Source of the DNA: Pigmentiphaga sp. NML030171
GTDB taxonomy: Bacteria; Pseudomonadota; Gammaproteobacteria; Burkholderiales; Burkholderiaceae_B
DNA: 64,000 nt
NCBI RefSeq assembly: GCF_002188635.1
Contig: NZ_NINX01000033.1
Location: 310,001-374,000, forward strand
Reading direction: 5' to 3'
Numbering within the stretch: position 1 is the first letter of the stretch; every line of letters begins with the position of its first letter. Shown here piece after piece: positions 1 to 64,000 of the stretch. The position numbers and the translations under genes were made by a program. Below the pieces are notes generated by a model. The model ran no database searches, was not told where the DNA came from, and was given only the letters and a program-made list of their open reading frames with translations.

Positions 1-39
1 AGCGAATCTTAGGTTTGGGGTAGATATATGTAAAATGAA

Positions 40-1047
40 ATGATTGAATCTCACTCATTCTTCATGAGAATGACATTGGGCATGAACAAGCCGCTTTCGC
101 GCAAGCTGGACCTGAACCTGCTGGACCTGTTCGATGCCATCTATCGCACGCGCAACCTCACGGCGGCGGGCAAGGCGCTGGGGCTGAGCCAGCCCGCGAT
201 GAGCCACGCGCTGGCCCGCCTGCGCGACATGTATGGCGATCCGCTGTTCGTGCGGCTGGCCAAGGGCGTCGAGCCCACTCCCTTCGCCGACGAACTGGTG
301 GGCCCGGTGTCCCAGGCCTTGCAGATCCTGGCCCAGACGCTGGAGAAGGGTTCGTTCGTACCCGCGACCGCGCGACGCGTGTTCCGCCTGGCGATGACCG
401 ACATCGGCGAGCACACCTTCCTGCCCCGGCTGATCCGCCATCTCCAGCACCATGCGCCGCAGCTGTGCGTGGAGACCATCGCCACCAGCGCGAGCCCGGA
501 GGAGCTGGCCCAGGAACTCTCGAAGGGGACCATCGACCTGGCGCTGGGCGCCATCAACCCCGACATCGCCGGCGTGCGCAGCCGGATCCTGTTCTCGGAC
601 GTCTATGCCTGCGTGGCGCGGCCATCCACGGTGCCGCGCGGCACGCTCAGCCTGGCCGAGTTCAAGCGGGCGCGACACGTGGTGCCGAACGTGGCGGGTA
701 CCAACCATTCGATACTGATCGACCGCATGCTGGTGGCCAACGGCATGAGCGACAGGGTGGTGGCGCGGGTGACGCACTTCCTGGCCATCGCCGAACTGGT
801 GTCGGACACCGACGTGGTGGCCATCATGCCGCGCAACCTGGCGCTGTCGGTGGCCCGGCGCTGGGGCCTGTGCCACTTCGCTCCGCCGGTGCAGATGCCG
901 GGCTACGACGTGATGGTGTACTGGCACAAGCGCCATGACCAGGAACCGGGCAACACCTGGCTGCGGCAGGTGATCGTGGAGCTGTTCCATGGCGGGCCGC
1001 ATCCGGCCCGGACGAAGGCCAGGACACGGGGTGGTTCAATCCGCTGA
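40..1047 (+). CDS. LysR-family transcriptional regulator
   Basis: Predicted DNA-binding activator or repressor of the LysR family, acting in the cytoplasm with a small-molecule co-inducer. The 335-residue product has the typical winged helix-turn-helix near the N-terminus (LDLNLLDLFDAIY, then LTAAGKALGLSQPAMSHAL and DPLFVR), followed by a substrate-binding-like effector domain. Length is normal for the family. ATGs at 40, 70 and 82 are possible starts; the one at 82 leaves the shortest tail before the conserved LDLNLL segment, and none has a convincing ribosome-binding site. The gene is convergent with the molybdenum-hydroxylase large subunit and overlaps its 3' end by about 12 bases. Its target is not shown by the sequence; the neighbouring oxidoreductase operon is a reasonable guess only. 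Confidence 0.88.
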   Translation: MIESHSFFMRMTLGMNKPLSRKLDLNLLDLFDAIYRTRNLTAAGKALGLSQPAMSHALARLRDMYGDPLFVRLAKGVEPTPFADELVGPVSQALQILAQTLEKGSFVPATARRVFRLAMTDIGEHTFLPRLIRHLQHHAPQLCVETIATSASPEELAQELSKGTIDLALGAINPDIAGVRSRILFSDVYACVARPSTVPRGTLSLAEFKRARHVVPNVAGTNHSILIDRMLVANGMSDRVVARVTHFLAIAELVSDTDVVAIMPRNLALSVARRWGLCHFAPPVQMPGYDVMVYWHKRHDQEPGNTWLRQVIVELFHGGPHPARTKARTRGGSIR

Positions 1048-3258
1048 CTGCGCCTGCAGCAGCGTCTCGACCTTCACCGGCAGGTCCCGCACGCGCACGC
1101 CGGTGGCATGGTGGACAGCCGAGGTGATGGCAGCCGCCACCCCGGCCAGGCCGATCTCGCCGATGCCCCGCGTGCCCAGTTCGTTCAGCACGGTGTCCGG
1201 ATGCTCGACGAAATGCACGTCGATGTCCGGCGCGTCGGCATGGGTGGCGACCATGTAGTCCGCGAGGTTGTTGTTGACGGGTGCGCCCTGGCGCGAATCG
1301 TAGGAAGTTTCTTCCAGCAGCGCCATGCCCACCCCCATCACGACGGCCCCCTCGATCTGGTTGCGGCCGGTGCGCGGATTGATGATGCGCCCGGCATCGA
1401 TCACCGTCACGACGCGGGCCACGCGCAGCCGGGCGATGGCCGGCTCCCAGGTCACCTCGACGAAATGAGCGCCGAAGGAATGCATGGAATGGCGCTTGGC
1501 CCGGGGGTCGGCGTCGCTGCCCTCGGACTGGCCGTGGCCCTCGATCCGCTCGATGCCCGCCGCGCGCAGCACGTCCTGGAAAGGCACCCCGGACGATGGC
1601 GGGCGCCCCGCGCCATGCAGCCGGCCGCCGGTCAACCGCAAGTCGTCGGCGGCCACGCCGGCCAGTTGCGGCAGGCCGGCGCGCGCGGCGCAGGCGGCCA
1701 ACTGGCGGACCGCGTCGCGGGCGGCCGCCAGCACCGCGGGCACGAGCGAACCGGTGGCCATCGAGCCGCCGGAGGTGGGTCCCGGCGGCAGCGCCGTGTC
1801 TCCCAGCGCCACCTCGATGCGGTCGGGCGGCAGGCCCAGCACCGAGCCCGCCATCTGCGCCATCACGGTGTAGGTACCGGTGCCGATGTCCTGCGTGGCG
1901 CTGGCCACGCGCGCGGTACCGTCGGCCCGCAGCGCCACGCTGGCCTGTGCCTTCAGCCTGACCGCCATCCACGAACAGGCCGCCATGCCCCATCCCAGGA
2001 CCAGGCCGTCGCGCCGCATGGACCCGACGCGCGGATCGCGCCGTGCCCAGCCGAAGCGCTCCGCGCCTTGCAGCAGGCACTCGCGCAGGTGGCGGGACGA
2101 GAAGGGCAGGCCGGCCGCCTCGTCCTGCTCGGGTTCGTTGCGCAGCCGCAGTTCGACGGGATCCATGCCCAGCTCGATGGCCAGCTCGTCCATGGCCGAT
2201 TCGATCGCGTACAGGCCGGGCACGGCGCCCGGCCCGCGCATGGACGTAGTGGGCGCGATGTTCCGGCGCGCGGATCCGTAGGCGGCGCGCAGGTTGGGCG
2301 TGCTGTACAGGAAGCCGGTCGCCTCGCCGCAGTTTTCCTTGTGGTATTCATCCATCGCCACATGGAACAGGTAATCGTGCCGCAGCGAGGTCAGCCGGCC
2401 ATCCCTGGTCGCGGACAGGCGCACGCGCTGGCTCGTGTTGGAGCGATGCCCGACGTTGTGGAACATCATCCTGCGGCTCAGCACCAGCTTGACCGGACTT
2501 CCCAGGTCGCGCGCCGCGGCCGCCGCCAGCAGCGAATGTCCCCAGGGCCAGAGCTTGCTGCCGAAACCCGACCCCACGTGTTCGGTAACGACGCGGACGC
2601 TATCTTCCGGCACGTCCAGCATGCGCGCCATCGCCACGCGATGGTTCACGATGCCCTGCGAGCTTTCGTACAGCGTGAACGCGCGGCCGTCGTAGACCGC
2701 CACGGTGGCGTGCATCTCCAGGGGATTGTTGGTCTCGGGCGGCGTGGTGTAGGTATGGTCGATGCGGATCCCGGCTTGGGCGTATGCGCCCGGCGCATCG
2801 CCGCGCTCGGTATCCACCCGCGGTTCGTCATCGGGCGCCAGATCCATGGATACGTCCGGCGTCTGCGCGTCGTATTGCACGGCCACCGCCGCCGCCGCGG
2901 CCATCGCCTGCTCCAGCGTGTCGGCCACCACCAGCGCGACATACTGGCCGTAGTAGCGGATCTCGTCGTCCTCCATCGGCGGACGGTATTCGTCCAGCTT
3001 GGCCGCGCTCTCGTCCACGCGCGGAAAACGGCCGATGTTCTCGCGGGTGTAGACCTTGCGCACCCCGGGCATGCCGCGGGCGACGCCCGTCTCGATGCCC
3101 AGGATGCGCCCCTTTCCCACGGTGGCGCATACCGGTACGGCGTGCAGCATGCCGGGCAAGCCGTGGTCCGCCGCGTAGCGCGCGCGGCCCGTCACCTTGA
3201 GCGGCCCTTCCACGCGGATATGGCCGGCGCCGATGGAGGATTCGGTGTGCTGGGTCAT
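1036..3258 (-). CDS. Molybdopterin-binding subunit of a PaoC/xanthine-dehydrogenase-type oxidoreductase
   Basis: Large catalytic subunit (740 aa) of a three-component molybdenum hydroxylase. GSGFGSK at residues 229-235 is a cofactor-binding motif, and GIGEIGLAG near the C-terminus carries the expected catalytic glutamate (about Glu701). Length and the C-terminal segment GVRVRDLPVK resemble E. coli PaoC (YagR), part of an aldehyde oxidoreductase, as I recall that family. It is the last gene of a tight operon: the 2Fe-2S gene, 10 bases, the FAD gene, 11 bases, then this gene. A ribosome-binding site GGAGAG lies 6 bases before the ATG. Substrate unknown; aromatic aldehydes or N-heterocycles are family possibilities. 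Confidence 0.9.
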   Translation of the reverse strand: MTQHTESSIGAGHIRVEGPLKVTGRARYAADHGLPGMLHAVPVCATVGKGRILGIETGVARGMPGVRKVYTRENIGRFPRVDESAAKLDEYRPPMEDDEIRYYGQYVALVVADTLEQAMAAAAAVAVQYDAQTPDVSMDLAPDDEPRVDTERGDAPGAYAQAGIRIDHTYTTPPETNNPLEMHATVAVYDGRAFTLYESSQGIVNHRVAMARMLDVPEDSVRVVTEHVGSGFGSKLWPWGHSLLAAAAARDLGSPVKLVLSRRMMFHNVGHRSNTSQRVRLSATRDGRLTSLRHDYLFHVAMDEYHKENCGEATGFLYSTPNLRAAYGSARRNIAPTTSMRGPGAVPGLYAIESAMDELAIELGMDPVELRLRNEPEQDEAAGLPFSSRHLRECLLQGAERFGWARRDPRVGSMRRDGLVLGWGMAACSWMAVRLKAQASVALRADGTARVASATQDIGTGTYTVMAQMAGSVLGLPPDRIEVALGDTALPPGPTSGGSMATGSLVPAVLAAARDAVRQLAACAARAGLPQLAGVAADDLRLTGGRLHGAGRPPSSGVPFQDVLRAAGIERIEGHGQSEGSDADPRAKRHSMHSFGAHFVEVTWEPAIARLRVARVVTVIDAGRIINPRTGRNQIEGAVVMGVGMALLEETSYDSRQGAPVNNNLADYMVATHADAPDIDVHFVEHPDTVLNELGTRGIGEIGLAGVAAAITSAVHHATGVRVRDLPVKVETLLQAQSAD

Positions 3259-3269
3259 TTCGCTCTCCG

Positions 3270-4271
3270 TCAGCCGGCCGCCGTCACGGTATCCAGGGCG
3301 TGGACCAGGCAGCGCCGCGCCAGCTCGATCTTGAACGCGTTCTGGCTTTGCGGCCGCGCCTCGCGCAGCAATTCCCGCGCCGCGGCATCGAATACCGCCG
3401 CCGAGGGCGCGCCGCCCGCCAGCAGGACTTCGGCCGGCGGCGAGCGCCAGGGCCGCGTGCCCACGCCGCCCATGGCGACCCGCGCGGCCTGGATGCTGCC
3501 GTTGGCCATGGTCACGACCACCGCGGCCGAGGCCAGGGCGAACTCATAGGACGCGCGATCCCGCAGCTTCAGGTAATGGGAGCGGGTGCCGGCTGGCAGC
3601 GCGGGCAGCGTCACGTGCGTGATCAGCTCGCCTTCCTCCAGCACCGTCTCGCGCTGCGGCGTATCGCCCGGCAGCACGAAGAAATCGTCGATGGCCACCG
3701 TGCGCGCGCCTCCGGGCCCCTGGATGTCTATCGTGGCGCCCAGCGCCATCAGTGCGACGTTCATGTCCGACGGATTGCTGGCGATGCATGCCTCGCTGGT
3801 CCCCAGCACCGCCAGGTTGCGGTTGTAGCCGCCGATGGCGGGACAGCCCGAACCAGGCTCGCGTTTGTTGCAGGGCATGGCCACGTCGCGGAAATACACG
3901 CAGCGGGTCCGCTGCAACAGGTTGCCGCCGGTCGTCGCCATGTTGCGCAACTGCGCCGAGGCTCCGGACAGCAGCGCCTGCGACAGCACCGGATAGCGTT
4001 CGCGGATCAACGGATCATGGGCCAGGTCCGAATTGCGCACCATCGCGCCTATGCGCACGCCGCCGCCGGGCGTGGCCTCGATGCGGTCGAGCGGCAGATG
4101 GCTGATATCGATCACCATGGCCGGCCGTTCCACGTCCAGCTTCATCAGGTCGATCAGCGTCGTGCCGCCCGCCAGGAACCGGACCGTCGAGCCTTGGCGG
4201 TCTTCGGCATAGGCGGCGGCACCCACCGCCTGGGCGACGTCTTCGGCTCGCCAGAGCTGGAATATTTCCAT
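3270..4271 (-). CDS. FAD-binding subunit of molybdenum hydroxylase, PaoB-like with 4Fe-4S insertion
   Basis: Medium subunit (333 aa) that passes electrons between the iron-sulfur subunit and FAD. The FAD-binding loop FLAGGTTL is at residues 32-39 and TTGGNLLQRTRC follows near residue 113. Four cysteines (C124, C134, C143, C162) in the context RCVYFRDVAMPCNKREPGSG match the extra [4Fe-4S] cluster insertion known from PaoB/YagS and 4-hydroxybenzoyl-CoA reductase beta subunits. Plain xanthine dehydrogenases lack it, so the PaoABC-like assignment rests mainly on this subunit. It lies between the other two subunit genes with gaps of about 10 bases, so the three are almost certainly co-transcribed. 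Confidence 0.9.
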   Translation of the reverse strand: MEIFQLWRAEDVAQAVGAAAYAEDRQGSTVRFLAGGTTLIDLMKLDVERPAMVIDISHLPLDRIEATPGGGVRIGAMVRNSDLAHDPLIRERYPVLSQALLSGASAQLRNMATTGGNLLQRTRCVYFRDVAMPCNKREPGSGCPAIGGYNRNLAVLGTSEACIASNPSDMNVALMALGATIDIQGPGGARTVAIDDFFVLPGDTPQRETVLEEGELITHVTLPALPAGTRSHYLKLRDRASYEFALASAAVVVTMANGSIQAARVAMGGVGTRPWRSPPAEVLLAGGAPSAAVFDAAARELLREARPQSQNAFKIELARRCLVHALDTVTAAG

Positions 4272-4281
4272 GGCCGCCCCG

Positions 4282-4785
4282 CTACGCGGTGCCGCGGCGC
4301 GCCTGCCGCACGGCCGCCAGGATGTTCTTGTATGCGCCGCAGCGGCAGAGGTTGCCGCTCATGGCCTCGCGGATATCGGCATCCGTCTCGCCGCAGGGTT
4401 CGGACAGCAGCGCCGCCGCCGACATGATCTGGCCCGCGGTGCAGTAGCCGCACTGGTAGGCATCCTGCTCCAGGAAGGCCGCCTGCACCGGATGCAGTCC
4501 GCCGTCCCGGGCCAGTCCTTCCACGGTGGTCACCTCGCGGCCGTCCAGCGTGGCCGCCAGCACCAGGCAGGCATTGACCCGCCGGCCATCCAGGTGGACG
4601 GTACAGGCGCCGCACTGCCCATGGTCGCAGCCCTTCTTGGTCCCGGTCAGGGCGAGGTGTTCGCGCAGGCAATCGAGCAGGGTGGTGCGAGGGTCCAGGC
4701 GCAACTCGTGGCGCACCCCGTTGACGGTCAGGCCCACTTTCGTGGACAGGAACATGGCGGGTTGCGAGGCGGGGGCAGGGCACAT
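4282..4785 (-). CDS. 2Fe-2S subunit of molybdenum hydroxylase
   Basis: Small subunit (167 aa) carrying two [2Fe-2S] clusters. The plant-ferredoxin-like cluster is C53, C58, C61 and C73 (GCDHGQCGAC); the second is C112, C115, C147 and C149 (CGYC and CRC). The start at 4785 is chosen because GGAG lies 6 bases upstream; a longer frame to 4845 would add a low-complexity Pro/Gly/Ala stretch without a ribosome-binding site. E. coli PaoA carries a Tat signal, but no twin-arginine signal is visible here, so the enzyme is probably cytoplasmic. First gene of the operon, divergent from the dipeptidase gene across a 198-base region holding two matching palindromes. Confidence 0.9.
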   Translation of the reverse strand: MCPAPASQPAMFLSTKVGLTVNGVRHELRLDPRTTLLDCLREHLALTGTKKGCDHGQCGACTVHLDGRRVNACLVLAATLDGREVTTVEGLARDGGLHPVQAAFLEQDAYQCGYCTAGQIMSAAALLSEPCGETDADIREAMSGNLCRCGAYKNILAAVRQARRGTA

Positions 4786-4875
4786 GGCGATCTCCGGAAG
4801 CCCCGGCGCCGCAGCAACTGCCGTTCCCGGCCCCGGCCCGGGCATGGGGACCGGCGCCGCCCGTTTTGCCCTTTT

Positions 4876-4957
4876 GGTCCATATATCGGACTACCTATAT
4901 CGACACATTATTTCTATAAACAGAAAATCCTGCTCTCGCCGGTCCATATTACGGACC
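4876..4957. promoter_or_regulatory. Paired 17-bp operator palindromes in divergent promoter
   Basis: Two near-identical inverted repeats lie 65 bases apart: GGTCCATATATCGGACT at 4876-4892 and GGTCCATATTACGGACC at 4941-4957, the second with perfect 5-base arms. The 198-base gap between the 2Fe-2S gene and the dipeptidase gene is otherwise AT-rich by local standards and must hold both promoters. The 5-7-5 format resembles IclR-family sites, and an IclR gene (8151-8942) ends the plus-strand operon, making it the likely regulator. The binding protein is inferred, not shown. Confidence 0.6.
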
Positions 4958-4983
4958 AGCAATCACCAGGAAAACTACCGAGC

Positions 4984-5955
4984 ATGATCAAGGTATTCGA
5001 CTTGCTGAACGGCGCGCGCATGACCGCCGCCTACGCCGAGGCCTGCCTGGCCCACGGCGTGGAAGCCGTCCACATCACGCTGAACAATTTTCGCGGCATC
5101 AACCCCATCCCCGACCTGCGCCATTCGCTGAACCAGCTGGCGGACTACCGCGCGCACCTCGCCACCCTGTCGGACCTGGTCCAGGTGGTCGAGGACGGCG
5201 ACGGCTTCGAGCGAGCCAGGCAGGCGGGCAAGCTGGGCATCGTGCTGGGCTACCAGAACGTGCCGGGCGTGGCGCGTGACCTGAAGCTGATGGAGCTTTT
5301 CCACGCGCTGGGCGTGCGCGTGATCCAGGTCGCGCACAACATCCGCAACCTGTACGGCGACGGCTGCGCAGAACCGGCCGACGCCGGACTGTCCTCGCTG
5401 GGGCGCGAACTGGTGGGCGTGCTGAACGACCTGGGCATCGTCATCGACCTGTCGCACGTGGGCGACCGCAGCGGCCTGGACGTGCTGGCCCTCTCGCGCC
5501 ATCCGGTGGCGGTGACGCATGCCAATGCCTACGCCCTGTGCCCCAACGCCCGCAACAAGAGCGACGCATTGCTGGACGCGCTCAAGGCCAACGGCGGCGT
5601 GCTGGGCATCACCTACCTGCCGCCGCTGGTGCGCATGCCGGGCGAAACCCCGGGCGTGCAGGACGTGGTGGCGCACATCCGCTATGCCGTCGACCGCATC
5701 GGCGTGGCGCACGTGGGCATAGGCTCGGATTTCATCACCGACCAGCCGGCCGAGCGCTACCAGGAATTCATGCGCAAACCCGAGGTCTACGGGACCTGGC
5801 CATGGCGCTATCCCATCAACGACCTGCAGGCCCAGCAGGACATGCTGGCCGGCCTGGCGGACATCGGCCTGGCGCGCCGCGACATCGACGCCATCGCCCG
5901 CGACAACTTCCTGCGGCTCTTCCGCATCGTGATGGCGGGCACGCCCGCCGCCTGA
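4984..5955 (+). CDS. Membrane-dipeptidase-like (M19) amidohydrolase
   Basis: A 323-residue TIM-barrel protein of the M19 peptidase family (renal dipeptidase-like), expected to hydrolyse an amide or dipeptide-like bond with metal help. Recognisable segments are LGVRVIQVAHNIRNL, DLSHVGDRSGLDVL and VAVTHANAYALC, where metal or substrate histidines sit in the family. Oddities: the usual N-terminal His-x-Asp zinc motif is absent (VFDLLNGARM stands there), and the bridging Glu region reads GYQN. The metal site is therefore altered and the reaction uncertain. No signal peptide. First gene of the plus-strand operon with the RraA-like, NIPSNAP and Bug genes. The ATG at 4984 is the only start that fits the family N-terminus. 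Confidence 0.82.
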   Translation: MIKVFDLLNGARMTAAYAEACLAHGVEAVHITLNNFRGINPIPDLRHSLNQLADYRAHLATLSDLVQVVEDGDGFERARQAGKLGIVLGYQNVPGVARDLKLMELFHALGVRVIQVAHNIRNLYGDGCAEPADAGLSSLGRELVGVLNDLGIVIDLSHVGDRSGLDVLALSRHPVAVTHANAYALCPNARNKSDALLDALKANGGVLGITYLPPLVRMPGETPGVQDVVAHIRYAVDRIGVAHVGIGSDFITDQPAERYQEFMRKPEVYGTWPWRYPINDLQAQQDMLAGLADIGLARRDIDAIARDNFLRLFRIVMAGTPAA

Positions 5956-5970
5956 CCACAAGGACATCCC

Positions 5971-6735
5971 ATGACCAGCAAGACTCCCCTGGGCAAGCTG
6001 CCCGCCGCCGTCTTCGGCGACCTCGACATCCCCCGCTATCCGCAGGCCGTCATCGACGCCTTCCTGGCGCTGGAGGACCTGACCGGCACCGTCTCCGACG
6101 CCATGGACGAACTGGGCCTGTGCGGCGTGGTCCCGGGCTGCGACCTGCCTCCCACCCTGCCCGGGCGGCGCATGGCCGGCCCGGCGCTGACCCTGCGCAA
6201 CGTCGAACAGCGCGATGACGCCTACAAGGGCGCCAAGGACCGCATCTCGAAGATGGCCGAGATCGAGGCCCACAACCTGGCCGAACCCGGCGACGTGCTC
6301 GTCATCGAAGGCGTGCCCGGCATCTCCAACATGGGCGGGCTGTCGGCCGCCATCGCCAAGCGCCAGGGCGAGGCGGGCGCCGTCATCGACGGCGCCATCC
6401 GCGACGTCGAGCAGTCGCGCTCGCAGGACTTCCCGATCTGGTCGCGCGGCGTCAGCTCCATCACGGGCAAGTGGCGGCTGGAGACCGTCGCCATCAACGG
6501 CATCGTGCACATACGCGGCGTGCAGGTGCGGCCCGGCGACCTGGTGGTGGCCGACGAAGGCGCCATCTGCTTCATCCCGCGCGAAGCCGTCGAGACGGTG
6601 CTCAAGCGCGCCCAGGAAATCGGCGAAGGCGAGGCCCGCCGCTACCGCGACATCCAGGACGGCATGCCCATTCCCGAACTGGCCAGGCGCACCCACGTCT
6701 ACAAGTTCAGCCAGGACCAGCGGGAGGCGACATGA
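5971..6735 (+). CDS. RraA-like / 4-hydroxy-4-methyl-2-oxoglutarate aldolase family protein
   Basis: A 254-residue member of the RraA/HMG-aldolase fold family. The diagnostic stretch is SNMGGLSAAIAKRQGEAG followed by DGAIRDVEQ, which supplies the Arg-Asp pair that binds substrate and divalent metal in class II aldolases of this family. Members cleave 4-hydroxy-4-methyl-2-oxoglutarate or related 2-keto acids to pyruvate; the true RraA branch instead inhibits RNase E. The catabolic context (hydrolase before, Bug receptor after) favours an aldolase or decarboxylase role. The start has AAGGA 6 bases upstream, and the stop overlaps the next start (ATGA), so translation is probably coupled. Confidence 0.82.
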   Translation: MTSKTPLGKLPAAVFGDLDIPRYPQAVIDAFLALEDLTGTVSDAMDELGLCGVVPGCDLPPTLPGRRMAGPALTLRNVEQRDDAYKGAKDRISKMAEIEAHNLAEPGDVLVIEGVPGISNMGGLSAAIAKRQGEAGAVIDGAIRDVEQSRSQDFPIWSRGVSSITGKWRLETVAINGIVHIRGVQVRPGDLVVADEGAICFIPREAVETVLKRAQEIGEGEARRYRDIQDGMPIPELARRTHVYKFSQDQREAT

Positions 6736-7097
6736 TCGTCGAACAACGCCTCTATACCTTCCACCCGGGCAACCTCGACGCCTTCGTCGCGCTCTATAGG
6801 AAGGAAGGGATGGCCGCGCAGATGCGCCACCTGCCCGCGCTGCTGGGCTACTACGTGAGCGAGATCGGCGCCCTGAACCAGACCGTCACGCAATGGGGCT
6901 ACCGCAGCCTGCAGCAGCGCATGGACTGCCGCGAGGCGCTGTTCGCCGACCCGGACTGGAAGGCTTTCCTGGTCCAGGCCCGGCCGCTGATGCTGGCGCA
7001 GGAGTGCCGCATCCTCAAGCCGGCGCCCTTCTTCCGCGAACGCCTGGCCCATCTCATCGACGACGCGCGCGGCCTCGACCTGTCCAGCCAACCCTGA
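6732..7097 (+). CDS. NIPSNAP-family small protein
   Basis: A 121-residue soluble protein starting MIVEQRLYTFHPGNLDAF, the typical opening of NIPSNAP-domain (dimeric alpha/beta-barrel) proteins. Function in bacteria is poorly defined; such genes are common in catabolic operons of Bordetella-like bacteria and could encode isomerase- or monooxygenase-like folds, but no catalytic residue can be assigned. Its ATG overlaps the stop codon of the RraA-like gene by four bases, and GGGAGGCG lies just upstream, supporting co-translation. Confidence 0.75.
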   Translation: MIVEQRLYTFHPGNLDAFVALYRKEGMAAQMRHLPALLGYYVSEIGALNQTVTQWGYRSLQQRMDCREALFADPDWKAFLVQARPLMLAQECRILKPAPFFRERLAHLIDDARGLDLSSQP

Positions 7098-7143
7098 CGC
7101 GCCACGACACGGGCCGCGACAGGCCCGCACAATGGAGACATAC

Positions 7144-8121
7144 ATGTTCAAGCCCCTTATCCACTGGGCGGCCGCCTTCGCGCTGGCCGCCACCGCCTCC
7201 CTGCCGGCCCGCGCGGCCGACTTCCCCACCCGCCCCGTACGGCTGCTGGTACCGTTCTCCCCGGGGGGAGGCATCGACCAGCTGGCCCGTATCGCGGCGG
7301 TGAAGATGGCCGAGGACCTCAAGCAGCAGGTCGTCGTGGAAAACATGGCCGGCGCCGGCGGCGCCATCGCCGCCAAGACCGTGGCCAACGCGGCGCCGGA
7401 CGGCTACACCCTGATCTTCAATTCCTCGTCCGCCGTCGCCACCGGCCTGCTGGGCAAGGAGCGGCTGGGCTTCGACCCGGTCAAGGACTTCGCGCCCGTG
7501 TCCCTGGTCGCCCAGTTCCCGCTGGTCATGGTCGTCAATCCCAAGGTGCCGGCGCGGAACATGAAGGAATTCGTCGAACTGCTCAGGAAGAATCCCGACA
7601 AGTACAACTACGGGTCTTCCGGCAACGGCACCGCCATCCACCTGGCCTCGGAGCTGTTCAAGACCCTGGCCGGCGTCAACATGCAGCACGTGCCCTACAA
7701 GGGCACGGCGGCGGCCATGCAGGACCTGCTGGGCGGGCGCATCCACATGATGCTGGACGGCGTGCCGCCGCAGATAGGCAACATCCATGAAGGACGGGTG
7801 CGCGCGTTGGGAGTGACCACCACCGAGCGCTCGGCCATGCTGCCCGACGTGCCCACCGTGGCCGAGGCGGTACCCGGCTACGCGTTCCCGTTCTGGGTCG
7901 CGATCTACGCGCCCGCCGGCACGCCCCAGCCCGTCCTGGACCGCCTGGCCGCGGCCGTCTCGGCCGCCGCGAAAGACCCGCAGTCGCGCCAGCGGTTCAA
8001 GGATGCCGGGTCCGACGCCGTCGGTTCCACGCCCGCGGAACTGGCCGCCTTCTGGAAGCAGCAGATCGACCTGTACAGCGGCATCGTCAGCAAGACCGGC
8101 ATCAAGCTCGACGGCGAGTGA
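7144..8121 (+). CDS. Bug-family (TctC-like) tripartite tricarboxylate receptor
   Basis: Periplasmic solute-binding protein of 325 residues. It has a Sec signal (basic MFKPLIHW, hydrophobic AAAFALAATASLP, cleavage near ARA-AD), then the family signature FPTRPVRLLVPFSPGGG, VVENMAGAGG, APDGYTL and VPYKG. The start at 7144 is preferred over 7132 because GGAGAC lies 6 bases before it. Bug proteins bind carboxylates or amides for TctAB-type transporters or for sensing; no tctA or tctB gene is nearby. It closes the dipeptidase-RraA-NIPSNAP operon and probably captures that pathway's substrate. Confidence 0.93.
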   Translation: MFKPLIHWAAAFALAATASLPARAADFPTRPVRLLVPFSPGGGIDQLARIAAVKMAEDLKQQVVVENMAGAGGAIAAKTVANAAPDGYTLIFNSSSAVATGLLGKERLGFDPVKDFAPVSLVAQFPLVMVVNPKVPARNMKEFVELLRKNPDKYNYGSSGNGTAIHLASELFKTLAGVNMQHVPYKGTAAAMQDLLGGRIHMMLDGVPPQIGNIHEGRVRALGVTTTERSAMLPDVPTVAEAVPGYAFPFWVAIYAPAGTPQPVLDRLAAAVSAAAKDPQSRQRFKDAGSDAVGSTPAELAAFWKQQIDLYSGIVSKTGIKLDGE

Positions 8122-8150
8122 CGGCCAACCCGCATGCTACGATGCGCGCC

Positions 8151-8942
8151 ATGAACCGTCCCGACACCAGCGGCGCGCAGACCGTGGACCGGGCCGTCGC
8201 GGTGCTGCGGCTCCTGGCGTCGGCCGGCGAATCCGGCCTGCGCCTGATCGATCTCCAGCATGCCTCGGGCCTGTCCAAGCCCACCGTCCACCGGCTGCTG
8301 ACTTCCCTGCTGCAACACGGCCTGGTGGAACAGGACGAGGACACCCGGCGCTACCGCCTGGGCATGGAAATGGCGGTGCTGGGCTGGTCCGTCTCCAGCG
8401 GCCGCGCCGACCTGCGCCAGCTGTGCGGGCCCGAGATGCAGGCGCTGGCCGACGAAACCGGCGACACCGCCTTCCTGGCGGTGCGCTCGGGCTACGACAC
8501 CGTCTGCATCGAACGCAAGATGGGACCCTATCCCATCAAGGCCTTCACCGTCGACGTCGGCACGCGCCGGCCGCTGGGCGTGGGGGCGGGCGGCATCATC
8601 ATGATCGCGGCGCTGCCCGAGGACGAGGCGGAACTGGTGTTCGAATCGATACGCGAACCGCTGCGGGCCTACCCCAACGTGTCGGAACCGTCGCTGCGCG
8701 AGGCGGTCTCACGGGCGCGCCGGGACGGCTACGCCTTGAGCGACGGATTGGTCATGACCGGCGTGCGCGGCCTGGCGGTGCTGGTATCGGACGCGCGCGG
8801 CGCCCCCACCGCGGCGCTGAGCCTGAGCGCGGTACAGGACCGCATACGGCCCGAGCGGGTGCCGGCGCTGGTCAAGGCACTGGAAGAAAGAAGGAAGCGG
8901 ATCGAACGCAGCCTGGCGGGGCCGGGCCGGCGCTTGCGGTAG
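8151..8942 (+). CDS. IclR-family transcriptional regulator
   Basis: A 263-residue regulator with the N-terminal winged helix (AQTVDRAVAVLRLLAS, LIDLQHASGLSKPTVHRLL) and the C-terminal GAF-like IclR effector domain (AFLAVRSGYDTVCIERKMG, RPLGVGAGGI). It follows the Bug gene by about 30 bases and is likely the last gene of the operon from 4984, so it could autoregulate through the palindrome pair at 4876-4957. Starts at 8142 and 8151 are equally plausible; neither has a clear ribosome-binding site. Confidence 0.9.
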   Translation: MNRPDTSGAQTVDRAVAVLRLLASAGESGLRLIDLQHASGLSKPTVHRLLTSLLQHGLVEQDEDTRRYRLGMEMAVLGWSVSSGRADLRQLCGPEMQALADETGDTAFLAVRSGYDTVCIERKMGPYPIKAFTVDVGTRRPLGVGAGGIIMIAALPEDEAELVFESIREPLRAYPNVSEPSLREAVSRARRDGYALSDGLVMTGVRGLAVLVSDARGAPTAALSLSAVQDRIRPERVPALVKALEERRKRIERSLAGPGRRLR

Positions 8943-9009
8943 GCCACGGGACAAGCGAATCCGCGCGAGATAAACTCGCCCGTGATCCGCAACGAATCCT
9001 CTTCTTCCT

Positions 9010-9753
9010 ATGATCGACAAGACCCTCTCGAAGGGCCTGAAACTGCTCGAGGCTTTGGCAGACAGCGATACGCCGCGCGGGGTAACCAACATTGCGAGCG
9101 AACTCGAACTGTCCAAGAGCAACGCGCACCGCCTGTTGCAGACGCTGGCCGCGCTCGGTTATGTCGATTCCGTCGAAGGCAAGTATTTCGCCACGCCCAA
9201 GATCTGGAGCCTGGGCGAGAAGATCGTGGGACGCCTGGCGGTGCGCACCGTGGCCTTGCCGGAGATGGAAAGCCTCGCGCTCGAAACGCGTGAAACGGTG
9301 CATTTGTCGATACTCGACAAGACCGAGGTCATCTATCTCGAAAAGATCGACAGCCCGCAACCCATCCGGGCGTACACCGAGGTCGGCGGCCGGGCGCCCG
9401 CCAGCGCCGTCGCGACGGGCAAGGCGATGCTGGCCTACCAGGACGATGCCATCATCGCGGCCGCGGCCGCGGCACTCGCCCCCCACACGGGCCTGTCCCT
9501 GGCCAACGACGCAGCCCTGCGCAAGGAACTGGCCGGCATACGCAAGCTCGGCTATGCGATCAACCGCGGCGAATGGCGGGAACGCATAGGCGGGCTGGCC
9601 GCTCCCGTCTTCAACCGCTATGGCAAGGCCATTGCCGCCATCGGCATTTCGGGGCCGACCGACCGCCTCACGCCCAAGCTGATGCGCGACCATGCGCAGC
9701 GGGTGTGCGAGGCCGCCCGCCGGGTCTCGGAAAAACTCGGCTCCTCCGCCTGA
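9010..9753 (+). CDS. IclR-family transcriptional regulator
   Basis: A 247-residue IclR protein. The helix-turn-helix covers TLSKGLKLLEALADS to LSKSNAHRLLQTL, and the effector domain contains VHLSILDKTEVIYLEKIDS and a C-terminal IGGLAAPVFNRYGKAIAAIG segment. It lies in tandem with the previous IclR gene but is clearly divergent in sequence. The next genes (ABC_sub_bind protein and Bug) start 190 bases downstream behind two operator-like repeats, so it probably controls them. Confidence 0.9.
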   Translation: MIDKTLSKGLKLLEALADSDTPRGVTNIASELELSKSNAHRLLQTLAALGYVDSVEGKYFATPKIWSLGEKIVGRLAVRTVALPEMESLALETRETVHLSILDKTEVIYLEKIDSPQPIRAYTEVGGRAPASAVATGKAMLAYQDDAIIAAAAAALAPHTGLSLANDAALRKELAGIRKLGYAINRGEWRERIGGLAAPVFNRYGKAIAAIGISGPTDRLTPKLMRDHAQRVCEAARRVSEKLGSSA

Positions 9754-9874
9754 CCCCATCCCACTTCGTTTCCGCCTGAGCGCCTCGCGTCGTCGTCAGA
9801 CACCGAGGCCGCCCGGCCTTGCCCCGCGCAGGCATTCACCGATTGACGGCCTTGCGCGCCGGTGCTTATGATAG

Positions 9875-9910
9875 GTTCGTATTTCGATACGCCGTTCTCT
9901 ATTTCAGAAC
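9875..9910. promoter_or_regulatory. Candidate IclR operator upstream of the ABC_sub_bind gene
   Basis: A perfect 5-7-5 inverted repeat GTTCTCTATTTCAGAAC occupies 9894-9910. A degenerate copy GTTCGTATTTCGATAC is at 9875-9890, so the centres are about 20 bases (two helical turns) apart. Both lie within 70 bases of the start at 9944, and the flanking IclR gene ends 120 bases upstream. Regulator identity is inferred from proximity. Confidence 0.45.
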
Positions 9911-9943
9911 AACCCGCGACCAAAGCAGGGAAGGGAGACATTC

Positions 9944-10882
9944 ATGCCAGGGGAACACAAGGGGCCGGCCAGGCCGTACCGGGTCGGCCTGATCCACGTC
10001 GTGGCGAAAGGCGATCCTGTCATCGACACGCAGGACATCGTCGATTTCAAGCGGGGCATGGAGACCATCGGCTATCGGGAAAACGTCGACGTGGTCTACC
10101 AGGAGCTGTACGGCAACCGCGATCCCGATCTCATCCAGGCCCATGCCAACGCCCTCGTGGCCTGGCCCGCGGATGTGATCGTTTCCTTCCTGACCAATGC
10201 CAACATAGCGCTCAAGGAAGCCACGCGGGACGTCAGGATTCCCGTCGTCTGCTGGGCCACCAATCACATCGAGGCGGGGCTTGCGGAAAGCTACCGGCGG
10301 CCGGGCATGAACTTCACCGGCTTCTCCTACATTCCCTACAACAACTGGGCCAAGGTCAGGCTGCTGAAGATGGCGGTTCCCGGCCTGACCCGCATCGGCC
10401 ACCTGTACAACCCGACCTATTCGCCCGCGCCCGCCGTGATGCGGGAATTCGGCGAAGCCGCACGGACCATGGGTTGCGAGATGCCGATCTATGAAACGCT
10501 GCGGATCGAGGACTTCGAGTTCAGTGTCCACGCCATGAAGCGCGATGGCTGCCAGGCCGTCCTGGTGGGGCCCCATGCCTTGTTCAACATGAACGGCGAA
10601 ATGCTGGGCAGGCTCTTCCTGGACGCGCGGCTGCCTGCCGTGGGCAACCAATTGTCCATCACCCGCGCGGGGGGCCTGGCGACCATCAGCCCGGGCAAGA
10701 AGAAGGGCTGGCCGATGATGGCCCAAGTCGTCGACCAGATACTGCATGGGGCGGATCCCGCGGAAATCCCCATCGACCGCAGCATGCGCGGCCCCACCAC
10801 GCTCAACCTGAAGAACGCCGGCCTGCTCGGACTCCAGCTTCCCGCATCCTTGATCGACGAGGCGGACGTGTTGATCGAATGA
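9944..10882 (+). CDS. ABC_sub_bind-type substrate-binding protein lacking a signal peptide
   Basis: A 312-residue periplasmic-binding-protein fold of the ABC_sub_bind (TrpX-like) family. It opens YRVGLIHVVAKGDPV and continues with FKRGMETIGYRENVDVVYQ and the domain-two segment RIGHLYNPTYSPA. Family members normally begin with a signal peptide or lipobox; this one starts MPGEHKGPARPYRVG and runs straight into the first beta strand, with no in-frame start upstream that would add a signal. AAGGGAG 7 bases before the ATG supports this start. It could be a cytoplasmic ligand-binding protein. No ABC permease or ATPase gene is adjacent; a Bug gene follows. Confidence 0.8.
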   Translation: MPGEHKGPARPYRVGLIHVVAKGDPVIDTQDIVDFKRGMETIGYRENVDVVYQELYGNRDPDLIQAHANALVAWPADVIVSFLTNANIALKEATRDVRIPVVCWATNHIEAGLAESYRRPGMNFTGFSYIPYNNWAKVRLLKMAVPGLTRIGHLYNPTYSPAPAVMREFGEAARTMGCEMPIYETLRIEDFEFSVHAMKRDGCQAVLVGPHALFNMNGEMLGRLFLDARLPAVGNQLSITRAGGLATISPGKKKGWPMMAQVVDQILHGADPAEIPIDRSMRGPTTLNLKNAGLLGLQLPASLIDEADVLIE

Positions 10883-10939
10883 AGCATCCGTTCCAGGTAT
10901 CGAGGGCAGGCAGCCAACACATCCACTGAGGTCGGTCGC

Positions 10940-11917
10940 ATGGACAGCACGAAACTCCTCGCAATCGCCGGCTTGCTCGCGGGTACGATGGCCACCATCC
11001 CCTGCGCCGCGGCCGATGCATCGAACTACCCGGAGCGGCCGATACGCGTGGTCGTCAACTATGCGCCGGGCGGCAGCAGCGATTCCCTCGCACGCGCGGC
11101 ACTGGCCGATCTGGAGCCCTTCCTGGGCCAAGGCGCCATCGTCGACAACCGTCCGGGCGCCAACGGCAACATCGGCACGGGCTTCGTCGCCAAGTCCCCG
11201 CCCGACGGCTATACGCTGGGCGTCAGCGGACTCTCGGGCGTCACCAACTCCTTCCTTTACCGCAACCAGAGCTACGATTTCTTCAAGGACCTGGTTCCCG
11301 TCGCCATGATCGCCCGCAACCCGGGCGTGCTGATCGTCAACAAGTCCCTGCCGATACGCACGGCCCAGGAACTGGTGCAGTACGCCAAGGCGCACCCGGG
11401 CAAGCTGAACTTCGCTTCGGGCGGGCGCGGATCCAGCCTGCACCTGAACGGCGAGATATTCAAGAACGCCGCCGGCGTGGACATCGTCCACGTGCCCTAC
11501 CGCGGGGAAGCGCCGGCCTTGAACGACCTGGTGGGTGGGCAGGTGCAGATGATGTTCGCGGTGCTGGCTTCGGCCAAGCCCTTCATCGACCAGGGACTGG
11601 TCAGGGCGCTGGCCGTTACCAGCCCGGAACGCACTGACCTGATGCCCGGCTTGCCCACCTTGCGCGAGTCGGGTATCGGCTTCGGGCTGTACTCGTGGGC
11701 GGCGATCTTCGCGCCCGCCAGCACGCCCAGGCCCATCCTGGAGAAACTGAACGTGTCGATCAGAAAGGCCATCGCCCAGCCCAAGACCACCGAACGGCTA
11801 CGGGAAATGGGAGCCGAGACCGTGGACATGGATCTCGCGCAGATCAAGGCCTACACCGACCAGGAACAGCGGTTCTGGTCGGACGTGTTCTCCAGGCTGC
11901 ACGTGCAGATGGACTAG
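10940..11917 (+). CDS. Bug-family (TctC-like) receptor
   Basis: A 325-residue periplasmic receptor with a cleavable signal (MDSTKLLAIAGLLAGTMAT, cleavage near CAAA). The family motifs are NYPERPIRVVVNYAPGG, DNRPGANGN, SPPDGYTLG and VPYRGEAPALNDL. Its ribosome-binding site is GAGG 8 bases upstream. It follows the ABC_sub_bind gene by 57 bases and is probably co-transcribed with it. No membrane transporter subunits are present. Ligand unknown. Confidence 0.92.
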   Translation: MDSTKLLAIAGLLAGTMATIPCAAADASNYPERPIRVVVNYAPGGSSDSLARAALADLEPFLGQGAIVDNRPGANGNIGTGFVAKSPPDGYTLGVSGLSGVTNSFLYRNQSYDFFKDLVPVAMIARNPGVLIVNKSLPIRTAQELVQYAKAHPGKLNFASGGRGSSLHLNGEIFKNAAGVDIVHVPYRGEAPALNDLVGGQVQMMFAVLASAKPFIDQGLVRALAVTSPERTDLMPGLPTLRESGIGFGLYSWAAIFAPASTPRPILEKLNVSIRKAIAQPKTTERLREMGAETVDMDLAQIKAYTDQEQRFWSDVFSRLHVQMD

Positions 11918-12025
11918 GGGGAATCGACATTCATGGCATCCATGATGGCTAAGGATGCGATGAGTGTGATTACTTGCAGGAATGGGTTCTTGATCCGCCC
12001 ATGGATCTGCGTGTCCAGCGGTGCA

Positions 12026-12100
12026 GGTCTTGTCCGGGGTGCCGGGGCCGGGCGGGCGCGCAGGCGCAGCGAAGCCGGCCCCGGCACCCCGGACAAGACC
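12026..12100. terminator. Long perfect hairpin between convergent genes
   Basis: Two perfect 26-base inverted arms (12026-12051 and 12075-12100) enclose a 23-base GC-rich loop. The left arm begins GGTCTTGTCCGGGG and the right arm ends CCCCGGACAAGACC. It lies between the converging Bug gene (ends 11917) and the binding-protein gene (ends 12140), where a bidirectional terminator is expected. There is no T-run on either side, so classical intrinsic termination is not proven; a REP-like palindrome is an alternative. Confidence 0.55.
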
Positions 12101-12139
12101 GGATAAAGAAAATGAATGTCGAGTCAGCCTAGCGCCTGT

Positions 12140-12874
12140 TCAGTCTTCGGCGCGGGGCACCGCCGCGCCGGTTATCCCATGGCGCGCCAGCGCTTCCTGG
12201 ACGAACCCCGAGGCCTTCATTTCCTCGACGAAGGCGCGCAGGTAATCCGCGGCGGCATCGCCGCGCGACTTGGGCACGCCCATGGCCTGCCGGATCAACA
12301 TGAAATGACCGGGCAACAGATGCACGCCGCCCAGCCGCGCGGCATCGGCTTCGAGCTGCTGGCGCACGCCGGCCGCCACGTCCGCGCCGCTTTCCAGGAA
12401 CACGTCGACCACGGCCGGCGACGTCGGCGCCCGCTCGATGCTTGCCTGCAGCAGGCTCCGGGTCAGGTAGAGATCGTAGGCGCTGCCCTTGCCGACCGTG
12501 ACCCGCACGCCCGGCCGGTCCACGTCGGCATGGGCGGCGATGGGCGAGCCGTCGCGTACCAGGTAGGCTCCCTCGATCACCACGTAGGCGTCGGTGAAGG
12601 CGATGTGCTCGCCACGCTTGGGGTCGATGGCGAAGAAGCCGATGTCGGCCTGTTCGGCGGCCACGGCCTCGACCGATTCGCCGGCCGACGGGAAGACCAC
12701 CAGTTCCAGCCCGACGCCCAGCCGTCTGGCAAGTTCCCGCGCCAGGTCCACCGATACGCCGCGCGCGCCGTGCTCGTCGTCACGGCTGGCGAGTATGGGA
12801 TTGCCGACGTTGATGGAAGCGCGCAGGACCTGCTGGGGCGTGAAGGCGGCGCGAAGGGCTTCGGTCGGTTGCAT
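12140..12874 (-). CDS. SBP_bac_3-type binding protein without signal peptide
   Basis: A 244-residue protein of the amino-acid-type extracellular binding-protein fold. Visible elements are GVSVDLARELARRLG, VEAVAAEQADIGFFAIDP, IAFTDAYVVIEGAYLV and a C-terminal helix FVEEMKASGFVQEAL. The N-terminus MQPTEALRAAFTPQQVLRASINVG has no hydrophobic core, so the protein should stay in the cytoplasm unless the start is wrong; no upstream in-frame start adds a signal. It lies 43 bases after the GntR gene on the same strand and may be its partner or a relict of a transporter. No permease is near. Confidence 0.78.
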   Translation of the reverse strand: MQPTEALRAAFTPQQVLRASINVGNPILASRDDEHGARGVSVDLARELARRLGVGLELVVFPSAGESVEAVAAEQADIGFFAIDPKRGEHIAFTDAYVVIEGAYLVRDGSPIAAHADVDRPGVRVTVGKGSAYDLYLTRSLLQASIERAPTSPAVVDVFLESGADVAAGVRQQLEADAARLGGVHLLPGHFMLIRQAMGVPKSRGDAAADYLRAFVEEMKASGFVQEALARHGITGAAVPRAED

Positions 12875-12917
12875 GGCGAATCAGTTTCTTCAGTGGCCGA
12901 CGCGCGAGGAATGGTCG

Positions 12918-13583
12918 CTAGCCGGCGCGTTGGGCCTCGATCTGCTCCATCACATGAAGCGTCAGCCGGGTGGTGTGGCTGCGCATGGCCAGGTAGGCCT
13001 GCTCGGGCTGGCCGGCCAGCACCGCTTCCACGATCTTCTCGTGTTCGCGATGGGAAGTTTCGAAGCGGCGTTCGACCCCGCTTTGCGCGGCGCGCACCGG
13101 CGCCAGCCGGTCGCGCAGGTTTTCGACCTGAGCGACCAGGGTCTGGTTCTGCGTACCCTGGCAGATGAGCTGGTGGAAGCGCGCGTTGATCTTGAGATAG
13201 GCATCGGCATCGCCGCGCTCGGAAACCTGCTGGGCCTGTTCGTGCAGCAGTTCGAGCTGGCGGCGCTGCATGGCGCTCATGCGCTGGGTGGCGATGCGGC
13301 AGCACAGCGACTCCAGTTCGCACAGCGCCTCGAGCATGTCGGCCAGTTGTTCGGCGCTGACGTTGGCCACCACGCCGCCACGGCGCGGCACCAGCTCGAT
13401 CAGGCCGCGGGCATTGAGCAGGCGCAGCGCCTCGCGGATGGGTGTGCGCGATACCTGGAAGCGCTCGGCCAGCGAGGGCTCCTCGAGCTTCTCGCCCGGG
13501 GCCAGGGTACCCGCAATGATCTCGTCAGCCAGCGACTGGCTGATCCGAGCGGCAATGGTGGTCACGAAAGCATCCTTCAACAT
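12918..13583 (-). CDS. GntR-family regulator with FCD effector domain
   Basis: A 221-residue FadR-subfamily repressor. The winged helix has SLADEIIAGTLAPGEKLEEPSLAE then VSRTPIREALRLLNARGLIEL; the all-helical FCD domain follows, with histidines in ARFHQLICQGTQNQ and SHTTRLTLH positions that bind metal or carboxylate in relatives. It is divergent from the FAH-VOC-Bug operon across 327 bases containing a promoter with a palindrome in its spacer, the expected arrangement for a local repressor. The gene immediately downstream encodes a cytosolic binding-protein-like product. Confidence 0.92.
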   Translation of the reverse strand: MLKDAFVTTIAARISQSLADEIIAGTLAPGEKLEEPSLAERFQVSRTPIREALRLLNARGLIELVPRRGGVVANVSAEQLADMLEALCELESLCCRIATQRMSAMQRRQLELLHEQAQQVSERGDADAYLKINARFHQLICQGTQNQTLVAQVENLRDRLAPVRAAQSGVERRFETSHREHEKIVEAVLAGQPEQAYLAMRSHTTRLTLHVMEQIEAQRAG

Positions 13584-13801
13584 GGGCCAGCGAATGCCTG
13601 CGGATTATACGCGGCACCGCTTCGACCATGAACATGAGCGGCACCTGGATATGCCTGACCTCCCTTATTGAACACACTAGGACGATATTGCATACAAAAA
13701 ACAGCCGCATTCGATGGCCTGACTCCTGCCCCGCCCAGCCATTCAGGGTTTGTCCCCCCTTTTTCTGGCACACACCTGGCAAAAAATTTATCTTAAAACG
13801 G

Positions 13802-13830
13802 TTGACGTGTATACACGATATGCTTAAAGT
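13802..13830 (+). promoter_or_regulatory. Sigma70 promoter with palindromic operator in the spacer
   Basis: TTGACG (13802-13807), a 17-base spacer and TAAAGT (13825-13830) form a good sigma70 promoter 80 bases before the FAH gene. The 12-base perfect palindrome CGTGTATACACG (13806-13817) overlaps the -35 edge and spacer. GTATAC-centred palindromes are typical of GntR/FCD repressors, and a GntR gene starts divergently at 13583. The rest of the 327-base gap (13584-13910) shows AT-rich stretches but no gene. Confidence 0.6.
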
Positions 13831-13910
13831 ATCCCAAAGCATGGGGTAAAACTGGCGGTCCCGCCGGGTCGACGCCCCGGATCCAACACAGACAGCAACG
13901 AGGAGATTCC

Positions 13911-14837
13911 GTGAACTGGCACGGTCTGGCGACTTATCAGCGCAACGGCGGCAAGCATCCTGGCCTGGTGGTCAACGACACCCTGTATGACCTGGCGCAA
14001 TTGGCGAAAGCCTGCGACGTGGACCCGGCCCGCGTGGCGGGGGGCATCGGCGCGCTGATCGCGGATTGGGCCGGCAGCGGCCCGCTGATCGCCACGATGG
14101 CCGATCGCGCCGTCCAACTCGCCGCAAGCGGCCGGCTGGCCGTGGTGGAAGACGCCACCTATGCGGTCCCCTACCAGCCCCGCCGCATCTTCGCGACGGC
14201 TTCCAATTTCTACGAACACGCCGACGAGATGGGCACCAAGCTGGCGGCGCGCAGCGAAAGCCAGCCCTACATCTTCATGAAGGCCGAGACCAGCGTGGTC
14301 GCCACCGGCGAAAACGTCCAGATGCCGCCCGAGACCAGTCGGCTCGACTGGGAAGTGGAACTGGGCGTGGTCATCGGCAAGACCTGCCGCCACGTACCGG
14401 TCGACGACGCCCTGTCGGCCATCGCCGCCTATACCGTATTCAACGACATCAGCGCGCGCGACCTCAACCGCCGCACCGACTATCCCTTCACCCACGACTG
14501 GTTCCGCGGCAAGAGCTTCGACACCTTCGGTCCCATGGGCCCGTGGCTGGTGCCGGCGGGCTGCATCGGCGACCCCCAGCAACTGCGCATGTCGCTGGCG
14601 GTCAACGGCGAGACCATGCAGGACGGCAGCACCTCGGAAATGATCTTCTCGGTGGCCGAGCAGATCGCCTACCTGTCGCGCATCCTGACCCTGCATCCCG
14701 GCGACTTCATCGCCACCGGTACGCCCGACGGCGTGGGCATGGGGCGCGGCGTCTACCTGAAGGCGGGGGACAGGATGGTGGCGCGCATCGAGAACATCGG
14801 CACGATCGAGAACACCGTCGTGCAGGAAAGCCGATAG
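13911..14837 (+). CDS. Fumarylacetoacetate-hydrolase-family protein
   Basis: A 308-residue FAH-fold enzyme that would cleave or isomerise a 2-oxo acid or acylpyruvate with Mg2+ or Mn2+. The C-terminal FAH domain shows YIFMKAETSVVATGE, the metal-binding LDWEVELGVVIGK, FNDISARDLNRR, GKSFDTFGPMGPW and the closing TGTPDGVGMG. The N-terminal extension is of the kind found in ureidoglycolate-lyase / fumarylpyruvate-hydrolase relatives. It heads an operon with an extradiol-type VOC gene and a Bug, which suggests ring-cleavage product hydrolysis. AGGAG lies 7 bases before the ATG. Confidence 0.88.
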   Translation: MNWHGLATYQRNGGKHPGLVVNDTLYDLAQLAKACDVDPARVAGGIGALIADWAGSGPLIATMADRAVQLAASGRLAVVEDATYAVPYQPRRIFATASNFYEHADEMGTKLAARSESQPYIFMKAETSVVATGENVQMPPETSRLDWEVELGVVIGKTCRHVPVDDALSAIAAYTVFNDISARDLNRRTDYPFTHDWFRGKSFDTFGPMGPWLVPAGCIGDPQQLRMSLAVNGETMQDGSTSEMIFSVAEQIAYLSRILTLHPGDFIATGTPDGVGMGRGVYLKAGDRMVARIENIGTIENTVVQESR

Positions 14838-14851
14838 GCAAGGAGGCAAAC

Positions 14852-15436
14852 GTGACATCCGCTGACCAGCAACCGGTCGCTCCCATCCGTACGCGCAAAC
14901 TGGGCCACCTGGTCCTGATGGTTCGCGACCTCGAAGCCTCCACCCGCTTCTATACCGAGGTCATGGGCCTGCGCGTGTCCGACCGCATCGGCGACCAGAT
15001 GGTCTTCCTGCGGGCGGGTGAAGACCACCATGACCTGGCCCTGTCGCGCATCCCCGACGACGCCCCCGACCGCGACGATCTTCCGCGCTATACGCGCCCA
15101 GGGCTCGAGCACTTCTCGTACTACGTGGAATCGGTCGAGGAAATGCGCCGCGCCGTGGACGTGGCCCGCCAGTTGGGCGTGACGATCGAGCGCGGCATCG
15201 GCCAGCACGGCCCCGGCGCGAACTGGTTCCTGGTGTTCAAGGATCCGGACGGCAACAACGTCGAGATCTATACCGACATGGACCAGATTCCGATGGACGC
15301 CGACCACCAGCCGCAGACCTGGGAGCGCAACCTGGAATCGTTCGACCGGCACCGCCTCGCCCACTTCGTCGTCCAGCCGCCCGCCGCGGTGCTGGCCGCC
15401 AAGGACGGCAAGAAGGACACGGGAAAAAAAGACTGA
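14852..15436 (+). CDS. VOC-family extradiol-dioxygenase-like protein
   Basis: A 194-residue vicinal-oxygen-chelate protein. His19 (KLGHLVLMV), His87 (GLEHFSYYV) and Glu138 (GNNVEIYTD) fit the 2-His-1-carboxylate iron site of catechol 2,3-dioxygenase-type enzymes, so ring cleavage of a catechol-like substrate is possible. Glyoxalase or epimerase functions share the fold. The chosen start is GTG at 14852, with a near-perfect AAGGAGG 5 bases upstream. It lies 14 bases after the FAH gene. The Lys/Asp-rich C-terminus (DGKKDTGKKD) is probably disordered. Confidence 0.82.
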   Translation: MTSADQQPVAPIRTRKLGHLVLMVRDLEASTRFYTEVMGLRVSDRIGDQMVFLRAGEDHHDLALSRIPDDAPDRDDLPRYTRPGLEHFSYYVESVEEMRRAVDVARQLGVTIERGIGQHGPGANWFLVFKDPDGNNVEIYTDMDQIPMDADHQPQTWERNLESFDRHRLAHFVVQPPAAVLAAKDGKKDTGKKD

Positions 15437-15640
15437 GCACGAGCGCCGGCGGCCCCGGCGCCCGCCAGCCCGGCACATACGAACCCGGCACGCAAGGGGA
15501 TTCTTTCCACAGGCATTGCCCCGGCGCGTTCGCGCGCGGGGAGGCCCCTTTCGCGCCCGTTTTCCGGCCGCCGGCGCGCTCGCACCGAACGGCGGCCTGC
15601 TCCACCGACGACAATGACGACCGATGAAGGAGACGACACC

Positions 15641-16630
15641 ATGAACCCCCTCCAGCAATGGCTGCGCCGCATTCCCCTGGCCCTGGCGGCGGCCGCGATC
15701 GCCGCGGGCCCCGCCACCGCCCTGGCCGCCGATGCCTGGCCCAGCCGGCCGGTCACCATCGTGGTGCCGTTCGCCCCGGGCGGCAATACCGACATGATGG
15801 CCCGCATGATGGCCGAGCGCATGAGCAAGATCTTCGGCAAGCCCTTCATCGTGGACAACAAGGGCGGCGCGGCCGGCACCATCGCCGCCGAGCAGGTCGC
15901 GCGCGCCCAGCCCGACGGCTACACGCTGTTCATGGCGACCATGACGCAGATCGTCACGGCGCCCATGACCAACAAGATCCGCTACGACCCGATCCGCGAC
16001 CTCGCCCCCATCGTCAACGTGGGCGGCAACCCCTTCGTGCTGGCGGTCAACCCCCAGCGCAACTTCCGCACCGTGACCGACCTCGTCAACTACGCCAAGG
16101 CCAATCCCGGCAAGCTGAACGTGGGCCACGGCGGCAACGGCACGCTGACCCACCTGTCGGCGCTGCTGTTCCTGAGCCGCGTCGGCGTGACCGCCACCAC
16201 CGTTCCCTACCGCGGCGGCGCGCCGGCCCTGGCCGACGTGCTGGCCGGGCAGATCGACATGTACAGCGCCAGCGTCTCGGAAGTCATGTCCTACGCCAAG
16301 ACGCCCGAGAAGCTCACGCTGCTGGCGGTTTCCAGCGACAAGCGCCTGCCGCAGCTGCCTTCGGTACCCACCATCGCGGAAACCTACCCGGGCCACGAGG
16401 TCGACACCTGGAACGGACTGATGGGCCCGACCGGCATGCCGGCGGACGTGGTCGCCAAGCTGGCCGAGGAAGGCCGCAAGATGATCAACGAACCGGCTTT
16501 CCGCGCACAGCTCGAGAACGCCGGCATCACGCCGCTGGGTGAAATGCCCGACGTGTTCGCCGCCCGCATCAAGGCCGAGACGGCCAAGTGGAAGCCGGTG
16601 ATCCAGGCGGCGGGGATCGAACCTCAATAA
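15641..16630 (+). CDS. Bug-family (TctC-like) receptor
   Basis: A 329-residue periplasmic receptor with an Ala-rich signal peptide (RRIPLALAAAAIAAG, cleavage near ALA-AD) and the motifs WPSRPVTIVVPFAPGGN, VDNKGGAAGT, QPDGYTL and VPYRGGAPALADVL. The start at 15641 is chosen for AAGGAG 8 bases upstream; an ATG at 15614 lacks this. It is the third gene of the FAH-VOC operon, 204 bases after the VOC gene, and is followed by a strong hairpin terminator. Confidence 0.93.
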   Translation: MNPLQQWLRRIPLALAAAAIAAGPATALAADAWPSRPVTIVVPFAPGGNTDMMARMMAERMSKIFGKPFIVDNKGGAAGTIAAEQVARAQPDGYTLFMATMTQIVTAPMTNKIRYDPIRDLAPIVNVGGNPFVLAVNPQRNFRTVTDLVNYAKANPGKLNVGHGGNGTLTHLSALLFLSRVGVTATTVPYRGGAPALADVLAGQIDMYSASVSEVMSYAKTPEKLTLLAVSSDKRLPQLPSVPTIAETYPGHEVDTWNGLMGPTGMPADVVAKLAEEGRKMINEPAFRAQLENAGITPLGEMPDVFAARIKAETAKWKPVIQAAGIEPQ

Positions 16631-16647
16631 GTCTCCCGCGTGTCCTT

Positions 16648-16691
16648 GAAGCGGTTCGCGCGGATCTGCGCGCGAACCGCTTCTGCGTTTT
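16648..16691 (+). terminator. Rho-independent terminator after Bug gene
   Basis: A perfect 15-base stem (GAAGCGGTTCGCGCG at 16648-16662, complement at 16669-16683) with a six-base loop GATCTG is followed by TGCGTTTTCC. It starts 18 bases after the Bug stop at 16630 and ends the FAH-VOC-Bug operon. Confidence 0.8.
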
Positions 16692-16704
16692 CCACATCAC
16701 TGAA

Positions 16705-16743
16705 TTTCACATTTGTGAAAACGCTTTCACACTGGTGAAAGCG
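16705..16743. promoter_or_regulatory. Tandem TTTCAC-N4-GTGAAA operator palindromes
   Basis: Two perfect palindromes, TTTCACATTTGTGAAA (16705-16720) and a longer one with nine-base arms CGCTTTCAC and GTGAAAGCG around ACTG (16722-16743). Their centres are exactly 20 bases apart, so they face the same side of the helix. They lie 70-108 bases before the enoyl-CoA hydratase start and directly after the upstream terminator, so they belong to the 16813-19828 operon. The best local candidate binder is the IclR protein encoded at 19863-20636. Confidence 0.65.
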
Positions 16744-16812
16744 ACGTCTTCCCGGTGTCTTCCGTCGAGATAATCCGCCGCACCGATGCACGCGGCCACG
16801 ACAGGAGACACC

Positions 16813-17598
16813 ATGCCTCAGCACATCAGGATCGACCAACAAGGCCCCATCTGGCGGGTCGTCATCGATCGCCCCGACGCCAGGAACGCCCACGATCTCC
16901 AGACCTTCCAGGAACTGGTCGCCGCCTTCGACGAGGTCGAGGTCGACCCGGGTTGCCGCTGCGCCGTCCTGACCGGCGCGGGCGACATCTTCAGCGCCGG
17001 CCAGGACCTGCGTTTCACCGCCCAGGCAGATCCCCAGGCCATCGATGCCTACGGCCGCTGGAACGTCGCCGCGCGGCAGCGCATCCAGCGCAACGCCAAG
17101 CCAGTGGTCGCGGCCGTGAACGGCCCGGCCATCGGAGGCGGCGTCTACCTGGCCACGTCCTGCGACCTGGTGGTGGCCGTCGACACGGCCTTCTTCCAGA
17201 TGCGCGAGATCCAGGCCGGCAACCATAGCGGCGGCGCCTTCCTGTTCACCATCGGACGCGCGCGCTCGCTGGAGCTGTCGCTGCTGGGCGGACGTCTGCA
17301 GGCGCCGCAGGCGCTGGAATGGGGCCTGATCAACCGCTGCGTGCCGGCGGCGGACTTCGACGCCGCCGTGGACGAACTGGCGGCCACGCTGGCCGAGCTA
17401 CCGCCGCTGGCCATCCGCTATACCAAGAGCGCGACCAACCTGCTGCTGGACATGGCCGGCTTCAGCAACCACATGGAGGCCGGCGCGCCGATGCAGCGCT
17501 ACCTGGGCCTGACCCCCGATGGCCGCGAGGCCAAGCGCGCCTTCAACGAACGCCGCAAGCCGGTCTTCACCGGCCAGTTCCCGCGCGTCGCCGACTAG
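16813..17598 (+). CDS. Enoyl-CoA hydratase/isomerase family protein
   Basis: A 261-residue crotonase-fold enzyme acting on a CoA thioester. The oxyanion-hole segments are AGQDLRFTAQ and NGPAIGGGVYLATSCDLVVA, and REIQAGNHSGGAFLF stands where the catalytic glutamates usually lie, so hydratase chemistry is possible but isomerase or lyase activity is not excluded. The start at 16813 follows GGAGACACC. It heads an operon with a CaiB-type CoA-transferase (12-base gap) and a Bug, suggesting uptake, CoA activation and further degradation of a carboxylic acid. Confidence 0.88.
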   Translation: MPQHIRIDQQGPIWRVVIDRPDARNAHDLQTFQELVAAFDEVEVDPGCRCAVLTGAGDIFSAGQDLRFTAQADPQAIDAYGRWNVAARQRIQRNAKPVVAAVNGPAIGGGVYLATSCDLVVAVDTAFFQMREIQAGNHSGGAFLFTIGRARSLELSLLGGRLQAPQALEWGLINRCVPAADFDAAVDELAATLAELPPLAIRYTKSATNLLLDMAGFSNHMEAGAPMQRYLGLTPDGREAKRAFNERRKPVFTGQFPRVAD

Positions 17599-17610
17599 GA
17601 GACACCGACC

Positions 17611-18810
17611 GTGCCCCAACCGTTGCAAGGCTACCGGATCGTCGACTTCACGCACGTGCTGTCGGGCCCCATCGCCACCAACTTCCTGCGCCTGCTGGGC
17701 GCCGAGGTCATCAAGGTCGAATCGGCCGCCGGCGACACCATGCGCAACTACGGCGGCATCCAGTATGCCGACGGCATGGGCCCGTCGTTCGCCTCGGTCA
17801 ATTCGGGCAAGAAGTCTATCGTGCTCGATCTCAAGCGCGACGCCGACGTGGCGGTCGCGCGCGAGCTGATCGCCGGCGCCGACGTGGTGACCGAGAACTT
17901 CCGGCCCGGCGTCATGGACCGCCTGGGCCTGGGCTACGAAGCCTGCAAGGCCCTCAACCCGCGCATCGTCTTCTGCTCGATCTCGGGCTACGGCCAGCGT
18001 GGCGAGTTGCGTCACCAGCCCGCGATCGACCAGATCATCCAGAGCACCTCGGGCATGATGAGCCTGAGCGGTGAACCGGGCACCCCGCCCATCCGCATCG
18101 GCTATCCGGCGGTCGACACCTACTCGGGCCTGCTGGCCGCGTTCGCCATCGTCGCCGCCCTGCTGCAGCGTGGCCGCGACGGCCGGGCGCAGCAGGTGGA
18201 CGTGGCCATGTACGACGCCGCGCTGGTGCTGATGATCTCGATGGCCGGCCCGCACCTGCTGACCGGCAAGCGTCCAGCCAAGCAGGGCAACCGCGGCTAC
18301 AGCATGTCGCCCACCGCCGATACCTTCCCCACTGCGGCGGGGCACCTGACGCTGGGCGCGGTCCGCCAGGATCAGTTCGAGCGGCTGTGCCGCGTGATAG
18401 GACGCGAGGACCTGATCGCCGATCCGCGTTTCCAGGACCGGGGCACACGGGTCGCCCACGGCGAAGCCTTGCAGCATGAGGTGCGCCAGGCGCTGGCCGG
18501 CCGTGGCGCCGCCGAGTGGGCGGAGCTGCTCAACGCGGCCGGCGTGCCGGCCGGCGAAGTGCGCGAGCTGCCCGAGGCACTGGCGCAGCCGCACCTGGAC
18601 GACAGGCGATTGCTGCTGTCGATCGCGGCTGGCGACCAGGCCCTGCGCGTGCTGAACGCAGGCTTCTGCTACGAGCACGACGGCCCGGGCCTGGACGCGC
18701 CGCCGCCGGCGCTGGGCCAGCACACGGCCGAGATCCTGGCCGGCCTGGGCCGCACGCCCGAACAGATCGCGGCCTTCCTGCATCGCGAGGACACCCAGGC
18801 GAGATCCTGA
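17611..18810 (+). CDS. CaiB/BaiF family (class III) CoA-transferase
   Basis: A 399-residue family III CoA-transferase that moves CoA between carboxylates. It opens LQGYRIVDFTHVLSGPIATNF and has VIKVESAAGDTMR, FRPGVMDRLGLGYE and YPAVDTYSGLLAAF, whose aspartate is the expected acyl-anhydride nucleophile. The start is GTG at 17611 with AGGAGACACC upstream. It follows the enoyl-CoA hydratase gene and precedes a Bug gene. Donor and acceptor acids cannot be read from the sequence. Confidence 0.9.
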   Translation: MPQPLQGYRIVDFTHVLSGPIATNFLRLLGAEVIKVESAAGDTMRNYGGIQYADGMGPSFASVNSGKKSIVLDLKRDADVAVARELIAGADVVTENFRPGVMDRLGLGYEACKALNPRIVFCSISGYGQRGELRHQPAIDQIIQSTSGMMSLSGEPGTPPIRIGYPAVDTYSGLLAAFAIVAALLQRGRDGRAQQVDVAMYDAALVLMISMAGPHLLTGKRPAKQGNRGYSMSPTADTFPTAAGHLTLGAVRQDQFERLCRVIGREDLIADPRFQDRGTRVAHGEALQHEVRQALAGRGAAEWAELLNAAGVPAGEVRELPEALAQPHLDDRRLLLSIAAGDQALRVLNAGFCYEHDGPGLDAPPPALGQHTAEILAGLGRTPEQIAAFLHREDTQARS

Positions 18811-18859
18811 CCCCCCGGGGCGCCAACCCGGGTACGACAACATTCCAAGGAGACACCCC

Positions 18860-19828
18860 ATGAAGATCATGCACCTTGCCGGCGCCCTGTGCGCGCTGGC
18901 CATCTCGGCCCCGGCCGCGCAGGCGCGCGAGGCGGCCTATCCCGCCCAGCCTATCCGCCTGATCGTGCCCTTCGCGCCCGGCAGCACCAGCGACACCTCG
19001 GGCCGCGTCATCGCGCAACAGCTCGCCAGCCGGCTGGGCCAGGCGGTCACCGTGGATAACATGCCTGGGGCCGACGGCCGCATCGGCATCATGGCGGCCA
19101 AGAACGCGCCGGCCGACGGCTACACCCTGGTGCTGGGCAGCTGGACCAACCTGTCGGTCAACCCCATCGTCGTCAAGGACCTGCCCTACGATCCGCTCAA
19201 GGACTTCAAGCCCATCTCGGGCGTCACCCGCAGCATGTTGGGCATCGCCGTGCCGGCCAACTCGCCGTACAAGACGCTGGCCGACCTCGTCGCCGCGGCC
19301 AAGGCGCAGCCCGAGAGGCTGAACTTCGGCAACTTCGCCTGGGGCTATCGCCTGGCCACCGAATGGTTCTCCAGCATCGCCGGCATCCGCTTCACGCCCA
19401 TCTCGTACAAATCGACCAGCCAGATGAACACCGACCTGATCGGCGGGCAGATCGACGTGGCGATGGACGGCGTGGCCTCGCTGGCGCCCTCGGCCAAGGC
19501 AGCCAAGCTGCGCATCCTCGCCGTCACCGGCGAAAAGCGCCACGTCGAGTTCCCGGACGTACCCACCATCCGGGAAAGCGGCTATCCCGGCTACGTCATC
19601 TATGGCTGGTCGGCATTGATGGCGCGCGCGGAGGTCAGCGACGCGATCACCCGGCGCCTGGCCGACACCATGAAAGAGGTGCTGGAATCCCGGTCGGTGC
19701 AGGAGTTCGCCGAAAAGGGAGGCTCCGAGCTGCTCAAGCGCGATCCGGAGCAGATGCGCGCCTTCAACGTCAAGGAAATCGAAACACTGCGCACCGTTGC
19801 CGACAAGGCCGGCCTGGTCGCGCAATGA
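18860..19828 (+). CDS. Bug-family (TctC-like) receptor
   Basis: A 322-residue periplasmic receptor. The signal peptide is MKIMHLAGALCALAISAPAAQA, followed by YPAQPIRLIVPFAPGST, VDNMPGADGR and PADGYTLVLG. AAGGAG lies 8 bases before the ATG. It ends the hydratase/CoA-transferase operon and is convergent with the IclR gene 34 bases further on. The usual VPYKG motif is replaced by PISYKSTSQ, so its ligand pocket may differ from its neighbours. Confidence 0.92.
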   Translation: MKIMHLAGALCALAISAPAAQAREAAYPAQPIRLIVPFAPGSTSDTSGRVIAQQLASRLGQAVTVDNMPGADGRIGIMAAKNAPADGYTLVLGSWTNLSVNPIVVKDLPYDPLKDFKPISGVTRSMLGIAVPANSPYKTLADLVAAAKAQPERLNFGNFAWGYRLATEWFSSIAGIRFTPISYKSTSQMNTDLIGGQIDVAMDGVASLAPSAKAAKLRILAVTGEKRHVEFPDVPTIRESGYPGYVIYGWSALMARAEVSDAITRRLADTMKEVLESRSVQEFAEKGGSELLKRDPEQMRAFNVKEIETLRTVADKAGLVAQ

Positions 19829-19862
19829 ATACGGCCGGCCCGCTGCGGCACGCGCGTCCCGC

Positions 19863-20636
19863 TCAGTGCCCGAACTTGTCCGGCAAGGCCTCCATATGCT
19901 TGCGATGAAGCTCCACCACCCGCTGCAGCGCCTTCAGGAAATCGAGCTTCTTGGCGCGCAGCGCCGCGAGGCTCGCGCCTATGCCCAGGGCCATCGGCGG
20001 CTGGTGGGCCGGCGCGGCCAGCAGCGTCGTGATGATGCCGGCTCCCGGCGTCGACACGCCTTCGCTGTAGGCATAGCCGCTTTCGCGGTACTGCTGGATA
20101 CGCTTGCCCAGTTCGGCCATCGACACCCGGTGCTCCGGCGACTCGTGCGCGTTGATCCGGTTGACCAGCGCCCACAGCTCGGAAGGCGGCTTGAGCGACA
20201 GCAGCACCGTCCCCATGGCCGAGCGCAGCAGCGGCCGCAGCGTGCCCGGCGCCACGTCGCGCCGGTGCAGGGCGTCCGGGCCGCGCACCACGTGTATGTA
20301 CTGCACGTGGTGGCCACTTTGTATCCCCAGCGTGGGCGTCCCGCCCGTCTCCTCGCGCATCTGGTACATCAGGCGGGCGATCGTGCCGTCGGCCATCAAC
20401 GCGTCGTTGACCCAGATGCCCAACAGCGCTGCCTTCACCGTCGGCACGAAGGTCCGCTCGCTGGACGAATGGTCGAGATAGCCCATTTCGCTCAGCGTGC
20501 GCAGCAGGGCCAGTGTGCTCGAGGCCGGATAGTCCAGCGCCGCGGCGATCTCGCTCAGCGTCGCGGGCGCCTTGCGCCGCGCGAAGAATTCCAGGATCTC
20601 TATGGCCCGTTGGGCCGACTTGACCTTGGGCACCAT
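19863..20636 (-). CDS. IclR-family transcriptional regulator
   Basis: A 257-residue IclR protein. The winged helix covers VKSAQRAIEILEFFARRKAP to LDYPASSTLALLRTLSEMG; the effector domain follows (PTLGIQSGHHVQYIHVVRG, TLRPLLRSAMGTVLLS). Convergent with the hydratase-CaiB-Bug operon and divergent, with only 53 bases between, from an FAH-family gene, so it could control either or both. Confidence 0.9.
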   Translation of the reverse strand: MVPKVKSAQRAIEILEFFARRKAPATLSEIAAALDYPASSTLALLRTLSEMGYLDHSSSERTFVPTVKAALLGIWVNDALMADGTIARLMYQMREETGGTPTLGIQSGHHVQYIHVVRGPDALHRRDVAPGTLRPLLRSAMGTVLLSLKPPSELWALVNRINAHESPEHRVSMAELGKRIQQYRESGYAYSEGVSTPGAGIITTLLAAPAHQPPMALGIGASLAALRAKKLDFLKALQRVVELHRKHMEALPDKFGH

Positions 20637-20689
20637 GTCCTTGCCTCCACCGTTGCGCCTATCCGCTTTCTTTCAGCCAGGAACGAACC

Positions 20690-21619
20690 ATGAAACTCGC
20701 CACCATTGAACTGGGCGGCCGCCAGCTGCCCGCACTCTTCCTGGACGACGGCCGCGTCTGCGACCTCCAGGCCTTCGCCCAGGCCGCTCCGCCCGCCACG
20801 CTGCCCTTCCCGTGGCCCGAGACCGGCCGCCTGACCATGGTCGACCTGGCCGCCGGCGGCGCCGGCACCTGGGCCTGGTGCCGCGACATCGCCGCCGTCG
20901 CCGACGCCCACCTGGTTTCGCCCGGCAGCTACCGCCTGCTGGCACCCATTCCGCGTCCGCCCAAGAACATCTTCTGCCTGGGCCGCAATTATAGGGAGCA
21001 CATCCAGGAAGATAACGCCTCGCGCAATCTCGATACCCAGGAGCCCGAGCATCCGCAGTTCTTCACCAAGCCCTGGACCGCGATCGTCCCGCACGAGGGC
21101 GCCATCCGCTACGACCAGCGCGTCACCCGCCGCCTGGATTACGAGGTCGAACTCGCCGTCGTCATCGGCCAGGGCGGCCGCGACATCGCCGAAGGCGACG
21201 CCCCCGGCCACATCTTCGGCTACACGATCCTCAACGACATCAGCGCCCGCGACCTGCAGAAACGCCACGACCAGTGGTTCAAGGGCAAGGCCATCGACGG
21301 CAGTTGCCCCCTCGGCCCGTGGATCGTCTCGCCCGAAGCCGTCGGCGATCCCCATGCGCTGCGGATCTCCCTCAAGGTCAACGGCGAACAGCGCCAGAAC
21401 GCCAGCACCGGCGCGATGATCTTCTCCATCCCGCGCACCATCGCGTCGCTGTCGTCGGGGCTGACGCTGGAGCCGGGCGACGTGATCGCCACCGGCACGC
21501 CCTCGGGCGTCGGCTATGCGATGAACCCGCGCCAGTGGCTGAAGGACGGCGACGTGATCGAATGCGAGATCGAGAAGATCGGGAAATTGGTGAACCGGGT
21601 GGAGGAGGTGATAAATTGA
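20690..21619 (+). CDS. Fumarylacetoacetate-hydrolase-family protein
   Basis: A 309-residue FAH-fold enzyme. Key segments are NIFCLGRNYREHIQEDN, the metal-ligand stretch LDYEVELAVVIGQGG, LNDISARDLQKRHDQWFKGK and ATGTPSGVGYAMNP. It is related to, but not a recent duplicate of, the FAH gene at 13911. AGGA lies 6 bases before the ATG. It stands divergent from an IclR gene and is followed 31 bases later by a DUF2164 gene. Likely substrates are acylpyruvates or 2-oxo-enoic acids from aromatic ring cleavage. Confidence 0.88.
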   Translation: MKLATIELGGRQLPALFLDDGRVCDLQAFAQAAPPATLPFPWPETGRLTMVDLAAGGAGTWAWCRDIAAVADAHLVSPGSYRLLAPIPRPPKNIFCLGRNYREHIQEDNASRNLDTQEPEHPQFFTKPWTAIVPHEGAIRYDQRVTRRLDYEVELAVVIGQGGRDIAEGDAPGHIFGYTILNDISARDLQKRHDQWFKGKAIDGSCPLGPWIVSPEAVGDPHALRISLKVNGEQRQNASTGAMIFSIPRTIASLSSGLTLEPGDVIATGTPSGVGYAMNPRQWLKDGDVIECEIEKIGKLVNRVEEVIN

Positions 21620-21650
21620 ACGGCCCGGCGCCCCTCGCCAGAAAGCCGAC

Positions 21651-21926
21651 ATGACCATCGAACTCGACAAGCAAGTCCGCACCACTGCCATCGCCTCGAT
21701 CCAGCGCTACTTCGACCAGAACATGGAGGAGCCCATCGGCAACGTCGCCGCCGGCGGGCTGCTCGCCTTCTTCGTCGAAGAGATCGGGCCCGCGATCTAC
21801 AACCAGGCGGTCGCGGACGTGCAGGAGCGGTTGCAGTTGCGCCTATCGGAGATCGACCTCGAGGTCCACGAGGAAGAGTTTGCCTACTGGCGCAAGTACG
21901 ACCAGGCGAGCAAGGGGCGCCGCTAG
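21651..21926 (+). CDS. DUF2164 family small protein
   Basis: A 91-residue soluble, acidic protein with the arrangement of the DUF2164 family: an N-terminal MTIELDKQ, then AIASIQRYFDQNMEEPIGNVAAG, and a C-terminal EEEFAYWRKYD. Function unknown. It lies 31 bases after the FAH gene on the same strand; no clear ribosome-binding site is visible. Confidence 0.75.
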   Translation: MTIELDKQVRTTAIASIQRYFDQNMEEPIGNVAAGGLLAFFVEEIGPAIYNQAVADVQERLQLRLSEIDLEVHEEEFAYWRKYDQASKGRR

Positions 21927-21935
21927 GCTCGCGCC

Positions 21936-22187
21936 TTACCCACGGCGCGCCCACCACCACAGACCCCATGCGACCAGCGCCGGGATGCCGAACAGCGCCG
22001 CATGGATGGGCAGTTCCTCGGCCAGGGTATAGCCGTGGGAAAGGCCGGTGCGCAGGTTCCATGCGCACGCCGCCAGCCAGGCCAGCGTGAAGAGCCCGGC
22101 GGCCCAGGTGCGATGGGGCGCGGGGACCACGCGCAGCAGCGCGATGGCCAGGACCAGTCCGATGGCGATGATGATCAGGGTACGCAT
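21936..22187 (-). CDS. Small hydrophobic membrane protein
   Basis: An 83-residue protein with three predicted membrane segments: RTLIIIAIGLVLAIALL, WAAGLFTLAWLAACAW and AALFGIPALVAWGLWWW. The start at 22187 is chosen because GTGAGG lies 5 bases upstream and the hydrophobic segment begins there; a longer frame upstream is Arg/Ser-rich and unlike protein. Convergent with DUF2164, ten bases apart. Function unknown. Confidence 0.65.
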   Translation of the reverse strand: MRTLIIIAIGLVLAIALLRVVPAPHRTWAAGLFTLAWLAACAWNLRTGLSHGYTLAEELPIHAALFGIPALVAWGLWWWARRG

Positions 22188-22385
22188 GGTGGCCTCACTT
22201 GGGAGCTTCAGCTTAGGGCAGCCGGCCGGGGCCGATAAGTCCCCGGCTTCTGGATGGATTATCCAGCATGGCGATCCAATCCACGAGTCCCGGCTGCTAT
22301 GCGAACTTCGCCTCCACGCCCGGCGCCGGCGTGGCGCCGAATCCCCCGCGCCGGACCACCGCCTCGCGGCCACCGTGGGCTTCGA

Positions 22386-22580
22386 TCAGTGCGTGCTGGT
22401 CGGCCTTGGCGATGCGATCATGTCGGTGCCGCCGCCCGCGCTGACCGGCACCAGCAGGCGCACCGGACGCGAGGGATAGGACTGCGCCAGCGCGCAGGCC
22501 GGCACCAGCCCGGCCACAGCGGCGGATCGAGCGGCCGTGGCCAGGACCCGGCGCCGGCCCCGATCGATATCCTGAGTCAT
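22386..22580 (-). pseudogene. 5' remnant of a Bug-family receptor gene
   Basis: An intact gene beginning (GGAGGAGG directly before the ATG at 22580) encodes an Arg-rich signal (DRGRRRVLATAARSAAVAGL, cleavage near ALA-QS) and the first Bug motif YPSRPVRLLVPVSAGGGTDM. After GTDMIA the reading frame leaves the family and stops at 22386 after 64 residues. The following 200 bases show no Bug middle or C-terminal motif in any minus-strand frame, which points to a large internal/3' deletion. It is divergent from a LysR gene, the usual Bug arrangement. Confidence 0.75.
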
Positions 22581-22683
22581 CTCCTCCTCCCACCGCGGCC
22601 TGACATGCCGCGGGATGCCGGGCAGTCTAATCAGCGCGGCGAAGGCGCGGAAGTACAATTCCTTTAGAGCTTTTCTAAAAAAA

Positions 22684-23628
22684 ATGGATAGCGGCCAGGC
22701 CTGGAGACGCTGCGTGGCACTCAATCTCGATCATCTGCGCGCGTTCCTGGTGGTGGTGGAAGAAGGCAGCATCAATCGCGCGGCCGCGCGCCTGCTGCGA
22801 GCGCAGCCCGCGGTGGGCCGGCAGATCCGGCTGCTGGAAGAATCGCTGGGCACGCCGCTGCTGGAACGCTCGTCCAGCGGCGTGCAACCCACCAACGCGG
22901 GCGAACAGCTCATCGCCCATGCGCGGCGCATCTTCCGCAACGTGGCCGAGGCCGAAGCCGCCATGGCGCGCGTCGCCACGGAACCGGCCGGCGACCTGAT
23001 CGTGGCGATCCCGACCTCGCTGGCCGACCAGCTCGGCCCCGTCCTGTTCGGCGCGATGCGCGACCGCCATCCGCGGGTGCGCCTGACGCTGCTGGAAGGA
23101 GACAGCCACGCCATCACCAGATGGATGGCGGGCAACGAGGCCGACATAGGCGTGCTGCCCGAAGGCAGCTCGGACACCAGCCTGCATGCGATCGAGTGCG
23201 GCCGGCAGGTGTTCTGCTTCTGCGGCCCCGCGGACGGTTTCCCCGTGCTGCCGGCGTCCATGCCGCTGGGGGATGCCTTGTCCTATCCACTGGCTCTGTC
23301 CATCCCGCCGAACCGGCTGCGGCGGCTGGTCGACAGCGCCGCGGCCGGCATAGGCCGCGAGGTGCGCCCGGTGCTGAACGCCAGTTCCAGCCACTTGATC
23401 ACCGCGCTGATGCGGCAGGGCGAGCTATATACGATCCGCCCCCGCATCGGCCCGGTGCCGGCCGTGGTGGACGGCATTGCCTTCATCCCCATTGCCGAGC
23501 CGGCCATCCAGCGTGGCATCAGCGTCGTGTGGAGTACCGCGCGGCCGTTGAGTCCGGCGGGGGAGGCGGCGCGCGCCACACTGGAGGAACTGCTGCGCGG
23601 CATGGACGGCGCGCAGGCGCCGGGCTGA
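22684..23628 (+). CDS. LysR-family transcriptional regulator
   Basis: A 314-residue LysR protein with helix-turn-helix LDHLRAFLVVVEEGSINRAAARLL then QPAVGRQIRLLEE and GTPLLERSSSGVQPTNAGEQL. The effector domain begins around ATEPAGDLIVAIPTSLADQLGP. The start is taken at ATG 22684; GTG at 22714 is equally compatible with the family. It is divergent from the Bug remnant, so its former target gene may be lost. Downstream there is no co-directional partner. Confidence 0.87.
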   Translation: MDSGQAWRRCVALNLDHLRAFLVVVEEGSINRAAARLLRAQPAVGRQIRLLEESLGTPLLERSSSGVQPTNAGEQLIAHARRIFRNVAEAEAAMARVATEPAGDLIVAIPTSLADQLGPVLFGAMRDRHPRVRLTLLEGDSHAITRWMAGNEADIGVLPEGSSDTSLHAIECGRQVFCFCGPADGFPVLPASMPLGDALSYPLALSIPPNRLRRLVDSAAAGIGREVRPVLNASSSHLITALMRQGELYTIRPRIGPVPAVVDGIAFIPIAEPAIQRGISVVWSTARPLSPAGEAARATLEELLRGMDGAQAPG

Positions 23629-23669
23629 AAGCGCTAGATGCTCGATGAGCCACGATCCGGCGCCTAGCC

Positions 23670-24167
23670 TCAAGTCGGCGTTGGCCCCAAGACGAATCTA
23701 GCCTGCTCCCTGCGCAGCATTTGGTAGGGAGACATGAAGTCCACCCCTAGTCCAATGCACACATTGGGAATCTTGATTTTCTTGACGGATGCTGACGCCA
23801 CTTCATGCGTCACCAGCGTATGATGGCCGGTCAACGCGGTTGCAACCAACCAGAAGTCCGCTACCTGCATAAAGGTATTCACAGCCGCAGGCTCATACCC
23901 TTGTTGGACTACCCATGCGCTTACGTGCTGGGCGGCAGTAAGCACAGCGGCGTCCGGGGCCAGGAAGAATCCGTCCTCCCTACCCAGTGCCCACTCGGCC
24001 AATTCGTCCCCACCACCAGTCAGTTCATCACCCACTTGGCGAATGCTGCAGAGTCGCCCGGCGTCATATGCCTGGTCAAGCCAAGACCAAAATGCGGGGC
24101 AAAAGTCGAACCCGTACTGTAGGTTCTTGGCCTGAATGAAGACGTTGGCATCCAGCAGGTAGGCCAT
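23670..24167 (-). CDS. DUF4411 PIN-domain-like protein (putative toxin)
   Basis: A 165-residue PIN-like nuclease candidate. It opens MAYLLDANVFIQAKN with the first acidic residue of PIN domains and later has NTFMQVADFWLVATALTG and HTLVTHEVAS, where other acidic metal ligands of the family lie. DUF4411 proteins are typically encoded directly after an XRE-ImmA gene, as here: its ATG overlaps the stop of the upstream gene (ATGA). RNase or tRNase toxin activity is inferred from family and linkage. Confidence 0.8.
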   Translation of the reverse strand: MAYLLDANVFIQAKNLQYGFDFCPAFWSWLDQAYDAGRLCSIRQVGDELTGGGDELAEWALGREDGFFLAPDAAVLTAAQHVSAWVVQQGYEPAAVNTFMQVADFWLVATALTGHHTLVTHEVASASVKKIKIPNVCIGLGVDFMSPYQMLRREQARFVLGPTPT

Positions 24168-25315
24168 CAGGTCGGAAATCCCAGTATTCGCCCCAGCTCG
24201 TTGAACGTGCCCGACTTTGCGATGCCAAGCATGCGAAACGCATCCCGGTACAAAGTTCGCCCTTCAAGGGTGCTTGCAACCAAGGACTGAGCAAATCGCT
24301 TGCTGACGCGAGCGACAGTGGTTCGATAGAAATCGCCGCCTCCTGCATTGCGCTCAGCCAAACTCCTCAAACGCGCCTCTTCATCCCGATAAGCCCGCCA
24401 GAACGCCGCTCTATCGAGATATCCCACGTCCCACATCCGTCGCAGAAGCACCAAGGTGCTTACCTTGAAATGTCGTGCCAGCCGCTTCAATGCGGCATCC
24501 AGCGGCTCATCGGCGCGAAGCGCATCAAGAAAGTCCGCCCGGGGAACAAGCAGTTCGGCTGCTACCTGGTTGCACCATACTTCCACGGCGTAATCGGAAA
24601 CTTCCGATATCCGAGCATCCGACAAAGCCGACTGCCCCAGCCACAAATGCGCAAGTTCGTGCGCCAACGTAAACATCTGGGCAGCCTTGCTATCCGCCCC
24701 GTTGATGAACACCAAGGGTGCCAGCTTATCCGCAAGGGCAAAACCTCTAAATTCACGGGGGTTCAGCTGCCGGGTGTTGTTGTTCATCACCACCCCACTG
24801 ACCATCACCATCACACCTGCTTGCTCGGCCTGCGCAATAAACAGGCGCAATGCCTCAGCCCACGTGGGACATTCAGAACGAGCCTCCACGCTGAACCCGA
24901 GCACCTCGCGGATTCGTTGCGCCACTTCCATCGGCGGCGTTTCCATCGTCACGCAGGCGACGAAGGGCAGTGGCTTCTCGCCGTTAACCAGGGCTTCGTC
25001 CCGATACCAAGTTTGTCGCGTTTGACAGGTGAAAATCACATCCAGCAGATCGGCAGTCAGGCGTGGCGAATCTCGGCCCATTGTCCGAAAATCGGGAATC
25101 GGCAAGTCCTCTCGCGGAGGCTCGGGAAGGAAGAAATACCCCAACGGCGCGTGCGTAGCCTGCGCGAACTGTTCGAGTTGGCGCAAAGTGGGCTGGATAG
25201 CGCCGGACTCCCACTCCATAAGGCGAGGAAAACGCGCCAGCAGCACAGCCTCATCCATCTGGGCGCGCTGGCGGGCCCAGATGAACATGATTGGTTGTAT
25301 GGAGACGCGAGTCAT
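24167..25315 (-). CDS. XRE / ImmA-IrrE family zinc peptidase-regulator (putative antitoxin)
   Basis: A 382-residue two-domain protein. The N-terminal XRE-type helix-turn-helix spans roughly residues 1-60 (RQRAQMDEAVLLARF, IQPTLRQLEQFAQAT, PLGYFF). The C-terminal ImmA/IrrE metallopeptidase domain has the zinc motif HELAH at 219-223 within FTLAHELAHLWLG, and a third ligand region AVEVWCNQVAAELLVP. Such proteins act as antitoxins or protease-type regulators of their operon. It precedes the DUF4411 gene with four-base overlap. The codon use looks less strongly GC-biased than neighbouring housekeeping genes, suggesting acquisition. Confidence 0.87.
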   Translation of the reverse strand: MTRVSIQPIMFIWARQRAQMDEAVLLARFPRLMEWESGAIQPTLRQLEQFAQATHAPLGYFFLPEPPREDLPIPDFRTMGRDSPRLTADLLDVIFTCQTRQTWYRDEALVNGEKPLPFVACVTMETPPMEVAQRIREVLGFSVEARSECPTWAEALRLFIAQAEQAGVMVMVSGVVMNNNTRQLNPREFRGFALADKLAPLVFINGADSKAAQMFTLAHELAHLWLGQSALSDARISEVSDYAVEVWCNQVAAELLVPRADFLDALRADEPLDAALKRLARHFKVSTLVLLRRMWDVGYLDRAAFWRAYRDEEARLRSLAERNAGGGDFYRTTVARVSKRFAQSLVASTLEGRTLYRDAFRMLGIAKSGTFNELGRILGFPT

Positions 25316-25385
25316 GCCTGGAGTTTATATCGCAGCAATGTTTCGCACATCAATTGGCCGGTCACTGGAGTGTCCTGAAACGAAA

Positions 25386-25417
25386 CACAAAAACGAACGA
25401 CCACCAAAGGTGGCCGT
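25386..25417 (-). terminator. Rho-independent terminator after gyrB
   Basis: On the minus strand, nine base pairs formed around GGCCACC-TTT-GGTGGTC (25397-25417, one G-U pair) are followed by GTTCGTTTTTGTG. It lies 47 bases beyond the gyrB stop at 25464, between gyrB and the XRE-ImmA promoter region. Confidence 0.65.
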
Positions 25418-25463
25418 CGAATTGTCTTGCTGGACGGTCGATGCGCCGTAAGTCAGCCGTGCC

Positions 25464-28040
<2,577 letters not shown>

Positions 28041-28114
28041 TCAGGCCACCCACGGTTGCCCCCCAAAGGAACAACCTAAAAAACCACCGCCCCACCCCAA
28101 GACATCCTCCCCAG

Positions 28115-28193
28115 ACCCAGGGCACAGCGGATCCGGCTTTGCCGGTCCGCCAGTGCCGCCCCTGGGGGCGCGCGTAAGCGCGTAGGGGGGGCC
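28115..28193 (-). repeat. GC-rich intergenic repeat, copy A
   Basis: About 79 bases, read on the minus strand as CCCCCCCTACGCGCTTACGC through GGCACTGGCGGACCGG and GCAAAGCCGGATCCGCTGTG to CCCTGGG. It contains two small hairpins (CGCGC-TTA-GCGCG type and CCGGC-AAA-GCCGG). It starts immediately after the dnaN stop codon in the sense direction. Nearly identical to copy B at 32297-32375, with about five differences. Confidence 0.85.
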
Positions 28194-29300
28194 TTAAATG
28201 CGCATAGGCATCACGACATACTTGAAGTCCGTGTCGTCGGGCAAGGTGATCAGCGCCGAGGAGTTGGCGTCGCCCACGCTCCACTGCACCGTCTCGGCCT
28301 TCAGGTTGCCCAGCACGTCCAGCAGGTAGCTGACGTTGAAACCGATGTCCAGGGGCTCGAAGCCGAAGTCGATCTCGAGTTCTTCCTGGGCCTCTTCCTG
28401 TTCCGCGTTGCTGGCGGAAATCTTCAGGACATGATCGGCCATCTGCATCCGCACACCCTTGAACTTGTCGGTGGTCAGGATGGCGGCGCGCTGCAAGCTG
28501 CGCTGCAGGGCTTCGCGGGCGATCGGGAAATGCTTGGTGTAGCCGTTCGGGATCACGCGCTGGTAGTCGGGGAACTTGCCTTCGACCAGCTTGGAGATCA
28601 GCTCGACGTCGCCGAAGCGGAAACGGATCTGATTGGCTGCCACCGAGATCTCGATGGGCTCCTCGCTGTCGTCCAGGAGGCGCAGCAGTTCCAGCACCGT
28701 CTTGCGCGGGACGATCACTTCCTGCTTGGGGGCATCGGCATCGATGGCGACCGCGCAATAGGCCAGGCGGTGGCCGTCGGTGGCGACGCAGCGCACGTTG
28801 TTGCCGTCCAGCACCAGCAGCATGCCGTTCAGGTAGTAGCGGATGTCCTGCTGCGCCATCGCGAAGTGCACCATGTTCATCAGGTGCTTGAACGACTTCT
28901 GCGTCATGGTCAGCGAAGCGTTCCACGAGGCCGGCTGGGCCACGGTGGGGAACTCCTCGGCCGCCAGGGTCTGCAGCGCGAAGCGGCTCTTGCCGGACTG
29001 GACCGACAGCTTCTTGTTGGCCAGGGAAAGGGACACGTCGCCGGTGTCGGGAAGGGCGCGCAGGATGTCGAGCAGCTTGCGGGCTGCCACCGTGGTGGAC
29101 TCAGACGCATCACCCACGCCGAAATCGGCATGGGTGGTGATCTGAACCTCGATGTCGGTGGACACGAACGACACGCGGCTGCCTTCCTTGCGCAACAGGA
29201 TGTTGGCCAGGATGGGCAGGGTGTGCCGCCGTTCCACGATGCCTGAAACGGTCGCGAGCGGCTTCAGCAATGCATCGCGTGAGGCTTTGACCAATTGCAT
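28194..29300 (-). CDS. dnaN: DNA polymerase III beta sliding clamp
   Basis: The ring-shaped processivity clamp (368 aa), with three repeated domains. Recognisable parts are MQLVKASRDALLKPLATVSGIVERRHTLPILAN in domain one (shown here only as its opening, MQLVKASRDALL), YYLNGMLLVLDGNNVRCVAT in domain two and a C-terminal YVVMPMRI, the usual clamp ending. The start at 29300 has AAGGA 6 bases upstream. Located between dnaA and gyrB, all on the minus strand. Confidence 0.98.
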   Translation of the reverse strand: MQLVKASRDALLKPLATVSGIVERRHTLPILANILLRKEGSRVSFVSTDIEVQITTHADFGVGDASESTTVAARKLLDILRALPDTGDVSLSLANKKLSVQSGKSRFALQTLAAEEFPTVAQPASWNASLTMTQKSFKHLMNMVHFAMAQQDIRYYLNGMLLVLDGNNVRCVATDGHRLAYCAVAIDADAPKQEVIVPRKTVLELLRLLDDSEEPIEISVAANQIRFRFGDVELISKLVEGKFPDYQRVIPNGYTKHFPIAREALQRSLQRAAILTTDKFKGVRMQMADHVLKISASNAEQEEAQEELEIDFGFEPLDIGFNVSYLLDVLGNLKAETVQWSVGDANSSALITLPDDTDFKYVVMPMRI

Positions 29301-29541
29301 ATCCAATCCTTCTTTGGGTTGGTAGTTAATAGGACCCTGTGAATAACTGGAATTTCTTCAAAAAACTATTATAAATCAAGAACTTGTCCAGTTTTTAGCG
29401 AGTGGGGAACCGGCCTGGAGAATAGCGCACAACCATGAACAACTTTCGATCGAAAAAAACGGCGTCGGGTTGTCCAGAAATGCTCCACGGTTTTTCCACA
29501 CTCCAACTCACAGGGTCCCGGATGGGGTTCGTCGCGGTTCG
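29301..29541. other. oriC: Candidate chromosomal replication origin (oriC) between dnaN and dnaA
   Basis: The 241-base dnaA-dnaN intergenic region holds two matches to the DnaA-box consensus TTWTNCACA: TTATTCACA (minus strand, 29338-29346) and TTTTCCACA (plus strand, 29492-29500). Weaker TTGTCCAGA/T elements are near 29384 and 29470. Between them is an AT-rich stretch (29351-29387, including AAAAAACTATTATAAATC) that could serve as the unwinding element in this GC-rich genome. No coding sequence is visible. A single perfect box also lies upstream of dnaA at 31184, so the origin could extend to or lie on that side. Confidence 0.55.
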
Positions 29542-31080
29542 TCATCCTTTCAGGGTTTGTTCGAGCACGTGCAGCGAATGGTTCAGTTCCGCCTGCTTGG
29601 CCCGGGATTCCGAAATCTTGCGCACCGCGTGCAGCACCGTGGTGTGGTCGCGGCCCCCGAAGAGCTCGCCGATCTCGGGCAGGCTCTTCTGGGTGAGCTC
29701 CTTGGCCAGATACATGGCGATCTGGCGCGGCAGGGCAATGTTGGCGGGCCGCCGCTTGGAATACATGTCGGCGACCTTGATCTTGTAGAAGTCCGCCACG
29801 GTCTTCTGGATGTTCTCGACGGTGATCTGGCCGTTGGACACGGACAACAGATCCTTCAGGGCGTCCTTGCAGACGTCCACCGTGATGGCGCGGCCGTGGA
29901 ACTTGGCGTAGGCCAGGACCTTGCGCAGCGCGCCCTCCAGCTCGCGCACGTTGCTGCGCAGGTGCTTGGCGATGAAGAAAGCCACTTCCTCGGGCAGGTG
30001 CACGCCCTCGGTCTCCGCCTTCTTCAGCAGGATCGCGACGCGCATTTCCAGCTCGGGCGGCTCGATGGCGCAGGTCAGGCCCGAGTCGAAACGCGAGATG
30101 AGCCGGTCGTCGATGCCGGACAGCTCCTTCGGGTAGGTATCGCTGGTGATGATGATCTGCTTGCGCAGCGCCACCAGGGCCTCGAAGGCGTAGAAGAACT
30201 CTTCCTGGGTGCGGTTCTTGCCCGAGAAGAACTGGATGTCGTCGATCAGCAGCAGGTCCAGCGAATGGTAGTAGCGCTTGAAATCGTCGAAGGCCTTGCG
30301 CTGGTAGGACTTGACCACGTCGGACACGAACTGCTCGGCGTGGATGTAGCGGACCCGCGCGGCGGCGTTCTCGGCCATCATGGAATTGCCGATGGCGTGG
30401 ATCAGGTGGGTCTTGCCCAGGCCCACGCCGCCATACAGGAACAGCGGGTTGTACGAGGTGCCGGGGTTCTCGGCCACCTGCAGCGCGGCGGCGCGGGCCA
30501 ACTGGTTGGCCTTGCCGGTGACGAAGTTCTCGAAGGTGAGCTCGACGTTCAGGCGCGACCGTTCGTAGATGCCCGTGGCTTCGCTGGCTTCGGCCTTGGC
30601 CGGAGCGGCGGGACGCGGCGCGGGACGAGGCGCCTCGGTTGCCCGCTGCGCCGCCCGGGCCGCCGCGGAATTGACCGCGGCGACCGGATCGCCGGGAAAG
30701 CCCAGCGGCGCCTGCGCAGCCTGGCGCGGCGCAGCCTGGCGCGGCGCGGCATGGCCGTTGCCGGCGTGGCCGTTCCCGTTGGCGGCAACGGCAGCGGGGC
30801 TGGGCGCGGGCGGCCGCAGTGGGGCCACCATGCGGGGGGTATCCAGTTCGAACTTGACTTGCACGGGGCGCTGGAACCACTGCGCCGCCAGAGATTCGAT
30901 ACGGCCGGAGAAATTGCTGCGCACCCAGTCGAGCTTGAAACGATTGGGCGCCGCGACCCGCAGCACCGCCTCGGCTTCATCGAAGGCGAGCGGGACGAGG
31001 GGACGTATCCAGGCGCTGTACTGCTGAGGAGTGAGTTCCTGCTCTAGCGTCTGGGCGCAGGTTTGCCAAAAATCTTCCAT
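29542..31080 (-). CDS. dnaA: Chromosomal replication initiator DnaA
   Basis: A 512-residue initiator ATPase. Domain I opens [25 protein letters not shown] (first part [12 protein letters not shown]). A long Pro/Ala/Gly-rich linker follows (about residues 90-170, with a short repeat APRQ-APRQ). The AAA+ domain has [28 protein letters not shown] and sensor LISRFDSGL; domain IV carries the signature [15 protein letters not shown]. The start at 31080 matches the family N-terminus; an upstream ATG at 31110 adds ten nonconserved residues. Divergent from rpmH across 368 bases. Confidence 0.98.
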
Positions 31081-31448
31081 GAATCTCGCTAATAGGACCG
31101 GTGCGCCCACGCAGGACAGGGGGCGCGAAGGATGTTCTAGTGGCCGATCCCGAAACCTCCGATTCTACTCCTCCGGGCGGAAGTTATCCACAGGCGCGCC
31201 CGGTCCATCCCGGCTGCGCCGCGCCTAACTGATTGACAACATTGGATTTATTTGACACCATGGAGGGCTTTCCGAATTTCACGAAGAGATTCGGGCTGAA
31301 TCCAAGACCCTGGGTTGGCAGTCTTTCCAAGGATGCATGCCGGGCTTCGCGCGCGCTTAACTTCAAGCTTTGCCGGGCCGCACGCAGGCCGGGACTGCGC
31401 AAGCTTCCGGGGCGGCTTTCATACCCATACCGGAACTCAGGAACTGTC
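31081..31448. promoter_or_regulatory. dnaA / rpmH divergent promoter region with one perfect DnaA box
   Basis: No gene is visible in these 368 bases. A perfect DnaA box TTATCCACA is at 31184-31192, placed for DnaA autoregulation or as an origin element. Two TTGACA hexamers (31233-31238 and 31252-31257) are potential -35 elements for rpmH, but neither has a convincing -10 hexamer at 17 bases. Confidence 0.6.
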
Positions 31449-31583
31449 ATGAAACGTACTTACCAACCTTCCGTCACCCGCCGCAAGCGTACCCACGGTT
31501 TCCGCGTGCGCATGAAGACCCGTGGCGGCCGCGCCGTCATCAACGCCCGCCGCGCCAAGGGCCGCAAGCGCCTGGCCATCTGA
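31449..31583 (+). CDS. rpmH: 50S ribosomal protein L34
   Basis: A 44-residue, strongly basic ribosomal protein, [18 protein letters not shown] at the start and [13 protein letters not shown] at the end, a full-length classic L34. It is followed on the same strand by rnpA, as in nearly all bacteria, and lies divergent from dnaA. Confidence 0.98.
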
Positions 31584-31629
31584 CGGCAGTGCCGGCCGTC
31601 GTACAGGCCGGCCACGCAGCGTTACAGCA

Positions 31630-31998
31630 TTGAATCCGCGCGCGTCGTTTCCCGGCACCGCGCGGTTGCGCAGCCCGGCGGAATTCGCTCCTGCGCTGAA
31701 AGGGCGCCGCCTTGCAAGAGGGGCGCTTTTTGTTTTGAGCATGGCGCCGTCGGCCCAGCCCCGGCTGGGCCTGGTGGTGGGCAAGCGCTACGCCCCCCTG
31801 TCGGTCAGCCGCGCCGCCCTGAAACGCGTCGCGCGCGAGGCCTTCCGGCTGCGGCGCGCGGAACTGCCGGCCGGCGATTATGTCTTCAGATTGCACGCCC
31901 GCATTCCTTCGTGCTCGCTGACCGAACTCAAGCGCCAGGCCAGGCAGGAAATCGACGCCCACCTGGCCCGGGCAATGAAGGCGAACCGCCCCGGCTAG
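31630..31998 (+). CDS. rnpA: Ribonuclease P protein component
   Basis: The protein cofactor of RNase P (122 aa), helping the catalytic RNA mature tRNA 5' ends. The signature is [20 protein letters not shown] followed by [12 protein letters not shown]. No ATG or GTG fits the N-terminus; TTG at 31630 gives [22 protein letters not shown], the expected beginning. The start is therefore an inference, made by length (family about 120 aa) and not by ribosome-binding site, which is weak. Between rpmH and yidD. Confidence 0.92.
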
Positions 31999-32048
31999 AC
32001 CGGACGGACGGCCGAAGGCGGGCGTATTTCCCGCAACAGGGGCCCATC

Positions 32049-32426
32049 GTGACGGAAACCCATAGCAACGCGCTGCCCACCGGCTCGACGCTCCCGCGCC
32101 GCCTGCTGATCTGGCCCATCCGTTTCTACCGGTACTTCCTGAGCCCCTGGATCGGCCAGTCCTGCCGCTTCACCCCCACCTGCTCCGCCTACACGATGGA
32201 AGCCATCGACCGCCACGGCCCTATCCACGGCACCTATCTGGGCCTGCGCCGCATCTGCCGCTGCCACCCCTACGCCCAAGGAGGTCTGGACATGGTCCCC
32301 CCCCTACGCGCTGACGCGCCCCCCCCAGGGGGCGGCACTGGCGGACCAGCAAAGCCGGATCCGCTGTGCCCTGGGGTAAAACCAGGCTGGCGACGACTGG
32401 CGTTTTGGATAAGAGGAAACCGGTAG
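32049..32426 (+). CDS. yidD: Membrane protein insertion efficiency factor YidD, C-terminally extended
   Basis: YidD aids YidC-dependent membrane protein insertion. The core LLIWPIRFYRYFLSPWIGQS, CRFTPTCSAYTMEAIDRHG and CRCHPYAQGGLDMVPP is typical. The GTG start at 32049 has CAGGGG 6 bases upstream. Family members normally end just after the GG(L/F)DPVPP segment (about 85-90 residues here). In this gene the frame runs a further ~40 residues (beginning LRADAPPPGGG) through intergenic repeat copy B and stops at 32426, for 125 aa. The tail looks like repeat read-through rather than conserved protein. Confidence 0.88.
   Translation: MTETHSNALPTGSTLPRRLLIWPIRFYRYFLSPWIGQSCRFTPTCSAYTMEAIDRHGPIHGTYLGLRRICRCHPYAQGGLDMVPPLRADAPPPGGGTGGPAKPDPLCPGVKPGWRRLAFWIRGNR
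32297..32375 (+). repeat. GC-rich intergenic repeat, copy B (inside the yidD 3' end)
   Basis: Starts CCCCCCCTACGCGCTGACGC directly after the codons for the last conserved YidD residues and runs to CCGCTGTGCCCTGGG. It matches copy A in sense-strand orientation over about 79 bases. It encodes the added YidD tail. Confidence 0.85.
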
Positions 32427-32441
32427 GAAGACACGAAACAG

Positions 32442-32605
32442 ACCCAGGATGCGGTGGATCCGGCTTTGCCGGTCCACCCGCATCGCCCCCACGGGACCCG
32501 GCGCCGGGCCGCCCCAAGCCGGGTCCCGGCCCCCTCGGGGGGCTGCCGCGTAGCGGCTTGGGGGGCCCACCATTCGGGGCGCGCGTAAGCGCGTAGGGGG
32601 GGGCC
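32442..32605 (-). repeat. GC-rich intergenic repeat, copy C (composite)
   Basis: A 164-base composite, opposite in orientation to copies B and D. Outer parts match the family (ACCCAGG, GGATCCGGCTTTGCCGGTCC, and GGCGCGCGTAAGCGCGTAGG at the far end). The inner part has its own inverted repeat GGGACCCGGC / GCCGGGTCCC and a GCCGC-GTA-GCGGC hairpin. It ends 49 bases before the yidC start and forms an inverted pair with copy B. Confidence 0.8.
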
Positions 32606-32654
32606 TTGCTACACTAGCGGACTTTGCCGCGACGACGATTGGAACTATCCGTCC

Positions 32655-34319
32655 ATGGACATGCAACGCACCATCCTCTGGATGATCTTCTCGCTATCCC
32701 TGCTTTTCCTGTGGGATGGCTGGCAGAAGTACAACGGACATCCCTCGATGTTCGGCTCCACCCCCGCCAAGACGGCGACCGCGCAGGCTCCGCAGGCCCA
32801 GCCCGACCAGGCCGGCGTGCCGTCCGCGACGCTGGCGGCCACGCCCGCGGCCGGCACAGACGCCGTTCCCGGTAGCGCGCCGCAGGCCCAGCAGCCCGCG
32901 CCCGCCGAGAAAATCGTCGTCACCACCGACGTGCTGCGCCTGACCTTCGACACCGTTGGCGCGCAGATCGTCAAGGCCGAACTGCTCAAGCACGCCGACA
33001 TCGAAGACCACGAGCACCCCACCGTGCTGCTGGACGATTCCGCGCAGCGCGTCTACCTCGCGCAAAGCGGCGTGGTCGGCGCGGCCAACGGCGCGTCGTT
33101 CCCGACGCACCGCACGCCCTTCCACGTCACCACCCCGGCGCGCGAACTGGCCGGCGACAAGCTGGAGATCTCGTTCGAGGCCGAGAGCGGCGGCGTCAAG
33201 CTGATCAAGACCTTCACCCTGCACAAGGGCCAGTACGCCATCGACGTGCGCCACAACCTGGCCAACGTCGGTACCGAGCCCGTCTCGCCCTCGCTCTACT
33301 TCCAGCTGACCCGCGACGGCAACAAGCCGCCCGGCGAAAGCCATTTCTACAGCACCTTCACCGGCCCGGCCATCTATACCGCCGAGCACAAGTTCCAGAA
33401 GGTCACGTTCTCGGACATCGAGAAGGGCAAGGCATCGTTCAACAAGTCGGCCAACGATGGCTGGCTGGGCATGATCCAACACTACTTCGCCGTGGCCTGG
33501 GTGCCGCCCGAAGGCGTGGCCCGCACCTACGACATGTCCAAGGTCGGCAATAACCTGTACGCCGTGCGCGCCATCGAACCCGTCGGCACGCTGGCTCCCG
33601 GCACCGGCAACACCGTCGACGCCAAGCTGTGGATCGGCCCGCAGGACCAGTCCGCCATGGCCGCCGTGGCCCAGGGCCTGGACCTGGTGGTGGACTACGG
33701 CTGGCTGACCATCATCGCCAAGCCGCTGTTCCTGCTGATGACCTGGCTGCACAAGCTGCTGGGCAACTGGGGCTGGACCATCGTCGCGCTGACCGTCATC
33801 ATCAAGGCGGTGTTCTTCCCGCTATCGGCCGCCGGCTACAAGTCCATGGCGCGGATGAAGAAGGTCGCCCCGCGCATGCAGGCGCTGAAAGAGAAGTTCG
33901 GCGACGACCGCCAGAAGCTCAACATGGCGATGATGGAGCTGTACCGCACCGAGAAGATCAACCCGGTGGGCGGCTGCCTGCCGATGATCGTCCAGGTGCC
34001 GGTGTTCATCGCGCTGTACTGGGTGCTGCTGGCCAGCGTGGAAATGCGCAGCGCGCCCTGGATCCTGTGGGTGCATGACCTGGCCTCGCCCGACCCGTGG
34101 TTCATCCTGCCGGCGCTGATGATGGCCACCATGTTCCTGCAGATGAAGCTCAACCCCACGCCGCCCGATCCCGTGCAGGCCAAGGTCATGATGATCATGC
34201 CCCTGGTGTTCGGCGGCATGATGTTCTTCTTCCCCGCAGGCCTGGTGCTGTACTGGGTGGTGAACAACTGCCTGTCGATCGCGCAGCAGTGGTTCATCAC
34301 AAAACAAGCGGCTAGATAA
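32655..34319 (+). CDS. yidC: Membrane protein insertase YidC
   Basis: A 554-residue inner-membrane insertase that works alone or with SecYEG. The N-terminal signal-anchor is ILWMIFSLSLLFLWDGWQKY; a large periplasmic beta-sandwich domain follows; then the conserved C-terminal five-helix core (FLLMTWLHKLLGNWGWTIVA, KVAPRMQALKEKFGDDRQKL, NPVGGCLPMIVQVPVFIALY). GGCLPM and the cytoplasmic amphipathic KEKFGDDRQK loop are diagnostic. ATG 32655 or 32661 may be used. In the usual rnpA-yidD-yidC-mnmE order. Confidence 0.97.
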   Translation: MDMQRTILWMIFSLSLLFLWDGWQKYNGHPSMFGSTPAKTATAQAPQAQPDQAGVPSATLAATPAAGTDAVPGSAPQAQQPAPAEKIVVTTDVLRLTFDTVGAQIVKAELLKHADIEDHEHPTVLLDDSAQRVYLAQSGVVGAANGASFPTHRTPFHVTTPARELAGDKLEISFEAESGGVKLIKTFTLHKGQYAIDVRHNLANVGTEPVSPSLYFQLTRDGNKPPGESHFYSTFTGPAIYTAEHKFQKVTFSDIEKGKASFNKSANDGWLGMIQHYFAVAWVPPEGVARTYDMSKVGNNLYAVRAIEPVGTLAPGTGNTVDAKLWIGPQDQSAMAAVAQGLDLVVDYGWLTIIAKPLFLLMTWLHKLLGNWGWTIVALTVIIKAVFFPLSAAGYKSMARMKKVAPRMQALKEKFGDDRQKLNMAMMELYRTEKINPVGGCLPMIVQVPVFIALYWVLLASVEMRSAPWILWVHDLASPDPWFILPALMMATMFLQMKLNPTPPDPVQAKVMMIMPLVFGGMMFFFPAGLVLYWVVNNCLSIAQQWFITKQAAR

Positions 34320-34320
34320 C

Positions 34321-34464
34321 CCCCCCTACGCGCTCACGCGCGCCCCCCAGGGGGCGGCACTGGCGGACCGGCAGGGAAGCCCACCCCCAAGCGGCCTTAG
34401 GCCGCTCCCCCTCAAGGGGGCGGCACTGGCGGACTGGCAAAGCCGGATCCGCGGTGCCCTGGGT
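34321..34464 (+). repeat. GC-rich intergenic repeat, copy D (two partial units)
   Basis: Begins CCCCCCTACGCGCTCACGCG one base after the yidC stop codon. A first partial unit ends at GGCGGACCGGCAGGG; a second segment carrying AAGCGGCCTTAGGCCGCT and then GGCGGCACTGGCGGACTGGC continues to CCGCGGTGCCCTGGG. Same sense-strand orientation after a stop as copies A and B. Confidence 0.82.
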
Positions 34465-34479
34465 CGAGTGCTGGCAGTA

Positions 34480-34514
34480 GGCCGTTCCGGGGAACCGGGG
34501 CGGCCTTTTGTTTT
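34480..34514 (+). terminator. Probable intrinsic terminator downstream of yidC
   Basis: A GC hairpin with outer arms GGCCG / CGGCC and inner GTTCC-GG-GGAAC, followed by TTTTGTTTT (34505-34514). It lies after repeat copy D and 57 bases before mnmE, separating yidC and mnmE transcripts at least partly. Confidence 0.65.
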
Positions 34515-34570
34515 ACAGTGCGGGGACGGGTTGCCCTGATGCGCTTCGCCGCCTTTTCCGAACTTCGCCC

Positions 34571-35944
34571 ATGATTTCCGACCAGGATCCCATTGCCGCC
34601 ATCGCCACCGCCGCCGGACGCGGCGGGATCGGTGTCGTGCGCGTGTCGGCGCGCCGGCCGCTCGATGGACTGATACAGGCGCTGCTGGGCCGCGCGCTGG
34701 TGCCGCGCCATGCGCACTACCTGCCTTTTCGCGATGCCGACGGCGGGATCATCGATGAAGGCATCGCGCTGTCCTTTCCCGCGCCGCATTCCTACACCGG
34801 CGAACACGTGCTGGAACTGCAGGGCCATGGCGGGCCGGTGGTGCTGCGGCGCCTGCTGGCGCGCTGTCTGCAGGCGGGCATGGAGATGGGCATGCGGCTG
34901 GCCGAGCCCGGCGAGTTCACCCGTCGCGCCTTCCTGAACGACCGCATGGACCTGGCCCAGGCCGAGGCCGTAGCCGACCTGATCGACGCGTCGTCCGAGG
35001 CAGCCGCCCGCAGCGCGGCGGCCTCGATGACGGGCGTGTTCTCGGCCGAGGTCAACGGCCTGGCCGACCGCATCGTGCACCTGCGCATGCTGGTCGAGGC
35101 CACGCTGGACTTCCCCGAGGAAGAGATCGAGTTCCTGGAGAAATACCAGGCCCGCGAAACCCTGGCCGCGATCCAGGCCGACCTGGCCCGGCTACTGTCG
35201 CAGGCGCGCCAGGGCGCCATCCTGCGCGAAGGGCTGCACGTCGTGCTGGCCGGCCAGCCCAACGTCGGCAAGTCCAGCCTGCTCAACGCGCTGGCCGGCT
35301 TCGACGCCGCCATCGTCACCCCCATCGCCGGCACCACGCGCGACAAGGTCGTGCAACAGATCGACATCGACGGCGTGCCCCTGCACGTGGTCGACACCGC
35401 CGGCCTGCGCGAGACCGAGGACACCGTCGAGCGCATCGGCATCGAACGCACCTGGGCCGAGATCGGCAAGGCCGACGTCATCGTGCACCTGCTCGATGCC
35501 ACGCGCCCGGGCCCCGAACTCGACGCCGCCATCACCTCGCGGCTGCCGCCGCGCACCCCGGTGCTGGAAGTGGTGAACAAGATCGACCTGGTCGAGGACG
35601 GGCAGGTCGGACAGGCCCAGGCCGCGGGCGCCAAGCGGCTGCCCGTGTCGGCCAGGACCGGGCAGGGCCTGGGCGCATTGAAGCGCGAACTGCTGGCGAT
35701 CGCCGGATGGAATCCCTCGGCAGAATCACCTTATCTGGCGCGCGAGCGGCATATCCATGCGCTGCTGACGACGGCGAATCATCTGGAACTGGCGGCCGGG
35801 CATGCGGCGCAAAGCGATCGGGTGCTGGATCTGTTCGCCGAGGAATTGCGGTTGGCGCACGAGGCGTTGACCTCGATTACCGGGGAGTTCAGCAGCGATG
35901 ATCTGCTGGGCGTGATTTTTTCGCGGTTCTGCATCGGGAAGTGA
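34571..35944 (+). CDS. mnmE: tRNA modification GTPase MnmE (TrmE)
   Basis: A 457-residue GTPase that, with MnmG, adds carboxymethylaminomethyl to U34 of certain tRNAs. The N-terminal folate-binding domain has [13 protein letters not shown] and [15 protein letters not shown]. The G domain has [24 protein letters not shown] and NKID; the C-terminal CIGK provides the conserved cysteine. The start at 34571 gives the normal [14 protein letters not shown] beginning. It ends ten bases from the convergent Fic gene. Confidence 0.97.
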
Positions 35945-35954
35945 GCGCCGCGGC

Positions 35955-37004
35955 TCAACGCAGCTCATACCAGGTTCCGCGACCAGCACCATGCTGCATC
36001 AGATGGCCCTGCTCCACCAGGGTCCTGAAGTGCTGCTTCAGCGTGTTGCGATTGCCGCTGGTCAGGCGGATCGCCTCGGCCATGGTGATGCGACCGTGCT
36101 CACGCACGAATTCGACGATCTGCAACGCCAGATCCGGCAGCCTGGCCAGCACCAGTTTCTCGCGCTCGACCTTGCGTTCCAGCCGGCGTACCTGCTGCGA
36201 TAGCGCGCGCAGGAAGAACGCCAGCCAGGGATGCCAGTCGGGATTGTCGGTGCGGATGCTGCCCTGGGTCTGGCGCAGCGCGAGGTAATAGGTCTCCTTG
36301 TTCTGCTCGATGACGCTTTCGAGCGAGCTGTAGGGCACGTAGGCATAGCCGGCCCGCAACAGCAGCAGAGTGGTCAGCACCCGGCTCAAGCGGCCGTTGC
36401 CGTCCTGGAAGGGATGGATTTCCAGGAACACGACCACCCAGATACCGATGATTAGCAGGGGATGCAGGCGGCCGGCGCCGAGCTCCTCGTTGAACCAGGC
36501 GACCAGCTCGGCCGCCAGGCGCGGTGTGTCGAAAGGCGTGGCGGTTTCGAACACCACTCCCAACGGTTTGCCTTGTTCGTCGAACGCGGCCACGCTGTTG
36601 GTGGTTGTCTTGTAGTTGCCGCGATGCCAGGCGTCCTTGTCGCTGTAGGCCAGCAGGTCGCGGTGCAACTGCCGGATGTGATTCTCTGTCAGTGTGATGT
36701 CCTGCCAGGACGAGAACACCAGCTCCATGACCTCGGCATAGCCTGCCACTTCCTGCTCATCGCGGGTCTCGAACGACTTGATCTGCAGGTTAGAGAGCAG
36801 GCGTTCGACTTCGCGGTCGGACAGCTTGCTGCCCTCGATCCGGGTCGAGGAACCGATGCTTTCGATGGTCGCGACCCGTCGCAGCGCCGACAATCGGTCC
36901 GGCGCGAGCGTGCCCAGGGCGCGCCAAGCTCCCTTGAACTCATCGATGCCGGCGATCAGGCGAAGTATCTCCGGGGTGATCTGGAGGGTGTCGGTACGAA
37001 TCAT
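35955..37004 (-). CDS. Fic-domain AMP transferase with C-terminal winged helix
   Basis: A 349-residue Fic protein. The catalytic motif [12 protein letters not shown] (from His197) is intact, so AMPylation is expected. The N-terminal segment SSTRIEG (52-58) matches the autoinhibitory [S/T]xxxE[G/N] motif, with Glu57 predicted to hold the enzyme inactive until relief. The C-terminus ([20 protein letters not shown]) looks like a winged helix, seen in Fic proteins that may autoregulate. Start 37004 (AGGA 8 bases upstream) is preferred over 37025. Divergent from the YaiI-type gene; two 16-base direct repeats lie in the promoter. Confidence 0.9.
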
Positions 37005-37017
37005 GGCATCCAATCCT

Positions 37018-37074
37018 ACACCCATTTACACCCAATTATTGGTTTCTATCCCATTACCACACCCATTTACACCC
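37018..37074. repeat. Two 16-bp direct repeats in the fic/yaiI divergent promoter
   Basis: ACACCCATTTACACCC occurs at 37018-37033 and again at 37059-37074, exact copies 41 bases apart (start to start). On the minus strand they read GGGTGTAAATGGGTGT directly upstream of the fic start. They could be operator sites, for instance for the winged helix of the Fic protein; no experimental basis. Confidence 0.55.
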
Positions 37075-37124
37075 GTTCTGCAGAAAATGCGATCATCCTG
37101 AATCACCTCGACACCAACGCCATC

Positions 37125-37613
37125 ATGAATCCCCTCCGCATCTGGGTCGACGCCGACGCCTGCCCCGCCGTCGTCAAGGACATCCTGTTCCGCGCCGCCG
37201 ACCGCTGCGCCGTCCAGGTCACGCTGGTCGCCAACCAGATGCTGCGCACGCCGCCGTCGCGCTGGGTGAACGCGGTCCAGGTGCCGCGCGGCTTCGACGT
37301 GGCCGATGCCTACATCGCCGGACAGGCGGCAGAGGGGGACCTCGTGATCACGGGCGACATTCCGCTGGCGGCCGAGGTGCTGAAAAAGGGCGCGGCGGTC
37401 CTGAACCCGCGCGGCGAGCGCTATACCGAGGCGACCATAGGCGAGCGCCTGGCCATGCGGGACATGCTGGAGGAACTGCGGTCCAGCGGCGTGGCGACCG
37501 GCGGGCCGGCGGCGTTCAGCCAGGCGGACCGGCGGGCGTTCGGCAATGCGCTGGACCGGTTCCTGCAAAACGCCGCGGCTGGCCGGCCTCGCGGGACACC
37601 GCCTTCAGCCTAA
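37125..37613 (+). CDS. YaiI/YqxD (UPF0178, DUF188) family protein
   Basis: A 162-residue PIN-like-fold protein of unknown function. It opens [23 protein letters not shown] and has [25 protein letters not shown], then [15 protein letters not shown], which are the family landmarks. Conserved aspartates suggest a nuclease-like site. The ATG at 37125 directly precedes the conserved opening. Divergent from fic and convergent with the MFS gene, with which it overlaps by four bases. Confidence 0.88.
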
Positions 37614-38857
37614 CCCAAGCCGGACGGCGCCGCGGCCTTCGCCACCGCCCGCCGCATCCAGCGGAACTGCAACACGACGAGCGTCCCCAGCAGCGCCAGA
37701 TTCGCCACATTGGACAGCACGCCCGTGAAGAACGCCGGATCGTACGACGCATACCGGTCGTACATGTAGCCCGCCAGCCACCCGCCCACCGCCATGCCGC
37801 ATCCGCTCATCAGCATCAACGACGGTACGCGCCAATAGGCTTCCTTCGCGGGAAAGGCCTCGCGCACGGCCAGCACATAGGCCGGGATCAGCGCGCTGAA
37901 ACCCAGCCCGAACGCGATGGAGACGGTGAAAAGGCCGAACTGTTCGGTCACGTACAGGTAGCCGGAAACGGCGGTGGCCTGCATCACGGAGCTGATCAGC
38001 GCCGTGCGCAACCCGCCGATGCGGTCGGCGACGAGCCCCCACGCCTGCCGGCTGATGAAGGCCGCGGCCAGCAGGACCGAGAGCATCGCGGCGCCCACGG
38101 CCGCCGGCAGGCCGCGGTCGGAGCACAGCGCGACGAGATGGCTTTGCGGCATGGCCATGGGAATGCAGCAGAGGAAGGCCGCGCCCGCCAGCATGGCGAA
38201 GGCGATGTTGGGACGCAGCCCGAATACGGTGGACCGTTCGCCGCCCTGGCGATCCGCCGCGCGGACGGCGGTGTCGGCGACGGGCCGCAGGAAGCGCGAT
38301 GCCAGCATCAGGACGATGCCGGCCTCGAGCAGGCCGTATCCCATCATGGTCGCGCGCCAGCCCCAGGTGGCGATGGTGTGTTCGAACACCAGGGGCCAGA
38401 CGACGCCGGCGATGTAGCTTCCGCTGGAGAGCAGGGCCAGCGCGGAGCCGCGCCGGCGTTCGAACCATTGGCTGACGTAGACGTACAGCGGCGCGTTCAG
38501 GCCGCCCATGCCGAGGAATCCGATGAAGACGCCGTGGCCGATGTACAGCAGCCAGGGTTCGCCCAATGTGGAGATGAACAGCCCCAGGCAGACCGACACG
38601 GAACCGGCCATCACGGTCCAGCGCACGCCGAAGCGATGCGCGAGCCGGCCCATCATCACGCCGCCCACGGCGGAGCCGAGCCAGGCCAGCGAGCCTCCCA
38701 GCGCGGGCACGGATCGGGCGCCTCCCATTTCGCCGGCGATGGCCTTGAGCCCGACCGTGGAGATGAGCGGAGCGCCGAAGGTCATGCCCAGGCAGCAGAG
38801 GGCGGCGGTAGCGATGATCCAGGACGCCCTGGAATCGACCAGTGGAGGGGAAGCCAT
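37610..38857 (-). CDS. MFS transporter
   Basis: A 415-residue major-facilitator protein with about 12 membrane segments. The loop 2-3 motif appears as [17 protein letters not shown] and the central region carries [18 protein letters not shown]. The overall layout resembles oxalate/formate- or monocarboxylate-type carriers, but the substrate cannot be stated. ATG 38857 is taken; GTG at 38869 is possible and no clear ribosome-binding site decides. It overlaps the 3' end of the YaiI-type gene by four bases. Confidence 0.85.
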
Positions 38858-38994
38858 ATCGTCAGACACCCATGCTGGGCCCCGCGCATCAGGCGCGAGG
38901 ACGACGGCCTGGCGGAAGGCCTGCGGTGGGCTTCCGTCGTCCGCCGGGCGCCAGGGTACCACGATGGGTCCGGGCGCCGCGCGGTAGAATTCGC

Positions 38995-39597
38995 ATGATT
39001 TTGTCCCGCAATCGACCGATGTCCGACATCATCCCCGAACAGCCCACCCTCGATCCCCTTTTCATCGCGCTCGGCGAACGCTGTGCTGAAACCCACGAGC
39101 ATTGCGGCCGCGTGGGCCGACTTGCCTGGATGCTGGGCAGCGCCTGCGGCCTGCCCGCGAACGAACTCGGACTATTGGCCGCGGCCGCGCGCTTCCACGA
39201 CATAGGCAAGATCGGCATTCCCGACGCGGTCCTGCACAAGCCGGGCCGCCTGGATGCCGAAGAGCGCGAGCTGATGATGACTCATTCCGAGCGCGGCGAG
39301 CGCATCTTCGCCGCCGTTCGCTGCGGCGATGCGGGCGTGGTCGCCACGGCCATCCGCCATCACCACGAATGGTTCGACGGCGCGGGCTATCCCGACGGCC
39401 TGCATGGAGAGCAGATCCCGCTGCTGTCGCGCATCGTGAACCTGGCCGACAGCTATGACGCGATGGCCTCGACGCGGCCCTACCAGCGGCCGCGCACGCA
39501 CGGGGACATCATGCGGATCATGCGCGAGGAACGGGGGCGCAAGAGCGATCCCCGGTTGTTCGACCTGTTCGAGCAGCTGACGCAGCAGCAGGCCTAG
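38995..39597 (+). CDS. Stand-alone HD-GYP domain phosphodiesterase
   Basis: A 200-residue protein that is almost entirely an HD-GYP domain, expected to hydrolyse cyclic di-GMP. The HD pair is at residues 68-69 (ARFHDIGKIGIPD), LHKPGRLDAEERELM follows, then the histidine pair RHHHEW (122-124), GAGYP with GYP at 131-133, and RIVNLADSYDAM. No receiver or membrane sensor domain is attached, so input must come from a partner or from expression. Starts at 38995 or 39019. Convergent with the YiiX-like gene, overlapping by four bases. Confidence 0.9.
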   Translation: MILSRNRPMSDIIPEQPTLDPLFIALGERCAETHEHCGRVGRLAWMLGSACGLPANELGLLAAAARFHDIGKIGIPDAVLHKPGRLDAEERELMMTHSERGERIFAAVRCGDAGVVATAIRHHHEWFDGAGYPDGLHGEQIPLLSRIVNLADSYDAMASTRPYQRPRTHGDIMRIMREERGRKSDPRLFDLFEQLTQQQA

Positions 39598-40196
39598 CTT
39601 CCTGCCGGCAAGAGCACGTCCTGCGCCAGCGGCCGCAGCCGGGGCGACGCCAGCAGATCGCTCGGCAACAGATAGCGTCCCGGCATCAGGGGCAGCGCCA
39701 GCGGAGTGAACCGTACCTCCAGGTCCAGCCCGGCATCGCGCCAGGCCTTCCAGACGAGCTCGGTGCAATAGGTCCCCGCCGGATCGGCGATGCGGAACGG
39801 ACGTCCACGCATGGACAACGCCAGGCCGACGGCGCGCCGGCGCGCGTCGTCGCCGGCCTGGACGTGGTAGACCGCATGCCGCCTGGACCGCCGCGCGTCG
39901 GTGAAAAACGCCAGGGTATCGACCACGACGCCGTCGGGCCGGCCGCGCACTTCGGAGGGCGTGGCGTGCACGACCCGCCAGCTTCCCGGCTGGCCCACCA
40001 GCATGCCGACGTGGCTGTAGGCGCCACGGTCGACCGCCATGACGGCGGCGCTGACCGCCTCGGTGCCTTCGCGAAAGATCAGATCCCCCTCCCGGGCGCC
40101 GGGCGCCAGCGCGTCCGCCGCGTGCGCCGCCGCGCCCAGCAGCGCCAGCAGCAACGCGCCGCCCGACCGGCGCAGCGCGGCGCGGGCGGACGTCAC
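39594..40196 (-). CDS. YiiX/YebB-like NlpC/P60-type cysteine hydrolase, exported
   Basis: A 200-residue secreted hydrolase. The signal is RRSGGALLLALLGAAAHA, cleaved before ADALAPG. The permuted NlpC/P60 site is visible as histidine in GAYSHVGMLVG and cysteine in AGTYCTELVWKAW. Family members cleave amide or ester bonds in peptidoglycan or lipids. The start is GTG at 40196, which overlaps the stop of the upstream DUF4878 gene (GTGA), so the two are translationally coupled. Confidence 0.82.
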   Translation of the reverse strand: MTSARAALRRSGGALLLALLGAAAHAADALAPGAREGDLIFREGTEAVSAAVMAVDRGAYSHVGMLVGQPGSWRVVHATPSEVRGRPDGVVVDTLAFFTDARRSRRHAVYHVQAGDDARRRAVGLALSMRGRPFRIADPAGTYCTELVWKAWRDAGLDLEVRFTPLALPLMPGRYLLPSDLLASPRLRPLAQDVLLPAGS

Positions 40197-40597
40197 TTGA
40201 GCAGGATCTTCCAGGTTCCGTCTTCGTTGACCAGCTTGTGGACCTGGGTCTGGTCCTTGCCGTTCTTGTATTTGATGCGGGCCCGCACCTGCGCGGTCTT
40301 GCCCGCCTCGTCGACGGTGACCTGGTCCATCTCGATCTTGTCCAGGCCGTCGTTGGCCTTGATGCGGTTCTGCATTTCGCCCACGATCATCTGGACCTTG
40401 CCCTTGGCCTGCACCATCTGCGCGGCGGGCACCTGGGCGAAGGAGATCTGCTCGGTGGCCGTTTCCACGTCGCCCTTGGCCGCCGCGCGATAGAAATCCT
40501 CGATGGCGGACTCGGGCTTGCCGCCGGAGCAGGCCGACAACAGCAGCGCGAACAGGGCGAGCAGGAAGATCGAATAGGGACGGGAGGCGAGGCGCAT
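40193..40597 (-). CDS. DUF4878-type lipoprotein
   Basis: A 134-residue predicted lipoprotein with lipobox LLSAC (Cys23) after FLLALFALLLS. The mature part is a DUF4878-like (NTF2-fold) domain: AIEDFYRAAAKGDVETATEQ, then VTVDEAGKTAQVRARIKY and NEDGTWKILLK. Role unknown, likely envelope-associated. AAGGA lies 7 bases before the ATG. It is co-translated with the downstream YiiX-like gene. Confidence 0.85.
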   Translation of the reverse strand: MRLASRPYSIFLLALFALLLSACSGGKPESAIEDFYRAAAKGDVETATEQISFAQVPAAQMVQAKGKVQMIVGEMQNRIKANDGLDKIEMDQVTVDEAGKTAQVRARIKYKNGKDQTQVHKLVNEDGTWKILLK

Positions 40598-40660
40598 GGG
40601 GTTCCTTGTTCTTCGAGATGCCGCCGGACATCCGGCAAACCCCGCAATGATATCGCGCGA

Positions 40661-40673
40661 TTACTGACAGTAA
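40661..40673. promoter_or_regulatory. Palindrome in divergent promoter
   Basis: TTACTGACAGTAA is a perfect 13-base palindrome in the 193-base gap between the DUF4878 gene and the NTT-like carrier gene. It has the size of TetR- or MarR-type operators. No regulator gene is adjacent. Confidence 0.35.
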
Positions 40674-40790
40674 CTACCCACTTTCAATGATCGTTCACCA
40701 TCCGGGCGGCCTTCCTGGTCCTGATGGGCCGAAAACCGATATGCTGTCCGGGCCGGCGCGCGGGCCGGCCCCCACGAACCGGAACCGCTC

Positions 40791-42122
40791 ATGAAGCTCG
40801 ACCTTCCGAGTCTGTTCAACGTCCGCCGCGGCGAGATCCTTCACGTTTCGCTGGCCGTGGGCTTCTTCTTCTGCGTGCTGACCGCGCTGATGATGCTGCG
40901 CCCCGCCCGCGAAGCCCTGGGCATGCGCGGCGGCCTGGATGCCGTGCGCTGGCTGTTCGTGGGCACGGCCGTCGTCACGCTGCTGGTCAATCCGGTGTTC
41001 GGCCTGCTGGTCAGCCGGTTCCGGCGCATGCAGTTCATCGGCGCGACCTATCTGTTCTTCGCCGCCAGCCTGGCCGGCTTCTACCTGCTGCTGGCCTGGG
41101 CGCCGGCCGCCGTGGGCACGGCCAGCGGGCAGGTGTTCTACGTCTGGTTCAGCGTGTTCAACCTGTTCTCGACCATGGTGTTCTGGGCACTGATGGCCGA
41201 CCGCTTCACGCTGGAGCAGGGCAAGCGCTTCTTCGGCCTGATCTCGGTGGGCGGTACGCTGGGCGCGATCTTCGGGCCATGGCTGGCGTCGGTGCTGGTG
41301 CGTGCCGTGGGGACGGCGGGCCTGCTGCTGGTGTCCGCGGGCTTCCTGCTGCTGGCGCTGGCGCTGGGCTGGGGCATCGTGCGCCAGCCGTCCGCCGCGG
41401 CCCCCGCCGGGCGGAAAGCCCATGACGCGGAGCGCATCGGCGGCGGCGCCTGGGAGGGCATCAAGGCCCTGGCGCGGTCGCGCTACCTGGCCGGCATCGC
41501 GGTCTACGTGGTCATCCTGGCGGTGATGGCGACCTTCCTGTATTTCACGCGGCTGCAGATGGTGGCCGCGCTGGGACACGAACTGGACGGACGCACCGCG
41601 CTGTTCGCGCGCATCGACATGCTGACCCAGACCGCCACGCTGGCGATCCAGCTCGTCCTGGCCGGACACCTGATGAAGCGGCTGGGCGTGGCCGTGACGC
41701 TGGCCCTGCTGCCGCTGACCACCGCGCTGGGCTTCGTCGGCCTGGCCCTGGTCGGGTCGCTGGCCGCGTTGATCGCCTTCGAGGCCGCGTTCCGCGCGGT
41801 GCAGCGGGCCATCATGCGGCCCGCCCGCGAAACGCTGTTCACCGTGCTCGACCGCGAGGACAAGTACAAGGCCAAGGCCTTCATCGACACCTTCGTCTAT
41901 CGCTTCGGCGACGTGGCCGGCGCGCAGCTCGAAGGCGCGCTGGGCCGGCTGGCGATGGGGTTGTACGCGATCGCCGGCGTGGCCGTGCCGCTGGCCTTCG
42001 CCTGGATCGGCCTGGCGTTGTGGCTGGGCCGCGCCCAGCAGCGCATGGCGTCGGCCACTCCGGGCACGGAGCCAGCGGCTTCCACCGCCTTTCCCGTCTT
42101 GCAGAAAAGGACCGAACCATGA
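40791..42122 (+). CDS. NTT/MFS-like nucleotide-exchange-type membrane carrier
   Basis: A 443-residue integral membrane protein of about 12 segments. The N-terminal LHVSLAVGFFFCVLTALMMLRPAREALG resembles the NTP/NDP exchange (Tlc/Npt) branch (opening FFFCVLTALMMLRPAREALG), and AIMRPARETLFTVLDREDKYKAKAFIDT includes the paired RPARE repeat seen in that family. Actual ATP/ADP exchange is unlikely in a free-living bacterium; the substrate is unknown. Its stop overlaps the start of the aldo/keto reductase gene (ATGA). Confidence 0.78.
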   Translation: MKLDLPSLFNVRRGEILHVSLAVGFFFCVLTALMMLRPAREALGMRGGLDAVRWLFVGTAVVTLLVNPVFGLLVSRFRRMQFIGATYLFFAASLAGFYLLLAWAPAAVGTASGQVFYVWFSVFNLFSTMVFWALMADRFTLEQGKRFFGLISVGGTLGAIFGPWLASVLVRAVGTAGLLLVSAGFLLLALALGWGIVRQPSAAAPAGRKAHDAERIGGGAWEGIKALARSRYLAGIAVYVVILAVMATFLYFTRLQMVAALGHELDGRTALFARIDMLTQTATLAIQLVLAGHLMKRLGVAVTLALLPLTTALGFVGLALVGSLAALIAFEAAFRAVQRAIMRPARETLFTVLDREDKYKAKAFIDTFVYRFGDVAGAQLEGALGRLAMGLYAIAGVAVPLAFAWIGLALWLGRAQQRMASATPGTEPAASTAFPVLQKRTEP

Positions 42123-43045
42123 TTACTCGCCGCGCATCGCTGAAACTCGCGCTGGCCGCCACCGCCGCGCCCGCGTGGTCCTGGGGGGCCGATGCCTCCG
42201 CGCCGGTCATCACCCGGCCCATCCCCCGCTCCGGCGAACGGCTGCCCGTGGTCGGCCTGGGCAGCTCGGCCACCTTTTCGAGCACCGCGGCGGGCGACGA
42301 GAAACAGCGGCTGCGCGAGGTCTTCGCCGCCATGATCGAGCAGGGCGGCACGGTGTTCGACACCGCCCCGGCCTACGGCGCCTCGGAAGAAGTGGCCGGG
42401 CAGATCGTGCGCGAGAACGACATGGCCGGCAAGCTGTTCTGGGCCACCAAGCTGAACGTGGCCCGGGGCGGACGGGCCGACCTGGAGCAGGCACGGGCGC
42501 AGGTCGAGGCCTCGTTCCAGCGGGTCGGCAAGCCGGTGATCGACCTGATCCAGGTCCACAACATGGGCGACGTCGCGACGCAATTCGGCCTGCTCAGGGA
42601 ATTGCGCGACCACAAGCGCATCCGCTATGCCGGCGTCACCACCACCTTTCCCCGGCAGTACGACATGCTGGAGCAGGCCATGCGGCACGAACCGCTGGAC
42701 TTCATCGGCGTGGACTACGCCATCGACAACCGCGTGATGGAAGAACGCGTCCTGCCGCTGGCAGCCGACCGCGGCATCGCGGTGCTGGCCTACGCGCCGT
42801 TCGGCCGCACGCGGCTGTGGGACAAGGTGCGCGGCCACGACGTGCCGCCCTGGGCGGCCGAGATCGGCATACGGTCGTGGGCGCAATTCTTCCTGAAGTT
42901 CGTGATCGCCCATCCCGCCATCACCTGCGCCACCCCTGCCACCAGCCGCGCCTCCAACGCCATCGACAACCTGGGCGCGGCGCGCGGCGAATTGCCGGAT
43001 CGCGCGATGCGCGAGCGGATGGCCGCGCACATCGGCAAGCTTTAG
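42119..43045 (+). CDS. Tat-exported aldo/keto reductase
   Basis: A 308-residue TIM-barrel oxidoreductase. The N-terminus ITRRASLKLALAATAAPAWS is a twin-arginine signal, unusual for an NADPH-dependent enzyme. Aldo/keto reductase residues are present: Asp and Tyr in FDTAPAYGAS, Lys in WATKLNV and His in IQVHNMGD. The four-base overlap with the carrier gene suggests one operon. With NAD(P)H absent from the periplasm the protein must bind its cofactor before export or use another one. Confidence 0.85.
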   Translation: MITRRASLKLALAATAAPAWSWGADASAPVITRPIPRSGERLPVVGLGSSATFSSTAAGDEKQRLREVFAAMIEQGGTVFDTAPAYGASEEVAGQIVRENDMAGKLFWATKLNVARGGRADLEQARAQVEASFQRVGKPVIDLIQVHNMGDVATQFGLLRELRDHKRIRYAGVTTTFPRQYDMLEQAMRHEPLDFIGVDYAIDNRVMEERVLPLAADRGIAVLAYAPFGRTRLWDKVRGHDVPPWAAEIGIRSWAQFFLKFVIAHPAITCATPATSRASNAIDNLGAARGELPDRAMRERMAAHIGKL

Positions 43046-43213
43046 CGCGGCCGCTGTCCCGCTCCCGCCGGGAAGGATGGTGGACCAACCCGGCGTCAAC
43101 GGGATCAGCCCGACATCCGGTGTATCGTTCACTCCCACGCCCGCCCCGGCGCTGGCCATGGCCGCGGGCGAGATCCAGCCCATACAGCCCGAACCCAGAA
43201 AGGAAGCCCCGAG

Positions 43214-43312
43214 ATGGACCAGCACGCCGCGCCGCCACGAAGCGACCTTCGCCTGCTACGCCCGATGGGCGGACCGTATCCTGCGCCCGTTCCGACATCG
43301 CGGGGGGCCTGA
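43214..43312 (+). CDS. Possible 32-aa leader peptide ORF
   Basis: A short open frame (MDQHAAPPRSDLRLLRP...) with AAGGAAG 8 bases before its ATG ends with TGA two bases before the GTG start of the AlkX-like gene. It could couple translation of that gene or be chance. No homology is claimed. The rest of the 269-base gap (43046-43314) shows no gene. Confidence 0.25.
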   Translation: MDQHAAPPRSDLRLLRPMGGPYPAPVPTSRGA

Positions 43313-43314
43313 CC

Positions 43315-44451
43315 GTGGCTCCCGCTTCCTTCGAACTGCCCGCCGCGCGGGCCCGCGCGATCTGGCTGCGCGCGCAGCGGCTGGATGCAACGGCACCCTT
43401 CGGCGCCGGCCCCGGGGCTGTGGGCCGGGCCATCGAACATCTCGGCTACGTGCAGATCGACACCATCAACGTGATCGAACGCTGCCACCATCACATCCTG
43501 TATTCCCGCATTCCCGGCTATCGCCGCGCCGACCTCGAGCAGGCGCAATCGGCGGACAAGAGCGTGTTCGAATACTGGACCCATGCGCTGGCCTACGTGC
43601 CGACGGCCGACTACCGGCAATTCGTCGCCGCCATGGACGCGCGCCGCGCGCGGCCCGGGCCCTGGATCGCCGGCGTGGACGAGACGGACTACGCGGCGCT
43701 GCTGCGGCGCATCCGCGATGAAGGCGCCCTGTCCATCCGCGACATCGACGAAGCCCTGGTCGAGAAGACCCATCCCTGGGGCAGCCGCAAGCCCTCCAAG
43801 CGCGCGCTGCGGCTGGGGTTCTTCGTGGGCGACCTGACGGTCAGCAAGCGCACGGGCATGCTCAAGACCTACGAGTTGTCCAGGCGCCACTTCGGCTGGA
43901 CACGCCGCCCCCGGCCGGTGGGCGAGGCGAAGTATGCCGAATACCTGCTGCGGCGGGCGCTGCGCTCGCAGGGCATGGTCGGGCTGGACTCGATCTGCTA
44001 TGGCGACGCCGGCGCCAAACCCGCGGTGCGCGCGCTGATCGACACCCTGGTCAAGAAGAAGGCATTGGTCCCCGTGCACATCGCGGGCCAGGCCAGGACC
44101 CAACACTGGATCGAGCCCGCCGCGCTGGACACGCCGGCGCCACCGGCCACCGCCACGCATATCCTGTCGCCCTTCGATCCCCTGGTCATCCAACGCAAGC
44201 GGCTGCATGCCTTCTTCGACTACGAACACCGCTTCGAGGCCTACGTGCCGCCCGAGAAGCGCGTGCTGGGCTATTTCGCGCTGCCGGTGCTGGTGGGCGA
44301 CCAGGTCGTGGCGGCGCTGGACCTGAAGATGGACCGCCAGGCAGGCCGGCTGCTGGTGCAGAAATGGACCTGGATCGCGGCGCAGCGGCCAGCGTGGAAG
44401 ACGGCCATCGACGAGGCGCTGCACGGGTTCGAGCGTTTCCAGCGCGGGTAA
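43315..44451 (+). CDS. YcaQ/AlkX-like DNA glycosylase (HTH_42 winged helix)
   Basis: A 378-residue winged-helix protein of the YcaQ/AlkZ group, which excises alkylated bases or unhooks crosslinks. GYVQIDTINVIERCHHHILY contains the Q-x-D motif I associate with the AlkX branch (AlkZ has Q-x-Q). Later landmarks are VFEYWTHALAYVP, HPWGSRKPSKRAL and ILSPFDPLVIQRKR. The GTG at 43315 begins the conserved domain within 10 residues; no better upstream start is seen. Follows the aldo/keto reductase gene by 269 bases. Confidence 0.85.
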   Translation: MAPASFELPAARARAIWLRAQRLDATAPFGAGPGAVGRAIEHLGYVQIDTINVIERCHHHILYSRIPGYRRADLEQAQSADKSVFEYWTHALAYVPTADYRQFVAAMDARRARPGPWIAGVDETDYAALLRRIRDEGALSIRDIDEALVEKTHPWGSRKPSKRALRLGFFVGDLTVSKRTGMLKTYELSRRHFGWTRRPRPVGEAKYAEYLLRRALRSQGMVGLDSICYGDAGAKPAVRALIDTLVKKKALVPVHIAGQARTQHWIEPAALDTPAPPATATHILSPFDPLVIQRKRLHAFFDYEHRFEAYVPPEKRVLGYFALPVLVGDQVVAALDLKMDRQAGRLLVQKWTWIAAQRPAWKTAIDEALHGFERFQRG

Positions 44452-44475
44452 CGCTGCCCGGCGGGCCGTCTGCCG

Positions 44476-45438
44476 TCACTGCGCCAGCTTCACCTGCCCG
44501 CTTTCGATCATCGCGCCATAGCGCTTGGACGCCTCCTGCACCACATTGCGGAAATACGCGGGCGTGCTGCCCACCGGCTCGTAGCCCATGGACGCGAAGG
44601 ATGCGCGCACGGACGGCGACTGGATGGTCTTGACCAGCGCCGCGTTCAACCGCTCCAGCACCGCCGGGGGGATGCCCGCCGGGGCGATGAATCCGACCCA
44701 GCCGTCGGTGGTGAAATCCATGCCCGCCTCCTTGAAGGTCGGCACGTCGGGGTAGGCCTCGACCCGCTTCTTGGCCGCGACCGCCAGCGCGCGCACCTTC
44801 CCGGTGTCGACGAAGGTCTTGGCGCCCTGGCCGGCCAGCATGTAGTCGATCTGCCCGCCCGCCAGGTCGGCCAGCGCGCCGCTTTCCCCCTTGTAGGGCA
44901 CGTGCACGGTCTGGATGCCGGCCAGGTTGGCGAAATAGACGTTGTTGAAGTGGAAGCTGGTACCGGCCCCCGGCGTGCCGTAGTTCAACTGGCCCGGCCG
45001 GCTCTTGGCCAGGGCGATGAACTCCTTCAGTCCGCCCGACGGCAGCAGCTTCTTGCTGGCGACCAGCACCATGAACGTATCGACGGCGATGGTGACGGGC
45101 GCGAATTCCTTCAGCGGCTCGATGCCGTAGCCGGGATCGGTCAGCGGCAGGGTCACCATGGTGGCGGGCACGGCCAGTCCTATCGTGTAGCCGTCCTTGG
45201 GCGCCCGCCGCAGCTGGTCCATGCCGATCTTGCCGCCCGCGCCGGGCTTGTTCTCGACCACCACCGGCTGGCCGAGTTCGCGCGCGGCGCCCTCGGCGAC
45301 GGTGCGCGCCACCGCATCGGTCAGCCCGCCGGGTGCATAGGGAACGACGATGGTGATCGGCCGGGTGGGCCAGTCCGCCCGCGCCGGGCCGGCGGCGGCC
45401 ACGGCAAGCGCGGCGATGAGCATGGCGGTGCGTATCAT
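44476..45438 (-). CDS. Bug-family (TctC-like) receptor
   Basis: A 320-residue periplasmic receptor with signal MIRTAMLIAALAVAAAGPARA and motifs WPTRPITIVVPYAPGGL, VENKPGAGGK, APKDGYTIG and VPYKGESGALADLAGG. The start at 45438 follows AAGGAGACC with 8-base spacing. Convergent with the AlkX-like gene, and divergent from the IclR-led operon, so it probably delivers that operon's substrate. Confidence 0.93.
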   Translation of the reverse strand: MIRTAMLIAALAVAAAGPARADWPTRPITIVVPYAPGGLTDAVARTVAEGAARELGQPVVVENKPGAGGKIGMDQLRRAPKDGYTIGLAVPATMVTLPLTDPGYGIEPLKEFAPVTIAVDTFMVLVASKKLLPSGGLKEFIALAKSRPGQLNYGTPGAGTSFHFNNVYFANLAGIQTVHVPYKGESGALADLAGGQIDYMLAGQGAKTFVDTGKVRALAVAAKKRVEAYPDVPTFKEAGMDFTTDGWVGFIAPAGIPPAVLERLNAALVKTIQSPSVRASFASMGYEPVGSTPAYFRNVVQEASKRYGAMIESGQVKLAQ

Positions 45439-45560
45439 GTATGGGTCTCCTTCCCGCGGGTCAGGCTGCGGTGCCTGCCTCGCTTCCATGGACGAGGATT
45501 CTTGGTCACCGGCGGCGGGTTGACGACAGCAACCCGGCCCCGTTCCGGCATGCGGATCTG

Positions 45561-45574
45561 GCATGATTCCATGC
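45561..45574. promoter_or_regulatory. Short inverted repeat in Bug/IclR divergent promoter
   Basis: GCATGATTCCATGC is a perfect 5-4-5 inverted repeat 42 bases before the IclR start, with GCATGC at 45548-45553 close by. It is a modest candidate operator for the divergent IclR regulator. Confidence 0.3.
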
Positions 45575-45615
45575 GCAGGCCGGACACGGTTGCGCGTTGT
45601 GTAGTCGGAGCCTTC

Positions 45616-46449
45616 ATGGCCATCATTCCCGATATGCGGAAATCCTCTCCCGGCAAGACCCGGACCGCCGGCATCGATGGCCGGCGCGGCGACTTCATGA
45701 CCTCGCTGGCCAAGGGGCTGGAGATCCTGGCCGCCTTCGAGGTCGGCCATCCCCTGGGCAACCAGGAACTGGTGGCCATCACGGGCCTGCCCAAGACCAC
45801 GGTCTCGCGCATCACCGGCACGCTGGCATCGCTGGGCTACCTGCGCCTGGACGAACAGAGCCGCAAATACGCCATGGGTGCCCGGGTACTGGGACTGGGC
45901 GCCAGCGTACAACGTCACATCGGCCTGCTACGCACGGCCCGTCCCCACATGCAGCGCCTGGCGGACGAACTGGACATCGCCGTGGTGCTGGGGGCGCGCG
46001 ACCGCACGGGCCTGGTATTCCTGGAAGTGATCCATCCGCCGCGCAACGCGCTGACGATCAACACCGACTCCGGCTCGGTGGTGCCCATCGAGCGTACGTC
46101 CATCGGGCTGGCATACCTGGTGGCCGCTCCCGTGACCGAGCGCGTGCACATGCTGCAGGCGCTGCGCGACGCGCATCCCGACGACTGGGAAGACATACGC
46201 GGCGTGGTCGAGCGGGCCCACAAGGATTACCGCGAGCGCGGCTTCGTGGTGTCCCAGCGCGGCCGGGGCGGACTGATCAGCGGCGTGGGCGTACCGATGG
46301 TGCTGGGCCCGAACGGCGTCTTCTCCTTCGCCTGCGTGGGGCCGTCCATCCAGCTGTCCGAAGTCCGCCTGGTCCAGGTGCTGGGGCCGCGCCTGGTGGA
46401 AACGGTGGCCGCCATCGGGCAGGCCATGCGGGCGGCGGACCGCGGATAG
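45616..46449 (+). CDS. IclR-family transcriptional regulator
   Basis: A 277-residue IclR protein. The helix-turn-helix spans TSLAKGLEILAAFEVG to LPKTTVSRITGTLASLG, and the effector domain includes HMQRLADELDIAVVLGARD and GLISGVGVPMVLGPNGVFS. GGAG lies 5 bases before the ATG. It is divergent from the Bug gene and precedes the hydrolase gene by 116 bases, so it likely regulates both sides. Confidence 0.9.
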   Translation: MAIIPDMRKSSPGKTRTAGIDGRRGDFMTSLAKGLEILAAFEVGHPLGNQELVAITGLPKTTVSRITGTLASLGYLRLDEQSRKYAMGARVLGLGASVQRHIGLLRTARPHMQRLADELDIAVVLGARDRTGLVFLEVIHPPRNALTINTDSGSVVPIERTSIGLAYLVAAPVTERVHMLQALRDAHPDDWEDIRGVVERAHKDYRERGFVVSQRGRGGLISGVGVPMVLGPNGVFSFACVGPSIQLSEVRLVQVLGPRLVETVAAIGQAMRAADRG

Positions 46450-46565
46450 GACGCACCGCCCGCCATTCCGATCCGGATTGCGGAACTCGGCCGATGCGGC
46501 CGTTTCCCCCGTGGCGGCCGCTGCCTAGAGTTCGAAGCGTACTGATTTCCCCAACGAGCGCTTCG

Positions 46566-47369
46566 ATGAACAGATACCGCCTGCCCGATCACGCCGTCAG
46601 CGGCGACTCCGACACCACCGTGTTCCTGCTGCATGGCGCCTACGGCTCCAAGGACTATTTCCGGGACCTGACCGCCACCCTGGTGCAGGCCGGCTATCGC
46701 GTCGTGGCCTGGGACGCGCCGGGCTACGGACTGAGTCCGCTGCCCGCGAACGGGCTGTCGATCGAGCGCCTGGCCGAGGCCGCGGCCCGCCTGATCGAGC
46801 ACACCGGCGGCCGGCGCAATGTCGTCATGGGACACAGCATGGGCGGCATCACGGCGCCGCTGGTCACGCGCCTGGCGGGCGACCGGGTGCACGGGCTGGT
46901 GATATCCGCCACGCTGGGCTCTTTCGCCCGCAAGTCGGCCGAGGACAAGGTGACCTTCCTGAAAGAACGCATCGAACCGCTCAAACGCGGCGTGCCTTTC
47001 CGCACGGCGGCCGAGGCGGTGGTGCGGTCGATGTTCGCGCCCGGCTCGGCCGGTCCGCTGGTGGACCAGGTGCGCGAGGTCGCCCTGTCGATGTCGGCCG
47101 ACACCTTCTGCGCGGCCATCGAAGCCATCGTGAACTACGACGGCCTGCAGACGATGCGGGAAGTCAGCGTGCCCGCGCTGCTGATCGCCGGCGCGCAGGA
47201 CAAGGTCGGCCGGCCCGACGGCATGCGCGAGCTCACCGCCGTCATCCCCGGCGCGCGCTTCGTCTGCATCGAGGGCGCCGGCCACTATTCCTTCGCCGAA
47301 CAGCCCGGGGCCTTCAACGCCGCGCTGCTGTCCTTCCTGGACGGCCTGCCGCAACGCGCCGCCGCCTGA
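46566..47369 (+). CDS. Alpha/beta-fold hydrolase
   Basis: A 267-residue alpha/beta hydrolase. HGAYGSKDYFRDL is the oxyanion-hole region, GHSMGGITAPL carries the nucleophile serine, AGAQDKVG the acid and EGAGHYSFAEQP the histidine. The fold and order fit esterases, C-C hydrolases (MhpC/BphD-like) and lactonases. It begins a run of catabolic genes reaching to 51824 and precedes the carotenoid-type oxygenase gene by about 30 bases. Confidence 0.88.
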   Translation: MNRYRLPDHAVSGDSDTTVFLLHGAYGSKDYFRDLTATLVQAGYRVVAWDAPGYGLSPLPANGLSIERLAEAAARLIEHTGGRRNVVMGHSMGGITAPLVTRLAGDRVHGLVISATLGSFARKSAEDKVTFLKERIEPLKRGVPFRTAAEAVVRSMFAPGSAGPLVDQVREVALSMSADTFCAAIEAIVNYDGLQTMREVSVPALLIAGAQDKVGRPDGMRELTAVIPGARFVCIEGAGHYSFAEQPGAFNAALLSFLDGLPQRAAA

Positions 47370-47400
47370 GCGGCCTCCATTCCTCCCGGTGCCTACCGCC

Positions 47401-48909
47401 ATGACGATACAGACCCTGCCCGGCGGCGTGATGTCCACGCTGCAGCCCACCGACCATCCGTTCCTGAACGGCCCGTTCCGGCCGATGTTCAACGAGTACA
47501 TCGCCGACACCCGCAGCCTGCAGGTCATCGGCGAGATCCCCCGCGACCTGGACGGCATCTTCATCCGCAACACGCACAACCAGATCCACCAGCCGCTGGG
47601 CATGTTCCATCCCTTCGACGGCGACGGCATGCTGCATGCCGTGCACTTCCACGACGGCCACGCGACCTACCGCAACCGCTTCGTGCAGACCACGGGCTTC
47701 CTGGCCGAGCAGGCCGCCCGCCGGTCGCTGTGGTCGGGCCTGCTGGAACCCGAAAAGGCGTCCCGGCGCGGGTCCGGCGCCATGGGCGCGATGAAGGACA
47801 ACGCCGGCACCGACATCATCTGCCACGCGGGGCTGCTGCTGGCCACGATGTCGCAGGGCAGCGAACCGTGGCGCCTGGATCCCGTCACGCTGGACACGCT
47901 GGGGCCCGACATCAACTGGGCACGCAAGATCCCCGACGGCATCAGCTCGCACTACAAGGTCGATCCGGAAACCGGCGAGATGATGTTCTTCAACTACCCG
48001 GAACACTGGCCATACATGCACTACGGCGTCATCGACCGGAACAACCGCCTGGTGCATTACGTGCCGGTGGAGCTGCCGGGCGCCCGCTGGCCGCACGACC
48101 TGGGCATCACCAGGAACTATTCCATCCTGCACGACACGCCGCACTTCTTCGATCCCGAGCTGCTCAAGCGCGGGCAGCACAAGATGACCTTCCATCCCGA
48201 GATGCCCGCGCGCTTCGGCGTGATCCCGCGCCACGGCGACGGCTCGCAGGTGCGATGGTTCGAGGCCAAGGCCTGCCACATCCTGCACCTGGCCAATTGC
48301 TACGAGGACGGCGACGAGATCGTGATGGACGGCTGCATCATGCCCGAGCCCAAGCTGCACCCGGTGGGCGCGACCGACGGCAAGGACATCTACGCCCGCA
48401 TCAAGGCGCGGCTGGACAAGCACAACAACCCCACCATGATGCACCGCTGGCGCTTCAACCTGCGCACCGGCGCCACCACCGAGCAGTACCTGGACGACGA
48501 GATCACCGAGTTCCCGGTCGTCAGCAACGACTACGTGGGCCGGCCCTACCGCTACAGCTACAACGTGCTCTACCAGCCGGGCGAGTGGCTGTTCCGCGGC
48601 CTGAAGCGCTTCGACCTGCACACCGGCGCCGTGCAGCGCTACGAATACGGTCCCGGCCGCTACGGCAGCGAACCACAGGTAGCGCGCCGCCTGGGCGCGC
48701 GCGGCGAGGACGACGGCTACGTGACCGTGTTCGTCACCGACATGAACCAGGACCGGTCCGAATGCCTGGTGCTGGACGCCCGCGACATCTCGCGCGGGCC
48801 GCTGGCCACCATCGTGCTGCCGGAGCGCATCCCCGTGGGCACCCATGCCTGCTGGGTGGAAGGCGACCGCATTCACGGCGAACATCGCGATCCGGCGGCC
48901 TGGGCATGA
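47401..48909 (+). CDS. Carotenoid-cleavage / lignostilbene-dioxygenase family oxygenase
   Basis: A 502-residue beta-propeller, non-haem iron oxygenase that would cleave a carbon-carbon double bond. Family landmarks are GEIPRDLDGIFIRNTHN, FHPFDGDGMLHAVHF, and the four iron-binding histidine regions: SSHYKVDPETG, ITRNYSILHDTPHFF, ILHLANCYED and the C-terminal GTHACWVEGDR. Likely substrates are stilbenes, phenylpropenes, carotenoids or apocarotenoids. The ATG at 47401 is chosen over GTG 47389; neither has a good ribosome-binding site. Its stop overlaps the next ATG by four bases. Confidence 0.88.
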   Translation: MTIQTLPGGVMSTLQPTDHPFLNGPFRPMFNEYIADTRSLQVIGEIPRDLDGIFIRNTHNQIHQPLGMFHPFDGDGMLHAVHFHDGHATYRNRFVQTTGFLAEQAARRSLWSGLLEPEKASRRGSGAMGAMKDNAGTDIICHAGLLLATMSQGSEPWRLDPVTLDTLGPDINWARKIPDGISSHYKVDPETGEMMFFNYPEHWPYMHYGVIDRNNRLVHYVPVELPGARWPHDLGITRNYSILHDTPHFFDPELLKRGQHKMTFHPEMPARFGVIPRHGDGSQVRWFEAKACHILHLANCYEDGDEIVMDGCIMPEPKLHPVGATDGKDIYARIKARLDKHNNPTMMHRWRFNLRTGATTEQYLDDEITEFPVVSNDYVGRPYRYSYNVLYQPGEWLFRGLKRFDLHTGAVQRYEYGPGRYGSEPQVARRLGARGEDDGYVTVFVTDMNQDRSECLVLDARDISRGPLATIVLPERIPVGTHACWVEGDRIHGEHRDPAAWA

Positions 48910-49610
48910 CGCCGGCCGAGCTGGTCCTGCTGCCGGGGCTGAACAATACGGCGGCCGTGTTCGATGACGTGAAGGCGGCGCTTCCGGACACCCTGCGCGC
49001 GCACTGTCCCGACTTGCCCGCGCTGGACACGGTGGAGGATCTGGCCGACCACGTGTTGCGTGACGCCCCCCCGCGCTTCTGGCTGGGCGGCTTCTCGTTC
49101 GGCGGCTACGTCGCGATGGCGGTGCTGGATCGGGCGCCCGAACGGATCCAGGGCATCGCGCTGATCTGTTCCGGGCCGGCGGCCGACACGCCGGTCCAGG
49201 CGGCCAAACGGCGCGAAGCCATCGCCGGCGCGCGCCAGGGAAGCTACCTGGAGACGGCCGCCGCCTCGACCGCCCCCTTCCATCCGGACAGCCTGGCCCG
49301 TCCCGATCTGCTGGCCCGGCGCCGGGCCATCGTGCAGGCCTATGGTGCGCAGCGCTATATCGCGCATTGCCTGGCTTGCATTGCCAGGCCGGATCGCACC
49401 GGGCTGCTGGACGGCCGCCACCCGACCCTGCTGGTGACCACCACCCACGACCGCGTCGTCGCGCCGGAGAACCTGGCGCGCCTGGCGGCCGACGTGCCGG
49501 GCAGCCGGCTGGAGATAGTGGCGGATGCCGGGCACCTCGTGCCGCTGGAACAACCCCGCGCGCTGGCCGGGGTCCTGGCGCGATGGATCGCGCATGGAGA
49601 CGCATCATGA
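48906..49610 (+). CDS. Alpha/beta-fold hydrolase
   Basis: A 234-residue hydrolase without a signal peptide. GFSFGGYVAMAV holds the nucleophile serine, LLVTTTHDRVVAP the acid and VADAGHLVPLEQP the catalytic histidine. Shorter than the hydrolase at 46566 and not closely similar. Translationally coupled on both sides by four-base ATGA overlaps (with the oxygenase gene before and the CoA-transferase gene after). Confidence 0.88.
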   Translation: MTPAELVLLPGLNNTAAVFDDVKAALPDTLRAHCPDLPALDTVEDLADHVLRDAPPRFWLGGFSFGGYVAMAVLDRAPERIQGIALICSGPAADTPVQAAKRREAIAGARQGSYLETAAASTAPFHPDSLARPDLLARRRAIVQAYGAQRYIAHCLACIARPDRTGLLDGRHPTLLVTTTHDRVVAPENLARLAADVPGSRLEIVADAGHLVPLEQPRALAGVLARWIAHGDAS

Positions 49611-50824
49611 TGCCGCTTCCCCTGCAGGGACTGCGCGTCTTCGACCTGAGCCAGGGCGTGGCCGGCCCTTACTGCACCATGCTGCTGGCCGCGCAAGGCG
49701 CCGATGTGGTGAAGGTCGAACCCTTCGAAGGCGACTGGATACGGTCGGGGCGTAACCAGCATCGCGGGCACACGCCGGCCTCCATCACCGTCAATCTCGG
49801 CAAGCGCAGCATCGCGCTCGACCTGAAACATCCCGACGGCCCGGACGTGGCGCGCCGCATCGCCGCCGGCTGCGACATCGTGATCGAAAGCTTCCGTCCC
49901 GGCGTGGCCGCGCGGCTGGGCCTGGACGATGCCACGCTGCGCGCCGGCCGGCCGGACCTGATCTACGCCTCGGTCTCGGGCTTCGGCCAGGACGGGCCGC
50001 TGAGCCGGCGCGGCGTCGTGGACCAGATCATGCAGGCATTCTGCGGCTGGATGACCCTGAACGCCGATGCCGCGGGCCAGCCCCAGCGCACGCGCAACGT
50101 CGTGCTGGCCGACCAGGTCACCGGACTCTACGCGTACCAGGCCGTCGGCGGCGCCCTGATCGGCAAGCTGCGCCACGGCAACGGCGCGCGCCTGGACATC
50201 TCGCTGATGGGCGCCATGGCAGCCTTTCTCGCGCCGCGGCTGGTGGCCGCCGGCACCGGCGGCGGCGAGGCCGGACAGGTCTATTTCGCCGCCCCCACCG
50301 GCGAATACCCCACGCGCGCCGGCACGTTGATGCTGGCCGCCCGCAAGCCCGCGGAGTACCAGCGCTTCTGCGAGGCCATCGGCCGTCCCGACCTGCATAC
50401 GGACGAACGCTACGCCACGCAGGAAGCGCGCAACCGCAACGCCGCCGGGCTCGACCGCGAGATCGCCGCCAGCCTGTCCACGCGCACCGCCGAGGAATGG
50501 GAGACCCTGCTGAACGAGCGCGGCGTCATGGCCAGCGTCGTGCGCAGCGTCGGCCAGTTCATGGCGTCCGAACAGATGCGGTTCGCCGGGCTGGTGGAAA
50601 CGGTGGACGTGGCGGGCGTGGGCGAGTGCCCGCTCGTGCGGCTACCCGGCGCGCCCGCCTGGTCGGCGCGGGCGCGTGTACCCGCCGTGCCCGCGATCGG
50701 ACAGCACGGCGGCGACATCCTGCGCGAAGCCGGCCTGGCCGAGCGCGACATCCGGCAACTGGCCGCCGCCCGGTGCGTGCGCCTGCCCACAACGCAAGAA
50801 GAAGTGCCCTCCCATGTCTCGTGA
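49607..50824 (+). CDS. CaiB/BaiF family (class III) CoA-transferase
   Basis: A 405-residue CoA-transferase. It opens LPLQGLRVFDLSQGVAGPYCTM and has VVKVEPFEGDWIR, FRPGVAARLGLDD and VLADQVTGLYAYQAV, whose aspartate is the likely catalytic residue. GGAG lies 7 bases before the ATG. Coupled by overlap to the hydrolase gene before and by 11 bases to the nitronate monooxygenase gene after. It would activate an acid product of the upstream oxygenase and hydrolases. Confidence 0.9.
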   Translation: MMPLPLQGLRVFDLSQGVAGPYCTMLLAAQGADVVKVEPFEGDWIRSGRNQHRGHTPASITVNLGKRSIALDLKHPDGPDVARRIAAGCDIVIESFRPGVAARLGLDDATLRAGRPDLIYASVSGFGQDGPLSRRGVVDQIMQAFCGWMTLNADAAGQPQRTRNVVLADQVTGLYAYQAVGGALIGKLRHGNGARLDISLMGAMAAFLAPRLVAAGTGGGEAGQVYFAAPTGEYPTRAGTLMLAARKPAEYQRFCEAIGRPDLHTDERYATQEARNRNAAGLDREIAASLSTRTAEEWETLLNERGVMASVVRSVGQFMASEQMRFAGLVETVDVAGVGECPLVRLPGAPAWSARARVPAVPAIGQHGGDILREAGLAERDIRQLAAARCVRLPTTQEEVPSHVS

Positions 50825-51824
50825 ACTCCTGCGCGGCCTGCGCCTGCCCGTCGTCTCGGCTCCCATGTTCCTGCTGTCCGGGCCGGAACTCGTGCTTGCC
50901 GCATGCAAGGCCGGCATCGTGGGCGCCTTCCCCACCCCCAACGCGCGTCCGATCGACGTGCTGGACCAATGGATGCGCGCCATCACCGAAGGCCTGGAAG
51001 CGGCGCGCGCCGCAGATCCTCACGCGCGGCTCGGCCCCTGGGCGGCGAACCTGGTCACCCATTCCTCGAACTCCCGGCTGCCCGAGGACCTGGCGCTGGT
51101 CGCCCGCTACCGGCCGCCCATCGTCATCACCGCGCTGGGCAGCCCGCGGCCCGCCATCGACATCGTGCACGGCTACGGCGGCATCGTGCTGGCCGACGTG
51201 ATCGACCTGCGGCTGGCCCGCAAGGCCATCGCCGCCGGCGCCGACGGACTGGCCTGCGTCAGCGCCGGGGCGGGCGGCCATACCGGCAGCCTGTCGCCCT
51301 TCGCCTTCATCAGCGCCGTGCGGCAGTTCTTCGACGGCATCATCGCGGTCGGCGGTGGCATCGCCGACGGCTGGGGCGCGGCCGGCGCGATCGCCGCCGG
51401 GGCGGACCTGGTCTACATGGGCACCCGCTTCCTGGCGACCCGGGAAAGCCGGGCGACCGAAGCCTACAAGCAGATGGTGGTCGAGTGCGACACCGAACAG
51501 TTGATCGTCAGCAGCGGCATCACCGGCACGCCGGCGAGCTGGCTCAAGCCGTCGCTGGCGGCCAACGGCATCGATCCCGATACGCTGGCCGCCAGCAGCA
51601 CCCGGCACTACGACAGCAACACGCCCTTCGCGAAGAAACGCTGGCTGGACGTGTGGGCCGCGGGGCAGGGGTTGGGGGTGATAGGGGACGTACCGGACGT
51701 GGCGGAACTGGTGGATCGGCTGGAGCGGGAGTACCGGCAGGCGGGCGAGCGGTTCGATTTGCTGCGCGGCGCGGCGGAGCCGCTCTTCGGCGCGCATCGG
51801 AAGTCTGGTTCGGCCGGGCGTTGA
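50814..51824 (+). CDS. Nitronate monooxygenase family (2-nitropropane dioxygenase-like) FMN enzyme
   Basis: A 336-residue TIM-barrel flavoenzyme. The family signature is SAGAGGHTGSLSPFAFIS with the catalytic histidine, followed by IIAVGGGIADGWGAAGAIA and ADLVYMGTRFLAT for FMN phosphate binding. The opening LRLPVVSAPMFLLSGPELV is typical. Relatives oxidise nitronates or reduce quinones or enoates; in CoA-catabolic operons the class is often not a true nitronate enzyme. Last gene of the operon; its stop overlaps the -35 element of the sigma-factor promoter. Confidence 0.9.
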   Translation: MSRELLRGLRLPVVSAPMFLLSGPELVLAACKAGIVGAFPTPNARPIDVLDQWMRAITEGLEAARAADPHARLGPWAANLVTHSSNSRLPEDLALVARYRPPIVITALGSPRPAIDIVHGYGGIVLADVIDLRLARKAIAAGADGLACVSAGAGGHTGSLSPFAFISAVRQFFDGIIAVGGGIADGWGAAGAIAAGADLVYMGTRFLATRESRATEAYKQMVVECDTEQLIVSSGITGTPASWLKPSLAANGIDPDTLAASSTRHYDSNTPFAKKRWLDVWAAGQGLGVIGDVPDVAELVDRLEREYRQAGERFDLLRGAAEPLFGAHRKSGSAGR

Positions 51825-51862
51825 CAGCCACTCACACCGCGATGATAATGCGAACCATTCCT
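51821..51862 (+). promoter_or_regulatory. Sigma70 promoter overlapped by a Fur-box-like site
   Basis: TTGACA (51821-51826), a 17-base spacer and GATAAT (51844-51849) form an excellent sigma70 promoter. Starting at the -10, GATAATGCGAACCATTCCT (51844-51862) matches the 19-base Fur consensus at 13 positions. The following sigma-factor gene begins at 51912. Iron repression is therefore likely. Confidence 0.7.
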
Positions 51863-51911
51863 ATCTTCTAGACGCGACAGGTCAGCCGTCTGTTTCCAAC
51901 GCCGCCGGTCG

Positions 51912-52481
51912 ATGGGACGCCCATCCCATGGTCCTGGACGCTTCGTGGTTGCCCACTACTACAGAGAACTGCTGAATTTCTGTGCCCGAGCGGTCAACAA
52001 CCGCGATGCGGCGGCCGACATCGTGCAGGAATGCTATGCGCGCTTCCTGGCCATCCAGCGCAGGCAGCCGATCGCGGAGCCCCGGGCGTTGCTGTACCAG
52101 ACGGCGCGCCATATCATGGTGGACCAGCATCGGCGCGAGCTCGTGCGCGGCCACGAAAGCATCGACTTGCTGGCCGAGGCCGAGCATCCGGCGATACCGT
52201 CCCAGTCGCAGCCTGATGCGATCCTGTCATCGACTCAACGAGTACGAGCCTATGTCTCCGCCATCGAGGCGCTGCCGCCCCGTTGCCGCGAGGCCTTCGT
52301 CCTGCACGTGTTCGACGGCCTGTCGCACACCCAGATCGCCCAGCGCATGAATACCTCGGTCAGCATGGTGGAAAAGCACGTGGCCCGCGGCCGGCTGGCT
52401 TGCCGCGCCTGCGAAAAACGATTGCAGGGACAGGATGCTCCGCAAGCCGGGGCAGACGTACCGGGCGTCAGGATTCCATGA
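51912..52481 (+). CDS. FecI-like ECF sigma factor
   Basis: A 189-residue extracytoplasmic-function sigma factor of the iron-starvation type. Region 2 shows YYRELLNFCARAVNNRDAAAD and IVQECYARFLAIQ; region 4 shows IEALPPRCREAFVLHVFDG and LSHTQIAQRMNTSVSMVEKH. ATG 51912 is used; GTG at 51945 (VVAHYYREL) gives a more family-like N-terminus. Its stop overlaps the FecR-like gene start. It should direct transcription of the TonB receptor gene downstream. Confidence 0.92.
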   Translation: MGRPSHGPGRFVVAHYYRELLNFCARAVNNRDAAADIVQECYARFLAIQRRQPIAEPRALLYQTARHIMVDQHRRELVRGHESIDLLAEAEHPAIPSQSQPDAILSSTQRVRAYVSAIEALPPRCREAFVLHVFDGLSHTQIAQRMNTSVSMVEKHVARGRLACRACEKRLQGQDAPQAGADVPGVRIP

Positions 52482-53587
52482 AGCCGAACGACGCCGATCT
52501 GCGCGAGTTGGACGGGTACGTTCAGACTCAGGACGAAGTGGAACTGCAGGCCGCCTTGTGGGTGTCGCGCGGGAAGGACGGCATGGATGAAGCCTCCGCG
52601 AGCCGGCTCCAGGCATGGCTGGCCGCGGATCCCGCTCATGTCGAGGCCTATCGTGCCATGGAAGAAAGCTCCCAGCGGGTCAGCGCGCTTCCGGAACATG
52701 CCATTGAATCGATCAGGACGGGCCTGAACCGGCGCGGCCCGCCGGCCGCCATGGCCGGAGCTGGGACGGCCCGGCGGTCTCGCCCATCTCTGTCAGCTCG
52801 CCTGGTGCCCCGCCTGGGCTGGGCATGGCCGTGGGCGGCCACGGCCGTCGCGACGGTGGTGTTGATGGCGGGCTGGGCCGGTTTGGAGCACTGGCGCAGC
52901 GAACCCGTTTTCACCGGCGACTACGTCACGGCCCGAGGCCAGCGCCTCGATGTCGAGCTGCCCGATGGCAGCATGCTGCAGTTGGACACCGCCACGCGGG
53001 TCCAGGTGCACCTGTATCGGCATCGGCGCGATGCAAAGCTGCTGGACGGTCAAGCCATGTTCGCGGTCAGCGCCGATCCGACCCGCCCCTTCGACGTCGC
53101 GGCAGGCGCCGCGCGAGTCACCGTCGTGGGCACGCGCTTCTCGGTGCGGTATACGCATGACGGCCTCGACGCGGGCAAGGCTATCGTCGCGGTCGAGTCG
53201 GGACAGGTGCGGGTAACCGGCGTCCCAAGACAGGAAGAACGGAAGACGGCGGCCGGCGACCGTGTCGAGCTGCATGCGGGGCAGAGCGTCACGGCCAACG
53301 AAGCTGGCCGGCTGGAGGCGATCGTCGATCTGCCCGTGCAAGCCGTGGGCGCCTGGCGCGCGGATCGGGTGACCTTCGGCGATACGCCGCTGGCCCTGGC
53401 GCTGGCCGAGTTCGAGCGCTATGCCGACACCGGTCTGGTAGTCCGGGATCCCGCGGTAGCCGACCTGCGCCTCGGGGGCAGCTTCGACCTGAGACAGGCC
53501 GGGGCTTTCGCGCAGGCGCTGCCACGACTGTTGCCGGTACGGCTGGAGCGGCGCGGCGGCACGACCGAGATCGTCGGCCTGCGCTGA
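52478..53587 (+). CDS. FecR-like anti-sigma / sigma regulator
   Basis: A 369-residue inner-membrane regulator. The cytoplasmic N-terminal domain (ELQAALWVSRGKDG, RLQAWLAADPAHVEAYRAME) binds the sigma factor; a membrane segment AWPWAATAVATVVLMAGWAG lies near residue 115. The periplasmic FecR domain follows with GQRLDVELPDGSMLQLDTAT and ARVTVVGTRFSVRY, and a C-terminal secretin/TonB-like STN end. The start overlaps the sigma gene stop by four bases. Confidence 0.92.
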   Translation: MKPNDADLRELDGYVQTQDEVELQAALWVSRGKDGMDEASASRLQAWLAADPAHVEAYRAMEESSQRVSALPEHAIESIRTGLNRRGPPAAMAGAGTARRSRPSLSARLVPRLGWAWPWAATAVATVVLMAGWAGLEHWRSEPVFTGDYVTARGQRLDVELPDGSMLQLDTATRVQVHLYRHRRDAKLLDGQAMFAVSADPTRPFDVAAGAARVTVVGTRFSVRYTHDGLDAGKAIVAVESGQVRVTGVPRQEERKTAAGDRVELHAGQSVTANEAGRLEAIVDLPVQAVGAWRADRVTFGDTPLALALAEFERYADTGLVVRDPAVADLRLGGSFDLRQAGAFAQALPRLLPVRLERRGGTTEIVGLR

Positions 53588-53718
53588 CAAACGACCCGGG
53601 TCCCGGCACCCGGAAAAAACTTCCAGTCCTCTGTTTCGCCACACATGCGGGTTTTGCCGCCTCGTACGACTACATCAGTAGTGCTTCTCGTTTCCATTAC
53701 TGTTCGGAGTCGACAACC

Positions 53719-56121
53719 ATGCGGCCGTTGCGCCCTATCCTCGTTCCCCTGGCTTGCGTCGCCATGCTGGTGGCCGGCCTTCCTGCCGCCGCCCAATCGG
53801 TCCCTGCCGCCCTGGACGTCTCGCTTGCCAGCCAGCCGCTTGGACAGGCGCTCAACGAATTGGCGCGCCAGGCCGGGCTACAGCTCTTGTTCTCTCCCGA
53901 ACTGGTGGCGGGCAAGGTGGCGCCGGCCGTATCCGGCCGCATGACCCCCAGGCAGGCGCTGGACCGGCTCCTGGCCGCAACCGGACTGGAAGCGGTCAGC
54001 GAAGGCAATACCGTGATCGTGAGGGCCGCTTCGCACTCGGGTCCGGCCACGATGCTGGCACCGGTCGTCGTCACCGCCAATCTCGAAAGGGAGAATGCCT
54101 ACGGACCGGTCTCTGGCTACGTAGCCAGGCGCAGCTCGACCGGCAGCAAGACGGATTCGCCGATCATCGAAACTCCGCAGTCGATTTCGGTGATCACCGC
54201 CGACCGCATCCAGGCGATCGGCGCCACGACACTCAAGGACGCGTTGAGCTACACCCCCGGCGTCGGCATCTCGCCCTACGGCATCGACTCTCGTTTCGAC
54301 TGGATCACCGTGCGGGGCTTCGACGCCTACAGCCCCGGGTTCTATATGGACGGCCTGCCCCTGCGCAACAACGGGAACTTCGGCCTCTGGAAGATCGAGA
54401 ACTACGGCGCGGAACGCATCGAGATCTTGCGGGGGCCGGCTTCCGTGCTCTACGGACAGGGCAACCCGGGTGGCGTCGTCAATGTCATCAGCAAGCGTCC
54501 CACGGCGGAACCCGTGCGGGAACTGCAGGTACAGATGGGCGACCATCGGCGCAAGCAGGTCGCCGCCGACTTCTCGGGCCCGCTGGACGCCGACGGCAAG
54601 CTGCTGTATCGCATCACGGGCGTGGTTCGCGATGGGGAGCTCGGCCAAGGCGGCATGCGGGACGACCATACCTATATCGCGCCCTCGTTGACCTGGAAGC
54701 CCTCGAGCGATACGTCGCTGACACTGCTGTCGCAATTGGGCCGCATTCGCGCGGGTGCGCTGACCCGCGTAGCGCCTGAATACGGATCTCTCGTGCCCAC
54801 CCCCATCGGCACCCGGATACCCGATTCATTGTTCATCGGCGATCGCAATTTCGATCGCCTGAACCAGGACCAGCAAATGGTCGGATACCAATTCGAACAT
54901 CGCTTCGACGACACCTGGACCGTGCGCCAGAATGCCCGCTACGCACATCTCGATGTCGACTACCGGCAACTGAGCGGCCCGCGTTTCGTTACGGTGAACG
55001 ACAACGACGCGCTCGATCCGGCCAACTTCCGGCTGCTGTCGCGTACGCCCTTCAGCAGCAAGGAGAAGATGACGGCCTTGGCCATCGACAATCAACTGCA
55101 AGCCGATGTTCGAGCCGGGGACTGGCAGCACAAGCTGTTGTTCGGGCTGGACCACCAGCGCACCCGGATAGACCAGGTCAGCCGCAGCAGCGGCACCGCG
55201 CCCGTGCTGGACATCTACGCGCCCGTCTATGGCGGCGCGGTGGAACTCGCCGATCCCTACACCGACGGCATCACCCGGCTGTCGCAGACCGGCGCCTACG
55301 TCCAGGACCAGATCAAATGGCGCGAAAAATGGGTCTTCACGCTGGGAGGCCGTTACGACAGCGCCGAAGCCAAGACCTTCAGCCGTGCCGATGGCACGAC
55401 GACGATCATGAAGGACCACAAGTTCACCGCCCGCGGCGGGGTCGTGTACCTGGCGCCCGGCGGCTGGGCTCCTTACCTGAGCTATGCGCAGTCGTTCATC
55501 CCTACGCTCGCGCTCGATCCGGCGACGGGCGAGGCCTTCAAGCCCGAGACCGCCCGCCAGTACGAAGCCGGCGTCCGCTATCTGCCCCCGGGGCGCAAGG
55601 AGAGCTACAGCGCGGCGGTCTTCGACCTGCGGCGCCAGAACTACGTCACCTACGACGTGAATTTCCAGCCCCGCCAGACCGGCGAGGTGTCGGTGCGCGG
55701 GATTGAACTCGAGGCCACGGCCGCACTGGCGCCCCAATTGAACGTGACGGCTTCCTACAGCTTCACGCCCCGGGCCATCGTCACGGGCAGCGCCAATCCC
55801 GACGAGATCGGCAAACAGGCAACCGCCGTGCCCCGCCACAGGCTGTCGATATGGGGCGACTATCGCTTCGCGAGCGGCGTAAAGGTGGGCCTGGGCATGC
55901 GCTATACCGGCACGACCCGGGGCGAGAACGAAACGGCGTCCGCGAAGATTCCGGCCGTCACGATCTTCGATGCCATGCTTGGCTACGACATCGACCGCTG
56001 GAGCCTGGCCTTGAACCTGCGCAATCTTGCCGGCAAGACCTACATCGCCAACTGCGGATTCGGCAACTGCTACTACGGACCGGCGCGCTCCGTGGTAGCC
56101 ACCGCCACCTATCGCTGGTAG
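53719..56121 (+). CDS. TonB-dependent siderophore receptor with N-terminal signalling domain
   Basis: An 800-residue outer-membrane receptor. Signal peptide MRPLRPILVPLACVAMLVAG, cleaved near AAA-QS. The STN signalling domain follows (SLASQPLGQALNELARQAGL, MTPRQALDRLLAATGL), then the plug (ETPQSISVITADRIQAIGAT, RGFDAYSPGFYMDG, RIEILRGPASVLYGQGNPGG) and a 22-strand-type barrel ending TATYRW. The STN domain couples ligand binding to the FecR/FecI pair upstream. The ligand is probably a ferric siderophore or similar chelate; the type cannot be read. 131 bases separate it from fecR, enough for its own sigma-dependent promoter. Confidence 0.95.
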   Translation: MRPLRPILVPLACVAMLVAGLPAAAQSVPAALDVSLASQPLGQALNELARQAGLQLLFSPELVAGKVAPAVSGRMTPRQALDRLLAATGLEAVSEGNTVIVRAASHSGPATMLAPVVVTANLERENAYGPVSGYVARRSSTGSKTDSPIIETPQSISVITADRIQAIGATTLKDALSYTPGVGISPYGIDSRFDWITVRGFDAYSPGFYMDGLPLRNNGNFGLWKIENYGAERIEILRGPASVLYGQGNPGGVVNVISKRPTAEPVRELQVQMGDHRRKQVAADFSGPLDADGKLLYRITGVVRDGELGQGGMRDDHTYIAPSLTWKPSSDTSLTLLSQLGRIRAGALTRVAPEYGSLVPTPIGTRIPDSLFIGDRNFDRLNQDQQMVGYQFEHRFDDTWTVRQNARYAHLDVDYRQLSGPRFVTVNDNDALDPANFRLLSRTPFSSKEKMTALAIDNQLQADVRAGDWQHKLLFGLDHQRTRIDQVSRSSGTAPVLDIYAPVYGGAVELADPYTDGITRLSQTGAYVQDQIKWREKWVFTLGGRYDSAEAKTFSRADGTTTIMKDHKFTARGGVVYLAPGGWAPYLSYAQSFIPTLALDPATGEAFKPETARQYEAGVRYLPPGRKESYSAAVFDLRRQNYVTYDVNFQPRQTGEVSVRGIELEATAALAPQLNVTASYSFTPRAIVTGSANPDEIGKQATAVPRHRLSIWGDYRFASGVKVGLGMRYTGTTRGENETASAKIPAVTIFDAMLGYDIDRWSLALNLRNLAGKTYIANCGFGNCYYGPARSVVATATYRW

Positions 56122-56186
56122 CCACCAGGGGGGACTGGCGAACACCAGGCGGAACCGGCGCTCCGCCCTTGCCGCATGTGGCCGCT

Positions 56187-57347
56187 TCAGACCGTCGCCG
56201 CGCCTCCCAGAATGACCGTGCTCTGGCTGGACAAGGTCCCGCCGTTGCCATGCGCGATGGCCGTCTCGCAGCCCGCCACCTGGCGCCTGCCCGCTTCGCC
56301 GCGCACTTGGCGCACGGCCTCCATCAGCACGAACACCCCATACATGCCGGGATGGCAGTACGACAACCCGCCGCCGTTGGTATTGACGGGCAGGCTGCCG
56401 CCCGGCGCAATCGCCCCGTCCGCCACGAAGCGGCCGCCCTCGCCCTTGGGGCAGAAGCCCAGGTCTTCCAGGAACAGCAGCGTGGTGATGGTGAAGGCGT
56501 CGTACACCTGGACCGCGTCGATGTCGCGCGGACCGAGGCCGGCCATGGCGTAGGCCGCCGCGCCCGACTGCGCGGCGCCGGTGACCGTGAGGTCAGGCAT
56601 GCTGGTGATGTGATAGTGGCTGAGGTGTTCGCCCACGCCCAATATGTAGGCGGGCGGCTTGCGCAGGGTGGCCGCCCGTGCGGCCGAGGTCACGATGAGC
56701 GCGCCGCCGCCGTCGGTGACCAGGCAGCAGTCGCGCACGGTCAGGGGATGGCTGAGCATGCGCGCGCCCAGGACTTCGTCCACGGTCAGCGGGGTCTTCT
56801 CCCACGCAACGGGGTTGAGCAGGGCCCATTGCCGCGCGGCCACCGCGACCTGCGCCAGCTGTTCGCGCGTGGTGCCGTACTGGTGCATGTGGCGCGAGGC
56901 CGCCAGCGCGTACGAGCTGGCGGTGTAGATGGGCCGGTAGGGGGCCTCGTAGGGATTGACGTCGGGCGCGGCCACGTTGCTGCGGCCGGCGCTGCGCTGG
57001 GTGCTGCCATAGGCGATCAGCGCGACCTCGCACAGGCCGGCCTGGATCGCCAGCTGCGCGTGCGCCACCATGGACATGAAGCTGCATCCGCCTATGTTCG
57101 TGCCGTCGTGGTAGCGCGGCGCGATGCCCAGGTATTCGCACAGCGCCAGGGTAGGCATGCGGCTTTGCGAGGTGGTGGCGAACACGCCATCGACGTCGCG
57201 CAGCGATAGGCCGCAGTCGCGCAGGGCGCGGGAAGTCGCCTGGCCCATGAGATCCAGCGGCGACAACCCGGCCGCGACTTCGCCCAGGTCCGACTCCGCC
57301 ACGCCGACGATGGCGCAGGCGCCGCGCTTCAATGCTTGGGAGTTCAT
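56187..57347 (-). CDS. Thiolase-superfamily protein, Ltp2/SCP-x-like
   Basis: A 386-residue thiolase-fold protein. NIGGCSFMSMVAHAQLAI stands at the active-site position (GG-C/S-SF pattern of Ltp2-like lipid-transfer thiolases), and the C-terminal GGGLSYCHPGMYGVFVLMEA with AIAHGNGG completes the site. Ltp2 enzymes catalyse retro-aldol cleavage of hydroxyacyl-CoAs in a complex with a DUF35 partner, as I recall from steroid side-chain degradation. The DUF35 gene lies directly upstream with a four-base overlap, supporting that reading. GGAGG lies 5 bases before the ATG. Convergent with the TonB receptor gene. Confidence 0.85.
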   Translation of the reverse strand: MNSQALKRGACAIVGVAESDLGEVAAGLSPLDLMGQATSRALRDCGLSLRDVDGVFATTSQSRMPTLALCEYLGIAPRYHDGTNIGGCSFMSMVAHAQLAIQAGLCEVALIAYGSTQRSAGRSNVAAPDVNPYEAPYRPIYTASSYALAASRHMHQYGTTREQLAQVAVAARQWALLNPVAWEKTPLTVDEVLGARMLSHPLTVRDCCLVTDGGGALIVTSAARAATLRKPPAYILGVGEHLSHYHITSMPDLTVTGAAQSGAAAYAMAGLGPRDIDAVQVYDAFTITTLLFLEDLGFCPKGEGGRFVADGAIAPGGSLPVNTNGGGLSYCHPGMYGVFVLMEAVRQVRGEAGRRQVAGCETAIAHGNGGTLSSQSTVILGGAATV

Positions 57348-57742
57348 GCGGCCTCCGGGCGAAAGACCGGATAGGGAGGCTGCCCATCCTGCGGCTGGTG
57401 TACCTGCATGCGCACGCGCAGTCCGATGCGGACCTCTTCGGGCGCCAAGCCTTCGACCCGGCTCATCAGGCGAAAGCCTTCGTCCATGTCGACCAGCACG
57501 ACGTTGTAGGGCGCTTCGCCGCGAGGACTGATGACCGTGACGGCATGGATGGTGCCCTTGCCCGTGCTGACGCGCCATTGCAGGTCGTCATTGCCGGTGC
57601 CCGGGCCGATGACGCGCGGATGGAACACGGGCCGGCCGCTGGCCGGGTCGTACTGATAGGCCAGTTCGCCGCGGGAAAGGTGGTCGCGGAAGATGGCCAG
57701 CGGCGAGGCCGGCGCTGCGGAGGCGGAGGTACGGGAATCCAT
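57344..57742 (-). CDS. DUF35 OB-fold protein without the zinc-ribbon cysteines
   Basis: A 132-residue DUF35/OB-fold protein. The normal family has a rubredoxin-like zinc ribbon with CxxC pairs before the OB fold; here the ribbon region reads AYQYDPASGRPVFHPRVIGP and the whole protein contains no cysteine. The OB fold is recognisable (GTIHAVTVISPRG, PYNVVLVDMDEGFRLMSRV, IGLRVRMQV). Its stop overlaps the start of the thiolase gene, so the two are made together and likely form the Ltp2-DUF35 type complex. Confidence 0.85.
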   Translation of the reverse strand: MDSRTSASAAPASPLAIFRDHLSRGELAYQYDPASGRPVFHPRVIGPGTGNDDLQWRVSTGKGTIHAVTVISPRGEAPYNVVLVDMDEGFRLMSRVEGLAPEEVRIGLRVRMQVHQPQDGQPPYPVFRPEAA

Positions 57743-57778
57743 GGTCTCAATGGAAAGCGGGATGTCGGGGCGCGGGCA

Positions 57779-59038
57779 TCACACGATGCCATCGCGGCGG
57801 TAGGCGGCGATGTCTTTTTCGCTGCAGCCCAGAAGCTCCCGCAGCACGGCGTCGGTGGAGTCGCCCAGCACGGGCGGCGGCCGGTCGTAGGCCGGCGGGG
57901 TGCCGCGCAGCCGCAGCGGGCTGGCGATGGTCGACACGATGCCGCCGTCGGCCTTGGGCATGTCCACGCGCAGCCCGCGATGCCGCACCTGGGCGTCCTC
58001 GAACACCTGGGCGTAGTCGTTGATCGGGCCGCAGGGCACGCCGTGGGCCTCCAGCCGCGCGATCCATTCGTCGCGCGGCCGGGCCAGCATGGTGCGGGCC
58101 AGCTCGGGCACCAGTTCCTGCCGGCCGACGATGCGGCCGGTCACCTTCTTCCAGCGTTCGTTGCCGGCCAGGTCCGGGCGTTCGATGGCGGCGCAGTATT
58201 GCTGCCACTGCTTGTCGTTGCCCACCGCGACCACGATCTCGCCGTCGGCCACCGCGAACACCTGGTAGGGCACGAGGCTGGCGTGGGCGTTGCCGTAACG
58301 GTGCGGGACCTTGCCGTTGGCGAAGTAGCCCGTGACCTGGTTGCCCCCCAGGGCCACGATGCAGTCCAGCAGCGCCATGTCGATGTACTGGCCGCGGTCC
58401 GATACGGTGCGATGCTGCAAGGCGGACAGGATGGCGATGGTGGCGTACATGCCGGTCATCACGTCGGCGATCGCGACGCCGACCTTCTGCGGCCCGCCGC
58501 CCGGCAGTTGGTCGTTCTCGCCGGTAATGCTCATCAGGCCGCCCTGCGCCTGGAACACGAAATCGTAGCCCGGCTTGTGGGCGCTGGGGCCGTCCTGCCC
58601 GTAGCCCGTGATGGAGCAATAGACCAGGCGCGGGTTGATGCGCGACAGGCTGTCGTAGTCCAGCCCGTAGCGTTTCAGGTCGCCGATCTTGTAGTTCTCG
58701 ACCACCACGTCGGACCGCTCCGCCAGCCGCCGCACCAGCGCCTGCCCCTCGGGCCGCGCGATGTCCACGGTGATGGATTTCTTGCCGCGGTTGGCGGCGG
58801 CGTAGTAGGTGGAGTCGGTGGTGTCCGCGCCCTGGGCGTCGCGCACCCACGGCGGCCCCCAGGCGCGGGTGTCGTCGCCGGTGCCGGGGCGTTCCACCTT
58901 GATGACTTCGGCGCCCATGTCGGCCAGGTTCTGCGTGCACCAGGGTCCGGCCAGGATGCGCGACAGGTCCAGGACGCGAATGTGCGACAGCGCGCCGGTC
59001 TGGCCGCCCATGGCGGCCCGTGTGGTTTCGGAAGACAT
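57779..59038 (-). CDS. CaiB/BaiF family (class III) CoA-transferase
   Basis: A 419-residue CoA-transferase. It has IRVLDLSRILAGPWCTQNLAD, VIKVERPGTGDDTRAWGPPW, NYKIGDLKRYGLDYD, ITGYGQDGPSAHKPGYDF and VAIADVMTGMYATIAIL, whose aspartate should be the nucleophile. The length and AWGPPW pattern fit the succinyl-CoA-dependent L-malate/citramalate-type branch, but the acceptor acid is unknown. Eight bases after the Bug gene and 36 bases before the DUF35 gene, in one operon. Confidence 0.92.
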   Translation of the reverse strand: MSSETTRAAMGGQTGALSHIRVLDLSRILAGPWCTQNLADMGAEVIKVERPGTGDDTRAWGPPWVRDAQGADTTDSTYYAAANRGKKSITVDIARPEGQALVRRLAERSDVVVENYKIGDLKRYGLDYDSLSRINPRLVYCSITGYGQDGPSAHKPGYDFVFQAQGGLMSITGENDQLPGGGPQKVGVAIADVMTGMYATIAILSALQHRTVSDRGQYIDMALLDCIVALGGNQVTGYFANGKVPHRYGNAHASLVPYQVFAVADGEIVVAVGNDKQWQQYCAAIERPDLAGNERWKKVTGRIVGRQELVPELARTMLARPRDEWIARLEAHGVPCGPINDYAQVFEDAQVRHRGLRVDMPKADGGIVSTIASPLRLRGTPPAYDRPPPVLGDSTDAVLRELLGCSEKDIAAYRRDGIV

Positions 59039-59045
59039 GTCGGAA

Positions 59046-60023
59046 TCAGTCGATCTTGATGTTGGCGTCGGCGATGACCTTGGACCATTTGCTGAGCTCG
59101 GCGTCGACGAACGCGGCGAACTCGGGCTGCGTCATGGTGCCCGGCTCGGCGCCCTGCGCCGCGAACTCCTTGCGCACCGCGGCGCTGGACAAGGCCTTGC
59201 GCACGTCGGCCGACAGCCGGTTCGCCAGCTCGGGCGACATGCGGCCGGGACCGTACAGGCCGAACCAGGCGGTGGCCTCGAAACCCTTCACGCCCGCCTC
59301 GTCGATGGTGGGGACGTCCGGCAGCGCCGGCGAACGCTTGAGCGAGGTCACGCCCAGGGCCCGCAGGCGGCCGGACTTGATGTGCTGGATCACGCCCGGC
59401 ACCGAGTCGAACATCACGGGGATCTGTCCGCCCAAGAGGTCGTTCAGCGCCGGCGCCGCGCCCTTGTAGGGGATGTGCGTCATCTGGATGCCGGTCATGG
59501 ACTTGAACAGCTCGCCCGACAGGTGATTGGCGCCGCCGGTGCCGGCCGAACCGAAGTCCACCTTGCCGGGATGCTGCCTGGCGTAGGCGATCAGCTCCTG
59601 CACCGTGCGCACCGGGAAGGCGTGGTTCACCACCAGCACGTTGGGCACGGCCGCGACCTGGGCGATGGGCGTGAAGTCCGTGCGCGTGTTGTAGCGCAGG
59701 TTCTTGTACAGGCCGGGATTGATGACGTGGTGCGTGGCCGTCAGCATCAGCGTGTAGCCGTCGGGCTGCATGCCCGCCAGTTGCTCCGAGAAGATGGTGC
59801 CGCTGGCGCCCGCGCGGTTCTCCACCACGACCGGCTGGCCCCAGTTCTTCTGCAGCTCGGCCGCCAATTGGCGGGCCAGGATGTCGGTGGTGCCGCCCGG
59901 GGGGAACGGCACGACGATCCTGACCGGCTGGGTGGGAAAGTTCTGGGCGTGGGCCAGGGCGGGCAGTGCCATGCCCGCCGCGCTGGCCAGCACGGCAAGG
60001 GCACGCTGGATGCGCATCGTCAT
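59046..60023 (-). CDS. Bug-family (TctC-like) receptor
   Basis: A 325-residue periplasmic receptor with signal RIQRALAVLASAAGMALPAL (cleavage near AHA-QN) and motifs FPTQPVRIVVPFPPGGT, VENRAGASGT, MQPDGYTLML and IPYKGAAPALNDLLGG. AGGAG lies 5 bases before the ATG. Embedded between a MaoC gene and a CoA-transferase gene, so it should supply the operon's carboxylate substrate. Confidence 0.93.
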   Translation of the reverse strand: MTMRIQRALAVLASAAGMALPALAHAQNFPTQPVRIVVPFPPGGTTDILARQLAAELQKNWGQPVVVENRAGASGTIFSEQLAGMQPDGYTLMLTATHHVINPGLYKNLRYNTRTDFTPIAQVAAVPNVLVVNHAFPVRTVQELIAYARQHPGKVDFGSAGTGGANHLSGELFKSMTGIQMTHIPYKGAAPALNDLLGGQIPVMFDSVPGVIQHIKSGRLRALGVTSLKRSPALPDVPTIDEAGVKGFEATAWFGLYGPGRMSPELANRLSADVRKALSSAAVRKEFAAQGAEPGTMTQPEFAAFVDAELSKWSKVIADANIKID

Positions 60024-60055
60024 GTCGTCTCCTTTCTTCTATCGTTCGGAAGCGC

Positions 60056-60505
60056 TCAGGCCGCGCCCAGTTCGTGCGGGAACTCGACCATGGCCTCGCC
60101 CGCGGCGACGATCTCGCCGCGCTGGTTCGCCACCTGCACCTCCAGCGTGGCCCAGCGGCTTTTCTTCGTGGCCTGCACGGCCGACACCTTGGCGGTGGGC
60201 GTGATGGTGTCGCCCGGCTTGACGGGAATCTTCCAGCGCGTCTCGAGCCGGCGCTGCATGCCGCCCAGCGGATAGAGCCAGTCGGTCAGCATCTTCGTGA
60301 TGACGCCGAAGTTGTTCATGCCGTGCATGATGATTCCGCCGAAGTTGGTGCGGCCGAAATCACCCTTCATGTATTCGTCGTCCCAGTGCAGCGGGTTGTA
60401 GTCCAGCGAGGCCTCGCAGAAATCGCGGATGGTTTCGCGGGTAGGGGAGAAAGGCGTGCCCTCGATGGTCAGGCCGGGCTTCAGGGTGTCGAATGCGTTG
60501 CTCAT
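60056..60505 (-). CDS. MaoC-family dehydratase/hydratase
   Basis: A 149-residue hotdog-fold protein. The hydratase motif is ASLDYNPLHWDDEYMK followed by FGGIIMHGMNNFG, with Asp and His expected to activate water across an enoyl-CoA double bond. It lies 9 bases after the other MaoC gene. Two separate short hotdog proteins encoded together usually form a heteromeric hydratase, as in ChsH1-type enzymes. Confidence 0.87.
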   Translation of the reverse strand: MSNAFDTLKPGLTIEGTPFSPTRETIRDFCEASLDYNPLHWDDEYMKGDFGRTNFGGIIMHGMNNFGVITKMLTDWLYPLGGMQRRLETRWKIPVKPGDTITPTAKVSAVQATKKSRWATLEVQVANQRGEIVAAGEAMVEFPHELGAA

Positions 60506-60514
60506 GATTGACCT

Positions 60515-60991
60515 TCAGAAGGGGCGGATGGTCCAGCCGCGGCCGGAACAGATGACTTCGTCGCGCTGGTTGAAGAACACGTTGTCGTGCACGACGAACA
60601 GGCGGTTCTTCCGGATGAACTTGTCCAGCGCGCGCGCCTCGAGCCGGATGACGTCGCCGGGCCGCGCCGGCTGGTTGTAGCTCCACGACTGGCCGGCGTT
60701 GACGGTGCCGGGGCTGCGCATCCAGTCGTCGGTGGGCGTGCACGCGAACATCAGCAGGATGTGGATGGCCGGGGGGGCGATCAGGCCCTTGTAGGGGCTG
60801 TTGCGCGCATACTCCTCGTCGAAGTAGAGCGGGTGCATGTCGCCGACCACGCGGCAGTATTTCTGGATCGCTTCCAGCGTCAGCGTGTAGGGCAGGGTCT
60901 TGCGCGGTTCGCCGGGGACGATGTCGTCCCAGGTCTTGCGCAATTGCTCGTCTTTCCAGAAATCGGTCTCGAAGCTTGTCTCGGTTGCCAT
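60515..60991 (-). CDS. MaoC/FAS1-like dehydratase-domain protein
   Basis: A 158-residue hotdog protein of the N-terminal MaoC dehydratase type. It has EAIQKYCRVVGDMHPLYFDEE, PPAIHILLMFACTPTDDW and GQSWSYNQPARPGDVIRLEAR. The catalytic Asp-His pattern is only partial (VGDMHPLYF), so the partner at 60056 probably supplies the active site. First gene of a six-gene minus-strand operon (two MaoC, Bug, CaiB, DUF35, thiolase), divergent from an IclR gene. Confidence 0.85.
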   Translation of the reverse strand: MATETSFETDFWKDEQLRKTWDDIVPGEPRKTLPYTLTLEAIQKYCRVVGDMHPLYFDEEYARNSPYKGLIAPPAIHILLMFACTPTDDWMRSPGTVNAGQSWSYNQPARPGDVIRLEARALDKFIRKNRLFVVHDNVFFNQRDEVICSGRGWTIRPF

Positions 60992-61046
60992 GGAAGTCCA
61001 TTGAGAGGTGTTGACCTGCGGCCTGGATCTGCTAGAATGACCGCTT

Positions 61047-61066
61047 AGCGGATATAAGTATCCGCT
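61047..61066. promoter_or_regulatory. IclR-type operator palindrome in the divergent MaoC/IclR promoter
   Basis: AGCGGATATAAGTATCCGCT is a perfect inverted repeat with 8-base arms and a four-base centre. It lies 56 bases before the MaoC start and 53 bases before the IclR start. Its centre also serves as a local AT-rich patch, so a bound protein would cover one or both promoters. Confidence 0.7.
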
Positions 61067-61118
61067 CTATGACCATTATTTGGATTCCGGCCTGCGCTGT
61101 CAAGGCCGTGGAGGACCC

Positions 61119-61883
61119 ATGGCGACCCCAGAAAGCGAATCGTTCGTCCGCACCTTCGCCCGCGGCCTGGCCGTGATCGAGGCCATGGGCCACGGCGCGC
61201 ATCGGAAAAACCTGGCGGAAATCGCCGAAGAAGTGGACCTGCCGCGCACCGCGGTGCGGCGTTTCCTGCTGACCCTGATCGAGCTCGGCTTCGTGCAGAC
61301 CGACGGCAAGCGCTACTGGTTGACGCCGCGCGTGCTGCGCCTGGGCCTGTCCTACCTGAACAGCCTGCCCTACTGGCGCCAGGCCCAGCTCAGCCTGGAA
61401 GAACTGTGCGGGCGCATCAAGCAATCGTGCGCGCTGTCGGTGCTCGATGGCGAACACATCGTCTACATCCAGCGCCAGCACTCCAAGCGCATCCTGACCA
61501 TGAGCCCGTCGCTGGGCAGCCGCCTGCCCGCGCACGCGGTGTCGATGGGGCGCATCCTGCTGGCCGGCCTTCCAGACGACGCGCTGGAACAGTATCTGCG
61601 AACCGCCACGTTCAAGCGGCTGACCGGCGCCACCGTGGTCGATCCCGACACGCTGCGCGAGCGCATCCTGGCGGCGCGCAAGCAGGGCTACGTCTGGATA
61701 GACGGGGAACTGGACGAGGCCATCTGCGGCCTGGCCGTGCCGGTGCGCGACCAGGACGGCAACACCATCGCCGCGATCAACGTCAGCCTGCCGACCGGGC
61801 AGGTCACGCAGGAAGAAGCCCTGAAGCTGTACCTGGCCGAGTTGCGGCAGGCCGCCTCGCAGATCCGGGCGGCCACGATGTAG
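61119..61883 (+). CDS. IclR-family regulator, PcaR-like
   Basis: A 254-residue IclR regulator of the type that controls aromatic-acid pathways. The helix-turn-helix covers SFVRTFARGLAVIEAMGHG to LPRTAVRRFLLTLIELG, then GKRYWLTPRVLRLGLSYLNS, a typical PcaR/PcaU/PobR stretch. GGAGG lies 4 bases before the ATG. It is divergent from the MaoC-CaiB-thiolase operon over the 20-base palindrome at 61047. Confidence 0.92.
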   Translation: MATPESESFVRTFARGLAVIEAMGHGAHRKNLAEIAEEVDLPRTAVRRFLLTLIELGFVQTDGKRYWLTPRVLRLGLSYLNSLPYWRQAQLSLEELCGRIKQSCALSVLDGEHIVYIQRQHSKRILTMSPSLGSRLPAHAVSMGRILLAGLPDDALEQYLRTATFKRLTGATVVDPDTLRERILAARKQGYVWIDGELDEAICGLAVPVRDQDGNTIAAINVSLPTGQVTQEEALKLYLAELRQAASQIRAATM

Positions 61884-61895
61884 GGCGACGCGGGC

Positions 61896-63122
61896 TCAGG
61901 TCCGCGCCACGCTCCACGACGGCCGTTCGTTCAGCGTCGCGACGTCGAAACCCGCCAGTTGGCGGTACGACTGCTCCACCCGCTCCAGTTCGGCCGCCGC
62001 CGAGGCATGGTCGCTGGCGCGCGCCAGGGTGCTGACCCGCTTCATCACATCGCCCGCCATACTGCGGTTGGCCCGCTGCACGGCGGCCACGGCCTCGCGG
62101 CGCGCCTGTTCGTAGGCCGACAGCGCGGCGTCCGGACCGGGCTGCATGGCCAGGTGGTAGGCCAGGACCCGCGCGTCGATGATGGCCTGCGATGCGCCAT
62201 TGGAACCGAAGGGATACATGGCATGGGCCGCGTCGCCCAGCAGCGTGGCCCGCCCGGCCGTCCAGCGCGGCAAGGGATCGATGTCCGCCATCGGATACTC
62301 GTAGGCCGCGTCCGTCCGGCGCACCAGCGCCGGGATGTCCAGCCAGTCGAAGTCCCAGTGGGCGACGTGGGCGGCCACCGCCTCGGGAGCGATGGGGCGG
62401 TTCCAGTTGCCGAGTTCGCCCGCGGCGCCCGGCTCGGTGGGCCGCACGATCAGCCAGTTCAGCACGCCCGGGCCGATGGGATAGACCACGCAGCGCAGAT
62501 GCTCGTCGCCCACGATCACCATCGAGCGTCCACCGCGGAAGGCCGGCCCCGGCGCCGCGCCGCGAAACATGGTCCAGCCGTTGGTGGCCAGCGGCGATCC
62601 GTGCCCATGCAGCGCGGCGCGCACGGCCGAGCGTATGCCGTCGGCGCCCACCAGCACGTCGGCCTCGAAGACAGCCGTGCCGCCGGCGGCAGGCGACGCC
62701 GTCACCCGCACGCCTCCGGCCTCCTGGGCCACGTCCTGCACGCGCTGCCCGGCCATGACCGCCTCCGGGCCCAGGCGCTCGATCACCGCGGCCAGCAGCA
62801 GCTCCTGGAGCTTGCCCCGGTGCACCGAATACTGCGGCCACCGGTAGCCGGCCGCGAGGCCCCGCGCCTCGGCGTTGATCAGCCGGCCGCCGCTGTCCAC
62901 GTAGGCCAGCTCGGACGTGGGGATGCCGAAGGACGCCAGCCGCTCGCCCAGTCCCAGCTCGTCCAGCTCGCGCACGGCGTGCGGCGGCAGGTTGATGCCC
63001 ACGCCCAATTGCTGGATCCGCCGGGCGGCCTCCAGCACCGTCACGTCGGAGATGCCCGCGGCATGCAGGCTGAGCGCGGCGGTCAACCCGCCTATGCCCG
63101 CGCCCGCGATCACGATCTTCAT
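61896..63122 (-). CDS. PhzS-like FAD-dependent monooxygenase
   Basis: A 408-residue single-component flavin hydroxylase. IVIAGAGIGGLTAALSLHAAG is the FAD dinucleotide motif, DVLVGADGIRSAVRAAL the DG motif and TLLGDAAHAMYPFGSNGASQA the second FAD site. GVGINLPPHAVRELDELGLG and PQYSVHRGKLQELLLAA closely resemble the phenazine hydroxylase PhzS as I recall it. No phenazine genes are present, so its substrate is more likely an aromatic or heteroaromatic acid. Convergent with the IclR gene (12 bases apart); the Bug gene lies upstream on the same strand. Confidence 0.87.
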   Translation of the reverse strand: MKIVIAGAGIGGLTAALSLHAAGISDVTVLEAARRIQQLGVGINLPPHAVRELDELGLGERLASFGIPTSELAYVDSGGRLINAEARGLAAGYRWPQYSVHRGKLQELLLAAVIERLGPEAVMAGQRVQDVAQEAGGVRVTASPAAGGTAVFEADVLVGADGIRSAVRAALHGHGSPLATNGWTMFRGAAPGPAFRGGRSMVIVGDEHLRCVVYPIGPGVLNWLIVRPTEPGAAGELGNWNRPIAPEAVAAHVAHWDFDWLDIPALVRRTDAAYEYPMADIDPLPRWTAGRATLLGDAAHAMYPFGSNGASQAIIDARVLAYHLAMQPGPDAALSAYEQARREAVAAVQRANRSMAGDVMKRVSTLARASDHASAAAELERVEQSYRQLAGFDVATLNERPSWSVART

Positions 63123-63144
63123 GGTGCCATTCCTCCTGGCGCGG

Positions 63145-64000
63145 TCAGGGCTGGCGCATCAGCTTGGCATGCTCGACCAGCTTGCGTTCCGAGACGTAGT
63201 AGCTGGCGGCGAACTTGCCATAGTCGGCGGGCGGACTGAACCAGTAGGTCTGCCCGAGCTTCTCCAGCAGCTTGGCGTACTCCGGGTCGTCCACCGCCGC
63301 CTTGAAGGCGGCCGCCAGTTTCTGCACCACGTCCGGCGGCATGCCCTTGGGCCCGATCAATCCATAGGGCGCGGAATTGGCGATGTCGTAGCCCAGGCTG
63401 CGGGCGGTAGGCAGGTCCGACAGCAGCGGCGTCGGCTCCGCGTCGAACGACATCAGCAGCCGCAGCGCGCCCGACTGCACGTGCGGCAGCAGGCTGCCCA
63501 CCGCGTCCACCGCCGCCACCGTCTGGCCGCCCAGCAGGCTGACGGCGGCTTCGCTGCTGCTCTTGTAGCCGACGTGGGTCAGCTCGACGCCGGCAGCGGC
63601 GGCGAAGGCCTCGGTCAGCAGATGCATGCTGGTGCCCGCGCCGGCGGTCGCCACCGACACTTTGCCCGGATTGGCCTTGGCGTACCGCACCAGGTCGGCC
63701 GCCGTCCGGTACGGGGAATCCGCCTTCACCGCCAGCACGAAGGTATAGCCGCCCAGCCCCGCGATCCAGGTGAAGTCGCGGATCGGGTCCCAGTCCACCT
63801 TCTGCATGTACGGGACGCGGAACATGCCGGCCGTGGCCGAGGCGATGGTATAGCCGTCGGGCTTGTCCTGCCTGGCCATGGTGGAGGCGGCCAGCGTGGC
63901 GCCGACGCCCGGCTTGTTCTCGACGATGATGGGCTGGCCGAGATGGCGCGCCGCCAGTTCGGCCAGCTTGCGGAAGGTCAGGTCGGTGGGGCCGCCCGGA
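63145..64000 (-). CDS. Bug-family (TctC-like) receptor, truncated by window end
   Basis: The C-terminal ~285 residues of a Bug receptor; the N-terminus lies beyond position 64000. The visible frame starts in GGPTDLTFRKLAELAARHLG, then PIIVENKPGVGATLAAS, DKPDGYT and the later THVGYKSSSEAAVSLLGGQ. It ends 22 bases before the PhzS-like gene on the same strand, so the pair is probably co-transcribed as receptor plus hydroxylase. Confidence 0.92.
   Translation of the reverse strand, partial: PGGPTDLTFRKLAELAARHLGQPIIVENKPGVGATLAASTMARQDKPDGYTIASATAGMFRVPYMQKVDWDPIRDFTWIAGLGGYTFVLAVKADSPYRTAADLVRYAKANPGKVSVATAGAGTSMHLLTEAFAAAAGVELTHVGYKSSSEAAVSLLGGQTVAAVDAVGSLLPHVQSGALRLLMSFDAEPTPLLSDLPTARSLGYDIANSAPYGLIGPKGMPPDVVQKLAAAFKAAVDDPEYAKLLEKLGQTYWFSPPADYGKFAASYYVSERKLVEHAKLMRQP

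Follow-up and report, generated by a model that had tools for sequence, protein, structure and literature searches.

A conserved MaoC-CaiB-DUF35-thiolase operon of Pigmentiphaga may encode a hydratase/retro-aldolase route for unsaturated acids

Six genes on the reverse strand occupy positions 56187 to 60991 of the window, the 64,000-nucleotide stretch of Pigmentiphaga sp. NML030171 DNA analyzed here, with spacings of 7 to 36 bases or an overlap of 4 bases between them. In transcriptional order they encode two MaoC-type hotdog proteins, MaoC1 (60515-60991; Pfam FAS1_DH_region, 63 bits) and MaoC2 (60056-60505; MaoC_dehydratas, 52.4 bits), a Bug/TctC periplasmic solute-binding protein (59046-60023; TctC, 266 bits), a CaiB/BaiF family III CoA-transferase (57779-59038; CoA_transf_3, 422 bits), a DUF35/ChsH2-C OB-fold protein (57344-57742; OB_ChsH2_C, 57.7 bits), and a thiolase-superfamily protein that we propose to be a retro-aldolase (56187-57347; PF22691 and NCBIfam PRK06158, 611.7 bits for a cut-off of 421). 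The open reading frame of this last gene extends further upstream; its start is likely the ATG at 57347, which overlaps the DUF35 stop. Against the NCBIfam model for succinate-glutarate CoA-transferase the CaiB protein reaches 460 bits, below the cut-off of 750. An IclR regulator gene (61119-61883, forward strand) diverges from the operon. The first-pass annotation had named this gene set near an IclR gene, and open reading frames and profile matches confirm both the genes and its limits, which coincide exactly with the operon. The operator, the second operon carrying it, the apparent zinc-site loss in DUF35, and the plasmid copies described below are additions to that annotation.

That annotation had also called for a gene-neighborhood survey, which found the six-gene order kept at 12 distinct places: the window, 8 of the best 80 genome loci (L035, L036, L037, L039, L040, L041, L043, and L044), two Achromobacter plasmids, and L128 in one further genome of the bacterial family. 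Since the same six genes recur in the same order at other loci and on plasmids, the module is not a chance arrangement, and the operon is probably mobile. Its two halves are nonetheless separable, which counts against the joint route proposed below, as MaoC pairs lacking an adjacent DUF35 and thiolase were found at 3 of 17 MaoC1 places, in Diaphorobacter HDW4B and in genomes G203 and G250. Two UbiD-type genes lie beside the MaoC pair in G203 (L126) and an AMP-ligase lies beside that in G250 (L127), which hint, and no more, at aromatic acids or another activation route. Among the papers listed by literature searches, including one on plasmid pA82, none describes this gene set in its title or abstract opening, which is not proof of absence.

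The MaoC pair carries the first line of evidence on function. MaoC1 has the motif D51-x-H-P-L-Y56, in which Tyr56 replaces the catalytic His, and both Tyr56 and Asp51 are present in 14 of 14 aligned rows; MaoC2 keeps the Asp35/His40 dyad of D-x-N-P-L-H, also in 14 of 14. A His-to-Tyr change has been reported for the inert ChsH2 subunit, according to the available portion of PMC11321319. The actinobacterial cholesterol side-chain system, ChsH1-ChsH2 with Ltp2, shares with the window a MaoC pair of one His-to-Tyr member, predicted to be inert here, and one member of the active type, and we propose that MaoC1 is an inert, substrate-holding hydratase subunit and MaoC2 the catalytic one. This division of residues favors a hydratase/retro-aldolase reading of the operon. 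A structure model of MaoC1 (mean pLDDT 44) was discarded for geometry.

The active site of the thiolase-fold protein points the same way. Tyr282, in the motif YDAF, and His332 are invariant in the window protein and its best 80 relatives (81 of 81), as is Gly87. In the Comamonas bile-acid side-chain aldolase CtSal, the Tyr of YDxF is the base by mutagenesis and a Gly stands where thiolases carry their nucleophile, as stated in the available text of PMC12329534. The CtSal Gly aligns to Gly87 of the window protein in our multiple alignment, and CtSal Gln352 aligns to His332 (CtSal numbering uses an offset of 24 that we derived from a pairwise alignment). Position 88, just behind the invariant Gly-Gly, varies across the 81 sequences (6 Cys, 69 Ser, 6 Ala); among the nine full-module thiolases of this set it is Cys in five (window, L035, L036, L037, L039), Ala in three (L040, L043, L044), and Ser in one (L041). 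A further 36 rows, partly repeating genomes of the first set, keep YD and HPG throughout, with Ser 27 times, Ala 7 times, and Cys once at position 88 in the 35 rows that cover it. The invariant Tyr-Asp and the lack of a conserved nucleophilic Cys favor the hydratase/retro-aldolase reading.

If the protein were instead an ordinary Claisen thiolase at the end of beta-oxidation, its nucleophile would be Cys88 (or Ser88), and the hydroxyacyl-CoA would be oxidized by a dehydrogenase from another part of the genome. It does have the thiolase fold, the window copy carries Cys88, which a pairwise alignment sets opposite the BbsB Cys, and it shares the HP and H-x-x-GG motifs with BbsB. We initially read Cys88 as the nucleophile ourselves and dropped that reading because relatives have Ser or Ala there (75 of 81, including 4 of the 9 full-module sequences) and the multiple alignment places the nucleophile column at Gly87. 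The His of the Claisen motif HDxF is moreover replaced by Tyr in all 81 sequences. The benzoylsuccinyl-CoA thiolase BbsAB (7pxp) shares the HP motif with the window protein and, according to PMC12329534, likewise has a DUF35 partner, but it is a Claisen thiolase with HDAF and a Cys, whereas the window protein has YDAF and no conserved Cys.

The distribution of dehydrogenases bears on the same alternative. None of the genome's 20 acyl-CoA dehydrogenase (ACAD) matches, 7 3HCDH_N matches, or 67 short-chain dehydrogenase (SDR) matches falls within the window, so the earlier observation that the operon lacks an acyl-CoA dehydrogenase extends to all 64 kb. Within the window there is accordingly no counterpart of the acyl-CoA dehydrogenase that stands beside hydratase-aldolase genes in steroid side-chain systems. 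The genome is nevertheless rich in dehydrogenases, with all 67 SDR and 7 3HCDH_N matches outside the window, the nearest SDR lying 3.6 kb past its end, and among the stretches around the thiolase and its wider relatives 10 of 81 have SDR neighbors and 9 of 81 ACAD neighbors. In Polaromonas JS666, a 58% relative has ACAD genes and an SDR gene around it, the pattern expected of beta-oxidation. Weighing the residues and the dehydrogenase-free window against these neighborhoods, we consider Claisen thiolysis unlikely.

How the protein relates to known retro-aldolases is a separate matter from whether it is one. It had been called Ltp2-like, and the label holds in a wide sense, since Tyr282 of YDAF occupies the place of the Tyr base of the Ltp2 motif YDHF and no thiolytic Cys is conserved, but not at the second catalytic column, where the window protein has His332, TcLtp2 has Tyr344, and Sal has Gln. 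Ltp2 and the window protein share the Gly at the nucleophile column and differ after YD, where Ltp2 has a His of the oxyanion hole and the window Ala284; at that place Sal, with YDCY, has its acid Cys304. Tyr330 was considered as the counterpart of TcLtp2 Tyr344 and dropped because more distant rows (60% identity or less) have Cys there and because CtSal Gln352 aligns to His332. The closest solved relative, 4u4e from Sphaerobacter thermophilus (383 bits, 51% identity), has the Tyr, the His, and H-G-x-G-G in common with the window protein, with Ser at position 88 and Ser, not Ala, after YD; it is titled a putative thiolase and its title names no function, and no close relative with activity data was found.

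By sequence score and by fold alike, 4u4e ranks first, then CtSal, then TcLtp2, all ahead of Claisen thiolases, although the fold ranking rests on a poor model (mean pLDDT 62.5, active-site stretches below 50) that is not suited to geometry. In a tree with long branches and weakly supported deep forks, the deepest at 84/42, the window protein joins 4u4e (89/94) and lies outside the Ltp2 branch, in which TcLtp2 joins a paralogue from the same Pigmentiphaga genome at L004 (100/98); CtSal, the one Sal sequence included, does not sit beside the window protein, but its placement, on a long branch at the 84/42 fork, is unsure. By its residues the window thiolase is neither Ltp2 nor Sal, and the tree, with weak support at depth, also sets it apart from Ltp2 and, less surely, from Sal. 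The acid is Cys in CtSal and Tyr in TcLtp2, and the literature covered held no description of a His in that role.

The thiolase superfamily also includes PhlC, MucABC, and HMG-CoA-synthase-linked thiolase, so one could imagine the window protein decarboxylating a CoA ester of the beta-keto or malonyl type, transferring acyl groups as PhlABC does, or working in the condensing direction. PhlC-type acylation uses a Cys, however (the entry 9skm is, by its title, a C88S variant), and none is conserved in this family. Bug and IclR would suit breakdown better than synthesis; such chemistries seem to us distinctly improbable.

The DUF35 gene lies directly upstream of the thiolase gene at all of the best 80 loci, and its product matches the DUF35 chains of 9myr (Shy-Sal) and 6ok1 by phmmer. 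The window protein contains no cysteine at all and thus no Cys4 or Cys3His1 zinc site, and the C-x2-C...C-x2-C motif is absent from 81 of 81 DUF35 sequences (two of them, L106 and L064, cut at the 5' end). The motif is present at paralogue loci L003 and L004 of the same genome and ambiguous at L002. We take this as loss of the zinc site, judging from the sequences. Shy-Sal resembles the window in having hydratase and aldolase genes together, a DUF35 partner, the Tyr of YDxF/Y, and no nucleophilic Cys, but Shy joins a single MaoC protein and a DUF35 in one chain, and this DUF35 has a Cys3His1 zinc site. The cholesterol system likewise has a DUF35, but that of the window stands as a protein of its own and lacks the zinc cysteines, and CaiB, Bug, and IclR genes are found where that system has an acyl-CoA dehydrogenase.

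Between the operon and the IclR gene lies a palindrome, AGCGGATA-N4-TATCCGCT (61047-61066), next to a reverse-strand sigma-70-like promoter, TTGACA-17-AATAAT (61075-61103), which agrees with 11 of 12 consensus positions and is recognized by that match alone. A related site precedes MaoC1 in 13 of 16 rows, and we propose the palindrome as an operator and putative IclR site. The regulator is of the PcaR/PcaU/PobR kind by a near miss, its 272.9 bits against NCBIfam TIGR02431 falling under the cut-off of 284.75. A similar site (G000:C1:374154-374173, or 64154-64173 on the window scale and outside it) stands 25 bases before the start of a second Bug/TctC gene, Bug2 (63145-64000, its 5' end past the window). 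Bug2 is the first gene of a second reverse-strand operon, followed by an FAD-dependent monooxygenase gene (61896-63122; PRK07538, 482 bits; best PDB matches 2rgj/3c96). The match before Bug2-monooxygenase is found in this genome and at L035, L036, and L039. The first operator pattern, at up to 3 mismatches, hits 14 places in the genome against 10 for a reversed control, and the consensus was drawn only after the second site had been seen. We propose that both operons belong to one regulon. The palindrome before two operons, neither of which contains a dehydrogenase, favors the hydratase/retro-aldolase reading, and the monooxygenase within this proposed regulon suggests an aromatic substrate. 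A sulfur compound was also considered, prompted by genes near L041 and HDW4B for a Blh-like MBL protein, a rhodanese, and a second FAD monooxygenase, and was dropped when MBL and rhodanese matches appeared only at L048 among the other loci compared.

The monooxygenase admits another scheme, modeled on IpfDE, which acts together with a ring oxygenase. In it, hydroxylation of the ring carbon bearing the CoA-activated side chain would fall to the monooxygenase or to some other oxygenase, the thiolase and DUF35 would release an acyl-CoA, and the MaoC proteins would act later or separately. The available text of PMC9195938 describes IpfDE as a thiolase giving propionyl-CoA in ibuprofen breakdown, an activity and an aromatic setting akin to what is suggested for the window operon. 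The operator at the monooxygenase operon would fit such a scheme, as would a Rieske oxygenase-Bug-CaiB-Ltp2-like-DUF35 cluster elsewhere in the genome. An FAD monooxygenase of either kind, however, accompanies only 5 of the 12 complete modules (those of the window, L035, L036, L039, and L041); the other seven have none in the stretch covered, with relatives of 31% at L037 and 28% at L044 and L129. We think this deacylation scheme very unlikely.

We therefore regard it as moderately probable that these genes form a catabolic regulon working by a hydratase/retro-aldolase route on an alpha,beta-unsaturated acyl-CoA, present as such or formed from the acid, whose beta substituent is bulky and probably aromatic. 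Bug would assist uptake of the acid and CaiB would transfer CoA onto it. A MaoC1-MaoC2 heteromer would then hydrate the enoyl-CoA, MaoC1 holding the substrate while MaoC2 does the chemistry, and the thiolase-fold protein, in a predicted complex with the zinc-less DUF35, would cleave the beta-hydroxyacyl-CoA into an aldehyde or ketone and acetyl- or propionyl-CoA. In this cleavage Tyr282 may be the base that deprotonates the beta-hydroxyl, and His332 the acid that protonates the enolate. In Pigmentiphaga, the FAD monooxygenase could further process either the cleavage product or the acid first taken up, and IclR binding at the palindromes would coordinate the two operons.

A bolder version, which we put forward tentatively and with the odds somewhat against it, is that the Tyr/His pair constitutes a third catalytic solution for retro-aldolases of the thiolase fold, beside Tyr/Tyr and Tyr/Cys, working with a zinc-less DUF35, that the module is a mobile, CaiB-fed, dehydrogenase-free route for aromatic alpha,beta-unsaturated acids, and that PRK06158 proteins are misannotated aldolases. 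Of the 151 genomes of this bacterial family, 79 (this one included) have a PRK06158 match with E ≤ 1e-60, and the protein family is also found on plasmids. If these predictions are true, this NCBIfam "acetyl-CoA acetyltransferase" family needs renaming, and biocatalysis would gain from the operon a small set of enzymes for cleaving carbon-carbon bonds. The hydratase/retro-aldolase pairs that we found in the literature serve steroid side chains; if such a pair acts here on small or aromatic acids, then the thiolase fold would have given rise to aldolases more often than that literature describes.

The six-gene set proposed in the first-pass annotation is borne out by ORFs and their families: MaoC1, MaoC2, Bug, CaiB, DUF35 and thiolase genes follow one another in this order on the minus strand (56187-60991), with neighbors close or overlapping, and an IclR regulator gene lies on the opposite strand (61119-61883, +). 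These assignments are backed by Pfam and NCBIfam, those of Bug and DUF35 by Pfam only. Against the NCBIfam profile PRK06158, whose NCBI name is acetyl-CoA acetyltransferase, the thiolase reaches 611.7 bits, and its nearest named kin among the best 80 of 584 loci is that of Pigmentiphaga sp. NML080357 (99%, locus L035). The absence of an acyl-CoA dehydrogenase from this setting, also claimed earlier, holds for the 64-kb window, within which no dehydrogenase was found; many are encoded elsewhere in the genome, and the nearest SDR lies 3.6 kb past the window's end. Converging with the operon's end (51912-56121) are genes for what we take, from their ORFs, to be sigma-factor-like and FecR-like proteins and for a TonB receptor assigned by Pfam; in P. 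kullae (L037), a nitronate-monooxygenase-like gene instead follows the thiolase.

In the CtSal study of the retro-aldolases Sal and Ltp2 (PMC12329534), the Tyr of a YDxF motif is the base in both, the residue two positions past it is His in Ltp2 and the catalytic Cys in Sal, a second site holds Tyr344 in Ltp2 and Gln352 in Sal, and Gly occupies the Claisen-thiolase nucleophile position in both. Across 81 sequences (the window and the best 80 of 584 loci), Tyr282, Ala284, His332 and Gly86-Gly87 never vary. Position 88 holds Ser in 69, Cys in 6 and Ala in 6, and position 366 holds His in 75 and Gln in 6; the full modules themselves show Cys, Ala or Ser at position 88. Further rows, partly from the same genomes, keep the Tyr and HPG in 36 of 36. 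Pairwise HMMER alignment places the Cys of the Claisen thiolase BbsB on Cys88, and MAFFT with all references places the Claisen Cys on Gly87. No Cys is conserved in either register, which argues that nucleophilic-Cys thiolysis cannot be the chemistry common to this clade. Because TcLtp2 Tyr344 and CtSal Gln352 both fall on His332 in our alignment, we propose that Tyr282 and His332, in their predicted roles, would constitute a third catalytic arrangement. Three more DUF35-linked paralogs in the same genome (L002, L003 and L004) have Tyr at the base position.

The window DUF35 protein matches the DUF35 chains of ChsH2 and Shy but contains no cysteines, and no Cys4 motif was found in the 81 DUF35 sequences scanned, two of which are cut at the 5' end; the motif is present at the paralog loci L003 and L004. 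Judged from these sequences, zinc ribbon loss looks like a trait of this DUF35 clade. The hydratase motif is D-x-N-P-L-H, and MaoC1 carries D-x-H-P-L-Y, with Tyr56 invariant in 14/14 aligned rows, while MaoC2 keeps Asp35 and His40 in all 14. The same His-to-Tyr change marks the noncatalytic ChsH2 (PMC11321319). The likeness to the steroid hydratase-aldolase trio drawn previously is supported here by one Tyr-for-His subunit beside one intact dyad. phmmer matches MaoC1 only weakly to ChsH1 (E 8e-4) and ChsH2 (E 9e-4), which rank behind other hotdog proteins, the best being 5cpg (5e-9). A Tyr-for-His MaoC1 alongside an intact MaoC2 is the strongest sign that the two would form a single heteromeric hydratase acting on a bulky acyl group.

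Among the best 80 of 584 genome loci with confirmed thiolase matches, DUF35 lies directly upstream of the thiolase gene in all 80, and the six genes occur in order in 8: two from Pigmentiphaga (L035 and L037), a Burkholderiales MAG (L036), a member of the Comamonadaceae (L039), Bordetella hinzii (L040), a Variovorax MAG (L041) and two from Achromobacter (L043 and L044). Six of these eight have IclR next to the operon in divergent orientation; the gene is shortened in L037 and relocated in L039. In L037 (3883-4284), it is reduced to its N-terminal part, with palindrome and operon retained. In Acidovorax MR-S7 (L038), the module is interrupted by contig ends; this 7.1-kb contig begins in Bug, includes a transposase-like ORF and finishes in MaoC1, and is perhaps a circular or tandem module copy. 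The module is also plasmid-borne in Achromobacter xylosoxidans A8 (pA82) and in A. insolitus, L128 carries the full six-gene set too, and an A. denitrificans plasmid holds a broken copy. With L129 taken as the same place as L044, the full module is present in 12 distinct places, window included. On two Achromobacter plasmids (L122 and L124, 1-9 kb in each), an operon of AtuA-family, biotin carboxylase, CaiB, MaoC and Bug genes adjoins the module, from which a LysR gene and an IS481 transposase gene separate it. In the thiolase tree, which left out L036 and L122, 10 full-module thiolases form one clade (100/98), with L038 and L007 (the same row as B. hinzii) inside. Only 6 of 399 genomes from the order, this one included, have a MaoC1 match, so the module is accessory, and its rarity together with its plasmid copies makes it probably mobile.

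The 17 distinct places with MaoC1 at 73% identity or more, a count excluding L038 (start of MaoC1 only), comprise 12 full modules, three without a thiolase next door, one broken and one cut, the contig edge at L125 falling right after CaiB. In Diaphorobacter HDW4B (L123), MaoC1-MaoC2-Bug-CaiB is followed by Bug, rhodanese, FAD monooxygenase and MBL protein genes without DUF35 and thiolase, and the best thiolase elsewhere on that plasmid, the extent of the search, reaches 54%. The MaoC pairs of L126 (genome G203) and L127 (G250) also lack an adjacent DUF35 and thiolase, and these genomes encode 68% and 60% thiolases, respectively, elsewhere. Such separate loci count against the module as an obligate unit. 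Beside the MaoC pair in two genera (L123, 17295-21841; L041, 10079-14769) are genes for a rhodanese, an RdmE/MhpA-like FAD monooxygenase and a Blh-like MBL protein of the persulfide-dioxygenase type, perhaps a branch for a sulfur-containing substrate. In G203 (L126, 1540-5710), two UbiD-family (de)carboxylase genes, IclR and Bugs are divergent from MaoC1-MaoC2.

In the divergent promoter region lie a sigma-70-like operon promoter (3 such sites there against an expectation of 0.6) and, at 61047-61066, the palindrome AGCGGATA-N4-TATCCGCT. When up to 3 of the 16 fixed bases may differ, a related site precedes MaoC1 in 13 of 16 rows, representing 12 of 15 distinct places, and is missing in L125, L126 and L127; 0 of 200 shuffles did as well; a stricter symmetric scan found no such site in L041 and L123. 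At up to 3 mismatches, the pattern occurs at 14 places in the window's genome versus 10 in the reversed control, among them G000:C1:374154-374173, 25 bases before the start of Bug2, the first gene of the Bug2-FAD monooxygenase operon. An operator consensus drawn post hoc, after the sites had been seen, matches 2 places in this genome (the operon and Bug2 sites; control, 1), 2 each in the genomes of L035 (G043) and L036, 1 in P. kullae, one module site and one other in each of G005 and G148, and none in G128 or in the L039 and L041 genomes. In L039, whose monooxygenase operon is rearranged, a near-consensus site still precedes the Bug gene. The evidence for an operator is recurrence in place, not genome count. 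Because an operator-like site recurs in place before its operon, the Pigmentiphaga monooxygenase (61896-63122, -) probably belongs to the pathway, which in turn points to an aromatic compound. Its nearest solved relatives are 2rgj and 3c96, titled "flavin-containing monooxygenase", which we take to be PhzS.

In the pathway we propose, Bug would take up the acid, CaiB would transfer CoA to it, MaoC1/MaoC2 would hydrate it, the thiolase and DUF35 would carry out retro-aldol cleavage, and the monooxygenase or enzymes encoded elsewhere would then perform an oxidation. Such a route would suit a cinnamate-like or alpha/beta-branched aryl acid; an aryl-acrylate specifically is a tentative and rather doubtful assignment. 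The module would work like ChsH1-ChsH2-Ltp2 and like Shy-Sal, yet it belongs to neither, as judged by its second catalytic residue (His332), its missing zinc site and its gene architecture, and "Ltp2-like" suits the thiolase only in a broad sense. The tree agrees with this separation, its deep forks being weak. Elsewhere in this genome, a further Ltp2-like cluster (L157, G000:C18:56000-75000, at 2926-12806) encodes GntR, a Rieske oxygenase with a LigXa-like C-terminus, Bug, CaiB, an Ltp2-like protein that groups with TcLtp2, a DUF35 protein with the Cys4 motif, an FAD_binding_2 protein, CaiB and a nitroreductase, and may by analogy be an IpfDE-like aromatic deacylation set.

Across 81 stretches, one representative scanned per cluster with heuristic gene calls, the neighbors of the thiolase-DUF35 pair include crotonase-kind enoyl-CoA hydratases (26), ATP-grasp CoA ligases (18), AMP-ligases (15), nitronate-monooxygenase-like proteins (14), short-chain dehydrogenases (10) and acyl-CoA dehydrogenases (9). 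Given such varied neighbors, dehydrogenases included, part of the wider thiolase family could serve beta-oxidation, and the full module is one specialized setting of the wider thiolase-DUF35 family.
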